A stretch of 43,950 nucleotides of DNA from a virus. Below are positions 1 through 43,950 of this stretch, in pieces (the first letter of the stretch is position 1; every line of letters begins with the position of its first letter). The notes beneath the pieces are model-generated. The model did not search any database and was not told where the DNA came from. It was given only the letters and a program-made list of their open reading frames with translations. Both the position numbers and the translations under genes were made by a program. The stretch is from positions 1 to 43,950 of the IMG/VR virus record IMGVR_UViG_3300042010_000092; one strand, written 5' to 3'.

Positions 1-1188
1 GTTGAAGCAGAAGAAGAAGCTGCCGAAGCAGTTGCGGAAGACGAAGATCTAGACGACGAAATCGTTGATACTTCTAAGTCTGTCGAAGAACTGGAAGACG
101 AAGAAGTAGCTGTCGAAGAGTTCATTGGTGTACTGCAACACGGTATCCGTACTAAGCGCTTCAACGCACAAACCGTAGCTCTGGCACAATCCAAACTGCA
201 ACGCCTGTGTGGTAAGTTCCAGGAAGAATCCCCAGTGATCCCTTCGATGGAAGACTACAGTGAACAGAACCTGGGTGAGTATTACACTAACTCGTTGGAA
301 TCGTTCTCTAGCTTCCTGAAGAAAATCAAACACGCTCGTGATTCGTTCATGGATAACTTCGCTAAGAAGATGAACGACAAGATTCACCTGAAAGCAGTTG
401 AGACTTATGTAGCTGGTATCAACAAAGCCCTGGACGTGCAGATCATCCGTGTTAAAGATCTGGAACTGAAAGAAGCTGCTACCGTTAAGGTCCCTGCCCC
501 TATCCGTGGCGAAGGTGGTCCGCTCAAAGCTGTTACTGCTGAACTGCAGTGGTTGGGTGAAGTTGCTAACGTGTTCAGTCATGACCGTAAGTGGCTTGAA
601 GGTGTAGCTGGTCAACTGTCTGCCGCTGTTAAAGAAGGCGATGCTCTTAAGTCGACATCTACCATTAACAAAGCACTGAAGCTACCACTTCCAGTTAAGT
701 CTTACCCTGCAAGCGTATTCACTGGTTCTAGCCTGTCGGCCTTTACCTTTAACAAGGCTGAGAAGAAAGCAACTGGTAGCCTGGTAGAAGACATGTCTAC
801 TCTGGGTGATCGTGCAATCCCTGCTGCATCTGGTGGTGCTGGCAAAGGTAGTGGTCCTGATTCGGTTACCATGAAGAAAGCTGACCTGGTTAAAGCTCTG
901 CAACTCGCTAAAGTCCTGATCGGTCTTTCTCGTGGCACTGCAGGCGCTGCCGGTAAAGGCATCGTTGAAACCATCGACGTTGTTAACCGCTCGAAGTCTG
1001 AGCTGAATCAGAAAGATGCTAAATCCGGTGATGCACAAACACGTGCAGCTAACGAGAAAGCACTTAGCAAGCTGGTTACCGAGTTCTGGACCGGTCTGTC
1101 TAACTCCACTGATAACTACTCGATGTTCCAATGGCACATCGCTGCACTGGCTGATAACCTGGTTCGCCTGGTTGCAAAAGTCAAGTAA
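1..1188 (+). CDS. Internal-head-like virion protein, 5' partial
   Basis: The frame is open from base 1, so the true start lies upstream. About 395 residues are visible. The first 40 are extremely acidic (runs of E, A and D), followed by a mixed helical region and a C-terminus ending near NSTDNYSMFQWHIAAL. An acidic leader before a helical body fits the internal head proteins of phiKZ-type phages, which are cleaved by the prohead protease after S/A/G-x-E. Candidate sites SVE and AVE occur near visible residues 28 and 40. Four large probable virion genes follow. The internal-head assignment is an inference from composition and context; a scaffold or other virion protein is possible. Confidence 0.5.
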   Translation, partial: VEAEEEAAEAVAEDEDLDDEIVDTSKSVEELEDEEVAVEEFIGVLQHGIRTKRFNAQTVALAQSKLQRLCGKFQEESPVIPSMEDYSEQNLGEYYTNSLESFSSFLKKIKHARDSFMDNFAKKMNDKIHLKAVETYVAGINKALDVQIIRVKDLELKEAATVKVPAPIRGEGGPLKAVTAELQWLGEVANVFSHDRKWLEGVAGQLSAAVKEGDALKSTSTINKALKLPLPVKSYPASVFTGSSLSAFTFNKAEKKATGSLVEDMSTLGDRAIPAASGGAGKGSGPDSVTMKKADLVKALQLAKVLIGLSRGTAGAAGKGIVETIDVVNRSKSELNQKDAKSGDAQTRAANEKALSKLVTEFWTGLSNSTDNYSMFQWHIAALADNLVRLVAKVK

Positions 1189-1191
1189 CAA

Positions 1192-1224
1192 CATAGACGC
1201 CTTCCCTCCGGGGAAGGCTTTATG
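1192..1224 (+). terminator. Palindromic hairpin with CATA/TATG flanks
   Basis: A perfect 8 bp stem, GCCTTCCC / GGGAAGGC (1199-1206 and 1211-1218), closes a TCCG loop. CATA lies at 1192 and TTTATG ends at 1224. It sits directly after the stop of the internal-head-like gene and before the next gene. No T-run follows. It may end upstream transcription, and TATG may be a late-promoter element for the gene at 1264. Confidence 0.65.
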
Positions 1225-1263
1225 CCGAATCTTATGACTTTCAAAACTAACGAGGGGAAATCC

Positions 1264-2886
1264 ATGCCTCATTCACTAATGGTCTTACCCGATACGTACG
1301 AGTCTGTAATCCGACGTGTTGCTGTAGATCTGACAGAACAACTGTCTAACATCATTGACATTCCCAAAGACACGCATGTGTTCCTACCAGGTAACTCTGA
1401 TAAGGTTCCACTCGACAAAGGTGGCTTTGGTGCGTGTTGCTCTACGGAGATTGTTTATGACCCTGAGGCACGAGTAACCATTCGTTATCAGGATATCGCT
1501 GATGATAACTTTGCATTGCCAACGGCAGTAAACACATTTAAGAACTTACCTATTTGGGAAGACCCTATTCGGGATATCCAAGTTTGCCCAGTTCGCCGTA
1601 TGTTGGACTTCCGTGTAGATATCGAATATCAGTCCGAAGGGATTGTTACAGCCAAGCGGTGGTTAGATGAACAACGTGCCCGTGTATCTCGTGGTGGTGC
1701 TGAACTCACACTGAAGCTTGATTATTACTACATGCTTCCACGTCCACTCCAAGCTTTGTTGCGTGGCATGTACGATACGATTCAATGTAGTGATTGGCCT
1801 ATTGAAGAAACCTTTCAGGAATACCTGGATAAATACTTCTTCCAATCGCACACCATGGTAGCTACGTTGTCATTGCAACATGAACAACCCGCTATCCGTG
1901 AACGTCAACTAGATGTGGTGGGGTGGTTCGACTTTACTGGTACGCCAGATACCCCTGCGGCTAACAGCGATAAGGCTGGGGCCTACACTGTGTCTGTAAC
2001 GTTCACTGTGCGGTTTGAACAACCAACCCACGTGTATGTTCGTTATCCACTAGTATGCCACCAGAATCCTATTCCAAACGTCTTCTGGCCTAAGCATCAA
2101 CCTAAACGTTATCAGCAAGTAGATCGGAAACAATCTTATCTGCGTGGACCTTTAGATAAACGGTTTGTTGCTCCTCGCCCTAAACACGTTCCTTATATCC
2201 AATACCCAACTGTTAACGATTGGACAACTACACAGAAACCGTACGATGCATTCACGTTCTATACAGGACTGGTGAGTATTGAAAAGGATGACCGTCGTAG
2301 TTTGTTGGATCTGAAGAATATTGGCGATTGGCATTTCACTGAACACTTCATGGAATACTTTACGGACCTAGGGACCAAGTGTATTGTTCGACCGGGTGGC
2401 TTGTTTAACTTCCGGCTATATAAGAACAACGAGTGGATGGATCTACAACTAGAACTCGAACCGGGTACTACAATGATCCGAGCTCCATTTGACCTAGACC
2501 CGACTAAGTATTACCACATCGAGATTTCGATTGATCGGAACTGGTGGGCCGTACACGACAAAGTTTGGGATCACTTGCGTTATTACCCTACGGTGTTCTG
2601 GACGGTGTGTAATTTGTTCAGTGTCAGTGTTGGGCGTAAACCAATGGACCAGATGCAATTGTTGGGCGTAAAGCTTCCGCAACGTATGGTTCCGGAAGGT
2701 TGTCCTGGCGAGGGTACATCGGCGTGGACTAAGGACGTTCCTGTCTTTAAGACGGGTGTGGTTAAGCAAGATGACGTAACCCGTGCACGTCGGGAAATGG
2801 AACTCCGGGGTGGCCCATGGTTCAAAGGTAATCGGAACGGTATCATGACTGTATTGTGTGGTGATATCGTAACAACGAGGAAATAA
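1264..2886 (+). CDS. Probable virion structural protein
   Basis: A 540-residue soluble protein with no motif I recognise. It is rich in aromatic residues and Pro, with beta-type segments, as in many baseplate or head components. The start at 1264 has a strong ribosome site (GAGGGG at 1252-1257). An in-frame ATG at 1222 is part of the hairpin/TATG element and has no ribosome site, so I rejected it. The gene is followed two bases later by another large gene in a tight run of four (1264-6301). A structural role is inferred from size and neighbourhood only. Confidence 0.6.
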   Translation: MPHSLMVLPDTYESVIRRVAVDLTEQLSNIIDIPKDTHVFLPGNSDKVPLDKGGFGACCSTEIVYDPEARVTIRYQDIADDNFALPTAVNTFKNLPIWEDPIRDIQVCPVRRMLDFRVDIEYQSEGIVTAKRWLDEQRARVSRGGAELTLKLDYYYMLPRPLQALLRGMYDTIQCSDWPIEETFQEYLDKYFFQSHTMVATLSLQHEQPAIRERQLDVVGWFDFTGTPDTPAANSDKAGAYTVSVTFTVRFEQPTHVYVRYPLVCHQNPIPNVFWPKHQPKRYQQVDRKQSYLRGPLDKRFVAPRPKHVPYIQYPTVNDWTTTQKPYDAFTFYTGLVSIEKDDRRSLLDLKNIGDWHFTEHFMEYFTDLGTKCIVRPGGLFNFRLYKNNEWMDLQLELEPGTTMIRAPFDLDPTKYYHIEISIDRNWWAVHDKVWDHLRYYPTVFWTVCNLFSVSVGRKPMDQMQLLGVKLPQRMVPEGCPGEGTSAWTKDVPVFKTGVVKQDDVTRARREMELRGGPWFKGNRNGIMTVLCGDIVTTRK

Positions 2887-2888
2887 CA

Positions 2889-4316
2889 ATGCCTATCGTA
2901 GAACAAGTTAAAGACCCAGGTGAACCGTGTTATGATCCTGGGCAGGGTGAGATCCCTAATAATGCTGTCCGTATTGAATCGGAAGTATTTCGGGGTATCA
3001 CTATCGATAAGGAGTACGCTCCTCCTTCACATTTGATGCAGTGGACTTCTGGTTCTAACTGGATCGTGGATTACTGGTCTCAGATTCTTAAGCCTAACCA
3101 AGAGCCAACACCACAGAACGTAAACCGTGAGCCACATGCGCAACAGTACCGTTGGTTGAAACGAATTCCATTGAAGGTGACACAATCCCTCGATGGTAGT
3201 TCGGATGATACAATCAACGTATGGACACGGACTGGTGGTGGTCACACTTACGGCTTCATGACTCCTAACCAGGGGGACATGTTTTCTGCTGGTATTGGTA
3301 ATGGCCGTACCGGTTTGTTTACTATTACTTCGGCTAAGCGTGTAACCATTCAATCGGGTTCTACGTTTGCAGTAGAATGGAAACAAGTCAGTGAACTTAC
3401 GGAAGAACGCTTTAATGACTTGAAGCGTAAGTCGGAAGAAGAGTATTGGTTCTCTGCAGCATCGGCTAACTCGGGTTGTGGTCCATTCGTATCTAACGAA
3501 GAACAAGCCCGTAGTACGATGTACGGTAAATTACTCCGTACATTGGTTGATCGCTATATCACCGACTTCTTCTCCAAAGAGCACTACACGTTCCTTGTAC
3601 CTGATCAACTGTACAAAACGTACGATCATTGGGTAGCCAAAGCTTTTGTAGCTATGGTCGATACCACAATGGATGGACGGATGCGGAAAGTGAAGTTACT
3701 GAACGTAATGTCTGAACCCGTAATGTCACAGCCGACCGTGTGGGATGCTATCATTCGACATGACATGGATAAGATCAGTGACTCTACTGAACGATGCCAC
3801 TTGGTTTCTACAAAGATCTCTCGTTGGCGTCCAGAGCTACAAGCTATCGGTTACTCGGGTATCCCACGGTTTGTTTTCCCTATGGAAGCACCTACTGACG
3901 TGGATTCCCAATACGATGGCGAAGATCGTGCACGTCCTTGGGGTATTCCTTTTCATGAAGGCCTTCCCCGTCGTCCGCTCCCAGGTCCACACAAAACACA
4001 ACTCGAACGTGATCTAGAATGGTTCCGTCGAGTTAAACCAGAAGACGAACGTAATTACATCGGACAAGAGTATCGCATCCCTGCAGATATTCATCCTGTA
4101 GTACGTGACAACTTCTACGTCTTCACCGAATCGTTCTATCGTTGTGATCCACATCTTCAGTCTAAATTGGAGATGGTTACAACTTCAATGTTACGTGGTG
4201 AAGAAATCGATAAAAGACAATTTGACGCATTGCTGGAGAACATCCGGTATTGGGACAACCTAGAACGGTTCTACTACTACCCGGTGGTCATCGCATTGCT
4301 GAAGTACGCAATGTAG
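2889..4316 (+). CDS. Probable virion structural protein
   Basis: A 475-residue soluble protein with no recognised domain. The N-terminal 200 residues look beta-rich (many G, T, W, Y) and the C-terminal half is helical and charged. GAGG about 9 bases upstream supports ATG 2889, two bases after the previous stop, so the pair is probably co-translated. Position in the run of large genes next to an internal-head-like gene suggests a virion component. Confidence 0.6.
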   Translation: MPIVEQVKDPGEPCYDPGQGEIPNNAVRIESEVFRGITIDKEYAPPSHLMQWTSGSNWIVDYWSQILKPNQEPTPQNVNREPHAQQYRWLKRIPLKVTQSLDGSSDDTINVWTRTGGGHTYGFMTPNQGDMFSAGIGNGRTGLFTITSAKRVTIQSGSTFAVEWKQVSELTEERFNDLKRKSEEEYWFSAASANSGCGPFVSNEEQARSTMYGKLLRTLVDRYITDFFSKEHYTFLVPDQLYKTYDHWVAKAFVAMVDTTMDGRMRKVKLLNVMSEPVMSQPTVWDAIIRHDMDKISDSTERCHLVSTKISRWRPELQAIGYSGIPRFVFPMEAPTDVDSQYDGEDRARPWGIPFHEGLPRRPLPGPHKTQLERDLEWFRRVKPEDERNYIGQEYRIPADIHPVVRDNFYVFTESFYRCDPHLQSKLEMVTTSMLRGEEIDKRQFDALLENIRYWDNLERFYYYPVVIALLKYAM

Positions 4317-4323
4317 GTAAATC

Positions 4324-4899
4324 ATGGAAAAGGCACTGATCACACGTAACACCGCTGCATGGCGGATTTGGAACTTACGGTTCCATGTACAAATCCCAAC
4401 CCTCGCGCAATACTCAGCAGAATACCTTCGTACGAATTATGTGGGAATCTCCGGAGACAAGCAACTTGATAAACTACGCATGAACCAACTCGTGGATGTT
4501 AAACAAACATGTGCTGGTCTAGCAATGATTATCGATGAGGGTTATTCCTTCACTATCCTGAATCGTTGGGACTGTGTCCAAATGTATTCGGATATCCAAG
4601 AGCACTTTCGGAACTGGCTAGACATGACGTACGGTGGTTATCCACCAGGTGCGTTCCCCCCAATTTCAGACATGCGTTTATTAGAACGTGTTGCTCTGGA
4701 AATGCACGCCGAGGCTCAACGGCTATCGCCTAAGGATCGTGAACAAGCTTCCCGTATCTTTGACGGTATCGCTCGTATGAACCGTCGCCGTAACTTGGCT
4801 GGTGCTGATAAGGCTGCTCGTGAACGGATGATGTCCGGTGGTCAGCTTAAACCTTACAATTCCATGGTCGATCAAATCGAACGGTACATGTTGGAGTAA
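4324..4899 (+). CDS. Small helical protein of the virion cluster
   Basis: A 191-residue, mostly helical protein without a recognised domain. The C-terminus is basic (RMNRRR and following residues). It starts 7 bases after the previous stop; the ribosome site overlaps that stop (TAGGTA). It is flanked by two large probable virion genes with spacings under 10 bases, so it is likely part of the same structural operon. Connector, chaperone or virion part are all possible. Confidence 0.55.
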   Translation: MEKALITRNTAAWRIWNLRFHVQIPTLAQYSAEYLRTNYVGISGDKQLDKLRMNQLVDVKQTCAGLAMIIDEGYSFTILNRWDCVQMYSDIQEHFRNWLDMTYGGYPPGAFPPISDMRLLERVALEMHAEAQRLSPKDREQASRIFDGIARMNRRRNLAGADKAARERMMSGGQLKPYNSMVDQIERYMLE

Positions 4900-4903
4900 T
4901 TAG

Positions 4904-6301
4904 ATGGCTGTTGATAATACGCTACTCATGCGTGAAGTTGATGACATTCGTGATAACGGTGAAGGTAATTCCGGATGGCGCATTGATTGTCAACTCATCG
5001 TAAAAGAAACAACATGGATCAAACCACAGAAAGTTGAATTCGAAACGCTCAGTCGGAACTACGCTGATAAAGCACAGTTCTCTGATCGACGTATGATCCA
5101 GTTCATGTTGCAACAAGGGGATTTCCAATACGACGTTGTGCCTAATCGGGATAACCTGATGTGCGAAGTCGTGTACGTTCCTTTGAAGTACAATTCGAAC
5201 GCAATGGATACTACCCGGAAGTCTGAAGTTAAACGTTACCGAGCTGTGTTAATGACACAGTTCAACAATGCGTTGACTAACAAGAATGCTCAGACCAGTT
5301 CACGTGAATCACTGAACCAACTTGGTATGATTTCGGTGGCCGTACAGTTAATCGAAGAATCAGCATTTCGTGTTAACATGATGTCGTATGGTAATGGCTT
5401 ACGTCAATGCACTACGATGATGGCTATCCAAGAAGTCTTGGCTTCTACAATGGGTGACGTGGGTACTCAAGATGCTAAACGCATTAAGGGTATCAATTTC
5501 CTCGATGGGTATAACACTGAGATCCGTACGGTCATGGACTTTCCTGACGGGATGATGTTGAAAGACGTCCCTCATTACATCCATGAAGAAGAAGGTGGTG
5601 TGTATCCAACAGGTTTTGGCCGTTATCTCCAAGATCAGTATTGGTACATCTATCCCCTGTACGACTCTACTCGGTATAAGAAGAACACCAAAGTTCTGAA
5701 ATTGATCAACGTTCCTAACGATCGATATCAAGGTGCTGAGCGAACATATAAAGTCGATGAGCAACATGTCACGGTACTCGCCACAGGCGATGCAAGCTCC
5801 CTAGACAACGGTTTAGCCGATAACCTGAAACAAGGTAACGGTTTACGCTTTGGTGACGTTACAAAGCTTCTGGGAGAGTTTGGTAAGGCTAAGGATAACC
5901 GCACGTTAGTTGACCGGGCTACAAATCTGTTTGAAGTATCTACAGGTCTGTTGGAGTCTGGTTATAACAATGTGCGTTGGGCTTACGACAGAGCTACGTC
6001 TAACCCATTCAAACATTACTCAGAAATGGCTAGACGGCGTGGGATGTTTATCAAGCTGCAGTGGTATCATGGGGATTCGGATTTGTTGTACCCAGGAATG
6101 CCGGTTAAGTTTATGACTATTAATGACAACGATGTAGAAACTTACAACGGTGTGTTATTAGGTGTAGACGAACAACGAGGACAACAAGACTCAAACGTGG
6201 AAGTTACATCACACGTTGGGATTGTGACGCTCGCTGTGTTCATTAACCGTAAAGAAGGTGATCCGGTCATTGTTGACCCAGATGCCCCTCGCACGAATTG
6301 A
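4904..6301 (+). CDS. Probable virion structural protein
   Basis: A 465-residue soluble protein. The middle part (about residues 200-290) is rich in Tyr, Gly and Asp, and the C-terminal 60 residues look like a beta domain ending in VDPDAPRTN. GGAG 8 bases upstream supports ATG 4904. It is the last of the four-gene run and ends 3 bases before a hairpin, so it closes the transcription unit. No family recognised; a tail or baseplate role is plausible but not shown. Confidence 0.6.
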   Translation: MAVDNTLLMREVDDIRDNGEGNSGWRIDCQLIVKETTWIKPQKVEFETLSRNYADKAQFSDRRMIQFMLQQGDFQYDVVPNRDNLMCEVVYVPLKYNSNAMDTTRKSEVKRYRAVLMTQFNNALTNKNAQTSSRESLNQLGMISVAVQLIEESAFRVNMMSYGNGLRQCTTMMAIQEVLASTMGDVGTQDAKRIKGINFLDGYNTEIRTVMDFPDGMMLKDVPHYIHEEEGGVYPTGFGRYLQDQYWYIYPLYDSTRYKKNTKVLKLINVPNDRYQGAERTYKVDEQHVTVLATGDASSLDNGLADNLKQGNGLRFGDVTKLLGEFGKAKDNRTLVDRATNLFEVSTGLLESGYNNVRWAYDRATSNPFKHYSEMARRRGMFIKLQWYHGDSDLLYPGMPVKFMTINDNDVETYNGVLLGVDEQRGQQDSNVEVTSHVGIVTLAVFINRKEGDPVIVDPDAPRTN

Positions 6302-6304
6302 CAG

Positions 6305-6335
6305 CATAACGCCTCCCCAACGGGAGGCAGTTATG
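6305..6335 (+). terminator. 13 bp palindromic hairpin, CATAAC...GTTATG
   Basis: CATAAC + GCCTCCC, loop CAAC, GGGAGGC + one bulged A + GTTATG. Here the flanks pair perfectly with the stem, giving 13 bp. It lies just after the stop at 6301 and 13 bases before the next start. No T-run. Likely terminator, possibly combined with a TATG late promoter for the small gene at 6348. Confidence 0.65.
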
Positions 6336-6347
6336 ACAGGTATTAGA

Positions 6348-6719
6348 ATGGCCGGTATTAACCACTTTGTTCGGATTGAACAAGTTTGGTCATACAACAT
6401 GATTGGTAGCCTTAAAGATTCACTTTCCATTGACATGCATGTGGTGAATGACCTCTTTACAAAAGCTGCTGCTTATTTGATGGCTAGACACAATTTTCAT
6501 TTGGTGCAGAACAATCAACAATACAACTGGTTCATGCATCAACTGCGTGATCATCTAGATGGACGGTATCCCGTACCGGCTGATCACATTCTCTATTACT
6601 ACGAGAACATCTTTCGTATCATTTCGCCCGCATTAGCACAGATTACTTCATCAATCATTAAATGTACCACTATCACCACAGATCAAGGTGATATTGAAGG
6701 CTTTGTGTTCGAAACCTAG
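6348..6719 (+). CDS. Unknown 123-residue protein
   Basis: A His- and Tyr-rich soluble protein, no family recognised. I chose ATG 6348 because AGG at 6338-6340 sits 7 bases upstream. In-frame ATGs at 6258 and 6333 lie inside the previous gene or inside the hairpin's TATG and lack a ribosome site. It is the last gene before the early-type promoter block, so it could be expressed late from the TATG at 6332. Confidence 0.65.
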   Translation: MAGINHFVRIEQVWSYNMIGSLKDSLSIDMHVVNDLFTKAAAYLMARHNFHLVQNNQQYNWFMHQLRDHLDGRYPVPADHILYYYENIFRIISPALAQITSSIIKCTTITTDQGDIEGFVFET

Positions 6720-6721
6720 AT

Positions 6722-6760
6722 TTAAACCATTTAAAGGCCTATATTACGAATGTGAATCTA
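6722..6760 (+). promoter_or_regulatory. Early-type promoter, tripartite
   Basis: Upstream block TTAAACCATT (6722), 8-base spacer, core TATATTAC (6740-6747), then GAATGTGAAT. The same three blocks recur at 7613, 8221, 9828 and 12018. TATATTAC matches the early-promoter motif described for phage phiKZ. It drives the gene at 6782. Confidence 0.75.
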
Positions 6761-6781
6761 CGCATTTAAAAGGATCTATTT

Positions 6782-7102
6782 ATGGACACTGCATCGAAGA
6801 TTGTGCTGGGTTTCATTGGTTGCGTTGGTAGTGTTTGCCTCGCTTCCTGCGTACGAGTTGGACTGCGTGCCAAAAAGACAACTGCAGCCATGGATCAAAT
6901 GGAAGCAGAACTCAACATCATCAACTGGCAGTACAACGAAGGTGACATCTCTCGCCCTCAGGCTGAGCGTGCCATCGACGTGGTTGTCGATAAATATAAA
7001 GCCATCTACATGACCTACTCGCTGGACAAAAGCGATGAGGTTCGTGACTTCTTCGAGAAGCACCGGGAAGGCAAAAAGAAATTGTTGGGGTTCCCTGCAT
7101 GA
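6782..7102 (+). CDS. Membrane-anchored small protein, N-terminal TM
   Basis: 106 residues. Residues 6-24 form a hydrophobic helix with four Cys in and just after it, followed by a Lys/Arg stretch (positive-inside) and a charged helical tail. AAAGG upstream supports the start. The tail pattern (G-x-I-x-R, then K/R-Y and S-L/F-x-K/Q) resembles the genes at 7293 and 12993, suggesting paralogues. First gene of the block under the 6740 promoter; its stop overlaps the next start by ATGA. Function unknown; an inner-membrane role early in infection is inferred. Confidence 0.75.
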   Translation: MDTASKIVLGFIGCVGSVCLASCVRVGLRAKKTTAAMDQMEAELNIINWQYNEGDISRPQAERAIDVVVDKYKAIYMTYSLDKSDEVRDFFEKHREGKKKLLGFPA

Positions 7103-7260
7103 ACGAACAAATTGATGATGCTGTAAACGAACGCTACCGTAAAATGGCTGAAGGCAAAGAACCCAAGCCAGTGCAAAAAGACATTCTCTGGATCACTCCA
7201 CGTAAACTGGGCGTACTCTTCGGAGTAAGCCTGGTTATGTCCCTCATCATCCTCGGTTGA
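7099..7260 (+). CDS. Tiny C-tail-anchored membrane protein
   Basis: 53 residues. The first 35 are charged and the last 18 (LGVLFGVSLVMSLIILG region) form a transmembrane helix ending at the C-terminus. The start overlaps the upstream stop as ATGA, so translation is probably coupled. C-tail anchoring with a soluble N-terminus is the reverse of its neighbours. Function unknown. Confidence 0.7.
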   Translation: MNEQIDDAVNERYRKMAEGKEPKPVQKDILWITPRKLGVLFGVSLVMSLIILG

Positions 7261-7292
7261 ATCCAATCCGCCATTAGGCGAAGGAGCTTCAC

Positions 7293-7610
7293 ATGGCTAC
7301 GAGCAATACAATGGTTCTTACAACGGTTGGCTTTTCTGCCCTGTTCGTTTGGGGCATGGCAAAGCTCGGCATGCGGGTAACCGAATGCTGCCGCTGTGTA
7401 GAAGAGTACACCGCTGAGTTTGAAAAGATTCGTGAGCGTCAACTCTCGAAAGCTATCACTCGGACGGAAGCCCTGGAAGAACTCAGTGTCGCACACAAGC
7501 GCATTGAGCGTCGTTATCTGCGCGTGTCGTTCAATCAGGAACGCAGCAAGATGTGGCTGAAACAAATGTACGCCATCCATCGTCACCTGATCATACTCGC
7601 GGAAGTATGA
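7293..7610 (+). CDS. Membrane-anchored small protein, N-terminal TM
   Basis: 105 residues: a hydrophobic segment at about 8-25, a Cys pair in ECCRC near 31-35, then a long charged, probably coiled-coil tail. AAGGAG 8 bases upstream. The tail shares a pattern (A-I-T-R-x-E-A, then R-Y-L-R-V-S-F) with the proteins at 6782 and 12993. Followed at once by a promoter, so it likely ends the first small operon. Confidence 0.75.
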   Translation: MATSNTMVLTTVGFSALFVWGMAKLGMRVTECCRCVEEYTAEFEKIRERQLSKAITRTEALEELSVAHKRIERRYLRVSFNQERSKMWLKQMYAIHRHLIILAEV

Positions 7611-7612
7611 TT

Positions 7613-7654
7613 TAAAACAATTATAGGGCTATATTACTATTGTGACATAGCCCC
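7613..7654 (+). promoter_or_regulatory. Early-type promoter with inverted repeat
   Basis: TTAAAACAATT (7613-7623), 7-base spacer, TATATTAC (7631-7638), then TATTGTGACAT. GGGCTAT (7627-7633) and ATAGCCC (7648-7654) form a 7 bp inverted repeat around the core. Same family as the promoter at 6740; drives the genes at 7681 and 7840. Confidence 0.75.
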
Positions 7655-7680
7655 AATAAAATACTTTAAGGAGTTACACA

Positions 7681-7800
7681 ATGCAATCTTTCGCAATCGC
7701 TGTAGGTAAGGCAATCGTTGTTGGCGTAGGTTCTCACTACCTCACCAAAGCCATCATCAAAACCGTTGATGCACAAGTTGCAAAACGTAAGAAAGCCTAA
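7681..7800 (+). CDS. 39-residue amphipathic or membrane peptide
   Basis: Start has AAGGAG 7 bases upstream. The first 20 residues are hydrophobic with small side chains, then a GSHYLTKAI motif and a Lys-rich end. A near copy of this motif (VSHYAVKAI) occurs in the 40-residue protein at 8481, so the two are paralogues. The hydrophobic part may span or lie on the membrane. Function unknown. Confidence 0.7.
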   Translation: MQSFAIAVGKAIVVGVGSHYLTKAIIKTVDAQVAKRKKA

Positions 7801-7839
7801 ACCACAACACCACATTAAATTTCAAGCTAAGGGATCTAC

Positions 7840-8220
7840 ATGAACACTATCGCCATTTGCGTGCTGCTCGCTATCGCTTTCGTAATCTACCGTGCACACG
7901 CAAATCGTGGTCGCCATGCTGAAGAACAACGCATCGACCGTGAAGTTGCAAACATCGTTTCTCGTCTGATCCAAACGACTCCTGAGTTTTTCAGTCAGTC
8001 TGGTCTGTACACCGCTGCAAGCTCCACCCTCGAATTCGAATTCCGTTGGCTGCCTGTGTATCGGGCTGCCTTCAAACGCCGCATGATCAAGCTGGAAGAA
8101 GCCCCTAAAGCAATGCAAGTAGTTGGCTATAGTCATCAACTGCGTTTCTTTGGCAATACCATTCCAGTAAAGAACTACGTTGACATTACCGAAACTGCTT
8201 TCGTTGAACGCGTAGCTTGA
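7840..8220 (+). CDS. Signal-anchor protein, 126 residues
   Basis: Residues 3-18 form a short hydrophobic helix, followed by Arg/His-rich positive residues and a soluble domain of about 100 residues with basic patches (YRAAFKRRMIK). AAGGGA upstream. Membrane anchored with the soluble part probably cytoplasmic by the positive-inside rule. No family recognised. Confidence 0.75.
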   Translation: MNTIAICVLLAIAFVIYRAHANRGRHAEEQRIDREVANIVSRLIQTTPEFFSQSGLYTAASSTLEFEFRWLPVYRAAFKRRMIKLEEAPKAMQVVGYSHQLRFFGNTIPVKNYVDITETAFVERVA

Positions 8221-8260
8221 TTCAAAACGATTTAACCACTATATTACAACTGTGATAATC
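8221..8260 (+). promoter_or_regulatory. Early-type promoter, tripartite
   Basis: TTCAAAACGATT (8221-8232), 7-base spacer, TATATTAC (8240-8247), then AACTGTGATAAT. It lies immediately after the stop of the previous gene and upstream of the 8286 gene. Confidence 0.75.
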
Positions 8261-8285
8261 CCCCTCTAAGCTAAGGAGTTCCATC

Positions 8286-8453
8286 ATGATGAATGCAATC
8301 CGTCTCACCGCTCTGGGTCTGATCGGCGCTGCTCACGCAAAAGCTCTGTACGACGAAGCAACCGCACCCAAGCGTGACCTGACTCAAGTTGTTGTCAGCG
8401 GTTCCATCGTAACGCTGTGTGGCATCGCTGTAGTCACCATCCTCAAGAAGTAA
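8286..8453 (+). CDS. 55-residue two-helix membrane protein
   Basis: Two hydrophobic segments (about 5-18 and 36-52) separated by a charged linker, ending in LKK. AAGGAG at 8273-8278 is 7 bases from ATG 8286; a second ATG follows directly. The hairpin-like topology resembles the tandem pair at 11600 and 11808. Function unknown. Confidence 0.75.
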   Translation: MMNAIRLTALGLIGAAHAKALYDEATAPKRDLTQVVVSGSIVTLCGIAVVTILKK

Positions 8454-8480
8454 TCAACCGAATTGTTCAGGAGCTCCACA

Positions 8481-8603
8481 ATGAAAGACACTATTGTTGA
8501 ACTGGCAAGAAAGATCGCTATTGCCACTGCCATCGGTGTAGTGTCGCACTATGCTGTAAAAGCCATTGTGGAGGCTGAACAAAAAGCTAAAAAGCGCCGT
8601 TGA
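8481..8603 (+). CDS. 40-residue paralogue of the 7681 peptide
   Basis: AGGAG at 8469-8473 supports ATG 8481. The protein has a hydrophobic N-terminal helix, a GVVSHYAVKAI motif and a Lys/Arg tail, matching the 7681 product (GVGSHYLTKAI). A weak hairpin with T-run follows at 8646. Function unknown. Confidence 0.7.
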   Translation: MKDTIVELARKIAIATAIGVVSHYAVKAIVEAEQKAKKRR

Positions 8604-8645
8604 GCGCTGGGGTTCATGGTCAGTTGATCGTGGACCCTTGGTAAT

Positions 8646-8668
8646 AAATCAATCGCTGATTTCTTTTT
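8646..8668 (+). terminator. Weak intrinsic terminator
   Basis: AAATCA (8646-8651), loop ATCGC, TGATTT (8657-8662), then CTTTTT. Lies between the genes at 8481 and 8681. The AT-rich stem is short, so strength is doubtful. Confidence 0.45.
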
Positions 8669-8680
8669 GGGGTAAAAGCA

Positions 8681-9070
8681 ATGATCTATCTTTCTCGACA
8701 AGATTGTTTGGAACGTATGGAAATCCGCCTGCAGGTTAGCCTTGGGCGCCGGTTCAATAAGGCGGAAGAAATCGCACAGCGTACCAAAAGCGAACGGGTC
8801 CGTAAAAAGGCCCGTGGCTTTGTCGATGGTGTGAAGCGCCTCGCCAATCTGGCTATTGCTGAAGGCGATCAGCTCCGCGTGGACATGACCGATCAGGAAG
8901 TACGCGACATGGTCTGGTCTTCCCAACAAAAGGCGCTTCGCCTGATGCGTAAAAACCGTCTGCGCCTGAAAGGTGTTACCGGTGGCATGGGTATGGGTCG
9001 CTTCACTGGCCCCGATCGGGTTATCGCCCACCTCAACGAACTCCGTAACGAACTCAAGGCATTACCATGA
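8681..9070 (+). CDS. Basic soluble protein, 129 residues
   Basis: A strongly basic, helical protein (many R/K, e.g. RKNRLRLK near residue 90) with a Gly/Met-rich stretch (GGMGMGR) after it. No transmembrane segment, unlike most neighbours. GGGG lies about 10 bases before the start. The stop overlaps the next start by ATGA. Composition would suit nucleic-acid binding, but no domain is recognised. Confidence 0.7.
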   Translation: MIYLSRQDCLERMEIRLQVSLGRRFNKAEEIAQRTKSERVRKKARGFVDGVKRLANLAIAEGDQLRVDMTDQEVRDMVWSSQQKALRLMRKNRLRLKGVTGGMGMGRFTGPDRVIAHLNELRNELKALP

Positions 9071-9237
9071 AATTTAAAGGCATTTTCTCCCATGATCCGG
9101 CCAAGGCAATGTCTACCAAAGACATCGACCACCAGACAGCTCGTCTGAAATACATTGCTGCTATAGGTGGCTGTGTTTCCGTCGGATTGGCCATTGCACT
9201 GGGCTCTTTGAAGTTGGCGAATGAGTTGAAAAAATAA
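9067..9237 (+). CDS. 56-residue C-terminal TM protein
   Basis: A charged N-terminal half (residues 1-28) is followed by a hydrophobic helix (about 29-50) and a short ANELKK tail. Translationally coupled to the 8681 gene through ATGA, so the two may act together. Function unknown. Confidence 0.7.
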   Translation: MKFKGIFSHDPAKAMSTKDIDHQTARLKYIAAIGGCVSVGLAIALGSLKLANELKK

Positions 9238-9248
9238 TCAGCGCAATC

Positions 9249-9280
9249 TAATGAGAGGGATCGCTCCGGTCCCTCCATTA
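9249..9280 (+). terminator. Hairpin after the 9067 gene
   Basis: TAATG + bulged A + GAGGGA, 9-base loop, TCCCTC + CATTA: 11 paired bases. No T-run. It ends 26 bases before the macrodomain gene start and may terminate the upstream unit or shape the leader. Confidence 0.45.
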
Positions 9281-9306
9281 ATCCAACTTTCATGGGAGCC
9301 GGTTCA

Positions 9307-9780
9307 ATGGCTGAATTTATAATCGGTAAAGATGTCTTCAAAGAACCTGGAGATCTTTACGTCGTTACAGTAAATACAATCGGAGTGATGGGTGCAGGCG
9401 TTGCCAAGTCTTTCGCTGAGAATCACCACGATCTGTTTTTACGCTACAAACATGACTGCAAGATGAAGTCTATCACAATCGGTCATCCAGCTTTATACGA
9501 AGGCACAGACGGTAAGAAGTACCTAATGTTCCCGACGAAAGAGAACTGGAAGAATCCATCGACTTATGAATACGTTGCACTGGGCCTGCAGTGGATCGTT
9601 GACAATATCGGTGAAGATGAAGATCAAGTCAATCCTGCATGGAAACTAGTATTGCCTCCGCTCGGGTGTGGTAATGGTGGTCTAGACTTTGATATCGTTT
9701 CAGAGATGATTGAAGAAGCATCCCAAAAGATTCCTAACAAGGTGATCGTAGTCTATCCACCTTGGATGAGCAACAAATAG
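9307..9780 (+). CDS. DarG-type macrodomain protein (ADP-ribose hydrolase)
   Basis: 157 residues, a single macrodomain. Visible motifs: VNTIGVMGAGVAKSF at about 22-36, FPTKENWKNPS at 76-86 with the candidate catalytic Lys, and LPPLGCGNGGLDF at 116-128. These match the DarG/TARG1-like branch, which removes ADP-ribose from nucleic acid or protein. GGGAG at 9294-9298 fits ATG 9307 rather than the in-frame ATG at 9292. There is no DarT toxin gene beside it, so it is not a visible toxin-antitoxin pair; reversal of a host DarT-type defence is an attractive inference. Domain call is firm; substrate is not. Confidence 0.85.
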   Translation: MAEFIIGKDVFKEPGDLYVVTVNTIGVMGAGVAKSFAENHHDLFLRYKHDCKMKSITIGHPALYEGTDGKKYLMFPTKENWKNPSTYEYVALGLQWIVDNIGEDEDQVNPAWKLVLPPLGCGNGGLDFDIVSEMIEEASQKIPNKVIVVYPPWMSNK

Positions 9781-9788
9781 TGATACGC

Positions 9789-9819
9789 CATAAGTGCTTC
9801 CCGTGGGGAAGCCTTTATG
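9789..9819 (+). terminator. Palindromic hairpin with CATA/TATG flanks
   Basis: CATAAG T GCTTCCC, loop GTG, GGGAAGC CTTTATG: a 7 bp core and a 5 bp outer stem (CATAA/TTATG) split by a 2-base internal loop. It follows the macrodomain stop and precedes an early-type promoter. No T-run. Confidence 0.65.
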
Positions 9820-9827
9820 CCGTGACA

Positions 9828-9867
9828 TTAAAACGATTTGAATCCCTATATCACAATCCTGATAATC
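9828..9867 (+). promoter_or_regulatory. Early-type promoter, tripartite (core variant)
   Basis: TTAAAACGATT (9828-9838), 8-base spacer, TATATCAC (9847-9854), then AATCCTGATAAT. The core differs by one base from TATATTAC. Drives the operon from 9887. Confidence 0.7.
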
Positions 9868-9886
9868 CACGCTAAGGAGTTTCATT

Positions 9887-10168
9887 ATGCGCAACGTAAT
9901 CCTCACTGCTGTTGGTCTTGTTGGTGCAAGCTTTGCCTGTTACTGGAATGAATCCCGTCTGGCTCGTAACGATGCCATGCGCAAGATTCCGGATGAAATC
10001 AAAGAAGCGGCAGCGAAGTATACCTTCAAGCCAACCTTCGCCGAACTGAAGTCCGACCTGGAAATCTTCGAGATGTGGTCGACCGCTGGTCTGGCCATCG
10101 ATTCTCACCGCGAAGAGTTCATTGCTGAGCTCGACAAACAAATCCGTATGGCATCTAACGGTCTTTAA
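9887..10168 (+). CDS. Small protein with N-terminal signal/anchor helix
   Basis: 93 residues: MRN start, hydrophobic helix to about residue 19 with one Cys, then a charged soluble tail of about 70 residues. AAGGAG 8 bases upstream. Could be a signal anchor or an exported protein. First gene of an operon of four (9887-11005). Function unknown. Confidence 0.75.
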   Translation: MRNVILTAVGLVGASFACYWNESRLARNDAMRKIPDEIKEAAAKYTFKPTFAELKSDLEIFEMWSTAGLAIDSHREEFIAELDKQIRMASNGL

Positions 10169-10176
10169 GGGTCAGC

Positions 10177-10353
10177 ATGAAATCTGTAGCAGTAGTAGCA
10201 ACGGTAGCAGCAATCGGCGGTTTGGGTTACTTGGCTTATCGCCGATATAAAGCCGAACTGCTTAAGAATAGCCAGGTCATTGCAGGCCTGGCTGCTTCTG
10301 CAAAAGAAGCAAGCGACCGCGTCAAACACATTACTCGAAATAAGGCAGAATAA
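10177..10353 (+). CDS. 58-residue N-terminal TM protein
   Basis: Residues 3-20 form a small-residue hydrophobic helix (A, V, G), followed by YRRYK and a helical tail. GGG lies 6-8 bases before ATG 10177. The stop is immediately followed by the next ATG. Function unknown. Confidence 0.7.
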   Translation: MKSVAVVATVAAIGGLGYLAYRRYKAELLKNSQVIAGLAASAKEASDRVKHITRNKAE

Positions 10354-10782
10354 ATGATGTCGTACTCTGATGCTGAACTCGTTACTTTCCGTACCCACCT
10401 GACTCATCAGGTTCTGCAAGCAGCTTTCACCTTCGGCCCGAAATCGCCACTGGCCAAACGTAGCTGCACAGGCCAATTGATTTCCCAGATTCGCTGCACC
10501 ATGGAAGCCCACGAGGCTATCTACGATATCCAGTACTTCGCCGATGGCAAGACTTACCCTGCCCGCGAAGTGGTACGCTTCAACGATTGCCCTGTGCAGA
10601 AATACATCTGCCAGCGTTTCAACCTGTTGATCTTCGGCGAGTCTGTCGTAGATGTTGCTGCCTTCGGTATTGGCGGTATCGAAGTGGATGGTGAATCCCA
10701 TCCACATTCTAACGGTGGCTTGCTGCGCAACTTTTTCCGTGAGGAAGTAGAACGCCAGGTTACTGAAAAAGCTATCAACTAA
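10354..10782 (+). CDS. Soluble unknown protein, 142 residues
   Basis: No transmembrane helix. Contains four Cys (RSCTG, IRCTM, NDCPV, YICQR) and a Gly-rich segment near 103-120. Starts directly after the previous stop (TAAATG); ATG 10357 is an alternative start one codon later. Part of the operon under the 9847 promoter. No family recognised. Confidence 0.7.
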   Translation: MMSYSDAELVTFRTHLTHQVLQAAFTFGPKSPLAKRSCTGQLISQIRCTMEAHEAIYDIQYFADGKTYPAREVVRFNDCPVQKYICQRFNLLIFGESVVDVAAFGIGGIEVDGESHPHSNGGLLRNFFREEVERQVTEKAIN

Positions 10783-10795
10783 GTTAGGAGATTGC

Positions 10796-11005
10796 ATGAG
10801 AGAAATTAACAAGTATCCGCGTGAGTTCTTGCCACGGCAGGCACAAAAGCGAATTGCTGCAATCGAACACAATCAGGAATACGTCGCCAAGCGTATCGAA
10901 GATGAATCGACACAATCCATTCGTGCCGAAATGGCATTAATGTCGCTGGATGGAAAACATCCGCTGGGTGATACGTTTGATGTATGGCCCGTGCTCGAGA
11001 AGTAA
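10796..11005 (+). CDS. Soluble unknown protein, 69 residues
   Basis: A charged helical protein with basic N-terminal half and acidic C-terminus. TAGGAG about 6 bases upstream supports ATG 10796. It ends at a strong GC hairpin, so it closes this operon. Function unknown. Confidence 0.7.
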   Translation: MREINKYPREFLPRQAQKRIAAIEHNQEYVAKRIEDESTQSIRAEMALMSLDGKHPLGDTFDVWPVLEK

Positions 11006-11034
11006 GAACGTGGGGGCTGCGGCCCCCGCAGTTC
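11006..11034 (+). terminator. Strong GC hairpin
   Basis: GGGGGC (11012-11017), loop TGCG, GCCCCC (11022-11027), with outer GAAC (11006) and GTTC (11031) able to pair. Directly after a stop codon; no T-run follows. Confidence 0.6.
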
Positions 11035-11095
11035 ATCTGTGATAGATTGTATCGATCTATGACAAATGAGTTGCACCCACATTAAGGATAACACC

Positions 11096-11278
11096 ATGAA
11101 AATCAAATTCCAAACTGTTTACTTCCTGATCGGCCTGGCTATTGGTTCGATGGGTCTGGAGCAACTCAGTAATCTGAGCAGCCCAAATCACGCTGAAACT
11201 GTTGCTGCTGTAAAGAAAGAAATTATTCTTGGTCACCGCATCGGTCCTAATGGCACTGAGATGTTGGTGGTACGATGA
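11096..11278 (+). CDS. 60-residue signal-anchor protein
   Basis: Lys-rich start, hydrophobic helix at about 6-20 (VYFLIGLAIGSMG), then a polar tail. AAGGA 9 bases upstream fits ATG 11096 better than the in-frame ATG 11066. The stop overlaps the next start (ATGA). Anchored or exported; function unknown. Confidence 0.7.
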   Translation: MKIKFQTVYFLIGLAIGSMGLEQLSNLSSPNHAETVAAVKKEIILGHRIGPNGTEMLVVR

Positions 11279-11583
11279 AAGAATTGTTCGACTTCGCTGC
11301 GATCATAGCGCCATTTGTATTGGCGTTTTGCGTAACGTTCTTCGAGGCTTTCGTTAAGTCTTTCCAATCCCGAAATATTGCACAGGGCCACGAGTGGGTT
11401 TCTGCAGGTACTTCGGTACTGGTAACTACCACGATCTTCGCAACGTTCGGGTTGTTCCTGCATTCTGGTTGGATTGTGTTTGTACCATCCGCATTGGGTG
11501 GAGCAATAGGTACGTTCTATTCAATACGTACCCACAAGCGTTTGTTCAAGAAAACAAAATCAGTTACACTAAACCCAATTTAA
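11275..11583 (+). CDS. Integral membrane protein, about three TM helices
   Basis: 102 residues with hydrophobic segments at about 7-28, 45-62 and 65-80, and a basic C-terminus (THKRLFKKTK). Coupled to the previous gene by ATGA. The most hydrophobic protein in the block. No family recognised; holin-like proteins have similar size and topology, but nothing here supports lysis. Confidence 0.75.
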   Translation: MKELFDFAAIIAPFVLAFCVTFFEAFVKSFQSRNIAQGHEWVSAGTSVLVTTTIFATFGLFLHSGWIVFVPSALGGAIGTFYSIRTHKRLFKKTKSVTLNPI

Positions 11584-11599
11584 GTAAAGGTAATCGATC

Positions 11600-11806
11600 A
11601 TGGCATTTCTCGCTAAAGTTACAACTTGCATGTGTGCTGGTGCTACCATGGCTATGGGCTTGTCCCTGCTCAAGACCGGTACTAAAGTAACCCGTGCTGA
11701 TAAAGAAATTGATCAGCAGGTAGTTATTGGCTTTGGCGCGTTGCTGACCGCGGTCGGTGCCGTTACCGCAATTCAAACCCTCTCGGATATCTGGGAAAGG
11801 AAATAA
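11600..11806 (+). CDS. Two-TM small membrane protein (paralogue A)
   Basis: 68 residues with two hydrophobic segments (about 5-24 and 42-58) separated by a charged loop (TRADKEIDQQ). AAAGG upstream. Aligns along its length with the next gene's product: both have A-G-A/T, G-x-x-L/M-L-K-x-G and a second helix ending in TA(V/G)xAVT. Tandem duplication is the simplest explanation. Confidence 0.75.
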   Translation: MAFLAKVTTCMCAGATMAMGLSLLKTGTKVTRADKEIDQQVVIGFGALLTAVGAVTAIQTLSDIWERK

Positions 11807-11807
11807 C

Positions 11808-12005
11808 ATGGGTCTCTTTAATCGTCTTGCAATTGGTCTGGCCGCTGGTACCGCAATCGGCCTTGGCTGCGTCATGCTCAAAGCAGGTATCGACAACTCC
11901 AACAAACGTCATGCCCGTCGTGACGTAACCATTCTTTTGAGTGGTGGGGTTCTGTGCGTTACCGCTGGGCTGACTGCCGTTACCACAGCCATCGTCAACG
12001 AATAG
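11808..12005 (+). CDS. Two-TM small membrane protein (paralogue B)
   Basis: 65 residues, same two-helix layout as the 11600 product, loop KRHARRD. ATG 11808 is preceded by AAAGGA and lies one base after the previous stop. Ends at an AT-rich inverted repeat (AATAGC 12001, GCTATT 12013) just before a promoter. Function unknown. Confidence 0.75.
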   Translation: MGLFNRLAIGLAAGTAIGLGCVMLKAGIDNSNKRHARRDVTILLSGGVLCVTAGLTAVTTAIVNE

Positions 12006-12017
12006 CCGTTTCGCTAT

Positions 12018-12060
12018 TTAAAACAATTGAAAAGCTATATTACAATCTTGAATATAGCAC
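12018..12060 (+). promoter_or_regulatory. Early-type promoter with inverted repeat
   Basis: TTAAAACAATT (12018-12028), 7-base spacer, TATATTAC (12036-12043), then AATCTTGAATAT. GCTATATT (12034-12041) and AATATAGC (12051-12058) form a perfect 8 bp inverted repeat with a 9-base loop, overlapping the core. Drives the gene at 12083 and those after it. Confidence 0.75.
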
Positions 12061-12082
12061 GTTAAATCAAAAGGAATTCGTT

Positions 12083-12199
12083 ATGAAAACTTTCGGCAAA
12101 ATCATCATCGCCTCGGTTGTACTCGGTTGCATTCAACAGCTCGTTCTGTCTGCCTCCGACGCCTGCCGTCCAAATCCTAAAGTCGCTGACCCGAAGTAA
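12083..12199 (+). CDS. 38-residue exported or lipoprotein-like peptide
   Basis: MKTFGK, hydrophobic stretch to residue 15, then a lipobox-like VVLGC and a polar tail with a second Cys. AAGGA upstream. Looks like a signal peptide or tiny lipoprotein; alternatively an N-terminally anchored peptide. One of the smallest genes of the block. Confidence 0.65.
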   Translation: MKTFGKIIIASVVLGCIQQLVLSASDACRPNPKVADPK

Positions 12200-12247
12200 T
12201 CTCAGCCTCTTCAAAAAACCTTCTCAACTAATTTACGGAGTTCTACC

Positions 12248-12382
12248 ATGGCTAATGCATTCAACGAAATGGGCTTGTTCGGCAAAATTGTTGTTATCGC
12301 AATCGCTGCTGCAACTGTCAAAGCTTGCGCTGAGCACATCGCTGAAACCGTGAAGATGAACAAAGCTGCAAAAGCACAGTAA
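12248..12382 (+). CDS. 44-residue membrane peptide
   Basis: Hydrophobic helix at about 13-26 (IVVIAIAAATVKAC), then a charged Lys-rich tail. CGGAG upstream. Layout resembles the 7681 and 8481 peptides (helix, His, then K/A-rich tail) but identity is low. Followed by a hairpin at 12384. Confidence 0.65.
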   Translation: MANAFNEMGLFGKIVVIAIAAATVKACAEHIAETVKMNKAAKAQ

Positions 12383-12383
12383 A

Positions 12384-12404
12384 CCCCACCGGCCTCGTGT
12401 GGGG
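12384..12404 (+). terminator. Hairpin after the 12248 gene
   Basis: CCCCAC (12384-12389), 9-base loop, GTGGGG (12399-12404), right after the stop. No T-run. Confidence 0.4.
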
Positions 12405-12436
12405 CCAATTCCCAAAGCAATAGAAGGAAATACGTC

Positions 12437-12616
12437 ATGTTCAAGACCGTGCTGAAAATTACCGCTATCGCTGCCCTCGGTTACGTCGCCTTCCAGGTCG
12501 GTCGTAGCTGGGATGAGATCTCGGCTGATGCTGCTGAAATTGCCGACGATGTCGTGAATGGCCCCAACCCTCCGGCCGATGCCCCGAACCCGCCAAACCC
12601 AACTGTTGTGGAGTAA
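12437..12616 (+). CDS. 59-residue anchored peptide with Pro-rich tail
   Basis: N-terminal basic residues and hydrophobic helix (about 5-20), acidic middle (DEISADAAEIADD) and a tail of repeated N-P-P/P-N-P units (residues 41-56). AAGGA upstream. The Pro/Asn tail probably extends away from the membrane. Co-directional with the 12622 gene, 5 bases away. Confidence 0.7.
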   Translation: MFKTVLKITAIAALGYVAFQVGRSWDEISADAAEIADDVVNGPNPPADAPNPPNPTVVE

Positions 12617-12621
12617 TACCA

Positions 12622-12906
12622 ATGTCAGTGCTCGGTACACTATTCAAGGTCGGCGTCATTAGCTGCGCCGTGGTGGTTTGCCAGCGGTTCTGGGACCGCT
12701 ATCAAATCGAAGACCTCTATGTAGAACTGGACGCGATTACGGATCGTGTCCGAGCAGACAAGTCGCGGCACGGAACCGTGCGTGCAAACGTAAAGGTCGA
12801 GTCCCGCGAACTCCTCGACAAATACGAACGCAAAGTTACTTACGTGGACTCGCTTTATGAGTTGCGCAAGAACGTCGAAATCTACATCGAGTCGATTGTT
12901 GACTGA
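12622..12906 (+). CDS. N-terminal TM, coiled-coil tail protein
   Basis: 94 residues: hydrophobic helix at about 4-20 with two Cys, then a long charged helical region (LYVELDAI... RKNVEIYI). Likely anchored in the inner membrane with a cytoplasmic coiled coil. GTGGAG precedes the start by about 11 bases. Last gene before a true terminator. Confidence 0.7.
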   Translation: MSVLGTLFKVGVISCAVVVCQRFWDRYQIEDLYVELDAITDRVRADKSRHGTVRANVKVESRELLDKYERKVTYVDSLYELRKNVEIYIESIVD

Positions 12907-12910
12907 TGCC

Positions 12911-12954
12911 GGGTGGGGGAGGCGCAAGCTTCCCCTCCCAAACTTTTCTTTTTT
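12911..12954 (+). terminator. Intrinsic terminator with GCAA loop and T-tract
   Basis: An 8 bp stem, GGGGAGGC (12916-12923) with GCTTCCCC (12928-12935, one G-T pair), closes a GCAA loop; AAACTTTTCTTTTTT follows. A conventional rho-independent terminator at the end of the 12083-12906 operon. Confidence 0.75.
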
Positions 12955-12992
12955 ACACAATAATTATTTTATTTAAGCTAGGGGCAAACACC

Positions 12993-13328
12993 ATGATGAA
13001 TTTCCAAGTATACGTTGTGGGCCGTGTTGCCCTCAAGGTGGTGGCTGCAGCAGGCTTCATTGCTGTTTGCTCAGTCGCCAAACCAATGCGGGATATCGAA
13101 GATCAAATCGTGTTGCTCAAGTACGAGTGGCTCGAAGGAAAAACTCGCCAAGGAATCAATGATCGTCTGGCACAAGGGAAAATTAAACGCGACGAGTGGT
13201 TGGAACAGATGCACAATGGCCCTGCTCGCATTATGTGGGTAAACCTGTCGACATCGTTTCCTAAGCATCACCGCTATATCGCTAAACGTATTCGTGAAGA
13301 ATACCCTCATGCCACACGGTGGATTTAA
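12993..13328 (+). CDS. Membrane-anchored small protein, N-terminal TM
   Basis: 111 residues: hydrophobic helix at about 5-28, then an acidic-basic helical tail. AGGGG 8-9 bases upstream fits ATG 12993 (a second ATG follows). The tail (G-K-I-K-R-x-E-W, then S-T-S-F-P-K and REEYP) resembles the 6782 and 7293 proteins. Preceded by an AT-rich stretch (12945-12975) that may hold its promoter, but no TATATTAC is seen. Confidence 0.7.
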   Translation: MMNFQVYVVGRVALKVVAAAGFIAVCSVAKPMRDIEDQIVLLKYEWLEGKTRQGINDRLAQGKIKRDEWLEQMHNGPARIMWVNLSTSFPKHHRYIAKRIREEYPHATRWI

Positions 13329-13329
13329 T

Positions 13330-13518
13330 ATGCGTAAAGTTGCACTCGGAGTTATCTGTCTGTGCGCCTGTGTGTTGGGCGCTGGGCAGGCTGTTTGGGA
13401 ACTGACCCAACCAGTAGGGGAAGTATCTGAAATGTACTGCAAGCGTCCTGAGCGGCCTTGCATGAGTATTACGTACGAGGTTCCGCATGAAGCGATTACA
13501 GTTGCGAGTCACCCCTGA
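13330..13518 (+). CDS. 62-residue exported Cys-containing protein
   Basis: Starts one base after the previous stop; GGTGGA upstream. MRK followed by a hydrophobic stretch with three Cys (VICLCACVLGAG) resembles a signal peptide or lipobox. The rest is polar with two more Cys near 37 and 44. Its last 32 bases overlap the next gene in another frame. Confidence 0.65.
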   Translation: MRKVALGVICLCACVLGAGQAVWELTQPVGEVSEMYCKRPERPCMSITYEVPHEAITVASHP

Positions 13519-13780
13519 AGAAATGCTGATGCGTTATCCGCATCTTCGGGAACGTTTGGCTGCACAACCGGTTAAACAGGATGAGATAGAGATACCGTTC
13601 GATGTAGCGGTGTCTTTGCTGCGTACTCATGTAATACATAACCAACTCAAAGCGGGTCGTCCGCTTAAAGAAATTGTTGCTGCTTTGGACAATGTCGAGT
13701 TGCGTAATCAGATGACTGCTGAATTTCTCAGTGAAGTAGGGACTATCCATGCCACTGTTCAACGCGTTCCCTGCGCCTGA
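13487..13780 (+). CDS. Soluble helical protein, 97 residues
   Basis: Charged, helical, without membrane segment. CGAGG upstream supports the start inside the previous gene. It overlaps its neighbours by 32 bases on both sides. The N-terminal part (RLQLRVTPEEMLMRYPHL) is amphipathic. No family recognised. Confidence 0.65.
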   Translation: MKRLQLRVTPEEMLMRYPHLRERLAAQPVKQDEIEIPFDVAVSLLRTHVIHNQLKAGRPLKEIVAALDNVELRNQMTAEFLSEVGTIHATVQRVPCA

Positions 13781-14189
13781 TGTAACCTTCTCTCGCCGCG
13801 CACGGACGCGTGACGAGCGGCTTATGAATGAAGTCGCTCGACAGCTTCTGTTTCCAGAGATGAACCACTCATGGGTTTCCATGGGAACTGACCCTCTGGT
13901 AGAACCAAATGCGCGTGGGTTTAACATCAAGTTAGATGGGCGTTATACCGAGGAAGACCTCAAAAACATTTTCGTTGCGCTGCATCAGGCTAACTGGAAA
14001 GTTATCCGTCTGAAGTATCGTACCGATGTATCAACTGGTAAAACACGAACAACCATCGTACTAAGCGAATGGTTCAATACGGGGAAACAAGATGTTAGAA
14101 TTAGCACCATCGGCACTGCCATTGTTCCAGGAGATTGTCGGGAACCCAATGATCAAAAGTTGGTGGCACCGCCAGAACCGGTTCTGTGA
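13749..14189 (+). CDS. Soluble unknown protein, 146 residues
   Basis: Residues 55-105 look like an alpha/beta unit (INIKLDGRYTEEDL...VIRLKYRTD...TTIVLSEW). TAGGG 7-8 bases before ATG 13749. Its 3' end overlaps the next gene by 98 bases if that gene starts at 14092. The last 35 residues, in the overlap, look less structured. Function unknown. Confidence 0.65.
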   Translation: MPLFNAFPAPDVTFSRRARTRDERLMNEVARQLLFPEMNHSWVSMGTDPLVEPNARGFNIKLDGRYTEEDLKNIFVALHQANWKVIRLKYRTDVSTGKTRTTIVLSEWFNTGKQDVRISTIGTAIVPGDCREPNDQKLVAPPEPVL

Positions 14190-14604
14190 ATACCTGGACG
14201 AGCATCATGCCGGTTGGCGTGAAGGGTTGGAACTGATCCCGGTTGAAGATCTGGATGACCAGGTTACTAACTGGCGCCGTACCCTGAAACATCTGTTCGC
14301 ACAAGGCATGAAGTTCCGCATCGAGAACTGCCAGTCGTTCTGGTTTGTTCACACGCAGAAATCCAAATGGGCTGGTATCGAGGGCGAGCATACGCTGACT
14401 GAGCTGTGCTACGTTTCGTTGTTCGGTGATACCTTCTCGGGTCATGCTACCGAATACTTCGATCCTCGCCGGGTTGATTGCATTCGCTATGCTCTCCAAG
14501 GTCGCATGAATCTGGGCCTGACCACCAAGCCTTCGGGTATCGGTGTAAGCGTAGAAGAAGCAATCGCCGAAACCCAGCTCGAAAAGGAAAAGGAAGCAGC
14601 ATAA
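14092..14604 (+). CDS. Soluble unknown protein, 170 residues
   Basis: Trp-rich N-terminal third, then a mixed alpha/beta region and a Glu/Lys tail. ATG 14092 has GGGG 8 bases upstream; ATG 14149 with CGGGA is an alternative that would reduce the overlap with the upstream gene to 41 bases. The stop overlaps the next start as TAATG. No domain recognised. Confidence 0.65.
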   Translation: MLELAPSALPLFQEIVGNPMIKSWWHRQNRFCEYLDEHHAGWREGLELIPVEDLDDQVTNWRRTLKHLFAQGMKFRIENCQSFWFVHTQKSKWAGIEGEHTLTELCYVSLFGDTFSGHATEYFDPRRVDCIRYALQGRMNLGLTTKPSGIGVSVEEAIAETQLEKEKEAA

Positions 14605-14828
14605 TGCTAACACTACTATGGCGGCTGCTGTTTGGTGGCTGCCGCCATCAGTATCACCTGATTTCAAAAGAGCGTGTGTTGACGCGCCCTGACGGTACGT
14701 TTACTTCTATCGACACCGCAGGTAAGTACGTCTCACATGAACTGTTCACCTTTCAATGCATGTGTGGAAAAATCCTCACACGGCGTATTGACCAAGTTAC
14801 GGGGAAAATCAAATGTCACAGCAAGTAG
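14604..14828 (+). CDS. Putative zinc-ribbon-like small protein
   Basis: 74 residues. A Cys-x-His near the N-terminus (GGCRHQYH at 12-18) and QCMCGK at about 51-56 could bind a metal, with a last Cys near the end. The pattern H-x-Y/W, then L-I/H-S, then F/L-x-Q-C-x(1-2)-C-G also occurs in the 15328 protein. AAGGA upstream; start overlaps the previous stop. Zinc binding is inferred from residue spacing only. Confidence 0.65.
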   Translation: MLTLLWRLLFGGCRHQYHLISKERVLTRPDGTFTSIDTAGKYVSHELFTFQCMCGKILTRRIDQVTGKIKCHSK

Positions 14829-15124
14829 CTGAAAAAGGTTGTACCGCTCAAGTCATTTCGGATGACCAAGCAGCCGAACCGGTTAAGGACCAGGTTACCG
14901 GTAAGTTGGTTTACTCGATGCGTGGCATGTACATTGCCGACGCTAAAACCATCTGGCCTGATCGCACCGATGTTGAAGGTATGCAAGTTGCGATGGGTGA
15001 AATGTATTGCCATAACGGCTGGCATCCAACTCGTACATCGAAGATCATTCGGATCGATCGCGAGCAAGCTCTGGTTGAAACAGTGAATTCCATTTACCGC
15101 AGTACCGACGGCCGTCTGGCTTAA
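14813..15124 (+). CDS. Soluble unknown protein, 103 residues
   Basis: GGGGAAAATCAA precedes ATG 14813, which lies 16 bases inside the previous gene. The protein has a central region with Trp, Met and His (WPDRTDVEG... YCHNGWHPT) and no membrane segment. No family recognised. Confidence 0.7.
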   Translation: MSQQVAEKGCTAQVISDDQAAEPVKDQVTGKLVYSMRGMYIADAKTIWPDRTDVEGMQVAMGEMYCHNGWHPTRTSKIIRIDREQALVETVNSIYRSTDGRLA

Positions 15125-15133
15125 GGACTCACA

Positions 15134-15328
15134 ATGCACGCAACAATGGCAATGTGGGTAATTGGCGTGATGCTGTTCATGCTTTCAGTGATGTTGGTTG
15201 CAGCAATTGGTGCTACTTTTGGTGAACCACATTATCGCTCTCACCGACTGTGGTGGTTAGCGGGACTGATGGCTCCGGAAGTATTACTGATTCTGATCTG
15301 TTTAAACCATCTCCAAGGAATTAGCTGA
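15134..15328 (+). CDS. 64-residue two-TM membrane protein
   Basis: Two hydrophobic helices (about 4-29 and 40-58) separated by a His/Arg loop (EPHYRSHR). AAGGA 8 bases upstream. The stop overlaps the next start (TGATG). Function unknown. Confidence 0.7.
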   Translation: MHATMAMWVIGVMLFMLSVMLVAAIGATFGEPHYRSHRLWWLAGLMAPEVLLILICLNHLQGIS

Positions 15329-15585
15329 TGCCTCTTGAAGCATACGCACTGGCAGTGGCGATCATAGCTCTTGTAGTGGCTCTGGTGGCGTTGTATTACG
15401 CAACGCATACCAAGCGGCTGTATCAAGAAGTCCCACCTCCACATCAACACAAGTGGAAGCTCCTGCATTCTACTGACAAGATGCATGGCTGGAAAAACCA
15501 CGTAATCGGATATATCCATACTCTTCAATGTGAAGGTTGTGGGGACATCAAAGCAAAAGACGTCAAACTCTCCGGGAATAACTAA
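15328..15585 (+). CDS. TM protein with putative zinc site
   Basis: 85 residues: a strong N-terminal helix (about 6-25), a Pro/His linker (PPPHQHKW) and LQCEGCG at about 68-74. The His pair plus CxxC could form a metal site, as in the 14604 protein, which lacks the clear helix. AAGGA upstream; coupled to the previous gene. Membrane-anchored zinc-binding function is inferred. Confidence 0.7.
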   Translation: MPLEAYALAVAIIALVVALVALYYATHTKRLYQEVPPPHQHKWKLLHSTDKMHGWKNHVIGYIHTLQCEGCGDIKAKDVKLSGNN

Positions 15586-15586
15586 C

Positions 15587-16084
15587 ATGAACGATGCAAT
15601 CTTGCGTGTTGCGTTAGAACAAATGTTCTTTCGCTGCTGGGAACTCTCGACGTCCAAGCAGAATTACACCGACCTTCTGCGGGCAACTGTAGAGTTGGCG
15701 GAAAACATCCTGCCTTGCACCATGCGTCAGGTTCGCGAAAGTACCTCTTGGGAACAGTGGCAACGGAACTACAATGATCCACAAGCCTGGTTCCCACAGC
15801 GTATCTCTGATGATACGTTGCTGAACTGCTTTACCTCGAATCTTCTCGACAACTACTCTTTCCGTACCAACACAGATTGGAATCTGGAAGTGATCTGTAC
15901 CAGACGTTCGGTAGAAGAGAAGCTGGGCGTTGTCCAGTTCAACTATACCAACCTGGTAACGGATGGTCACAAACGTATCGGCCATTACACGGTCGTGTTC
16001 TTGAGTGATCTGGTTAAAGAGATCCATAAGCATTTGCGCTATCTGCGTGAGAACCATAACCCGTACGACTGTGAGTGCGAATGA
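15587..16084 (+). CDS. Soluble unknown protein, 165 residues
   Basis: Mostly helical N-terminal half, beta-rich second half (LEVICTRRSVEEK...YTVVFLSDL). GGGA about 9 bases before ATG 15587; the in-frame ATG at 15530 lies inside the previous gene without a ribosome site. The stop overlaps the next start (ATGA). No domain recognised. Confidence 0.7.
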   Translation: MNDAILRVALEQMFFRCWELSTSKQNYTDLLRATVELAENILPCTMRQVRESTSWEQWQRNYNDPQAWFPQRISDDTLLNCFTSNLLDNYSFRTNTDWNLEVICTRRSVEEKLGVVQFNYTNLVTDGHKRIGHYTVVFLSDLVKEIHKHLRYLRENHNPYDCECE

Positions 16085-16326
16085 CTATATCACCCATGGG
16101 CATTTATGCCCTGAGCGCGTTGCTCAGTCTTCTTGTTGCTTTTCTGTCAGGTTTTCACCAGCATCAGTTGGAGAAACGCCTTCAGCAACTGAATGTCTTA
16201 CAAGACGCTCAAGTTAAATACTTCAGTAATGTCTCTGGTTTATTCGGAGTTATTGCTTGGGTTGCATTGGCTTTCATTTTCTGTGTGTTGATGGTCAGAA
16301 GTGACCTAGCTGTACTCGGATTGTAA
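16081..16326 (+). CDS. 81-residue two-TM membrane protein
   Basis: Hydrophobic helices at about 7-26 and 53-74 with a charged helical linker. Start overlaps the previous stop as ATGA. Last of the membrane-protein block; two hairpins follow. Function unknown. Confidence 0.7.
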   Translation: MTISPMGIYALSALLSLLVAFLSGFHQHQLEKRLQQLNVLQDAQVKYFSNVSGLFGVIAWVALAFIFCVLMVRSDLAVLGL

Positions 16327-16337
16327 AAGTACTTGAA

Positions 16338-16389
16338 CCCCCTACCTAATGTGAAGGTCAGTGACTAAGAGCATGGGATGGGGGCTTTT
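16338..16389 (+). terminator. Possible long-loop terminator
   Basis: CCCCC (16338-16342) can pair with GGGGG (16380-16384), followed by CTTTTT. The 37-base loop holds a GGTCAGTGACT inverted repeat. Pairing over such a loop is uncertain. It begins the 174-base gene-free stretch 16327-16500. Confidence 0.4.
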
Positions 16390-16403
16390 TATCTTGTTAA
16401 TTA

Positions 16404-16428
16404 GCATTAGAGCATTTAGCTCTAATGC
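16404..16428 (+). terminator. Perfect 10 bp hairpin
   Basis: GCATTAGAGC (16404-16413), loop ATTTA, GCTCTAATGC (16419-16428), then ATCCTTTATTTTG. It sits in the gap between the membrane-protein block and the next operon. Probable terminator. The remaining 70 bases to the next gene show only its ribosome site. Confidence 0.6.
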
Positions 16429-16500
16429 ATCCTTTATTTTGTTTCACCCGAAGCAAGTCGTAGCAACATTAAACTTCCAAACCTCAGTAGGAGCTTTAAC

Positions 16501-17190
16501 ATGGACAATGCAGTACAGCACTCGCCTGCGTTCAGTGGGCCAACTATGCCGGCTACGGATAGCCGGGTGCAGCCTAACAACTCAGTGTATCTCGCAATAT
16601 GTGACCAAGGACACGTGCGTTACGTGACTATTGATGGTCACTTGGATCAACACCTGGACCCAAAGCGTTTGATGGTAATTCCTCTGCACGAGGAATACTG
16701 GTGGGATCAGGCTCTGCGTACCCTCGTAGCAAGTGTACTGGCAATCGATGAAGTTCGTACTATCTTCGATCCTGAAACTCTCTGCGTCAATGTGTGCCAG
16801 TATGGCAACAACCACATTGTGAAGTCTGTGTGGCTGAAGCAAAACTTCCAGCTTAACCCAGATGTAAATGGTTCGCTGCACAAAGAAGAAAACGCAATAA
16901 ACGATATCCCTTCGATGGATTACTATCGTCGGGCATCGGGGTTGGTAACTGTTACTTACGACGATGTAATGCACAAAGTCAAGGAGCTGTTCGATAGCCC
17001 AAACGTTCACGAGTTGCGCCAGTCTGATGAGTTCTCGTACTTCTGGACTCTGAACTTCATCGGCACGGTGGAACTGCCTGTACAAGAACGCGTCATCGCA
17101 GATATGCGCACAAAAGGATGGAACGTAGCCTGGGGCAATGTAAGCCGTGAGGGTCACGATCTGGTAATCGGTATGCCAAAGAGAGTGTAG
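16501..17190 (+). CDS. Soluble unknown protein, 229 residues
   Basis: N-terminal 30 residues are Pro/Ser-rich and probably disordered; the rest is alpha/beta, with a C-terminal unit (about 148-225) including VTVTYDDV and a WNVAWGN stretch. TAGGAG 7 bases upstream. First gene after the gap, so it may start a transcription unit, though no TATATTAC element is seen. No family recognised. Confidence 0.7.
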   Translation: MDNAVQHSPAFSGPTMPATDSRVQPNNSVYLAICDQGHVRYVTIDGHLDQHLDPKRLMVIPLHEEYWWDQALRTLVASVLAIDEVRTIFDPETLCVNVCQYGNNHIVKSVWLKQNFQLNPDVNGSLHKEENAINDIPSMDYYRRASGLVTVTYDDVMHKVKELFDSPNVHELRQSDEFSYFWTLNFIGTVELPVQERVIADMRTKGWNVAWGNVSREGHDLVIGMPKRV

Positions 17191-17191
17191 T

Positions 17192-17524
17192 ATGAATGCC
17201 CAAATGCATGTAAGTGGATTTTATCTTCATGAACCAAAAGCAAAGGAGGACTTCAACGTGGTTGAGTTCTCTTCGCTGGAGGAGTTGGAGAAAGCTTTAA
17301 TTCATCGAGCTCGCTGTGTCATGGGCTTTCGCGGTATCCGTAATTGGGAAACTGAGCACATCAATTTGAACGCATTGCAACACGCCGTTCGAATGGTTGC
17401 TCAGGAGTACCGAGGGTGCTTTTCTGTGGTTGAACATATCGTCGCCGAGTACGCTCGGCACGTAGCTGACGAAACGATCTATTGGTACGCAGATGCGCAC
17501 TATCGGTTGTCAATGGAACACTAA
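17192..17524 (+). CDS. Soluble unknown protein, 110 residues
   Basis: Helical, His- and Tyr-rich C-terminus (YWYADAHYR). Starts one base after the previous stop with a weak GAGAG ribosome site. No domain recognised. Confidence 0.65.
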   Translation: MNAQMHVSGFYLHEPKAKEDFNVVEFSSLEELEKALIHRARCVMGFRGIRNWETEHINLNALQHAVRMVAQEYRGCFSVVEHIVAEYARHVADETIYWYADAHYRLSMEH

Positions 17525-17532
17525 GGATTAAA

Positions 17533-18006
17533 ATGGAACAGGTAATAGCAAAAACGAAATCGGTTGTAAGCGAGTTCATTCAGAAAGGTTTGGAACTTCG
17601 TCGTCGTGCAAATTACAATGTAAAGCGCCGCCAACTCTGGACTACCTATCCAGAAAAAATGTGCAACATGGAAGCAGCAAATTACCTGGAGCATCTTCTC
17701 GATACCGGGCGCTATTGTTCTTCTGATAACTACATGTGCATCGTGGCGAAGCATTCTCGCACTACGATGAATGTACCTAAGAAAGTGCGTGATCGCCTGA
17801 TCAGCATTATCGAGATGGAAATTCACCCACACGGTACGTTGTATGCGCACCAGCACAGCAAAGCCACAAATGACGGTGATGTCAGATGGGCTTCGTCACA
17901 TGAGTTCATCACCAATACGGGCATTCCTTTCTATCGCGAATTGATCAAAAAGATTCGCCATGTAAATGGTTTCGCTCTGTACCTGAAGCCCTACACCAAA
18001 AATTAA
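17533..18006 (+). CDS. Member of a three-gene paralogous family
   Basis: 157 residues. CTAAGGA just upstream fits ATG 17533; the in-frame ATG 17482 lies in the previous gene. The central part (YLEHLLDTGRY...NYMCIVAK... I-x-x-E-I-H-P-H-G-T-L) aligns by eye with the 19004 product (LESMIVSGRY...FMCPTMYR... MYPNGTM) and more weakly with the 18577 product. Basic N-terminal helix. Function unknown; the family surrounds an HD hydrolase gene. Confidence 0.7.
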   Translation: MEQVIAKTKSVVSEFIQKGLELRRRANYNVKRRQLWTTYPEKMCNMEAANYLEHLLDTGRYCSSDNYMCIVAKHSRTTMNVPKKVRDRLISIIEMEIHPHGTLYAHQHSKATNDGDVRWASSHEFITNTGIPFYRELIKKIRHVNGFALYLKPYTKN

Positions 18007-18045
18007 TCTACGCTGGGGGATAGTGTATGTATCCCTTAGAGTAGA
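18007..18045 (+). other. Two-part inverted repeat before the HD gene
   Basis: TCTAC (18007) pairs with GTAGA (18041) and GGGATA (18017) with TATCCC (18030). It fills the whole gap up to 5 bases before the next start, so in RNA it would lie next to the ribosome site. It could be a terminator, a leader structure limiting translation, or both. No T-run. Confidence 0.45.
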
Positions 18046-18050
18046 AAGCA

Positions 18051-18635
18051 ATGTACAACAAAGTAGAGCTTGCCAAAGCGTTCTGCGTCGGTGCCCATAC
18101 TGCGGTTGGGCAACTGCGTAAATATGTGCTGACTGACTATCATGAACACCCACTTAATGTGCTGTTCATTTTAAACCAAGCGGCTAACGTCGATGATAAC
18201 ATGCGGTGTGCTACTCTGCTGCATGATGTACTCGAAGACACTCAGACTAAACGTGACCACATCGAAGATATGTTCGGTAGTGATGTCGCTCAACTGGTCG
18301 AGGAACTTACAGACGTCTCGAAACCTGAAGATGGGAATCGGGAAATACGTAAAGCAATCGATCGGGCTCATACAGCTCAAGCTTCACCACGCGGTAAAAC
18401 AATCAAGCTGTGCGACCTGATCGATAACGCTGGTAGCATTCAAGAACATGACGCTAAATTTGCCAAGACCTACATGCATGAGAAACAACTCCTTCTCGAA
18501 GTACTTAAAGAAGGTGATCCGGCACTCTATGCAAAAGCTTGCAAAATAGTAGAAGAGTATTTTAAGGAGAACCACGATGCTGAACCTGTTAAAGAAGAAA
18601 CTGTCCGAGTGGTTCCCTGGCACTGCCGCAGCTGA
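18051..18635 (+). CDS. MESH1/SpoT-type HD hydrolase
   Basis: 194 residues. The HD-superfamily residues are in the expected order: AHTAVGQLRKY (15-25), H33 in YHEHP, H58-D59 in LLHDVLEDT, ELTDVSK (85-91) and D122 in KLCDLIDN. Positions match small alarmone hydrolases of the MESH1 type almost exactly, so hydrolysis of (p)ppGpp (or NADPH 2'-phosphate) with a Mn ion is the likely reaction. No synthetase domain. The last 59 bases overlap the next gene; the 18 extra residues look like a by-product of that overlap. Substrate is inferred from the family. Confidence 0.8.
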   Translation: MYNKVELAKAFCVGAHTAVGQLRKYVLTDYHEHPLNVLFILNQAANVDDNMRCATLLHDVLEDTQTKRDHIEDMFGSDVAQLVEELTDVSKPEDGNREIRKAIDRAHTAQASPRGKTIKLCDLIDNAGSIQEHDAKFAKTYMHEKQLLLEVLKEGDPALYAKACKIVEEYFKENHDAEPVKEETVRVVPWHCRS

Positions 18636-18987
18636 AGAATACCGTTACCAACAACGCATCCGTAAGATGGTCAAAGATAACCGTGATACAGCTGACGCTA
18701 TTGAGCGGGCGATCATGACCAGCGCTTACAGTGAAGCAAAGCCTTTCATGTGTGAAGCCCTGTTCAAGATCCGCGATTTGGATCAAGATGTGTGCTACAC
18801 TGCGCGCCGTATGATCATGAACGCCATTATGCCACATGTGTTCCTGATGGACAAGTTGGAAGAAGAAGGCACGCTCGATCGTAGTGCATGCGAGTTCGAA
18901 CTGCGTATCGTCTGCTCCAACTGGTACTGGGCTTTCATTCGCAAACTGCGTAAAGAAGCTGACAAACTACAAACCCTCATCAAATGA
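18577..18987 (+). CDS. Paralogous family member, 136 residues
   Basis: AAGGAG 8 bases before ATG 18577, inside the HD gene, so the two are co-expressed. Basic N-terminal helix (LLKKKLSEWFPG) then a helical body with IERAIMTSAY...FMCEALFKI and a C-terminal W-Y-W-A-F-I-R-K-L-R. The end matches the 19004 product (H-Y-W-G-L-I-R-H-L-R). Function unknown. Confidence 0.7.
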   Translation: MLNLLKKKLSEWFPGTAAAEEYRYQQRIRKMVKDNRDTADAIERAIMTSAYSEAKPFMCEALFKIRDLDQDVCYTARRMIMNAIMPHVFLMDKLEEEGTLDRSACEFELRIVCSNWYWAFIRKLRKEADKLQTLIK

Positions 18988-19003
18988 ATTCTGAGTAAAG
19001 AAA

Positions 19004-19429
19004 ATGCTGAAGAAGATGTTTGCTGCATTCCGTCCTGATCCGATCAAAACGCAAGTACAAGAAACAATCGATCGTGACTTGCGCATCGCCAATACGCTGG
19101 AATCGATGATCGTGTCCGGTCGTTATGACGGTAGTTTCATGTGTCCAACAATGTATCGTGCAGTGCATCAAGGGATGCTTACAGAACAAGAACGCTTTGA
19201 GGCGGTTCAGTTCATCGAAGCAAGCATGTATCCGAACGGAACCATGGCTTGCCAAGTACTTGACCTGCGTAACCGTGATGAGTGGATTCAGGAAGAGCTT
19301 CCTAAGACTATGCATCTTGGCAGTCAAATGAGTTTCGAACGTCGCATCATCATGTCGAATCATTATTGGGGGTTGATCCGTCATCTCCGTAATAATGCGC
19401 GACTGAACAAAATGATTTACATTGACTAA
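19004..19429 (+). CDS. Paralogous family member, 141 residues
   Basis: Helical, basic N-terminus (MLKKMFAAFRPD), then LESMIVSGRY, FMCPTMYRAV and YPNGTM, and a C-terminal SNHYWGLIRHLR. Closest to the 17533 product in the middle and to the 18577 product at both ends, so it bridges the family. Followed by a strong terminator. Confidence 0.7.
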   Translation: MLKKMFAAFRPDPIKTQVQETIDRDLRIANTLESMIVSGRYDGSFMCPTMYRAVHQGMLTEQERFEAVQFIEASMYPNGTMACQVLDLRNRDEWIQEELPKTMHLGSQMSFERRIIMSNHYWGLIRHLRNNARLNKMIYID

Positions 19430-19438
19430 TTGCAATAC

Positions 19439-19471
19439 CCCAGGGGCCTTCGGGTTCCCTGGGTTTTATTT
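19439..19471 (+). terminator. Intrinsic terminator
   Basis: CCCAGGG (19439-19445) pairs with CCCTGGG (19457-19463), with an inner CC-TTCG-GG, then TTTTATTT. Closes the operon that starts at 16501. Confidence 0.8.
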
Positions 19472-19483
19472 CGTCTCACGCTT

Positions 19484-19510
19484 TTAATTTATTTTAGATC
19501 TACATTACTA
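19484..19510 (+). promoter_or_regulatory. Second-type TATATTAC-like promoter
   Basis: TTTTAATTTATTTTAGATC followed by CTACATTACTACA. The AGATCTAYATTACTACA core is shared with the site at 30012. It lacks the TTAAAAC and TGTGA blocks of the membrane-gene promoters. Lies between a terminator and the gene at 19523. Confidence 0.5.
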
Positions 19511-19522
19511 CAAGGAATCACC

Positions 19523-19738
19523 ATGGGTATTGAATTGATGGAAGTGATGGGTGACCATCATTATATCTCCCCCGACCAATCGCACGTGATGGGTCGTGAA
19601 TACGGCTTGTCTCCATCGGGTAATCCGTATCTCGGTAGTTGGGTGTTGCGGAAATACCGTACCGGCGAGTATATCGATCACGATTACAACCGTAACGATC
19701 TCGTCGAACGAAACCAAATCAAAGTACAGGAGTTCTAA
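19523..19738 (+). CDS. Soluble unknown protein, 71 residues
   Basis: CAAGGAA upstream supports ATG 19523. A polar, Tyr/His/Asp-rich protein of probable beta type (W-V-L-R-K-Y-R-T-G-E-Y-I). First gene after the promoter at 19500. No family recognised. Confidence 0.7.
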   Translation: MGIELMEVMGDHHYISPDQSHVMGREYGLSPSGNPYLGSWVLRKYRTGEYIDHDYNRNDLVERNQIKVQEF

Positions 19739-19740
19739 GC

Positions 19741-20100
19741 ATGTGCCGTAAACTAGGTAAAGGTCATCCCGATTACGTCTGCCGTAAAGACAACCAGTAC
19801 GAGCTGGACGAAAACGGTATCGCTCGTATGCGTCGCATGCATAACGGCAGCCGTGTTGTTGATCACCACGGTGCCAACGTCCTGAACGCTTACACTGATC
19901 TTCGCGACAAGCTCTGGAGCTGGGTACCGGAGCAGCCAGGTGATACTCTGGTGAAGGTATCGGCAAAGAAAGCCAAACGCTTGGCTCGCATGGAACGTCA
20001 TACCAACCACGGCATGCGCCGCGGCTGGCCACAACGTCGTGCACACCTGACCCGTAACAATGTCTGCGTGGTATCTTACCTGCGTGACAACCGTAGCTAA
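19741..20100 (+). CDS. Basic soluble protein, 119 residues
   Basis: Strongly basic, with Arg/His-rich C-terminal half (KKAKRLARMERHTNHGMRRG region). Cys at 2 and 14 and several His. AGGAG 8 bases upstream. Would suit nucleic-acid binding, but no domain is recognised. Confidence 0.7.
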   Translation: MCRKLGKGHPDYVCRKDNQYELDENGIARMRRMHNGSRVVDHHGANVLNAYTDLRDKLWSWVPEQPGDTLVKVSAKKAKRLARMERHTNHGMRRGWPQRRAHLTRNNVCVVSYLRDNRS

Positions 20101-20114
20101 TCGGAGTAACCGTA

Positions 20115-20570
20115 ATGGCTTTTGAAATTCCGAAGCATGCTATCCCTGCTTTCCTGAAGCTGGTGGATAAAGAAGACATTGCCGAGAAGGTATGGATGTG
20201 GGGCCAATACATGGACTCCTTCAATACGCCTCACTTCATCGAAACTGGCGACAACCTGTTCGAAACCCAGAGTGGTATGTTTAAGGAACAGTTCGATAAG
20301 GACAGCCCTATCCTGACTGCGCAAATCTGGCGGATGGTGTTGTTGGCCGAGATGTTCGAAGGTGGACTAATCATTCCTACCGGCGTGGCTGATCGCCTTA
20401 CCGTTACACCTACCGACACGTGCTTCGTATTGAGTTACGAATCCATCGGGCGACTCCGTGACTGGTGCTGGATTAATCAGAGGGCAGATGAGCAATATCG
20501 CCTGGATCGTCCATACGACTTAATGGAAGCCATCGCTCGTCGCTTCCCAGAACCATGGAACAACAAGTAA
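20115..20570 (+). CDS. Soluble unknown protein, 151 residues
   Basis: Helical, acidic, Trp-rich protein. CGGAG 8 bases before ATG 20115. Stop overlaps the next start as TAATG. No family recognised. Confidence 0.7.
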   Translation: MAFEIPKHAIPAFLKLVDKEDIAEKVWMWGQYMDSFNTPHFIETGDNLFETQSGMFKEQFDKDSPILTAQIWRMVLLAEMFEGGLIIPTGVADRLTVTPTDTCFVLSYESIGRLRDWCWINQRADEQYRLDRPYDLMEAIARRFPEPWNNK

Positions 20571-20869
20571 TGTCGAACTCGATCTATTCGGAACCAGAAA
20601 ACACTCCGGAAACACTGTATATCAATTACTACGGTAGTTCGATGTCCTTCGGCGATCTGGCTCATCGAATCACAGGACACTTTGGAATGGAGGCTAATCT
20701 CGATATGTTTGATATCGAGGTAGAGCGTACTCAGGTCCGTGGTTGTTCGTGCTGTAATGATAACAGTGACTATGAGTTGTACTTGGTCATTACTAAACGC
20801 AAAGAACCTTGTGACGATACTATCGATCGATTGGTCGACAGTCTTTGTTTTGTTGAAGGCCGGGATTAA
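20570..20869 (+). CDS. Soluble acidic protein with Cys cluster
   Basis: 99 residues from ATG 20570, which overlaps the previous stop; an in-frame ATG at 20555 is possible, and neither has a good ribosome site. A CSCC cluster near residue 60 and further Cys near 82 and 93 could bind a metal. C-terminal part looks alpha/beta. Function unknown. Confidence 0.65.
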   Translation: MSNSIYSEPENTPETLYINYYGSSMSFGDLAHRITGHFGMEANLDMFDIEVERTQVRGCSCCNDNSDYELYLVITKRKEPCDDTIDRLVDSLCFVEGRD

Positions 20870-20880
20870 AAGGAAAAGTT

Positions 20881-21651
20881 ATGCCGTACGTTAAGGTTTA
20901 TAAAGGTGAACGTGAAACTGGGAAGATGCTGGATTGCATCATTACCAAAGATGACGGTACTAAAGTGGATCTCGGTCCATACCCTGAAAAGGAATCGGTG
21001 TGGGTTGAAGAGTGGCAAACCCCATGGCAACCAGAACACGCACCAGTAGGGTCGGTAGTACGCTACTCAACTTCTGCTCGTGAAGAGATGAATGAAGTTA
21101 CTGTAACCGGCCACGTGTGGAATGGTCCTCAGTCTTGGGTAATCCTGACCAACGATCCATGCCCGATCATGGGTGGCGACAAACTGGCTTCGTTCAACGG
21201 TGCCCACCTGAAAGAAATCGTTTCTCGTGGTACGGGTGGTGTTCAATGGCACTATAACAGGGATAACGAAGATTATCTCCGTAATAAGCACAAAGCCGTT
21301 ATGGAAACCATTCCTGCCGGGTTGAAGAACAAACACAACTATGCGGCCCGTCTGCCGTATGAGTTGATTCAGGATGTCTGCAGTACCCATCCAAAATTGG
21401 CATTCCTGCATGGCGACATGCATTTGTACGAACTCGATTGGCACGAGCTTTCGTTGGACGACCCAACGCTGGGTGGTATCATCAAGTACCACGAACAAAC
21501 GTACTGGTCTGGGTTTTACGTGGCGAATAAAAAGCGCTTGGTTAAAGCTTTACTGCGCATGACTGCTCGTCACAAAGTGTCGGCGCGGAAAGAACAGCGC
21601 GCTCAAGATCAGCAGTACGCCGCCTGGGCAAACGAAGACATGGAGGATTAA
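20881..21651 (+). CDS. Soluble unknown protein, 256 residues
   Basis: The largest gene of this stretch. Residues 1-85 look beta-rich; the middle has basic and His residues; the end is a charged helix (KEQRAQDQQYAAW). AAAGGAA upstream. Stop overlaps the next start (TAATG). No domain recognised. Confidence 0.7.
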   Translation: MPYVKVYKGERETGKMLDCIITKDDGTKVDLGPYPEKESVWVEEWQTPWQPEHAPVGSVVRYSTSAREEMNEVTVTGHVWNGPQSWVILTNDPCPIMGGDKLASFNGAHLKEIVSRGTGGVQWHYNRDNEDYLRNKHKAVMETIPAGLKNKHNYAARLPYELIQDVCSTHPKLAFLHGDMHLYELDWHELSLDDPTLGGIIKYHEQTYWSGFYVANKKRLVKALLRMTARHKVSARKEQRAQDQQYAAWANEDMED

Positions 21652-22091
21652 TGAAAGCACGTCGTTGCCGTAAAGAAGATCTGTTCGCTGGTCGAGTAAT
21701 TTACTTTGTTAGTGCGTGTATTCGTAAAGACCCACGCCTTAACTCAATCTCAATCACTGAGCGAACTGTAGCTGGACGTCCAAAAGCCAATCGCTACAGT
21801 GTGTTCGTTCCAATGAAACTCGAACCAGGCCAATGCCGCCTGTTCCACGGGAGCCATTCACTTCGTGACTGGGGCGTTGTTCATCGCAATGAACGACTGA
21901 GTACACCAGCCGTACATCGCATATTCACCAAAAGAAAGCAAGCTGAGAAGTATCGGGCACGTTTAATGAGTGGTTGCTATAACGCAAACGAACGTGATCT
22001 GGTACAATGGCATTCGGTGCATGGGGATTGGAATCGCCCTCCATTCCACCGTATCGGTAAACTTATCCGAGCCCCTCGCTGCGACTATTAA
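21651..22091 (+). CDS. Basic soluble protein, 146 residues
   Basis: Arg/His-rich throughout, high pI, with beta-like centre (YSVFVPMKL). Coupled to the previous gene by TAATG. Composition fits nucleic-acid binding; no family recognised. Confidence 0.7.
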   Translation: MKARRCRKEDLFAGRVIYFVSACIRKDPRLNSISITERTVAGRPKANRYSVFVPMKLEPGQCRLFHGSHSLRDWGVVHRNERLSTPAVHRIFTKRKQAEKYRARLMSGCYNANERDLVQWHSVHGDWNRPPFHRIGKLIRAPRCDY

Positions 22092-22112
22092 TTTAAGCAT
22101 TAAGGAAATAAG

Positions 22113-22670
22113 ATGTTTCGTGATCACGCAGTAGAAGCAATGAACCTGGCTGTACTCTTGGAAGCTAACGGTCTGGTACCGGTTTATCATCAAGGTGGTG
22201 TTCCTACACCAGTTACCGAAGGTGGTCGTACTACACTGGACTGGTCCAACGCGAAGCATGAACTGCTCATTCCGCTGAACAAGCTGGAAGTGCGTCAGAG
22301 CACTAAAGGTGAGCCATGTACCCACATGGTCTACACCACCCTCGAAAAGCCAACCTGGTGGAACGTGGTGCGTGTAGCCGGTGGTGTAATCGAAGCCGAG
22401 TTCTCCATTCCAGCACCGCTGGACGCTTCTCTGGAAATCATGATCTCTGGTGATCAGCTCGTAACACTGCGGGCTGGTGAAACCAAAGTAAAAGCTGTGG
22501 TACAAAACGCAGCGAAGCACATCCATAACCCAGACGGGAAGCCACTGAAAATCAAGTCACTGAACTCCAACATTCTCTACGACATTCGTGACATCACGAT
22601 GACGCAGCAGGTGAAGGATATCGGTCGCCTGATGACTGGCCATAAACAGCTGTACAACTGGATCAGTTGA
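22113..22670 (+). CDS. Soluble unknown protein, 185 residues
   Basis: An amphipathic N-terminal helix (DHAVEAMNLAVLLEANG) then beta-rich middle and helical end. AAGGA upstream. A palindrome GGATCAGTTGATCC (22660-22673) covers the stop codon. No domain recognised. Confidence 0.7.
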   Translation: MFRDHAVEAMNLAVLLEANGLVPVYHQGGVPTPVTEGGRTTLDWSNAKHELLIPLNKLEVRQSTKGEPCTHMVYTTLEKPTWWNVVRVAGGVIEAEFSIPAPLDASLEIMISGDQLVTLRAGETKVKAVVQNAAKHIHNPDGKPLKIKSLNSNILYDIRDITMTQQVKDIGRLMTGHKQLYNWIS

Positions 22671-22693
22671 TCCAATTACTTTAGGGATTAGAC

Positions 22694-23098
22694 ATGAATA
22701 CTCAACACCATGAAGTCAGCGTAAAGATCATTAACAGCTATCAGTCGATGGAAGTGATCAACGCATTTTACGGAATGTTCAATTGCAAGCCAGTTGACCT
22801 CCGCATCATGCACTTGTTTCACCCAGATACTTGCAGCCGTGAAGTGCAGATCTATTGCGGCGACACGCTGATCAAGAATCACGTATTCGATATCCAGGGT
22901 ACTCCTGCTGTCGCTATGTTGATTCGTAAGCAAGTTGCAGAAGAACGCAACTACCTGTCGCGGATGGTGTTGCGTGATGTCTATAACTTCCTCCAGCAAA
23001 ACGCTATCGATTACCATCGAGAGCTGTTGGAAAAGGTAACTGCTGATTACCGAGAAGTTGATGACGAACTCATCATCATGATCAAGAACATTTCGTAA
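22694..23098 (+). CDS. Soluble unknown protein, 134 residues
   Basis: N-terminal alpha/beta part and a long charged C-terminal helix (about 78-130). TTAGGGA upstream. No family recognised. Confidence 0.7.
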   Translation: MNTQHHEVSVKIINSYQSMEVINAFYGMFNCKPVDLRIMHLFHPDTCSREVQIYCGDTLIKNHVFDIQGTPAVAMLIRKQVAEERNYLSRMVLRDVYNFLQQNAIDYHRELLEKVTADYREVDDELIIMIKNIS

Positions 23099-23106
23099 GG
23101 ATACAC

Positions 23107-23289
23107 ATGGACGCTAAGTTGATGCAACAAATCCGTGACAACATGCCACCGTTCCGGCATCATGACACCATCGAAGATCCACCTAATCCACCACGTGGGC
23201 CTACGGTGGTAATCCGTTTAGACGGACCAGCTTTGAACATCTATGGCGATGATGTCAACCACAAGCCATTCCCAGATATCGGGAACTAA
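23107..23289 (+). CDS. 60-residue Pro-rich protein
   Basis: Central Pro-rich stretch (EDPPNPPRGPT) and acidic end. AAGGA 6 bases upstream, 8 bases after the previous stop. Ends just before a hairpin. Function unknown. Confidence 0.65.
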   Translation: MDAKLMQQIRDNMPPFRHHDTIEDPPNPPRGPTVVIRLDGPALNIYGDDVNHKPFPDIGN

Positions 23290-23297
23290 CGGCATAA

Positions 23298-23317
23298 AGC
23301 TACCCTTCGGGGTAGCT
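23298..23317 (+). terminator. TTCG hairpin
   Basis: AGCTACCC, TTCG loop, GGGTAGCT: 8 bp. CATA lies upstream at 23293 but no TATG downstream and no T-run. The ribosome site of the next gene follows after 8 bases. Confidence 0.6.
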
Positions 23318-23338
23318 CAAACTTTAAGGATTAAGAAC

Positions 23339-23740
23339 GTGATTCCACAAGTAACGTTGCTCACTGAATGCATGAGCGAAATCGTCGAATACCAAACAGG
23401 CTTGAAAGAAGTTATCAAGTCTGTTCTGAAACATCCTGCCGATCAGATCACTTCTCAGTATCAAGCTGAGACTGGCGGTGGCTTTCATGCCGCTCTGACC
23501 AAAGTGATCCATGCCCAGGAAGATGCTCGCCTGCAACTGGAACGTTTCGGCTATGTCGTTTCTTACCTGGCTGATGAAGCACGTCAAGGTACCAAAGGTG
23601 AATGGCGAGAAATCGTTAAAGCCCAAAGTAACTACCGTACCAGCGTGGATGCAATTCGCAGTCTGCGTCAAACATTCGGTACTGGCTTGCGGGAAGCGAA
23701 GTTTGTTGTAGAAGCTTACGCTGACGGCCTGTTCGAATAA
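23339..23740 (+). CDS. Soluble helical protein, GTG start
   Basis: 133 residues. GTG 23339 has AAGGA (23326-23330) 8 bases upstream, the best start; in-frame ATGs further up (from 23243) lie in the previous gene or before the hairpin. A long helical protein, probably coiled coil (IVEYQTGLKEVIKSVL, then SNYRTSVDAIRSLRQ). No family recognised. Confidence 0.7.
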   Translation: MIPQVTLLTECMSEIVEYQTGLKEVIKSVLKHPADQITSQYQAETGGGFHAALTKVIHAQEDARLQLERFGYVVSYLADEARQGTKGEWREIVKAQSNYRTSVDAIRSLRQTFGTGLREAKFVVEAYADGLFE

Positions 23741-23762
23741 TCCCTGCGTTAAGGATAACATC

Positions 23763-24113
23763 ATGGCTGCGAAAAATGCAAAGCACTCGCTTAAACCAGA
23801 CTACATGCATCTGGATAAAGATGGTGAGTTGTTCTATTATTTTACTGATGGAATGACTGAAGGCGAAGATGCCCCTCTCTTTGCTTGGGTGGACGCAGTT
23901 GCCCGTGATCGTGACAACATTCACTCAGAAGAAAATAGCTTAGCTATTAAAGTGGATCTTCCTACTGTTACGGATGAAATGATCGAGTGGTTTGCTGGTA
24001 GCCCAATTGATGGTCGTTTCCAAGTAGCCATCGATTGCAAAGATCGTCTGGAAGTGTTGCGTAAACAGTTGGCTGATGCCCTGGCAAAGTTCGATAAAGT
24101 CGACTATGTCTGA
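23763..24113 (+). CDS. Acidic soluble protein, 116 residues
   Basis: Acidic with a helical C-terminus (DRLEVLRKQLADALAKF). AAGGA upstream. Last plus-strand gene before the convergent terminator. Function unknown. Confidence 0.7.
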   Translation: MAAKNAKHSLKPDYMHLDKDGELFYYFTDGMTEGEDAPLFAWVDAVARDRDNIHSEENSLAIKVDLPTVTDEMIEWFAGSPIDGRFQVAIDCKDRLEVLRKQLADALAKFDKVDYV

Positions 24114-24122
24114 TTAAGACAA

Positions 24123-24169
24123 CATAATGGCTACCCTTCGGGGTAGCCGCTATGCCTTATTTTTTTTTT
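24123..24169 (+). terminator. Convergent-site terminator with T-run
   Basis: CATA (24123), GGCTACCC, TTCG loop, GGGTAGCC (24141-24148), TATG (24151-24154), then a 10-base T-run (24160-24169). It separates convergent plus and minus genes and is the only CATA/TATG hairpin besides 37687 that carries a T-run. Confidence 0.85.
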
Positions 24170-24173
24170 GTTT

Positions 24174-24557
24174 CTATTCGGCAGTCATAGCCCGAATAAC
24201 AAGTTCACATGTGTCAAGATCATAATAGACCTTTTCATACGTGCCAACATCCAGTGCTACAAAGTTACCGACACTGTAAGGTGCAGGCTTTTCCAACACA
24301 TCTAACACAATACGCTTAGTATAGAACAGATCTTTCAGCAAGAGTTCTGTACGCAGCGTAAGCTCAGAGTTTTCAATACAGGCGTTATCCCACTCAGTTC
24401 CTTTTAGAATGCTGTGAGCGAGCTTACCGGCAGCTTTAAATACTGTTGGGAGGTTCTGTGAGGCTACATATACAACAACCTTTGCACCAACCCCTACCGC
24501 AGCACGATGTCGAACATGGTTACACATGTCTTCTATCAAGTAATCAATTTGTTTCAT
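24174..24557 (-). CDS. Unknown protein downstream of helicase
   Basis: 127 residues from the ATG at 24557, which has CGGAG 7 bases upstream on the minus strand; a longer frame to 24629 crosses the hairpin and lacks a ribosome site. N-terminal hydrophobic beta-type segment (AVGVGAKVVVYVAS) and beta-rich C-terminus. It follows the helicase but is separated from it by a hairpin. Function unknown. Confidence 0.65.
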   Translation of the reverse strand: MKQIDYLIEDMCNHVRHRAAVGVGAKVVVYVASQNLPTVFKAAGKLAHSILKGTEWDNACIENSELTLRTELLLKDLFYTKRIVLDVLEKPAPYSVGNFVALDVGTYEKVYYDLDTCELVIRAMTAE

Positions 24558-24584
24558 TTGGTACTCCGGGAGCAGGGTAGCGGA

Positions 24585-24607
24585 ATAAATTCTCCCCGGA
24601 GGGAGAA
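24585..24607 (-). terminator. Hairpin after the helicase gene
   Basis: On the minus strand TTCTCCC (24601-24607), TCCG loop, GGGAGAA (24590-24596), then TTTATTCC. Same style of stem and loop as the plus-strand hairpins. It may reduce read-through from helicase to the small gene. Confidence 0.65.
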
Positions 24608-24635
24608 CCATTCCTGCAACCACCACCAAGGTTCG

Positions 24636-26168
24636 TTAAATAGACCAGGCTTCATCACCAGCTTGACCAGACATGCCTGGCAACTGACGTAGACTGTAAT
24701 CTACTTCTTTGTCGATGTCCCACGGGATTGTACCCACAGGTGCAAATGGAAGTACACAGTATTGGTCAGCTTCAGCTGTAACTGTGTTCCGGTGTTTACC
24801 ACGTTGAATAGTGAAGTACGATTTGCCAGCTACTTTCACGATGTGGAAGATCAATTCCAAGTCTGGTTCTTGACCCAGACGACGGCAACCATCGTAATAA
24901 CCACGGTTCGCTACAATCTTCACGAAGTCTTCAGTGTTCTCACGCATAAGTTGCAATGCATCAGAAGACAACTGATGAGGTGAGAAGAATGTAATACCAC
25001 GAGGAGTCGTGTAGTTACGCATACGACGGAACAACAGTCGAATGTCATCACCAGCTACCTTAGCATCCAAACCAGTCTTAGGCAGCATGTTAAGATAGTC
25101 AACGCAGAGATATTGAATCTCATAACCCTGAGCCTGCAAACTATCCAGCCAGTTAGTGAAACCAGCAATGGTAAAGTCGGTAGGATCAAAACGAGTAATC
25201 AACACCTTGAAGCCAGATTCCTGCAACCGAGCAGAAATGTATTGTGTAGCCAATACCGGATCGATCAGAGTTTCATCGACAGCTTCACCTGTCTCGTTCT
25301 CCATCAGGTACTTATAAAGGATCAGCAAGTTGTCAGACAGTTCGTTCTCAAGCGTTACGAACAATGCCAATGGCTTCTTGTTCTTATCACGCATGAACGG
25401 TTTGTTGAATAAACAAATGTGAGAGAACAGAGTCAAAGCCAAACCTGTTTTAAAGTTGTGCTGCAGACCACCCCCTAAAATGAACTCACCACGACGGAGT
25501 GCACCAAGCTTACCTAGCATTCGGTTGAAACCTTTCCAACCAGTTTTGAATGCACCTTCAATCGACATTGTTTCTTTAACAGCTTCGAAGTACTTAGCAA
25601 CCAGTTCTGGATCGTCGAAGTCGACAGTACCGATTTCTGCTGGATGTCGAGCATCAGCACGTGCTTGTACATACGGGTCCAACTTAGACTGCATCTCGCG
25701 GATCAGACTAATGCTATTAGTAGAACCAACAGCGTTAAACAAAAGCTTGTGTGAATATTCCTTCATGATCTGAGAGATCTTCGTATCATTCAAGTGAGCG
25801 CGCAATACGTTACGCTTCTCATTGATACGCTGCATGATCGAAAGACCATCAGGGAATACTTCGTTAACCGCAGCCGCAACTGCTTCAAATAGGTATGATT
25901 CTTCTCGAGCACAAACTTGGACGTTCTGTAGAACTTCCATGAGACTCGGGAACTCTGTCGGTGTCTTACAGTTGAGATCAACTACCAAACGACGAAGTTC
26001 TAAAAAGGTTTGACGTCCATGGTCGCTATCGATCGTAGTTTCTTTAACTTGGATCGTATCGATTACGTCAGAAATCAGCTCGGTCGATGCCGATGCAGGG
26101 GAGTCTTCGCGATGCTCTAGACAGAGCAAAGTGATGCAACTAACCAATAGTTGTTTATGCGATGACAT
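24636..26168 (-). CDS. DnaB-type replicative helicase
   Basis: 510 residues. An N-terminal helical part (1-200) precedes a RecA-like ATPase: Walker A GGGLQHNFKTG (232-242, K240/T241), VTLENE with the catalytic Glu at 274, Walker B YLCVDYLN (353-360), a SPHQLS sensor (396-401) and Arg-rich QRGKHR (455-460). This is the order of SF4 DnaB-like helicases, which unwind DNA ahead of the phage polymerase. The Walker A lacks the usual GxGK-T spacing, replacing it with an HNFKT variant. The only ribosome-like site (AGGA) is rather far from ATG 26168. Confidence 0.8.
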   Translation of the reverse strand: MSSHKQLLVSCITLLCLEHREDSPASASTELISDVIDTIQVKETTIDSDHGRQTFLELRRLVVDLNCKTPTEFPSLMEVLQNVQVCAREESYLFEAVAAAVNEVFPDGLSIMQRINEKRNVLRAHLNDTKISQIMKEYSHKLLFNAVGSTNSISLIREMQSKLDPYVQARADARHPAEIGTVDFDDPELVAKYFEAVKETMSIEGAFKTGWKGFNRMLGKLGALRRGEFILGGGLQHNFKTGLALTLFSHICLFNKPFMRDKNKKPLALFVTLENELSDNLLILYKYLMENETGEAVDETLIDPVLATQYISARLQESGFKVLITRFDPTDFTIAGFTNWLDSLQAQGYEIQYLCVDYLNMLPKTGLDAKVAGDDIRLLFRRMRNYTTPRGITFFSPHQLSSDALQLMRENTEDFVKIVANRGYYDGCRRLGQEPDLELIFHIVKVAGKSYFTIQRGKHRNTVTAEADQYCVLPFAPVGTIPWDIDKEVDYSLRQLPGMSGQAGDEAWSI

Positions 26169-26295
26169 TTTAGCAGTATTCCTGAATGTGAATGTTTCTA
26201 ATAATGAGCCATGTATTATTAACTAGATGGGTAGTTTATTACATATCCCTATGTATAAGGCTATGAAACGTCAACATTCAACGGGGTGCCCTCCA
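26169..26295. promoter_or_regulatory. Divergent intergenic region
   Basis: Between the helicase (minus) and the plus-strand gene at 26296. It holds an inverted repeat TAATAAT (26199) / ATTATTA (26215) with a 9-base loop and AT-rich sequence, so promoters for both directions are expected. No TATATTAC core is visible on either strand. Confidence 0.4.
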
Positions 26296-26841
26296 ATGGT
26301 CAAACTGTTAGTACTACCCGCCGACTTGCTGGAACATTTCCGTAATGATGGCGTACAGCTAACCAAATTGCTTGATATTAACTATATGTCAAGCGTTGCG
26401 TCTGTCAGCGACCTCGCTGCTATCCATGACGCGATCAACAAATTCCCATTCAAGTTTTGTTCTGCTACAAAAGTTGAATTAGCAGACAGTCCTGTAACGG
26501 GACTCATGCAACTAGCCAGTGGCGTAGGTGTTACGAACCCTAAGATGCAAGATCTACACAATCGTGTGGAAGGACGTATTACCAACAACGCACTAACCAA
26601 AGCGCTGCATCCTAGCCTTGAATGCTATGAATACAGCCTTTATCCTGTAGATGAGAATCTTTGGGTTGCTGTGCAAAAGAGTTTGCACACGGGTAATGGC
26701 GATCCTGCTCGACTCTCCATCAAGGCCAATCGTGCATTATTTGATGATATGATCGGCGAACTGATGCGAACTCGCACATTCGAGAGTGTCGCTTCGACAA
26801 ATCTGTTCACTTATTATTTAGAGGCATTGCAGGCAAAGTAA
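26296..26841 (+). CDS. Unknown protein upstream of capsid gene
   Basis: 181 residues from ATG 26296, which has GGGG about 9 bases upstream. In-frame ATGs at 26227 and 26263 lack ribosome sites, so the start is uncertain. A soluble helical protein (LLVLPADLLEHF; MIGELMRTRTFE). Position directly before the major capsid gene suggests a head-assembly or late role, but nothing in the sequence proves it. Confidence 0.65.
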   Translation: MVKLLVLPADLLEHFRNDGVQLTKLLDINYMSSVASVSDLAAIHDAINKFPFKFCSATKVELADSPVTGLMQLASGVGVTNPKMQDLHNRVEGRITNNALTKALHPSLECYEYSLYPVDENLWVAVQKSLHTGNGDPARLSIKANRALFDDMIGELMRTRTFESVASTNLFTYYLEALQAK

Positions 26842-26898
26842 CTGCATCCCTGAATTTTGTAACACCACCAAAAACTCATCCCTTCGAAGGAATAGATC

Positions 26899-29124
26899 AT
26901 GAATCTCGATTCACTGTTTAAACATAATGCGCAGAAGCAATACACTCGCTTCTCGATGGAAGATTTCCTCGGCGCACTGGAAGCTGAACAAAACTACGGC
27001 GACTCCGTCCTGGCTAAAGGTAAAGGCCTGGTAGAATTCATCAGCCAAGAAAACTTCGGTGACATCACTGAAGCCGGTCGTACCACTGCTGGCCAGATGT
27101 ACACCGACCTGGGCGCGACAATGAAGAAGTTCGGTTTCGAACACTTTGAAGTCAAAACCGGTAAAGCCTACATCACCGAAAACCAACAGCGCGCTGCTAC
27201 CGTTGCTGCTATCGCTTGCGCTGACCCAGAAGCTTATAAGAAAGCTCTGCGTGCAGTATCCAAGGAAGTAGTTTCGAACGAAGACCACGTTCACAACGTA
27301 CGTCACGAGTTCAACGGTCCTGCTGGTTCCCTGCAAGTATTCCAAGACCACCTGGGTCTGGAAAACTACAACGAAAAATCTCAGCGTGACTTCCGCGTCG
27401 TAACTGTTGGTTACAACCTCGAAGCTTCCCGTCAGGATGAGTTCGCTGAACGTCTGTACCCTACTACCGTTATCAACCCAGTTGAAGGTGGTGTTGTTCA
27501 GGTTCTTCCTTACATCGCTGTAATGAAAGACGTTTACCACGCTGTTAGCGGCCAGAAGCTGGCTAACGAAGAAGTGAACATGGTAGAAGCTTACCGTGAT
27601 CCGTCGATCCTGGACGACAACTGCACCGACCTGATCCCTGCAGTCGATCCAGATGGCACCAACCTGAAGTTCTTCACTGATCCTGCTGTTGTTCCGCACC
27701 ACACAGTGACCAACGAACAGAACATGACCATCACTACTGGCCCACTGAAGCCAAACGTGAAGATCGACCTGATGGGTAACTCGAACGCCAACCTGCTGAT
27801 CAACAAAGGCATGCTGGACATTTCGGATACCATCGATCCAAGTGGCCGTCTGAAAGCGCTGTACGTCAAGTTCGACGGTAAGGTTATCCGCTTCGTTGTT
27901 GACCGTCTGCCTACCGCTGTATTCCAGCCTGGTCTGATCGGCGACACCCGCCTTGCTAAACTGGACTTCATCACTGAAGACCTGGTTGTTGGCGAAGACA
28001 CCAAAGCCATCGACGGTACCATCTCTGCCAACGTGCAAGAGCTGATCAACCGTAAGTGGACTGCTCGTATCAGCGTATCGTTCAACGGTTCGGTTTCGAC
28101 CTCCCGTGGTGATGCTCGTTACGGCGCAACCGGTATTGAAATCGACCGTATCGTCGACGAAGACCGTAAGCTGATCTCGATCGAAACTGGTGATGGTGCA
28201 GCTCTGGTTGCAGCTATCGGCGATCTGGAAGTAGTCGGCTACGACCTGGACCTCAAGTTCACCAACACTAACCGCCGTCAGCGTGGTCACCTGTTGCAAA
28301 CTCGTGCTATCCAGTTCCGTCACCCAATCCCAATGCACGCTCCGGTAACTCTGCCAATGTCCACCATGGACGAGCAAGGCCCAGGCGACGTTGTGAAGGC
28401 ACTGACTGTCAACACCAACATCCGTAACAGCAACAACGCTGTTAAACGTCTGTTGAACTACCTGGCACAACTGAAAGAAGTTGTTGGTAATGGTTACGAC
28501 CGTCCGAAGTTCGGCGCTGTTGAAGGTGCTCTGAGCATCATGATGCGTCCTACCTACCGTGAAGGTTCGCTGCACCTGCCTGACCACATCGATACCCTGA
28601 AGTCTCAGGATCGCTGGCAGGACGTGTGCTCGACCATCCTGAACTTTGCTAAAGGTATTCTGTTCCCGGCTTACCGTGAATCGAACATCGAAGCAGCTTT
28701 CCGTGTGATCTCGGGCAACCAAGACGAGAAGCCAATGTTCATCTTCGCTACCGACAAAGAAATCGGTAACTACCTGATGACTCAAGGCGACGACCGCACT
28801 CTGGGCGCAATCCTCGAGTACGACCTGGTAACTACCAACAACGAACTGTTCGATGGTAAACTGGTAATCGTCCCTACTCGTAAGAACCCAACCGAAAACG
28901 ACATCCTGTCCTTCGGTCAGTTCTTCTACGTATCGACCGTGATCGCTGACCTGCCTATCACTCGTGGTGGCCAGCAAGTGACTCGTGAGATCGCAGCTGT
29001 TCCGTTCAACCTGCACGTTAACAACATCCCATTCGCAATCAACCTGACCATCACTGGTCTGGAAGAAGTGATGGGCAAATCGCAGTGGAACAAACCACTG
29101 ATCGATGCTGTTAAGGCTCCTTGA
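26899..29124 (+). CDS. Major capsid protein, phiKZ type
   Basis: 741 residues, close to the length of phiKZ gp120, with the same style: helical N-terminal 150 residues rich in A, E and K, then a long beta-rich HK97-type body. Codon use is the most uniform in the window, as expected for the most abundant protein. In phiKZ the prohead protease removes about 160 N-terminal residues after an S/A/G-x-E motif; here GLE at 153-155 is the best-placed candidate. GAAGGAA upstream. The TGA stop is followed by 28 open in-frame codons (see next entry). Confidence 0.85.
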   Translation: MNLDSLFKHNAQKQYTRFSMEDFLGALEAEQNYGDSVLAKGKGLVEFISQENFGDITEAGRTTAGQMYTDLGATMKKFGFEHFEVKTGKAYITENQQRAATVAAIACADPEAYKKALRAVSKEVVSNEDHVHNVRHEFNGPAGSLQVFQDHLGLENYNEKSQRDFRVVTVGYNLEASRQDEFAERLYPTTVINPVEGGVVQVLPYIAVMKDVYHAVSGQKLANEEVNMVEAYRDPSILDDNCTDLIPAVDPDGTNLKFFTDPAVVPHHTVTNEQNMTITTGPLKPNVKIDLMGNSNANLLINKGMLDISDTIDPSGRLKALYVKFDGKVIRFVVDRLPTAVFQPGLIGDTRLAKLDFITEDLVVGEDTKAIDGTISANVQELINRKWTARISVSFNGSVSTSRGDARYGATGIEIDRIVDEDRKLISIETGDGAALVAAIGDLEVVGYDLDLKFTNTNRRQRGHLLQTRAIQFRHPIPMHAPVTLPMSTMDEQGPGDVVKALTVNTNIRNSNNAVKRLLNYLAQLKEVVGNGYDRPKFGAVEGALSIMMRPTYREGSLHLPDHIDTLKSQDRWQDVCSTILNFAKGILFPAYRESNIEAAFRVISGNQDEKPMFIFATDKEIGNYLMTQGDDRTLGAILEYDLVTTNNELFDGKLVIVPTRKNPTENDILSFGQFFYVSTVIADLPITRGGQQVTREIAAVPFNLHVNNIPFAINLTITGLEEVMGKSQWNKPLIDAVKAP

Positions 29125-29211
29125 AGGAATCCGGGAATAGTCCGTCGATATGAAGACGGTACAATCCGGTACTTTGAAGACGGTACTACCCAACGGTACC
29201 TAGAAGCTTAA
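29125..29211 (+). other. In-frame extension beyond capsid stop
   Basis: After the capsid TGA the same frame stays open for 28 codons to TAA at 29209. The encoded peptide has a tandem repeat (RYEDGTIRYFEDGTTQRY), and the DNA repeats GAAGACGGTAC twice. There is no start codon for it as a separate gene in this frame. It could be a read-through extension, a remnant of a longer capsid tail, or chance. Confidence 0.35.
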
Positions 29212-29213
29212 AT

Positions 29214-29243
29214 CATACTGCCTACCTTCGGGTAGGCTTTATG
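29214..29243 (+). terminator. TTCG hairpin with CATA/TATG flanks
   Basis: CATA (29214), GCCTACC (29220-29226), TTCG, GGTAGGC (29231-29237), TTTATG to 29243. It ends the capsid transcript; the TATG may start transcription of the gene at 29313. No T-run. Confidence 0.7.
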
Positions 29244-29312
29244 CTGTGTTATCCTGTAGCGAACGATATGTAAATCGGTGCTTGGGGAAGTTCTCGCTTT
29301 TAAGGAATTAAC

Positions 29313-29948
29313 ATGTTTGAAATATTAATTGGTTCGGCAGCAGTGCAAGTACCACCTAAACCAGAATTAGTATTGGTACCTAGTACAGAGTTCATTACGG
29401 GTACCGCACTTACTACACTGGTTGGTTTGAATTCACAACCCTCACCAGGTACATTAATGGCATGGGGTGATACGACGCCTTGGGTAATCTTGCGTGATAC
29501 ACAAGTAGGTAAAGTGTTTGCTATTCCGCAGAAACCGCTGCGGTATGCTACTGCGTTTAACTCATTGGTTAACTGTGGTGCCCATTATGGGAAGAACGTA
29601 ATCATCCAAGGAGCTACATGGCAAGTACATTCGTTTTCAGGTTTGAGTGACACAACCAGCGAATGGGCTTTGTACATGCACGGCATCGCACAGATGGGCG
29701 CAATCCAACCGGGCAAGAAAAGATTCGCAAGCTACACCTTCGATGAATTAGGAATTGGTGATACGAACACAACTAACCAAGGTGTTAACGTATACATCCG
29801 AGAAGAATATAACCAATACCAGTATTACACTCGTGGTAATAAGAACAACCTGACATCGCTGTACAACCAAAACAAAGATAACTTCTTCAATAGCAATGGG
29901 TGGAGACCTATCTTAGAATTGGTTTCAGGAACACAACCATGGGTTTAA
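29313..29948 (+). CDS. Possible virion surface protein
   Basis: 211 residues. N-terminal hydrophobic/Pro-rich segment, beta-rich body, an Asn/Tyr/Gln-rich stretch (about 160-190) and a C-terminal GWRPILELV. Similar W-R-P-x-L-E endings occur in phage tail and surface proteins, as far as I recall. AAGGAA upstream. Between the capsid gene and a hairpin, so probably its own transcript. A decoration or fibre-like role is inferred. Confidence 0.55.
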   Translation: MFEILIGSAAVQVPPKPELVLVPSTEFITGTALTTLVGLNSQPSPGTLMAWGDTTPWVILRDTQVGKVFAIPQKPLRYATAFNSLVNCGAHYGKNVIIQGATWQVHSFSGLSDTTSEWALYMHGIAQMGAIQPGKKRFASYTFDELGIGDTNTTNQGVNVYIREEYNQYQYYTRGNKNNLTSLYNQNKDNFFNSNGWRPILELVSGTQPWV

Positions 29949-29951
29949 GAT

Positions 29952-29983
29952 ATAAAGACCTCCCCTTAGAGGGAGGCTTTATG
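29952..29983 (+). terminator. Hairpin with right-side TATG
   Basis: ATAAAG + bulged A + CCTCCC, 6-base loop, GGGAGG + CTTTAT, then G, giving TATG at 29980. About 12 paired bases. CATA is absent on the left. Precedes the promoter at 30012. Confidence 0.65.
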
Positions 29984-29989
29984 TCGCTT

Positions 29990-30024
29990 GGACTATAAAA
30001 AATCTCAGATCTATATTACTACAT
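29990..30024 (+). promoter_or_regulatory. Second-type TATATTAC promoter
   Basis: ACTATAAAAAATCTCAGATC then TATATTAC (30012-30019) and TACATTG. Shares ATAAAA(AA)TCTCA with the site at 33491 and AGATCTAYATTACTACA with 19500. Drives the operon from 30063. Confidence 0.65.
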
Positions 30025-30062
30025 TGCAGCTATAACACAAAGACCAATCCGAGGTAATTGCC

Positions 30063-30683
30063 ATGGACTATTTTGATAGGTTTAACAGCGTACTCAAAAA
30101 CGACTTCCATGGTGATTTCTCAGCCATGGTTCATGCACCATACCACTTCGACAACTATCAAGGTGCGGGGCTACCAGACCGCATTAAAGAAGTTGATCGT
30201 CGTAAGTCAAAGGAGAATGGATATATAACAACACCTGATGTCCAACTATCGGCTGAGCCAGTAGTGGAACCTGTTGCAGAAGAACCACAGCTGGAAGAGC
30301 AAACTGATATTGATTTCAAGGTTATCGACCTGGATGAAGAACTGGATAAAAGGAGAAAAAATACTGAAGCGGATAATCCTGTACAACCTGAACCAGTTGA
30401 AATTGTTCCACTTAAGTTGACACCCAACCAGGCGCCTAAAAAGCCGCCAAGGGGGTTAGCTAGTCCATCGGAAGCGGGTACGTCTGCCAAAAAGCAAGGC
30501 ACCGCCAAACCCGGTAATCGAAAACAACGAAGAGCCGTCGAAGCCACCAAACGTAAAGGTGGAAAAGCGGCAAACAAGAATCCTCGGAAAGACAGTAACC
30601 GAGACAGTGGTAGTACACAAGAAGCCAGTACACCGGAGAAAGTAAATCTCCGTGACCTAGGTTTCGGGTTCAGGTTGGAATAG
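30063..30683 (+). CDS. Disordered acidic-then-basic protein
   Basis: 206 residues. After a 45-residue folded-looking start, residues 60-115 are acidic with many E, P and V, and residues 125-185 are very basic (K, R, P, G, S), ending in a short LRDLGFGFRLE. Such charge-polar disordered proteins often bind nucleic acid or act as assembly linkers. CGAGG upstream. Under the 30012 promoter with the next two genes. No family recognised. Confidence 0.65.
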   Translation: MDYFDRFNSVLKNDFHGDFSAMVHAPYHFDNYQGAGLPDRIKEVDRRKSKENGYITTPDVQLSAEPVVEPVAEEPQLEEQTDIDFKVIDLDEELDKRRKNTEADNPVQPEPVEIVPLKLTPNQAPKKPPRGLASPSEAGTSAKKQGTAKPGNRKQRRAVEATKRKGGKAANKNPRKDSNRDSGSTQEASTPEKVNLRDLGFGFRLE

Positions 30684-30688
30684 CTTTT

Positions 30689-31849
30689 ATGACGTCTAGC
30701 ATCATCGATCCATTTTCCCGTATCAAAGGCATTAGCAAGACCCCCACCACAAAACCAAATACCAAGGCGGATACCTTCCCGGTAACCAATCCCAAGTACG
30801 CAACTCTAGTTAAATCCGTGAACGTTGAAAACCGAACTCGGATGGAGATTGTTACTTGGGATAACTTGTGTATTCCGTATCATCTCGATGCGCGCTGCCC
30901 ATCCAATCCGGAAGTAGTGCGTGTCGAGATTTCTCTAAAACCTTGTGGTGGTGCAAGACCCGATTATCTGGGCATGCATGAGTTGATGGAACATGTACCA
31001 GCAGAGATGGTTGATTATATCGACAAAGCTCTAAAGGGACAAGACCTAGATCACAACACAGCAGTTGCTCCAGGCACGTTGTACTTCTATTGGGACATCC
31101 CACTGGAATTGCTACAAAGATCCCCAGGGGGCGTTCACATTGAAGCTCTGGGTATTGTGGTTAGATTGGCAAAGCACCATAAAGGTGCAACGATTTATCC
31201 AGCGGACTATCGACCACCGAATGTGGAGTTCACTGGTGAAGGCATTACAGCTTCCTTTAACAAGATTGATTATTGCATCGAGGGCATTTGGCTAAATCTC
31301 AAAGGTGTTACAACTCGATTCTTGTGTAAGAATCAGAATGACCCCAACCAGCCCGAAGGACTTATTATCCATTCGAATGGTACCGAACGAACTTTCCGCA
31401 TAGACGAATTGTCTGCGAATGGTTTCTACATGACTGAGCAAGATGCAGCAGCTGCACGCGGTGAGACCGCAGCAGAGATCGCTCAGGCACAACGTGCATA
31501 TCAACAGCAGGTAGACCGAGAATACGAACGGCGACAAAAAGAAGAACAGACGGCTTATGACCGACGACAGAAAGACGAACAACTTCAGCGGGAAGCAGAG
31601 AATCGAGAATACGAACGGCGGATTAAAGAAGCCGAACGTGAATCTCGTGAACTCCGAGACTTGCTACAGTTGAGCAGAGAAGAACGCGCCTACATTGATA
31701 ACAGAGTTGATAAGAAAGATGCCAGCACGAACGTTAAACGTGCAGCAGTCCTATCGCTCGTTCAGGGTGCGGTAGGTCTGTTGATTACCGGGCCGAAGGG
31801 CATAGAGGCGATCATCAAGATCTTCACCAGCCTCAAAGGAGAACAATAG
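30689..31849 (+). CDS. Coiled-coil protein with hydrophobic tail
   Basis: 386 residues: a globular N-terminal half (about 35-235), a long coiled coil (about 250-345) built from repeats such as YERRQKEEQ / YDRRQKDEQ / YERRIKEAE, and a C-terminal hydrophobic helix (VLSLVQGAVGLLI). The layout suggests an oligomer with a membrane- or shell-contacting end. 5 bases after the previous gene. Function unknown. Confidence 0.7.
   Translation: MTSSIIDPFSRIKGISKTPTTKPNTKADTFPVTNPKYATLVKSVNVENRTRMEIVTWDNLCIPYHLDARCPSNPEVVRVEISLKPCGGARPDYLGMHELMEHVPAEMVDYIDKALKGQDLDHNTAVAPGTLYFYWDIPLELLQRSPGGVHIEALGIVVRLAKHHKGATIYPADYRPPNVEFTGEGITASFNKIDYCIEGIWLNLKGVTTRFLCKNQNDPNQPEGLIIHSNGTERTFRIDELSANGFYMTEQDAAAARGETAAEIAQAQRAYQQQVDREYERRQKEEQTAYDRRQKDEQLQREAENREYERRIKEAERESRELRDLLQLSREERAYIDNRVDKKDASTNVKRAAVLSLVQGAVGLLITGPKGIEAIIKIFTSLKGEQ
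31510..31635 (+). repeat. Imperfect coding repeats in the coiled coil
   Basis: Three related units of the Y-[ED]-R-R-x-K-[ED]-[EA] type; the DNA GAATACGAACGGCG occurs twice (about 31519 and 31608). They encode the coiled-coil section of the gene above and show internal duplication. Confidence 0.5.
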
Positions 31850-31850
31850 C

Positions 31851-33479
31851 TTGGACCCGAAACTAATTGCCGGTATTCAGAAACGCATGCCACGGATGAA
31901 TCCAATCTTGGCAAACGGCATCGCAGTAGAACAGATGATGGCTGTCGATGAAGACACCGGGATGAATGCAACCCGGCGTGAGATCGATAAGATCATGGCA
32001 ATTAACGCTAGCAGCTGGCCGGAAGATTTCAAATATGTTGGTAACACGTTGGTAACAGCGTGGAAGCACTTCGATGAGATTACTCGTGAGTATGGTTCCA
32101 AGCGGATTGCAAACATCGCTAAGACCAATACTTACATGGTGAACTTGAACTTCACCTATAAAGGCGAACCGTTATTCCCACGTCCACTGTTGCTCCCCTA
32201 CATTAGTGATGGCGGCATCGTCACATTGAATGGCGCAAACTACACTGTATCCCCAGTGTCGAAAGACGTAGGCTTCTCCGTGTTGAATGGCAGTATCTTT
32301 ATCCCATTCCGTCGGACCAAGTTGACGTTCAAACAGAAGTCGCATCATTACTTCTGCAACGGCAACCGTAAGATCATGTACGTGATCTGGTCTCAGATTC
32401 ACAACGAGATGGGTAAACGAACCAAGAAAGATTATGACAAGCGTGAGCGAATCGAATCCAGTCTGGCTCAATACTTCTTCGCTCAGTTCGGTGTCACGCA
32501 AACGTTCAAGCAATGGGCGGGTGCAGATGTACAGGTAGGTTATCTGAAAGATTTCCCACCAGAGAAATACCCACGTGACCAATGGAACGTGTACCAGTCT
32601 GCACACTTGACCGGCAATCACCCAACAGGTGATCATGTTCTAGTGGTGCCTGCTCATCAGGAAACAGATCTGGTGAAGCGATTGGTAGCGGGTTTCTGGT
32701 ATGTCGTTGATACATTCCCTAATCGGTTTGTTGAACCACATTACGCAGATTCCGTTGATCTGTGGCGCATCATCCTCGGCCACATGGTATTCGGCGATTT
32801 CGAACACCAGGGTAAAGTTGCAGAAAACATCAAGTCTCACATGTATTCCTTGGAAACAACTCTTGATGAGATGACCATGGAAGAGCTGCATTCTGTCGGC
32901 ATCAAAGCTGGCAACATCTGGGAACTGTTTCACTCGATCATGACCAGCATGGCTCACCACTTGTATGCATCCGACATTGATGAAACGTCGATGTACAACA
33001 AGCGACTCACAGTCCTGCCGTATGTGATGGAAGATTTCAACTACACCGTATCCATGTTCTCTTATATGTTCCAAGGTCGTCGGGATAAAACCGAATGGTC
33101 GTTGCAGGAACTGAACGATGGCTTGAAGCGTTCATTCAAACTGAACACAGCTATTCGTAAGCTGACATCGGAACACGGTGAGCTAGACACGTTGTCTATG
33201 CCAGGGTCTAACAAGGTTATTCGATGCACGTCTATCCTCGTCCCACAGGATCGTGCGAAGTCTGCATTGGCGCATAACAAGTCCCTACTGGCGGATAACA
33301 CCCGATTGCTGAACGCCTCTATCGCTGAGGTATGTCAGTATCGAAACCAGCCGAAGAATAACCCCGACGGTCGTGGTCGTCTAAACCTATTCGCTAAGTT
33401 CCGTCATGACGGGCTGATCGAAAGACGTGAAGAAGTAAGAGAAAGAATCGACGCAGCACAAGCACGCTTCAGTCGATAA
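31851..33479 (+). CDS. Probable phage RNA polymerase beta-like subunit
   Basis: 542 residues from TTG 31851, with AAAGGAG 9-10 bases upstream; no ATG is near. Residues about 92-162 (YMVNLNFTYKGEP, LLLPYISDGGIVTLNGANY, SPVSKDVGFSV, IPFRRTKLTF) resemble the N-terminal part of the split beta subunits of phiKZ-type polymerases. In phiKZ a beta-like subunit of the non-virion polymerase (gp123) lies a few genes after the capsid gene gp120, as here. Such an enzyme would read the late phage promoters. Similarity and synteny are from memory; the virion polymerase or another protein remains possible. Confidence 0.6.
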   Translation: MDPKLIAGIQKRMPRMNPILANGIAVEQMMAVDEDTGMNATRREIDKIMAINASSWPEDFKYVGNTLVTAWKHFDEITREYGSKRIANIAKTNTYMVNLNFTYKGEPLFPRPLLLPYISDGGIVTLNGANYTVSPVSKDVGFSVLNGSIFIPFRRTKLTFKQKSHHYFCNGNRKIMYVIWSQIHNEMGKRTKKDYDKRERIESSLAQYFFAQFGVTQTFKQWAGADVQVGYLKDFPPEKYPRDQWNVYQSAHLTGNHPTGDHVLVVPAHQETDLVKRLVAGFWYVVDTFPNRFVEPHYADSVDLWRIILGHMVFGDFEHQGKVAENIKSHMYSLETTLDEMTMEELHSVGIKAGNIWELFHSIMTSMAHHLYASDIDETSMYNKRLTVLPYVMEDFNYTVSMFSYMFQGRRDKTEWSLQELNDGLKRSFKLNTAIRKLTSEHGELDTLSMPGSNKVIRCTSILVPQDRAKSALAHNKSLLADNTRLLNASIAEVCQYRNQPKNNPDGRGRLNLFAKFRHDGLIERREEVRERIDAAQARFSR

Positions 33480-33502
33480 AATCTCAAGTCTATATCACTG
33501 GG
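33478..33502 (+). promoter_or_regulatory. Second-type promoter (TATATCAC)
   Basis: AAAATCTCAAGTC then TATATCAC (33491-33498) and TGGGG, directly after the stop of the polymerase-like gene. Upstream TCTCA block shared with 30012. A GGGGTAACCCC palindrome follows at 33520-33530 in the leader. Confidence 0.6.
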
Positions 33503-33559
33503 GTAAGATCCACACAGAAGGGGTAACCCCAAATTGCAAATATCCAACAGGACACATGC

Positions 33560-35731
33560 ATGTACCAGCAGCAACAGATGCAACAGCCTCAAATGAACCA
33601 ACCGCAATATCTGGCGAATATCTGCTACAACCAAATCGATCAGTCTACGTTCAATCCGAACCTACCTGCTTCGAACGATGTGTTTCCTCAGGTACAACAA
33701 ACCCAATGGCTTGCTAACCCACAAGCGATGCAGATGTTGGGAATGGCGATCGGTACTTTCCGGTTGCGCTTGCAGGAACGTGCACAACGTAGTTCGCTTC
33801 ATGTCTGGGCGTATAACAAGATCTCCCAGGGTCGTTTCCAGAATCAAGTATGGCAACAGTGGTGTGGTCACCTGGCTGGCTTCTTGGAGTTCATCTCCGT
33901 AGTTCAGGCTCAGAACAATCCACCACAAGTTGCAGTAACCAAAGCAGCAGATACCATGTTCAAGTGCTATCTCGCTTCCTGTGTTGCTGAACAACCACAG
34001 CTTGCGCAATTCGTTGCACAAGATCCTAACATGATGGCGGAGTTGCAAAAGTACAGCCAAGTGTTTGGTGCGATCATGCAAGATGTTCAAGCATATCGTT
34101 CTGGCCGTATGGTAGCTCCTCAACAGCAGCAAATGATGCAGCAACCGCAAATGGGCATGTTGAATAATGGCCAAATGGTGAGCATGGCTCAACCAAGTGC
34201 GGGGCAACTGCCAGCTGTAGGTATGAACCCAGTGTATGGACAACAGCAAATGGTACAGCGTGCACCGATGCAACTGTCGACTATGGCCGTGGGTCATCAG
34301 TCGCTCAGCGTACAGCCCGCAATGACTGTGCAAGCGTTGCCTGGTAATGGTGACACGGGTATGGACTACGGTATCCCAACCGCAGAACCAATCCCAGCAC
34401 CGGCTCCAATGCAACAGATGCAAATGCAGCAACCAGCCGTAACTCCAGCGTTGAATCCAGTTGAGTCGTATGGTGTTTCGGTAGCTGAAGCAACTGCTCC
34501 AGTTATCCAGCAGCCATTCGTACCGGTTGAAGAACTTGATCGTCCGATTCCGATGACGGCGAAAGATGTAATCCTTGATCCACATTACTACATCCCACAA
34601 GGTGTAGAGATCGATCAGGAGCGTCCATTCGACTTCATCTATTCTCCAGGCGGTATTGTCACGCGTCCAGCTTATCAAGTTGATTGGCAAGTAACACGCA
34701 ATGACACTTTCGTCTACACCCAAATGGTGAACCCCGAGAAGTACATCCGCTTCTACACGAAGTGGCCAGACGGCGTGGTTCAAGAAAGCATTGTTGAGAT
34801 CAACGAAATGATGGATTACCTGAAACACGAGATCGATGCTGATCTCCGTGGCGCAGCGTATAAGCCGAAAGGTGAAGTACGTCTCACAGCGCTGAAGATT
34901 CACACTCAGATCAATGACATGATGCCTCTGGCTGAAGTCAAAGAACTGCAGCTGGCTGATGAAACTACCCCAGTCAAAATGTCCGGTGATTACCAAGGTA
35001 CCACTGACATGGAAAACGAAGTAGAGTCCCGTAAGACTCTGCGTGCGGAACTGGGTCTGTCGAAAGAAGACAAACTGCCATCCCACGAATATCGTTCTAC
35101 CCGTACTCATCTGATCGACATCGATCAAGAGTGCTTCGATGTTCTGATGACTTCGTTGGATACTAACGACCTGCAACAGATCGCTAAAGACATCGCCCTG
35201 GCGAACCGTCAAGGTCTGCTGTCTGATCGTGTGTACAACTTCATCAAAGAGCGCCTGACTACCGAAGTCAACAGCTTCATGAAAGACTCGATGTCGCTGG
35301 ATCTGGATATCGACAACTTCATTGATGATATCAGTGAGCTGATGGATGTCCTGAACACCGATTACGATGCGAAGTATGTCAAGCACCTGAAAGATGCGGC
35401 ATCTCTGATCCTGGCTCGTTCGGTACAGCTGCATCGTACTGAAGACGAAGAAGGCGAAGTGGTGTTCTCGATCAATGACACTTACGTCAACCTGCAAACT
35501 GGTTGGGTGCTGGCTGACCTGACTGATGCGAAGCTGAATGACGAAGCGCAACTGGTGTCGGGCTATACCCACCAAGCACTGATCGATGCTATCAAAGGCA
35601 TGTTCAGTCGGGCAGAAGCTGGTGAGCGTATCCTGCGTCGTTTCCGTGTGATCACCCTCGATGGTGCTTACCTGGAATTCTTCAAAGGCGTACTGGTTCA
35701 GTCGGCATTCATGTTCCGTCGCGTAGCGTAA
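33560..35731 (+). CDS. Large protein with Q/M/P-rich low-complexity region
   Basis: 723 residues. The first 16 residues and about 180-300 are rich in Gln, Met, Pro and Ala with few charges, a prion-like composition. Residues 20-175 are helical; the C-terminal 400 residues look folded (alpha/beta, many D and E). ATG 33560 follows AGGACACATGC with a weak ribosome site. Codon use in the C-terminal part is as uniform as in the capsid gene, suggesting high expression. No family recognised. Confidence 0.7.
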   Translation: MYQQQQMQQPQMNQPQYLANICYNQIDQSTFNPNLPASNDVFPQVQQTQWLANPQAMQMLGMAIGTFRLRLQERAQRSSLHVWAYNKISQGRFQNQVWQQWCGHLAGFLEFISVVQAQNNPPQVAVTKAADTMFKCYLASCVAEQPQLAQFVAQDPNMMAELQKYSQVFGAIMQDVQAYRSGRMVAPQQQQMMQQPQMGMLNNGQMVSMAQPSAGQLPAVGMNPVYGQQQMVQRAPMQLSTMAVGHQSLSVQPAMTVQALPGNGDTGMDYGIPTAEPIPAPAPMQQMQMQQPAVTPALNPVESYGVSVAEATAPVIQQPFVPVEELDRPIPMTAKDVILDPHYYIPQGVEIDQERPFDFIYSPGGIVTRPAYQVDWQVTRNDTFVYTQMVNPEKYIRFYTKWPDGVVQESIVEINEMMDYLKHEIDADLRGAAYKPKGEVRLTALKIHTQINDMMPLAEVKELQLADETTPVKMSGDYQGTTDMENEVESRKTLRAELGLSKEDKLPSHEYRSTRTHLIDIDQECFDVLMTSLDTNDLQQIAKDIALANRQGLLSDRVYNFIKERLTTEVNSFMKDSMSLDLDIDNFIDDISELMDVLNTDYDAKYVKHLKDAASLILARSVQLHRTEDEEGEVVFSINDTYVNLQTGWVLADLTDAKLNDEAQLVSGYTHQALIDAIKGMFSRAEAGERILRRFRVITLDGAYLEFFKGVLVQSAFMFRRVA

Positions 35732-35743
35732 ACCATTTCCAAG

Positions 35744-35770
35744 CCCTCTCCTTCGGGAGAGGGTTTTATT
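35744..35770 (+). terminator. Intrinsic TTCG terminator
   Basis: CCCTCTCC (35744-35751), TTCG, GGAGAGGG (35756-35763), then TTTTATT. Strong and conventional, without CATA/TATG flanks. Confidence 0.85.
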
Positions 35771-35786
35771 CTGTTTGGAGCTGTAG

Positions 35787-36116
35787 ATGATTTCTCAATG
35801 CACCCGTCGTATTGATCGTGACAAAGGCCTGACCATCAACGATTGGAAAAAGTTCTTTGAAGCTAATCCTTCGCCATGGGTATACAAGGCACACGCTGAC
35901 GCTCCACTCGATGTAATCAGCACTGCAATGAATGCCAGAGCGTTCGTTAACAACGTGCAGTACTTCGATAATCACTTCACCTACGATCTCCATCTGCTCG
36001 ATGGTTTCACTGAAGAAGACATGTACAACCACACCGTCGAACCACTTTACGGATTGCTGTTCCGTCATGGTAAACCGGTTGGTGCCGAAATCAAATTCCT
36101 GGAGTTTGCTATCTAA
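35787..36116 (+). CDS. Soluble unknown protein, 109 residues
   Basis: Alpha/beta type, with Phe/Tyr-rich C-terminal half. TGGAG 7 bases upstream. Stop overlaps the next start (TAATG). First of four small genes after a terminator; the promoter is not visible. Function unknown. Confidence 0.7.
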   Translation: MISQCTRRIDRDKGLTINDWKKFFEANPSPWVYKAHADAPLDVISTAMNARAFVNNVQYFDNHFTYDLHLLDGFTEEDMYNHTVEPLYGLLFRHGKPVGAEIKFLEFAI

Positions 36117-36421
36117 TGGCAAAAGTACTGTACAAAGGCGGTAAGTGGAAAGGTGTTCAGATACCACCTTGCTGGATTATGGACGGTACTGAAGCATGGG
36201 AACTATTCCACGCTAAACCAGGCAAGAAAGATCCAAAGCAGAAATCGCTAGATGAACACATGGCAGAGATGGACGCTAAGTGGCGTAAGTCGGAAGGTCG
36301 TAAACCATACGCGGAACTCACTGAACGTGAACGGCTGATGGAGCACAACTTTACTCAACCGGCGTGGAACGCTCTGCTAGCTAAAGAAGCTGCTGCACAA
36401 GAATCCGAACAAACGAATTAA
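36116..36421 (+). CDS. Soluble unknown protein, 101 residues
   Basis: Basic N-terminal part (VLYKGGKWKG) and a charged helical C-terminal half. Coupled to the upstream gene. No family recognised. Confidence 0.7.
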   Translation: MAKVLYKGGKWKGVQIPPCWIMDGTEAWELFHAKPGKKDPKQKSLDEHMAEMDAKWRKSEGRKPYAELTERERLMEHNFTQPAWNALLAKEAAAQESEQTN

Positions 36422-36445
36422 CACAACCCAAATTAGAAGGAAGCT

Positions 36446-37255
36446 ATGATGAATAATGTTAACCTGTGTGACAAAGCTCTGTCGGACGTAATGGAAGCAG
36501 AAGCCGCTGCACCTCAAGCAGCTAACGACAATTGGAAACAGGATCTTAGTGATCGTACCCAAGTTCACAGTGACCATTATGAAAATGTGGTCATCCCTGC
36601 AATGTTTCCACAAGAACATTTGCTGGCAGCTGCTGATCACGTAAGTGACAAAGGCTACCAGGTCAGCACACAGGCTGAACATGATGCATTCATGGCTCGC
36701 CGTAATCACCGTTTGATTGACGATGATGGCACCTACCATTACGTCGCAATGGATGATCTCCCACAAGTCGGTCGTACAGATGCACCGTACAAAATCACAT
36801 CGACTGGTGATCTCTTCAAATTTGTAGATGGGCAATACATGGCATTTAACCCATACGCTCCACAGGGGCAACAGATCTCCGCTCCACGTGCTGAGATCGT
36901 AGATGACACGGCTAACATGCCAACTGGCGGAACTGGTCCGCTATCCGTGATCTATAACGTGCACGCTCTGCGTCGTGACCTCCACGCAAAAGCTTCATTG
37001 AACTGGTCCTTCCGGGATATGGTTCCTCAAGGCATTATCGCGCGTAGCGATGATGTTAAGACACAACGCATCAAGTATTTCCGTCACAGTCACAAAGCTC
37101 TCCTGAACCAGATCCGTACGGAAGTTCGTAAGGCTGGCGCTCTGGTTGGCGAATACGTTGATGCTCTGAAACGCATCGGTGTAGATGTCTGGTACGATAA
37201 CAGCAAAAATGAATTCGGTTTCAAGGATGGGGAATTTGTAGTGGTATTTGCATGA
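36446..37255 (+). CDS. Soluble unknown protein, 269 residues
   Basis: AAGGAAGC just upstream; ATG 36446 and 36449 both possible. N-terminal 100 residues acidic, middle with repeated short beta segments, C-terminal 80 residues basic then beta-type (FGFKDGEFVVVF). Stop overlaps the next start (ATGA). No family recognised. Confidence 0.7.
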   Translation: MMNNVNLCDKALSDVMEAEAAAPQAANDNWKQDLSDRTQVHSDHYENVVIPAMFPQEHLLAAADHVSDKGYQVSTQAEHDAFMARRNHRLIDDDGTYHYVAMDDLPQVGRTDAPYKITSTGDLFKFVDGQYMAFNPYAPQGQQISAPRAEIVDDTANMPTGGTGPLSVIYNVHALRRDLHAKASLNWSFRDMVPQGIIARSDDVKTQRIKYFRHSHKALLNQIRTEVRKAGALVGEYVDALKRIGVDVWYDNSKNEFGFKDGEFVVVFA

Positions 37256-37683
37256 CTCGAAAAGTTCGAAAAGGATGGACGCATCCTGAGTGGTATATGA
37301 CAGGCAAACGGAAACCCCGTATTGCTAAGAAGATGGCGGATCGTAATAATCGTCGTCGTGCCATACTCCATCTCATGATGCGCACTATCTACACGCCGTT
37401 AATGTCTGAGTATGACGTGCGTGTAGTCAAATCGGAAGCAAGAAGGCATAAGCTTCCGATGAAGCAAAGAAGCGCGTTGTTCGCTGCACTGTTGATGCAT
37501 AAGCGAGCTGCATATCAAGGTGTGATCGTGCGTGTGAAGAAGCGAGAAGGCTTCATGCAATCGATTGTTGTACATCGTGATCGTTTAGCTGCATTCATCC
37601 GTGAAAACCATGTCTACTCTTATCGTGATGATAAGGGCGAGACTTGGCTAGAGCAACCAATCCTTGTCCATAAACCACTGTAA
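37252..37683 (+). CDS. Basic soluble protein, 143 residues
   Basis: Very basic throughout (KVRKGWTH, RKPRIAKK, RNNRRR). Coupled to the upstream gene by ATGA. Composition suggests nucleic-acid binding; no domain recognised. Ends at the convergent terminator. Confidence 0.7.
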   Translation: MTRKVRKGWTHPEWYMTGKRKPRIAKKMADRNNRRRAILHLMMRTIYTPLMSEYDVRVVKSEARRHKLPMKQRSALFAALLMHKRAAYQGVIVRVKKREGFMQSIVVHRDRLAAFIRENHVYSYRDDKGETWLEQPILVHKPL

Positions 37684-37686
37684 CGA

Positions 37687-37731
37687 CATATTGGCCACCC
37701 TTCGGGGTGGCCTCTATGCCTATTTTTTTTT
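37687..37731 (+). terminator. Convergent-site terminator with T-run
   Basis: CATA (37687), GGCCACCC (37693-37700), TTCG, GGGTGGCC (37705-37712), TATG (37715), then a T-run to 37731 that overlaps the stop codon of the minus-strand gene. Near-twin of the element at 24123. Confidence 0.85.
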
Positions 37732-38161
37732 ATTCCGGATCGAACATTACGGTAACCGGATGTGGCGGTAACCAGGCAACAGCGTCAATACGAGGCGTCA
37801 ATATAATCTCACGTGCCGTAGGATCAATAGCACCTGTATAGAAATCCGAATCGTAGACCGGTAATTGATACACGTCCCGAAGATATTTTAATATATCCTC
37901 AGTTGTAGCAAAGTCACCCGGTTTACCAGACAGTCGGCCATCAGTGATAGTCTCATCTAAACGCCACCGGTTATAGAACAATGTTGCTTCACCAGTAAAG
38001 TCATTTGATGATGCCTTACTTCGGATAGTAACCTTTGCATTACAAGCATTCTGCAACCAGACGCCCGCATTAACAAAGTCTACATCTGAAAGCTGTACCT
38101 TCAACCCTGTCGCTTTGTTGAACTTATTCAACAGCGTTTGTTTTGTGTCTAATAGAAACAT
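37730..38161 (-). CDS. Probable virion protein, short paralogue
   Basis: 143 residues from the ATG at 38161, with TGAGG 6-7 bases upstream. Pattern over about 10-115 (K-F-N-K-x-x-G, then TIRS, F-Y-N-R-W-R-L, TTEDILKYL, SDF) aligns by eye with the N-terminal half of the next upstream gene (INDKYNF, EIIP, F-T-Y-D-R-L, TTLDILKQI, DDF). Last gene of a minus-strand operon of three. A structural role is inferred from the neighbourhood. Confidence 0.65.
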   Translation of the reverse strand: MFLLDTKQTLLNKFNKATGLKVQLSDVDFVNAGVWLQNACNAKVTIRSKASSNDFTGEATLFYNRWRLDETITDGRLSGKPGDFATTEDILKYLRDVYQLPVYDSDFYTGAIDPTAREIILTPRIDAVAWLPPHPVTVMFDPE

Positions 38162-38168
38162 ACCAACC

Positions 38169-39047
38169 TCAATCGTAATGCAGTCGGATGTAACCATCCA
38201 TCTGAGTAGAGAATGCAGGATTGAGTTCAACAACCAATACCCGATTACAATCCGTCCTGGCTGTCCACCGTGGCGTAGGAGCGCCGTTATACAGAACCTT
38301 ACAATGTGGCTCACCTTGGACCAAAGTGTGCGTGAGGCTGATCGCAGTGGGTTGTGTGCCTACATCGAAGTGCACACCCGTATTAGGCTGGACTGATTTG
38401 GCAATACGTTCAGGATCGTGGTACAAGCCCACTGGAATATCTTTCAACCATTCTCGCCATTGAGTAAAGTCGTAACGACTAAACAACAGATCGCCATTGT
38501 GAAAATTAGGATCGTGTCGTTGTGAGACTTCAGGAAACTCGAGCAACACACCCGTTATAGCAGACAGGTTGATTTTGGTGGTGTTAACCAACCGTACTCT
38601 TAAGTGACCTACAAACCGTAATGAATGCGGATCAGCTTGGATAATGAAATCCGGTTCTGCTGGAGCACTGTAGTGATCGAAGGTCTGATGAACAAAGTCA
38701 TCTGTTTCAAACACAATTTCATTACGGTCGCCAATCTGCTTGAGAATGTCAAGCGTTGTGATTGGTAACTTCAGCCCACTGACATTAACAGCAACCGTAT
38801 TACGAAAGAACTCAGTACAGTTCAAACGGTCGTAAGTGAATATCGTTTCTGTGATAGCGGGCATTAAGTTAATAGGGTTGGTTGAACGATTTGGGATAAT
38901 CTCGATCTGGGTCCGTTTAGGACCCAATGCCGTTAACGCCTTCAACTTCACAATCCCAGGCTGAAGCTGGAAATTATACTTGTCGTTGATCATGTCAATA
39001 ACAGCTTGCCATGATCCTACCCGCAGGTAGTCTTGTGTGATATACAT
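38169..39047 (-). CDS. Probable virion protein, long paralogue
   Basis: 292 residues, beta-rich soluble protein. The N-terminal 125 residues match the 37730 product in layout; the C-terminal half (about 145-290) is extra and holds GVHFDVG and NGAPTPRWTAR. Starts 8 bases after the 720-residue gene and ends 7 bases before the short paralogue. No named family recognised. Confidence 0.65.
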   Translation of the reverse strand: MYITQDYLRVGSWQAVIDMINDKYNFQLQPGIVKLKALTALGPKRTQIEIIPNRSTNPINLMPAITETIFTYDRLNCTEFFRNTVAVNVSGLKLPITTLDILKQIGDRNEIVFETDDFVHQTFDHYSAPAEPDFIIQADPHSLRFVGHLRVRLVNTTKINLSAITGVLLEFPEVSQRHDPNFHNGDLLFSRYDFTQWREWLKDIPVGLYHDPERIAKSVQPNTGVHFDVGTQPTAISLTHTLVQGEPHCKVLYNGAPTPRWTARTDCNRVLVVELNPAFSTQMDGYIRLHYD

Positions 39048-39055
39048 CGCTCACC

Positions 39056-41218
39056 TTACATGTCGGGATAGTTTGGGTCGTCGGAGTTTTTGTATTGGCC
39101 GAGATAGTCATCTACTGGTGGAGCATCATCAACAAAGAACCGTACTGTTTGCAAACCGACGTGCGGTACACGGGTTTTGACTTTTGTCACTGCACCACTC
39201 AAGTCAGCAATGTAAACTGTTGGATCGATCTTACGATACAGGTTACCATCAGCCGACAAACGAACATCTGGCATTACCACTTTATCAGTGATCTTGATCT
39301 TCTGCTCAGCGCTTGACCGATAAGTTTGTACATTAACCTCATCAACTACCGCTCTGAAGTATGCGCTCATCTCAGCCCGGTAATCACCTACCCTGATGGA
39401 TGGCATACCAATGACGTGGAAGTTCGTGTAAGCGACGTTACGGAGGTACTGGAGAGGGTAAGAAGACAGACGCTTCATCAACCGCAATAGTTCTCGCTGG
39501 ATTTCACCCAGAGTGATCACTTTGAACAAGTTGGCACCAGTAGCAATGTTAATGCAATCGGTTACCAGTTGTTCATATTCCGATTTACGGAAACCACGAA
39601 TGTCAATACCCTGTGGTAAGAAGTAATCATCAAAAGAGATAGGTGCTTTTACCAAACGGCATGTGCGGTTCATGTAGTGTGCTTTAACAGCATTCTCACA
39701 CATAGCCCGACCATCGCGATGTTCCTGAAACGAGTAAAGTTCCCATAGACGCAGATAAGACTTGTGGCAGCGAGTGGCATCTAAATAGAACTGCTCGGTA
39801 GAGATGTAAGACGTCATCGGAAACACACGGTCCTGGATAGCAGTCAATACGTTGTCACCAACTACACGAGGAGATACGAACTTACGGAGCTCCATTAAGT
39901 TCGGGAGTGGATCACGCATGACTTCATAGGCAACAACCGAAGGAATCATCGGTACATCCCATTCCCAGACTTGTGTGTAAGCGTACAGCATCATGATGAA
40001 AGCATCTTTCACCGAGATAGTCATAAGCTCACCAGTCCGTGGATTAGGGATCTGTACATAAGCACGATACTTACCACGAGAAGCCAAGTCTAACCAATGG
40101 TTCAGCAGAACGTTCATGTGAGAACGAACCGATGACGTTGACCGGTCAATTACTTCCGAGTCCAGAACCTTAGTTGGAAGAGTAGAGAATTGATCGGATT
40201 CAATCTTCTCAGTGATTTCTTTCTCAGCATCAAAACGAACCAATGGGTTGTCTCGAGCTAAACTGTCCTCACGTTCCAGCAGCTGACCTACAGTTGTCTT
40301 ATCCTGACCCTCATGAACCACAGGGAAGTTCACGTCAAGCTTGACTAGCTCCGCCTTAGGTTTGAGTTCACCTGGCATTGCAGATGCATTCTGCTTGATG
40401 TTATACCAGATCAACGGAATACCACGAGGAGTGAGGATATTATCCACCAGTCTTTGCCATGTGGATTCTTTACCTACGTTTCGTTCGTACCAGTTAATGT
40501 CACGATACAAATGCAGTTGCTGGCCTTTGTCCAAGTATGGCATGAATTCATCCAGACGAGAGTTAGAACCTAACCACTCACGGATAAAGAAACTGTTAGC
40601 TCGGCGAGTCTTAGCATTACGCAAACGGATCAGCATGATAGCCAAAGGAAGTTGCGTGTAAAGAGATCCCAGGAAACCCGCAAAGTACAGGTCATCTGAA
40701 ATGTTAAACTGTTCGTTATACCAACGGTTGTAGAAAGAAGTCACCCAGTCTTGTAATTCGTGATCGAAGTTATCTTCGTTCTCCTCGACATACTTGGGAT
40801 CATAGTACAAAATCTCTCCATTATTTGATTCGATTGCTTTATTAATGTCAATCGGGTAGAGAATGCCGTTGATCAAACCTACTTGGTCAGGATACTGACG
40901 CACGAGGTTATTGTAATAAACACTGCCTGGAATGTACTCACGGGCAGTTGCACGGTGAATTGCTAGATTATCCTTTGTAAAGGTTATCTCTTCCAACGTG
41001 TCCATGGACCGTACCGTCATCATGCTGTCAGTCGAGTGATACTCGCCAGCCATGTTCATGTAGTACTTCCACGATTTTGGATCTAGTTCATCTGCGATGA
41101 TACCTTCTTCCGCTAGCCGCTCGTTCAGGATGGTGGCTGCTGCATCAAATTTAATCACCACTGTACGAGCTAGCCGCATTGTATCGTTTCGGTAAACTTC
41201 GAAATAAACGTTGCTCAT
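39056..41218 (-). CDS. Large probable virion structural protein
   Basis: 720 residues, soluble, aromatic-rich, without a recognised domain. First gene of the minus-strand operon; its start lies only 33 bases from the divergent portal start. Neighbours and size suggest a head, neck or tail component of the phiKZ-type virion. A GTGAG ribosome-like site precedes ATG. Confidence 0.65.
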   Translation of the reverse strand: MSNVYFEVYRNDTMRLARTVVIKFDAAATILNERLAEEGIIADELDPKSWKYYMNMAGEYHSTDSMMTVRSMDTLEEITFTKDNLAIHRATAREYIPGSVYYNNLVRQYPDQVGLINGILYPIDINKAIESNNGEILYYDPKYVEENEDNFDHELQDWVTSFYNRWYNEQFNISDDLYFAGFLGSLYTQLPLAIMLIRLRNAKTRRANSFFIREWLGSNSRLDEFMPYLDKGQQLHLYRDINWYERNVGKESTWQRLVDNILTPRGIPLIWYNIKQNASAMPGELKPKAELVKLDVNFPVVHEGQDKTTVGQLLEREDSLARDNPLVRFDAEKEITEKIESDQFSTLPTKVLDSEVIDRSTSSVRSHMNVLLNHWLDLASRGKYRAYVQIPNPRTGELMTISVKDAFIMMLYAYTQVWEWDVPMIPSVVAYEVMRDPLPNLMELRKFVSPRVVGDNVLTAIQDRVFPMTSYISTEQFYLDATRCHKSYLRLWELYSFQEHRDGRAMCENAVKAHYMNRTCRLVKAPISFDDYFLPQGIDIRGFRKSEYEQLVTDCINIATGANLFKVITLGEIQRELLRLMKRLSSYPLQYLRNVAYTNFHVIGMPSIRVGDYRAEMSAYFRAVVDEVNVQTYRSSAEQKIKITDKVVMPDVRLSADGNLYRKIDPTVYIADLSGAVTKVKTRVPHVGLQTVRFFVDDAPPVDDYLGQYKNSDDPNYPDM

Positions 41219-41251
41219 GCTTTTTACTCACTTGAATAATGGGAGCTTCTC

Positions 41252-43950
41252 ATGGCTCGAAAAACTGGGGGGAATGGTAAAACATACCCCATGTTCGAAC
41301 AAACACAAGAAGGCATCAATCCACTAACGCCACTTGGCGGTATTATTAATTTACTGCGTAAATCAGTAAATGAAAAGGGACAAAGTGTCAACCAACCACG
41401 AGTTGGTATCAATAAACAAACAATGGATCGAGTGTCACGTCAGACGTCGCAAGACATTACTGACAACGACTCGATCATGCAGCTTAACCCAGACCTAGAA
41501 TTAGTTGAGACCGTAATGGTCGGCAACATTCTTTCTCCTAAGGACTTGGGTGAAACAGAGTTGGCTTGGTCGGTTGACCCCGTTCTGTTTGACAGCGAAA
41601 TTGCACGTCTACTGATTGAGCCCGTTGAAGAGCACTTTAAAAGAGACTATAAGATTAACGACCGTCTCGACCTGGTGCTTCGTGAGATCATGTTCCGTAA
41701 AGGTGCATCGATCCACATCGTCCTCCCAGAAAACGTATTGGACCATCTCGTCAATGGTACCCGTAAAGTTTCCATGGAAGCTTATTCAGGTTTGCGTAAA
41801 CGAATGACCCAAGGTGAGCCACTTGGTTTCCTAGGTCATCCGACTAATTCCAGTATCTCCTTAGAAAGCTGGAACGTAGCCAATGACAACTCTAACCAGA
41901 TCCTAGGTGATAAGAACCTACTGGTTACCGACAACTTCAATATCCTGAAGTCTCCGGTGGTGGGTCGTCGGGTTCGTGAGATGCGTATTGCAGATCGCTT
42001 GAACCGCCATCGTGTTTCTCTAGAAGCAGAGATGGAAAAAGAAACACAGAACTACAACTTCACGAATGCTGACATTGAGAAACTTTATCAGCGTAACCGT
42101 AACGGCGTAACCGAGCATGCTCAAGTAGTAACCTCGCCACAGTTTATGGATCGGAAGTCGGTAGGTCACCCGTTAGCATTGCTCCCTCCTATGGAAGCTG
42201 TGATCCCGGTATTCATGCAAGGACGTCCTCATGAACACGTCGGCTATTTCTTGCTGGTCGACCAAAACGGTTACCCGGTCTCGAAAGACTCCACCCGTGA
42301 CTTCTACGGTGAACTGCAATCGTCCTGGAAAGGCGGTGGTGGCAACAACGATGGTAACTCTGAGATCTTACGTCTTACCCGTGAAGCAATGGGTGCAAAC
42401 GCAAGCAAGCAAGATTATGAAGTTGATGAGATCCAAAAGACTTATAACTCGATCATTGTTAACGACCTGCATAACCGTCTCCGTAACGGTGAGTACGATC
42501 AAGAACTAGAGATCGGCCTGTCCGAAGAAATCCAACGTATCATGTTGTTCCGTAGCTGGGAACAGAAGTGCACACAACTTGTGTTCATTCCTGCAGAGCT
42601 CTGCACTTACATGGCGTTCAACTTCAACGCTAACGGTGTGGGCGAATCTCTTCTGTCTCGTTCGAAGATGATTGCAACCATGCGTTCTACTTTGCTGATG
42701 GCTGACACCGTAGGTGGCATGCGTAACGCAGTAGGCCGTAAGAAAGTAAACATCACGTTGGACCCGGATGATCCTGATGCTGAACAAACCATCTCGAACA
42801 TTCAATCTGCTATCATGGAACAAGCGCATCGTTCGTTCCCTCTGGCTGCACCCGATCCTACACAAGCAATGGATCACCTGATTCGTTCTGGCTTCGACTT
42901 TGCCATTAACGTTAACGGTGCCGACTATGCTGAAACCAAAGTAGAGTACGATGACTATAACACGAACCAACAGGCTGGTAACCCAGAGCTGCAGGATCGT
43001 CTACGTCGTATGCACATCTCTGGTATGGGCGTTCACCCTGAGAAAGTTGACCCGATGTCTTCTCCAGACTTCGCTACAACTGCTACACAGAACGACCTGG
43101 TATTCTCACGTCGTGTACGTGCTTATCAGAAAGCGTTCACCGAGTACTTGCAGAAATTCATTCGGACATACACTCACCACAGTTCGATCCTTCGCCAGAA
43201 AATGGCTAAGGCAATCATCAAGAACCGTAAGATGTTGTCTCCTGAACAAGTATCACAACCAATCGATGAAATTATTGATGACTTTATCGGTGCGTTGGAA
43301 GTAGCTCTGCCTGCTCCTGATAACACTCAGCATGAGCGTCAAGCTGAATCGTATCGTGCATACTCGGATCTGTTGGATCAAACCCTGGAAGCTTACATCA
43401 CCCCTGACCTGTTCCCTGATGAAGTACTGGGCATGTCTGGTGTGGCAGATAAGATTCTCAACCACGTTAAAGCTTACTTCAAACGTCAGTGGCTTACCAA
43501 TAACAACGTCATGCCAGAACTTGGCGTACTGTTGGAAATGGACGGCGATAAACCTGCGTTCTCATTGCTTGACTACATGGCTACTGCTCAATCCACAATG
43601 GGTCGTGCATTCATGGAGTTCATCAAACACGAAAACGACACCAAGAATGATTTCGCTCGTGAGTTTAAGAAGCTCATTACTGAATCAGCTGATGGCGGTG
43701 GTGGAGATAGTTTTGGTGGTGATGATACCGGTGGCGGTGGATTCGGTGATGACACTGGTGATGGATTCGGTGCTGCACCTGGTGAAGAACCAAGTGGTGG
43801 TGACGAGTTTGGTGATCTCGGCGGAGACACTGGTGGTGATGACATGGGTTTATCAGAACCGACAGAACCAGCAGCAGATGAAGATAGTGCAGCAGCAACG
43901 GATGGTTTGGATGATCCGCTTGGCGCAGCAGCTAAAGATGAAGAAGATAC
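41252..43950 (+). CDS. Portal protein, 3' partial
   Basis: At least 899 residues, open to the window end. GGGAG 6 bases before ATG 41252. Portal-like signs: EIARLLIEPVEEHF early, a middle region with FIPAELCTYMAFNFNANGVGESLL, then KMIATMRSTLLMADTVGG and VNITLDPDDPDAE, the order seen in large-phage portals (T4 gp20 and phiKZ gp129 type). It would form the dodecameric DNA channel at one capsid vertex. The C-terminal about 100 residues are Gly/Asp- then Ala/Asp-rich and probably disordered. Confidence 0.75.
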   Translation, partial: MARKTGGNGKTYPMFEQTQEGINPLTPLGGIINLLRKSVNEKGQSVNQPRVGINKQTMDRVSRQTSQDITDNDSIMQLNPDLELVETVMVGNILSPKDLGETELAWSVDPVLFDSEIARLLIEPVEEHFKRDYKINDRLDLVLREIMFRKGASIHIVLPENVLDHLVNGTRKVSMEAYSGLRKRMTQGEPLGFLGHPTNSSISLESWNVANDNSNQILGDKNLLVTDNFNILKSPVVGRRVREMRIADRLNRHRVSLEAEMEKETQNYNFTNADIEKLYQRNRNGVTEHAQVVTSPQFMDRKSVGHPLALLPPMEAVIPVFMQGRPHEHVGYFLLVDQNGYPVSKDSTRDFYGELQSSWKGGGGNNDGNSEILRLTREAMGANASKQDYEVDEIQKTYNSIIVNDLHNRLRNGEYDQELEIGLSEEIQRIMLFRSWEQKCTQLVFIPAELCTYMAFNFNANGVGESLLSRSKMIATMRSTLLMADTVGGMRNAVGRKKVNITLDPDDPDAEQTISNIQSAIMEQAHRSFPLAAPDPTQAMDHLIRSGFDFAINVNGADYAETKVEYDDYNTNQQAGNPELQDRLRRMHISGMGVHPEKVDPMSSPDFATTATQNDLVFSRRVRAYQKAFTEYLQKFIRTYTHHSSILRQKMAKAIIKNRKMLSPEQVSQPIDEIIDDFIGALEVALPAPDNTQHERQAESYRAYSDLLDQTLEAYITPDLFPDEVLGMSGVADKILNHVKAYFKRQWLTNNNVMPELGVLLEMDGDKPAFSLLDYMATAQSTMGRAFMEFIKHENDTKNDFAREFKKLITESADGGGGDSFGGDDTGGGGFGDDTGDGFGAAPGEEPSGGDEFGDLGGDTGGDDMGLSEPTEPAADEDSAAATDGLDDPLGAAAKDEED

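Follow-up and report, generated by a model that had tools for sequence, protein, structure and literature searches.

Early vesicles are formed by the phage Goslar (PMC12908238), and cryo-tomography suggests that the vesicle arises during DNA injection (PMC13282480, a review). Host defences reportedly detect early jumbo-phage proteins at the vesicle (PMC13282480, PMC12931631). In phiKZ, the early proteins phiKZ014 and phiKZ105 co-sediment with ribosomes (PMC10914614), whereas AdfB of Vibrio phage ICP1 is an anti-DarT factor that acts by DarT binding (PMC11481870). The locus described here offers candidates for the exchange of nucleotides and mRNA by the early vesicle of nucleus-forming phages and for the targets of host sensing on it.

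The window analyzed was a 44-kb genome fragment of 43,950 nucleotides (IMG/VR record IMGVR_UViG_3300042010_000092, positions 1-43,950). It is part of a phiKZ-like nucleus-forming phage, a jumbo phage of the Pseudomonas type, with D6 and Psa21 as its nearest relatives. Within positions 6782-16326, we found 33 real genes, and about twenty tiny "hypothetical" proteins proved to be encoded by real grouped genes under early-type promoters and are predicted to be membrane-bound. The cluster is flanked by a phiKZ101-like structural gene on one side and a phiKZ118-like DnaB-like helicase gene on the other. A phiKZ104-type macrodomain gene is present, and relatives of phiKZ123 (67% identity) and phiKZ124/JADA (33% identity) lie downstream. 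The initial annotation had given these coordinates and this gene count correctly, and its assignment to a phiKZ-type phage is borne out by the flanking genes, the macrodomain gene, and the downstream relatives.

Membrane genes and their expression signals

The predicted genes and control sites were as follows:

6739-6755, +: early-type promoter P1, CTATATTAC N5 TGA with ATTTAAA upstream
6782-7102, +: g01, 106 aa; TM at N-terminus, then cytosolic domain; relative of g03
7099-7260, +: g02, 53 aa; C-terminal TM; phiKZ102.1 family, most relatives ending in FNG
7293-7610, +: g03, 105 aa; TM at N-terminus, then cytosolic domain
7629-7645, +: early-type promoter P2
7681-7800, +: g04, 39 aa, g07 paralogue; a weakly hydrophobic helix with a Lys tail
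7840-8220, +: g05, 126 aa; TM at N-terminus, then small alpha/beta domain; AlphaFold2 model with mean pLDDT 85
8239-8255, +: early-type promoter P3
8286-8453, +: g06, 55 aa; C-terminal TM
8481-8603, +: g07, 40 aa, g04 paralogue; a weakly hydrophobic helix with a basic tail
8681-9070, +: g08, 129 aa; basic, soluble
9067-9237, +: g09, 56 aa; TM
9307-9780, +: g10, phiKZ104-family macrodomain protein of DarG type, orphan; possible alternative start 9292
9846-9862, +: early-type promoter P4, TATATCAC variant
9887-10168, +: g11, 93 aa; TM at N-terminus, then cytosolic domain
10177-10353, +: g12, 58 aa; N-terminal TM
10354-10782, +: g13, soluble
10796-11005, +: g14, soluble
11096-11278, +: g15, 60 aa; TM, C-terminal motif GHRIGPNGxEMLV
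11275-11583, +: g16, 102 aa; holin-like (PHROG 7045), with two or three TMs
11600-11806, +: g17, two-TM hairpin; paralogue of g18
11808-12005, +: g18, two-TM hairpin; paralogue of g17
12035-12051, +: early-type promoter P5
12083-12199, +: g19, 38 aa; single-TM miniprotein related to g20
12248-12382, +: g20, 44 aa; single-TM miniprotein related to g19
12437-12616, +: g21, 59 aa; TM, acidic Pro-rich tail
12622-12906, +: g22, 94 aa; TM and cytosolic domain
12993-13328, +: g23, 111 aa; TM and an all-helical domain; AlphaFold2 model with mean pLDDT 80
13330-13518, +: g24, 62 aa, predicted exported; N-terminus resembling a signal peptide, followed by a Cys-pair peptide
13487-15124, +: g25-g29, soluble; g28 with a CxH..CxxCG-like zinc-ribbon pattern, g29 of the phiKZ011 family
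15134-15328, +: g30, 64 aa; two TMs
15328-15585, +: g31, 85 aa; N-terminal TM, zinc-ribbon-like domain
15587-16084, +: g32, soluble
16084-16326, +: g33, 80 aa; two TMs; final membrane gene of the cluster
16404-16428, +: terminator-like stem-loop 3' of the cluster, of a kind not enriched relative to shuffles

A membrane-spanning or signal segment was predicted in 21 of the 33 genes at an approximate Hessa dG of <= 1.5 kcal/mol, the membrane predictor and the gene caller being home-made approximations, not TMHMM or DeepTMHMM. The total of membrane-like proteins rises to 23 when g04 and g07, which are short and weakly hydrophobic, are added. These proteins comprise 38-126 aa; about 18 are single-pass, and five have two or more segments. 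The initial annotation had proposed about 23 tiny membrane or exported proteins, several of them paralogues, with TM prediction as the check, and most of the listed proteins passed this approximate prediction. The paralogy was supported at the family level for g04/g07, g17/g18, g19/g20, and g01/g03, and the links g06/g11 and g06/g18 were weak. The g13 protein passed the Kyte-Doolittle scale; however, it failed the dG cut-off and was scored as soluble. The predicted orientation was uniform inside most families, with the charged part cytoplasmic in most according to the positive-inside rule.

The excess of membrane genes is not explained by chance, as 20 of the 30 automatically called genes were membrane-like against a mean of 5.7 (maximum 11) in residue-shuffled copies of the same proteins. 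In the next block downstream (16.5-24.1 kb), none of the 17 genes was membrane-like. The island segments had a mean dG of about 0 to 0.4, and the membrane genes at other loci of D6 and Psa21 had one of -1.5 to -1.3.

Five predicted early-type TATATTAC promoters are all located inside the first 5.3 kb of the cluster; the initial annotation had described repeated early-type promoters. The CTATATTACN5TGA copies start at 6739, 7629, 8239, 9846 (one mismatch), and 12035; allowing <=2 mismatches, 10 matches occurred across the window versus 2.5 expected. The sigma-70 promoters showed no excess over shuffles. We also compared type B promoters with all the remaining early-type promoters, and the first gene after the promoter encoded a membrane protein in 34 of 93 non-B early-type cases versus 4 of 50 B-type cases. 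The good ribosome sites described earlier were confirmed as well: a Shine-Dalgarno match of >=4 nt at a spacing of 4-10 nt was found in 18 of the 23 membrane-like genes versus 10% of all ATGs.

The ortholog comparisons show purifying selection on the cluster genes. The pN was lower than the pS in nearly every gene, and the pooled membrane genes had a pN/pS of 0.37-0.53 against five relatives. This ratio was not clearly above that of the soluble genes; thus, an unusually strong arms-race selection is not evident. The low pN, together with the good ribosome sites, the occurrence of most genes as orthologues in several relatives, and the core kept across genera, makes it quite improbable that these are mostly neutral accessory genes, that is, short hydrophobic ORFs born and tolerated in an early hotspot with little function, although fast genus-to-genus turnover, very short genes, and weak segments (dG about 0 to 0.4) are what such an origin would leave.

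Among the proteins scanned, only g16 pointed to lysis. It matched the PHROG 7045 holin (E 4.9e-11), and its relatives are annotated as holin in Psa21 and RVTF4. However, a lysis module of holins, antiholins, and spanin-like proteins is extremely improbable, considering that a holin match was found in 1 of the 23 proteins, among those scanned, that no endolysin was recognized within the cluster, and that g16 sits downstream of early-type promoters.

For g05, a Foldseek search of the model against viral models retrieved a Psa21 protein (E 2e-14) and a Noxifer protein (E 7e-3, TM 0.50), the latter being a possible structural relative according to the predicted models. The g05 model had no convincing hit in the PDB, and neither this database nor the viral models yielded a match with a known function for it; Foldseek against viral models gave no convincing match for g23. 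The similarity of phiKZ103 to g05 was not significant, and phiKZ103 was discarded as its sequence homologue. Likewise, the phiKZ012 family was rejected as a homologue of g01, g03, g05, g11, g22, and g23 (hhalign probability <=1.4%); g11 gave a weak signal with the PhiPA3 member of this family (2.5e-4 in a 139-protein set). From their sequence patterns, g28 and g31 look zinc-binding.

Conservation of the locus and a possible early-vesicle role

The genome-wide peak of membrane genes falls at this locus in D6, Psa21, RVTF4, PA1C, and PhiPA3, with a density of 12/15 genes in PA1C and 11/15 genes in PhiPA3. The permutation resulted in P <=0.017 for 15-gene windows and 0/1000 shuffles for 31-gene windows. 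No such peak occurred at the locus in phiKZ, 201phi2-1, EL, or Goslar; phiKZ has about 5 membrane or exported proteins there, compared with about 21-23 here. The search in other jumbo phages, which the initial annotation had suggested, shows that the position of the cluster is conserved across several Pseudomonas nucleus-forming phages. The initial annotation had overlooked this positional conservation, as well as the DarG type of the macrodomain, the secreted look of g24, and the zinc-binding look of g28 and g31.

The cluster combines a small core with a larger, faster-changing, clade-specific part containing local duplications. The core found across genera comprises g02 (phiKZ102.1), g09, g15 (phiKZ010.1), and g24. 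The g15 family includes phiKZ010.1, EL gp83, PhiPA3 gp111, and 201phi2-1 gp173; PhiPA3, PA1C, Phabio, and 201phi2-1 each have a g09-like gene immediately 5' of their macrodomain gene; and the phiKZ counterpart of g24 is an unannotated peptide (phiKZ 5472-5645). The non-core families were mostly found only in the clade of the window itself (D6/Psa21/RVTF4), g22 being the best conserved of this clade-specific set, and most cluster genes have orthologues in several relatives. We rejected the view of the PhiPA3 and PA1C clusters as wholly unrelated proteins because family profiles, run against a small database, linked g02, g09, g15, and g24.

A dedicated early-vesicle role for the cluster is possible. 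Some or all of the proteins would insert into the lipid vesicle that encloses the injected genome, where they would form channels, help in mRNA export or hand-over, or act as scaffolds of the nucleus shell. The vesicle must contain channels not yet identified (PMC12908238), and the g02, g09, g15, and g24 families hold their place or motif across genera. Nevertheless, we consider this reading fairly unlikely. Goslar has neither a cluster of this kind nor a detectable g15 relative and yet forms vesicles, EL has g15 and lacks the cluster, phiKZ, which also forms vesicles, carries just a handful of these genes at the locus, and most families are confined to one clade. Additionally, the vesicle apparently formed at injection (PMC13282480) would precede any possible translation of the cluster genes. 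Goslar, phiKZ, and the timing of injection therefore argue against a general vesicle-building role. In a narrower version, which we regard as distinctly unlikely, the core proteins (g02/phiKZ102.1, g09, g15/phiKZ010.1, and g24) would be phage-encoded membrane and lumen proteins of the early vesicle in Pseudomonas nucleus-forming phages, and the clade-specific ones would tune it against host defences. If true, this would be a phage organelle with a phage-made membrane proteome. The candidate short list in phiKZ consists of phiKZ102.1, phiKZ010.1, and the unannotated peptide at 5472-5645; phiKZ is the best-studied model phage, and knockdown and imaging tools exist.

Proposed role in host takeover and counter-defence

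We favor, with roughly even confidence, the reading of the cluster as a predicted early set of small inner-membrane or exported proteins for host takeover and counter-defence. The early-type promoters, the membrane genes around a DarG-type gene, and the position kept in relatives indicate that the cluster probably acts at the host inner membrane during the very first minutes after infection. Within this time, the cluster would be transcribed by the virion RNA polymerase injected with the genome, and the proteins would insert into the host inner membrane, possibly also into the early vesicle derived from it. Their small cytosolic domains, anchored in the membrane, may bind membrane-linked host proteins, of either defence or metabolism, and block them, and the macrodomain protein may remove ADP-ribose attached by host DarT-like toxins. 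Most members of such a layer would be individually dispensable. The cluster membrane proteins gave no match to known defence inhibitors, and the conservation of the core (g02, g09, g15, and g24) appears too strong for purely opportunistic inhibitors.

The counter-defence setting suggested by the initial annotation gains support from g10, an orphan DarG-type macrodomain gene inside the cluster. The 157-aa protein matched DarG in PADLOC (E 1e-36) and 5m3i/5m31 in the PDB, and it corresponds to the macrodomain only, without the C-terminal DarT-binding domain. It keeps the catalytic lysine (equivalent of TaqDarG K80) and the VN asparagine (N22). No DarT toxin was found in the seven phage records searched. 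An orphan macrodomain of this type would predict resistance to DarTG.

Inner-membrane action could also serve superinfection exclusion, by altering the membrane so that later phages fail to inject. T4 Imm and Sp are known exclusion proteins, and the cluster proteins resemble them in being small, redundant, clade-specific, and predicted to be early and membrane-bound. We rate exclusion as improbable, since the subset of protein families scanned had no Pfam or PHROGs sequence match to known exclusion families, and, to our knowledge, known exclusion sets use far fewer genes than twenty-odd.

Comparison with known systems

In phiKZ-like phages, the early accessory regions (genes 1-24 and 102-116 in phiKZ, and their PA1C and PhiPA3 counterparts) occupy the same locus and share the TATATTAC promoters, the macrodomain gene, and the g02, g09, g15, g24, and g29 families with the cluster, although the phiKZ locus holds far fewer membrane or exported proteins (about 5). 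The early host-takeover proteins phiKZ014 and phiKZ105 come from the same kind of region (PMC10914614), and phiKZ105 and phiKZ110 sit in a locus syntenic with the cluster; however, phiKZ014 and phiKZ105 are ribosome co-sedimenting, whereas the proteins of this cluster are mostly predicted membrane proteins.

DarG of the DarTG system (TaqDarG, M. tuberculosis DarG) and g10 share the macro fold by sequence, the FPTK catalytic lysine, the VN asparagine, and the G-rich ligand loop. They differ in that g10 is an orphan, with no DarT found in the seven phage records and no second DarG domain, and the lysine of the TaqDarG MGKG motif (K29) is replaced by Ala in g10 (MGAG). AdfB of ICP1 is a phage-encoded DarTG counter made early in infection, as g10 is proposed to be, but it binds DarT, whereas g10 is a predicted catalytic-type macrodomain.

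Position and coding content of the cluster

The window, a piece of viral DNA of 44 kb, has the Pseudomonas phages D6 and Psa21 as its nearest named relatives, followed by RVTF4. The cluster at 6782-16326 comprises 33 genes (g01-g33), as the initial annotation had counted, and is flanked by two genes:

4904-6301, phiKZ101-like structural gene, on one side
24636-26168, minus strand, phiKZ118-like DnaB-like helicase, on the other side

This layout is common to phiKZ, PhiPA3, PA1C, Phabio, 201phi2-1, HPP-Temi and Noxifer. Downstream of the cluster, a relative sharing 67% identity with the phiKZ123 polymerase subunit is directly followed at 33560-35731 by a relative (33% identity) of JADA/phiKZ124, the reported Avs5 trigger (PMC12931631).

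The cluster genes are real. Pooled pN/pS of the membrane genes was 0.37 in comparison with L058, the closest relative, and 0.44-0.53 with four further ones, similar to the soluble neighbour genes (0.33-0.49), and a good Shine-Dalgarno site precedes 18/23 membrane genes versus 10% of all ATGs, in line with the good ribosome sites initially described for most. That the genes are mostly neutral fits less well and is improbable.

Transmembrane prediction was positive for most genes: 21/33 carry a membrane-like segment (approximate Hessa scale, dG <= 1.5), and counting the weaker cases g04 and g07 gives the 23 membrane or exported proteins originally estimated. Residue-shuffled proteins averaged 5.7 membrane-like cases versus 20/30 observed among auto-called genes, and the same prediction found a membrane segment in 0/17 genes of the next block. 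In the complete genomes of D6, Psa21, RVTF4, PA1C and PhiPA3, membrane-gene density is maximal at this locus; phiKZ and 201phi2-1 have their maximum in another place, and no peak is seen here in EL or Goslar. The phiKZ peak, at about 236-251 kb, is not at the syntenic locus and also has TATATTAC promoters.

Promoters, protein anatomy and families

Five promoter-like sites with the core TATATTAC, one of them with TATATCAC, stand ahead of cluster gene groups, where repeated early-type promoters had been proposed. The core is probably early-type, since it lies ahead of genes in phiKZ and its relatives and matches the phiKZ early promoter. Early promoters are characterized in a review (PMC7598289) as conserved, AT-rich and about 10 nt long; the passages covered do not give TATATTAC itself. 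Two flavours of the promoter occur across the window (including 30011-30027), D6, Psa21, RVTF4 and phiKZ, with ATTTAAA or AAATCTCAGAT (type B) upstream. Type B promoters drive longer genes, rarely membrane ones; a membrane protein is the first gene behind 4/50 of them versus 34/93 of the remaining TATATTAC promoters, counts that are not independent because the genomes are related. A ten-pair terminator-like stem-loop lies at 16404-16428, just past the last membrane gene.

Most membrane families have a single N-terminal segment followed by positive charge, so the C-terminal domain would be cytosolic under the positive-inside rule. In g02, g06 and g09 a C-terminal segment is the anchor and the soluble part is also predicted cytosolic, and g17, g18, g30 and g33 are hairpin-like. 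In g15, lysines lie at the N-terminus and the C-terminal end (GHRIGPxGxEMLV) is conserved, with the predicted orientation varying across the family. The g24 protein has a signal-peptide-like start with AxA-like cleavage sites, and two of its cysteines are conserved; in g31 a membrane segment is combined with a zinc-ribbon-like pattern. This CxH..CxxCG-like pattern is common to g28 (14604-14828) and g31 (15328-15585). AlphaFold2 models showed a long helix plus a small alpha/beta domain for g05 (mean pLDDT 85) and an all-helical fold for g23 (mean pLDDT 80); structure searches with both returned no match of known function.

The pairs g01/g03, g04/g07, g17/g18 and g19/g20 are related, agreeing with the paralogues noted initially. 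Families reaching other genera are g02 (phiKZ102.1; E 5e-5 in a small database, alignment clear), g09 (the gene preceding the macrodomain gene; E 0.001 plus position), g15 (phiKZ010.1/EL gp83), g16 (PA1C, 201phi2-1, Noxifer), g24 (PA1C, PhiPA3, phiKZ, Noxifer) and soluble g29 (phiKZ011), with weaker signals for g11, g12 and g21. For the remainder, no members turned up outside the D6/Psa21/RVTF4 clade and five IMG/VR relatives. Unannotated g24 homologues fit exactly between phiKZ012 (4-nt overlap) and phiKZ013 in phiKZ (AF399011, L066; 5472-5645) and between gp113 and gp114 in PhiPA3 (106933-107115).

Macrodomain gene and readings of the cluster

In PADLOC the macrodomain gene g10 (9307-9780, plus strand) hits DarG (E 1e-36), and it also matches 5m3i and 5m31, two structures of the DarG macrodomain. 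Its K78 aligns with TaqDarG K80, mutation of which abolishes activity (PMC5179494), and every aligned Pseudomonas relative retains the FPTK and VN motifs; the form in Goslar is FPSK. DarT was not found in the window or in six phage genomes. The protein would thus work like a DarG macrodomain, yet without belonging to a DarTG pair.

What the analysis shows is the genes, their promoter-like sites and hydrophobic segments, the conserved position and the type of the macrodomain. The cluster is best read, with about an even chance, as an early set for takeover and counter-defence at the inner membrane; timing, location and targets of the proteins are what we infer. A role at the early vesicle, the lipid-bounded compartment around injected DNA, is attractive because the vesicle needs channels, as yet unassigned (PMC12908238), and host JukA reportedly senses early proteins there (PMC13282480), but Goslar, which lacks the cluster, makes vesicles too, and we consider this role unlikely. 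Superinfection exclusion fits less well and is less probable again, ranking above neutrality; lysis also fits less well and is very improbable.

Comparison with known phages

A limited literature search, with key vesicle and Juk papers outside it, gave no account of the region as a membrane-protein cluster, nor do the available passages of the D6 genome paper mention one. Macro domains are widespread among jumbo phages, occurring in 56% (PMC9503650). Early accessory regions of phiKZ-like phages have been described before; two proteins encoded at the syntenic locus, phiKZ105 and phiKZ110, co-sediment with ribosomes (PMC10914614).

Follow-up and report, generated by a model that had tools for sequence, protein, structure and literature searches.

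A macrodomain gene of the DarG branch occupies a fixed position in the phiKZ-like Pseudomonas phages and stands there with no DarT toxin beside it. We tentatively propose, at a confidence that falls a little short of even, that its product is a stand-alone early ADP-ribosyl hydrolase, which would clear base-linked or similar host-made ADP-ribose marks. The observations behind this proposal are the fold, the branch, the catalytic residues, the conservation, the early-type motifs, and the absence of a transferase of the tested families. The phiKZ copy, gp104, had an earlier annotation as a macro domain protein; the DarG-branch placement, the counts of toxin-free architectures, the charge contrast, and the co-occurrence with NARP1-like genes are new from this analysis.

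The macrodomain gene

The window, which is the whole stretch of DNA analyzed, is a 43,950-base fragment of a phiKZ-like Pseudomonas phage close to phages D6 and Psa21, to which its nucleotide identity is ~79% across the aligned portion. It carries a PhiKZ_MCP capsid gene at 26899. The macrodomain gene is complete within the window, lying at 9307–9780 on the plus strand (stop codon at 9778–9780) and encoding 157 amino acids. The longest frame begins at an ATG at 9292; nearly all phiKZ-like relatives start at the residue matching 9307, and a GGGAG at 9294–9298 is placed 8 nt 5′ of the ATG at 9307. Pairwise dN/dS was 0.050–0.070 against four close relatives, with dS saturated in the other two of the six comparisons, indicating that the gene is under strong purifying selection. 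Since it is also conserved, the open reading frame goes far beyond what would be expected by chance, and both its reality and its exact coordinates were confirmed.

Placement of the protein in the DarG branch

Next, we analyzed the family membership of the protein by profile, sequence, and structure comparison. It matched Pfam Macro (PF01661) with 30.4 bits (cut-off 22, E = 4e-7), PHROG 335 at 1.6e-36, PADLOC DarG at 1.2e-36, and NCBIfam antitoxin_DarG (NF048014) at 2.4e-38 over profile positions 7–150 of 338. DarG was the sole family matched in NCBIfam and PADLOC, and the NF048014 score of 132 bits was below the 250-bit cut-off, so that the protein does not qualify as a full DarG. The top sequence matches in the PDB were DarG of M. 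tuberculosis (6.9e-24), DarG of T. aquaticus (3.4e-21), and a Thermosipho DarTG fusion (1e-17); TARG1 reached only E = 0.13. An AlphaFold2 model built from 40 aligned relatives (pLDDT 95.2, pTM 0.90) compared with macrodomain structures at Z 15–24 overall, consistent with membership of the macrodomain superfamily. Four DarG entries came first (Z 22.4–23.7 at 1.5–1.7 Å), followed by TARG1 (Z 18.9), Poa1p (Z 18.7), and the remaining entries (≤17.8). TARG1 therefore trails DarG by 3.5–5 in Z and by many orders of magnitude in E-value, and the window protein belongs to the DarG macrodomain branch, ahead of the TARG1, Poa1p, and MacroD types. The original prediction had placed a DarG/TARG1-branch macrodomain at 9307–9780 and had suggested a comparison of its predicted structure with DarG; both were borne out, as PDB sequence and fold rank DarG first, the model matches DarG entries best, and the catalytic lysine is kept.

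The likeness to DarG (PDB 5m3i, 5m3e, 5m31; NF048014) consists of the macrodomain fold and the Asn, Lys, Trp, and Gly-loop residues. In contrast, DarG is ~340–390 amino acids long with a C-terminal DarT-binding half, whereas the window protein ends at residue 157; the phage protein also has no DarT partner, and its rim is neutral where that of DarG is basic.

Catalytic residues and surface charge

The motif residues in the window protein are Asn23, Lys78 (equivalent to Lys80 of TaqDarG), Trp81 (equivalent to Trp83), and a Gly120-x-x-x-Gly124 loop. Asn23, Lys78, and Trp81 were unchanged in all 16 aligned phiKZ-like proteins, and the catalytic lysine was invariant across 40/40 aligned proteins. 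As for the Lys84/Asp125 dyad of TARG1, the comparison covered the Lys84 position, where the lysine is retained. It has been reported for TaqDarG that K80A is inactive, that N22A is strongly impaired, that K29E impairs the protein, that Trp83 is suggested to stack with the base, and that the macrodomain by itself rescues cells from DarT (PMC5179494). The position of TaqDarG Lys29 is Ala30 in the window protein, and Ala is likewise found in 28 of the 29 DarGs near a DarT-HD toxin. The phiKZ-type proteins were acidic, with a median net charge of −6 and an active-site rim of 0, whereas canonical DarG macrodomains were basic (net charge +3, rim +4). This acidic surface, compared with the basic one of DarG, argues against a single-stranded DNA substrate.

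Conservation and genomic position

Sequence orthology and synteny both identify the window gene as the counterpart of phiKZ gp104 (PHIKZ104, NP_803670.1), and its position is the same in phiKZ, phiPA3, 201phi2-1, and D6. The products of phiKZ gp104, phiPA3 gp108, and 201phi2-1 gp167 showed 57–67% identity to the window protein at similar length, and their genes share one site, with the genes for virion proteins (gp101/102) on one side and the region of the DnaB-like helicase and major capsid genes on the other, so that sequence divergence is the only difference. The closest proteins were those of an uncultured relative (93% identity) and then of phage D6 (85%). By mass spectrometry, two neighbors of 201phi2-1 gp167 are annotated as virion proteins, and gp167 is not.

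In a tblastn search of 50,697 phage records with a limit of E ≤ 1e-5, 257 contained a relative. For occupancy, we used 34 PhiKZ_MCP-type phages, 10 of which were picked as gene carriers and 24 regardless of the gene. PF01661 was present in 27/34 and was not found in EL, OBP, Aeromonas D6, pEt-SU, N1M2, CR5, and XC32 (7/34). Among the 24 gene-blind picks, the gene was found in 10/10 phiKZ-like genomes from IMG/VR (taken from 12 capsid loci, omitting L011, a 23-kb fragment, and L015, which duplicates phiPA3) and in 7/14 named, mostly more distant phages. Together with phiKZ, phiPA3, 201phi2-1, and D6, which are among the gene-carrier picks, the IMG/VR genomes form a set of 14 phiKZ-like Pseudomonas phages, all 14 of which carry the gene. 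In Goslar, RAY, PhiEaH1, SPFM4, KpLz-2_45, pVa-21, and the kuravirus SU10, the gene is kept and the annotated neighbors differ; because the neighbors vary in these distant carriers, no partner gene tracks the macrodomain.

Synteny and occupancy thus rule out the label of accessory orphan that the gene had been given. Among the phiKZ-like phages, the gene is fixed and syntenic, and its phiKZ copy has been both annotated and knocked down (PMC12571901). As for the early accessory block in which it was said to lie, the early-type part stands by motif, through the enrichment described below, and the accessory part does not.

Absence of DarT and comparison with cellular relatives

Two DarT profiles searched against the window in six frames gave no match at E ≤ 10, in agreement with the earlier statement that no DarT adjoins the gene. 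DarT (PF14487) was present in 0/34 of the related phages, and two DarT queries matched one and the same record among the 50,697 phage records, that of Thermus phage phiMa. PF03496 ART and SIR2 were found in 0/14 phiKZ-like phages, as was KptA, which occurred in 3/34 phages (RAY, KpLz-2_45, and Centimanus). With KptA in 3/34 phages and in none that is phiKZ-like, a KptA-linked RNA-repair role for the macrodomain was rejected. We also observed that KptA is accompanied in KpLz-2_45 (W08) and Centimanus (W19) by a further, weaker match to Macro ~7–8 kb away, and the two may be a separate RNA-repair pair. NADAR, an alternative eraser, was found in 2/34 phages at E ≤ 0.01, one of them above the cut-off.

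We then compared the flanks of cellular and viral relatives. In the best 80 of at least 571 cellular relatives, a flanking DarT-family frame was present in 67, and in 65 of them it was directly upstream on the same strand; the 67/80 count is partly so by construction, because the two DarT profiles were seeded from 26 of the same loci. Frames of at least 200 amino acids numbered 70 among these best 80 of at least 571. Pfam analysis of eight cellular upstream proteins called five DarT, one HD domain alone, one methylase subunit, and one unmatched protein, and an HD domain was present in four of the five DarTs, in one case below the HD cut-off. As for viral relatives, 80 of 189 were analyzed. Fifty-five were complete short proteins, and DarT was within 6 kb in 0/55; the other 25 were long or truncated where the contig stops, with DarT in 22/25 and the remaining three starting at or near the contig end. 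By these counts, the stand-alone eraser and the antitoxin tied to a toxin fall into two cleanly separated architectures. In a quick tree with no outgroup, the phiKZ-like proteins grouped in a clade of their own (17 rows, SH-aLRT 99), outside of which lay two clades of DarG.

Several side observations were made on these loci. Many of the cellular DarGs nearest the phage protein are paired with an upstream DarT-HD fusion of ~445 amino acids (L113–L146), compared with 214 amino acids for canonical DarT. DarG-like macrodomains also open very long frames of 1,245–1,425 amino acids in L117, L120, L145 (cut by the contig end), L151, and L157. The window itself encodes a stand-alone HD-domain protein at 18051–18635 on the plus strand, which is RelA/SpoT hydrolase-like (HD_4, 8.4e-13; spoT_relA, 5e-18), possibly an alarmone hydrolase; the matching block of D6 and Psa21 also encodes an HD-domain protein. 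A tie between the window's HD-domain protein and the HD portion of the toxins paired with the nearest cellular DarGs was rejected, as blastp against one toxin gave E = 14.

Promoter motifs and RNA hairpins

The window contains five copies of TATATTAC, which we take to be the early element of phiKZ (that of the virion RNA polymerase), where 0.79 would be expected, and five or more copies were seen in 0/100 shuffles. The copies are at 6740, 7630, 8240, 12036, and 30012, all on the plus strand, and by motif only these early-promoter-like elements would mark the small-gene block as early-type. An upstream box of the ATT-AAA type accompanies 4/5 copies, including that at 8240..8247 (plus strand), which lies 1067 bases before the macrodomain gene and is presumed to start an early transcript that carries it. 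The same upstream box precedes a one-mismatch copy, TATATCAC, at 9847..9854 on the plus strand, 66 bases past the stop codon. Across 17 loci, TATATTAC was found within 1,500 bases upstream of the macrodomain gene in 16, and an exact copy was located 57–83 bases past its stop in seven. The early consensus of AR9 has been given as AAATATATATTAT-6N-G, and early transcripts of phiKZ are reported to start 6 nt past the element (PMC5312081).

Two conserved RNA hairpins flank the gene on the plus strand. The hairpin in the gap before it (9244..9281, z −4.8) showed compensatory changes in 5/13 pairs and was shared by 10 of the 17 loci; among the other seven, one is a copy of phiKZ, most have a different upstream hairpin, and L043 has none. 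The hairpin right after the gene (9786..9822, z −3.6) is terminator-like, ends in CTTTATGCCG, and showed compensatory changes in 6/7 pairs in 15 of the 17 loci, the alignment omitting L046 and L048, which nearly or exactly duplicate 201phi2-1 and phiKZ. Across loci, this hairpin ends in CTTTATG or similar. The TATG within CTTTATGCCG resembles the phiKZ late-promoter core as quoted in PMC5312081.

Co-occurrence with probable NAD+ salvage genes

A NAMPT-family gene was present in 9/14 phiKZ-like phages, including D6, Psa21, and the relative with the 94% identical macrodomain, and in 2/20 other phages of the sample. It follows a PRPP-synthetase-like gene in both loci inspected (L245:16-2736; L247:4396-7170, phage D6). 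The L245 protein scored 354 bits against the Namat structures 9W5X/9W5W and ~154 against human NAMPT, and the two aromatics of the adenine clamp by which Namat differs were kept in the three proteins examined (Phe/Tyr at 392 and Tyr at 396). As judged from these sequence matches, the PRPP-synthetase-like and Namat-like pair has the make-up of the NARP1 pathway, in which Adps and Namat are reported to rebuild NAD+ from free ADP-ribose (PMC12774641). The NARP1-like genes are seen in relatives of the window and not in the window fragment itself. NAMPT-family genes were found in 11/27 macrodomain-bearing and 0/7 macrodomain-less phages, a difference that is post hoc and ignores relatedness (one-sided p = 0.046) and on which we base no conclusion. 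Because phiKZ, phiPA3, and 201phi2-1 all carry the macrodomain and gave no NAMPT-family match, the two genes are not obligate partners.

Free ADP-ribose produced by NADase defences offers no bond for a macrodomain hydrolase, so that the second role originally suggested, the processing of ADP-ribose from NAD-consuming defences, would need a coupling step, such as NARP1. An early eraser that frees ADP-ribose from host-written conjugates, with Adps-like and Namat-like enzymes then restoring NAD+, would form one such chain, which we consider a doubtful proposition. A comparable case is RyDEP, a phage enzyme described as freeing ADP-ribose that NARP1 can convert to NAD+ (PMC13232231, preprint); RyDEP differs in being a RyR-domain glycosidase acting on cADPR isomers, whereas the macrodomain analyzed here is tied to NARP1 by co-occurrence only.

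Discussion

Antisense knockdown of gp104 during phiKZ infection of PAO1 is reported to leave PFU/CFU unaffected and to lower ChmA weakly; the authors class gp104 as non-core and predict a benefit under other conditions or in other hosts (PMC12571901). Among the open-licence PMC papers retrieved, we found no activity data for a stand-alone DarG-like macrodomain of a phage. For the class, reversal by DarG, TARG1, and SCO6735 has been reported both for thymidine-ADPr (PMC9411070) and for uracil-ADPr in RNA (PMC13036486).

Most firmly, we infer that the phage protein is an ADP-ribosyl hydrolase with the lysine chemistry of DarG and TARG1. The macrodomain would be made early in infection, and its conserved cleft would hold the ADP-ribose part of a conjugate. 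Lys78, at the DarG/TARG1 nucleophile position, would act with Asn23 and with Trp81 at the exit, so that the ribose C1″ link is cut and the modified partner is freed. Because the C-terminal DarT-binding domain of DarG is missing, the protein would remove the mark and would not block the writer enzyme. The likeliest substrates would be thymine- or uracil-type marks of ADP-ribose on nucleic-acid bases, or a conjugate of similar chemistry made by a host transferase. The writer is probably the host, because searches of the phiKZ-like phages for the families DarT, PF03496 ART, SIR2, and KptA found none. The gain may be that early phage replication, transcription, or translation continues in hosts with ADP-ribosylating defences.

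Two known proteins illustrate the parts of this proposal. SCO6735 of Streptomyces coelicolor is likewise a stand-alone eraser of the DarG/TARG1 class, described as having no cognate DarT in the genome and as rescuing cells from DarT (PMC9411070); in contrast, it has no catalytic lysine and is structurally further from the phage model (5e3b, Z 15.5). AdfB is likewise an early phage gene product that counters DarT, but it is a 77-amino-acid DarT binder and not an eraser (PMC11481870).

Catalysis, substrate, and a counter-defence role are the parts of the eraser reading that we infer, and the substrate is its weak point, with cytosolic RNA, proteins, and small molecules also candidates. In favor of the reading are the DarG-first ranking in PDB sequence and fold, the intact Asn23, Lys78, and Trp81, the class biochemistry of thymidine-ADPr and uracil-ADPr reversal, the absence of a phage transferase of the tested families, retention in 14/14 phages, dN/dS, the upstream early-type motif, and the weak ChmA effect. 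The acidic surface, the normal plaques on PAO1, and the single darTG entry in the table of one P. aeruginosa survey (PMC10855318) make DarT-modified DNA less likely to be the principal target. Against the reading as a whole are Ala30 at the Lys29 site, the absence of the gene from 7/34 PhiKZ_MCP phages, and the phage nucleus, which should shield phage DNA from DNA-targeting defences (PMC12931631). Reversal of DarTG-type marks, as originally predicted, is a plausible function, and that earlier interpretation is partly supported.

The remaining argument against the eraser reading comes from a survey of viral NAD+/ADP-ribose systems, which reports that 56% of jumbo phages have Macro domains and whose authors argue that phage Macro domains in general mainly target low-molecular-weight ADP-ribose derivatives (PMC9503650). 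The protein would then act on ADPr-1″-phosphate, acylated or ribosylated ADP-ribose, or immune signals, not on macromolecules, and would clear them or turn them into plain ADP-ribose for reuse by phage or host pathways. The acidic rim of the phiKZ clade agrees with this, as do the NARP1-like genes that use free ADP-ribose, with the NAMPT family in 9/14 phages, and the rank of Poa1p, a known ADPr-1″-phosphatase, as third structural neighbor. However, DarG, which is known to act on DNA, stands clearly nearer than Poa1p by fold and sequence, KptA as the usual source of ADPr-1″-phosphate is found in none of the 14 phages, and Trp81, the base-stacking candidate in DarG, is kept in 16/16 proteins; we thus regard such small substrates as possible but unlikely. 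Removal of ADP-ribose from acidic protein residues, which would undo host modification of phage or host proteins, could be expected from the lysine chemistry shared with TARG1, the second-best structural family. Given the distance at which TARG1 follows DarG, and since the literature searched revealed no protein-modifying defence against these phages, we consider a TARG1-like activity improbable.

The other two alternatives assume no catalysis or no function. Macrodomains bind ADP-ribose, and the ADPR pulse in jumbo-phage-infected PaAvs5 cells is reported to fall within minutes (PMC12931631), as would be the case if the protein bound ADP-ribose or its derivatives and lowered their free level with no cleavage. 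The invariance of the catalytic lysine in all 40 aligned and all 16 phiKZ-like proteins is unexpected for a pure binder, and we give this explanation little credence. DarG-branch ancestry with DarT missing would also be seen in a functionless remnant of a captured DarTG pair, but the low dN/dS, the fixed position in 14/14 phiKZ-like phages, the ChmA effect upon gp104 knockdown, and, in the quick tree, a separate clade that is not a recent DarG offshoot had already disfavored it, and it is very improbable.

If the protein is an eraser of host-made marks, nucleus-forming phages would have in it a fixed and early gene for counter-defence or repair, which would represent a macrodomain route against ART-type defences, distinct from that of the DarT-binding AdfB. 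The eraser reading also offers a testable reason for the weak loss of ChmA upon gp104 knockdown. In PaAvs5 cells infected with jumbo phage, NAD+ and ADPR are reported to return to base level within minutes by a route described as unexplained (PMC12931631), and the macrodomain together with NARP1 is a candidate for this return. Should the recycling chain hold, a jumbo phage would both undo an ADP-ribosylation attack and regain the cofactor spent in it.
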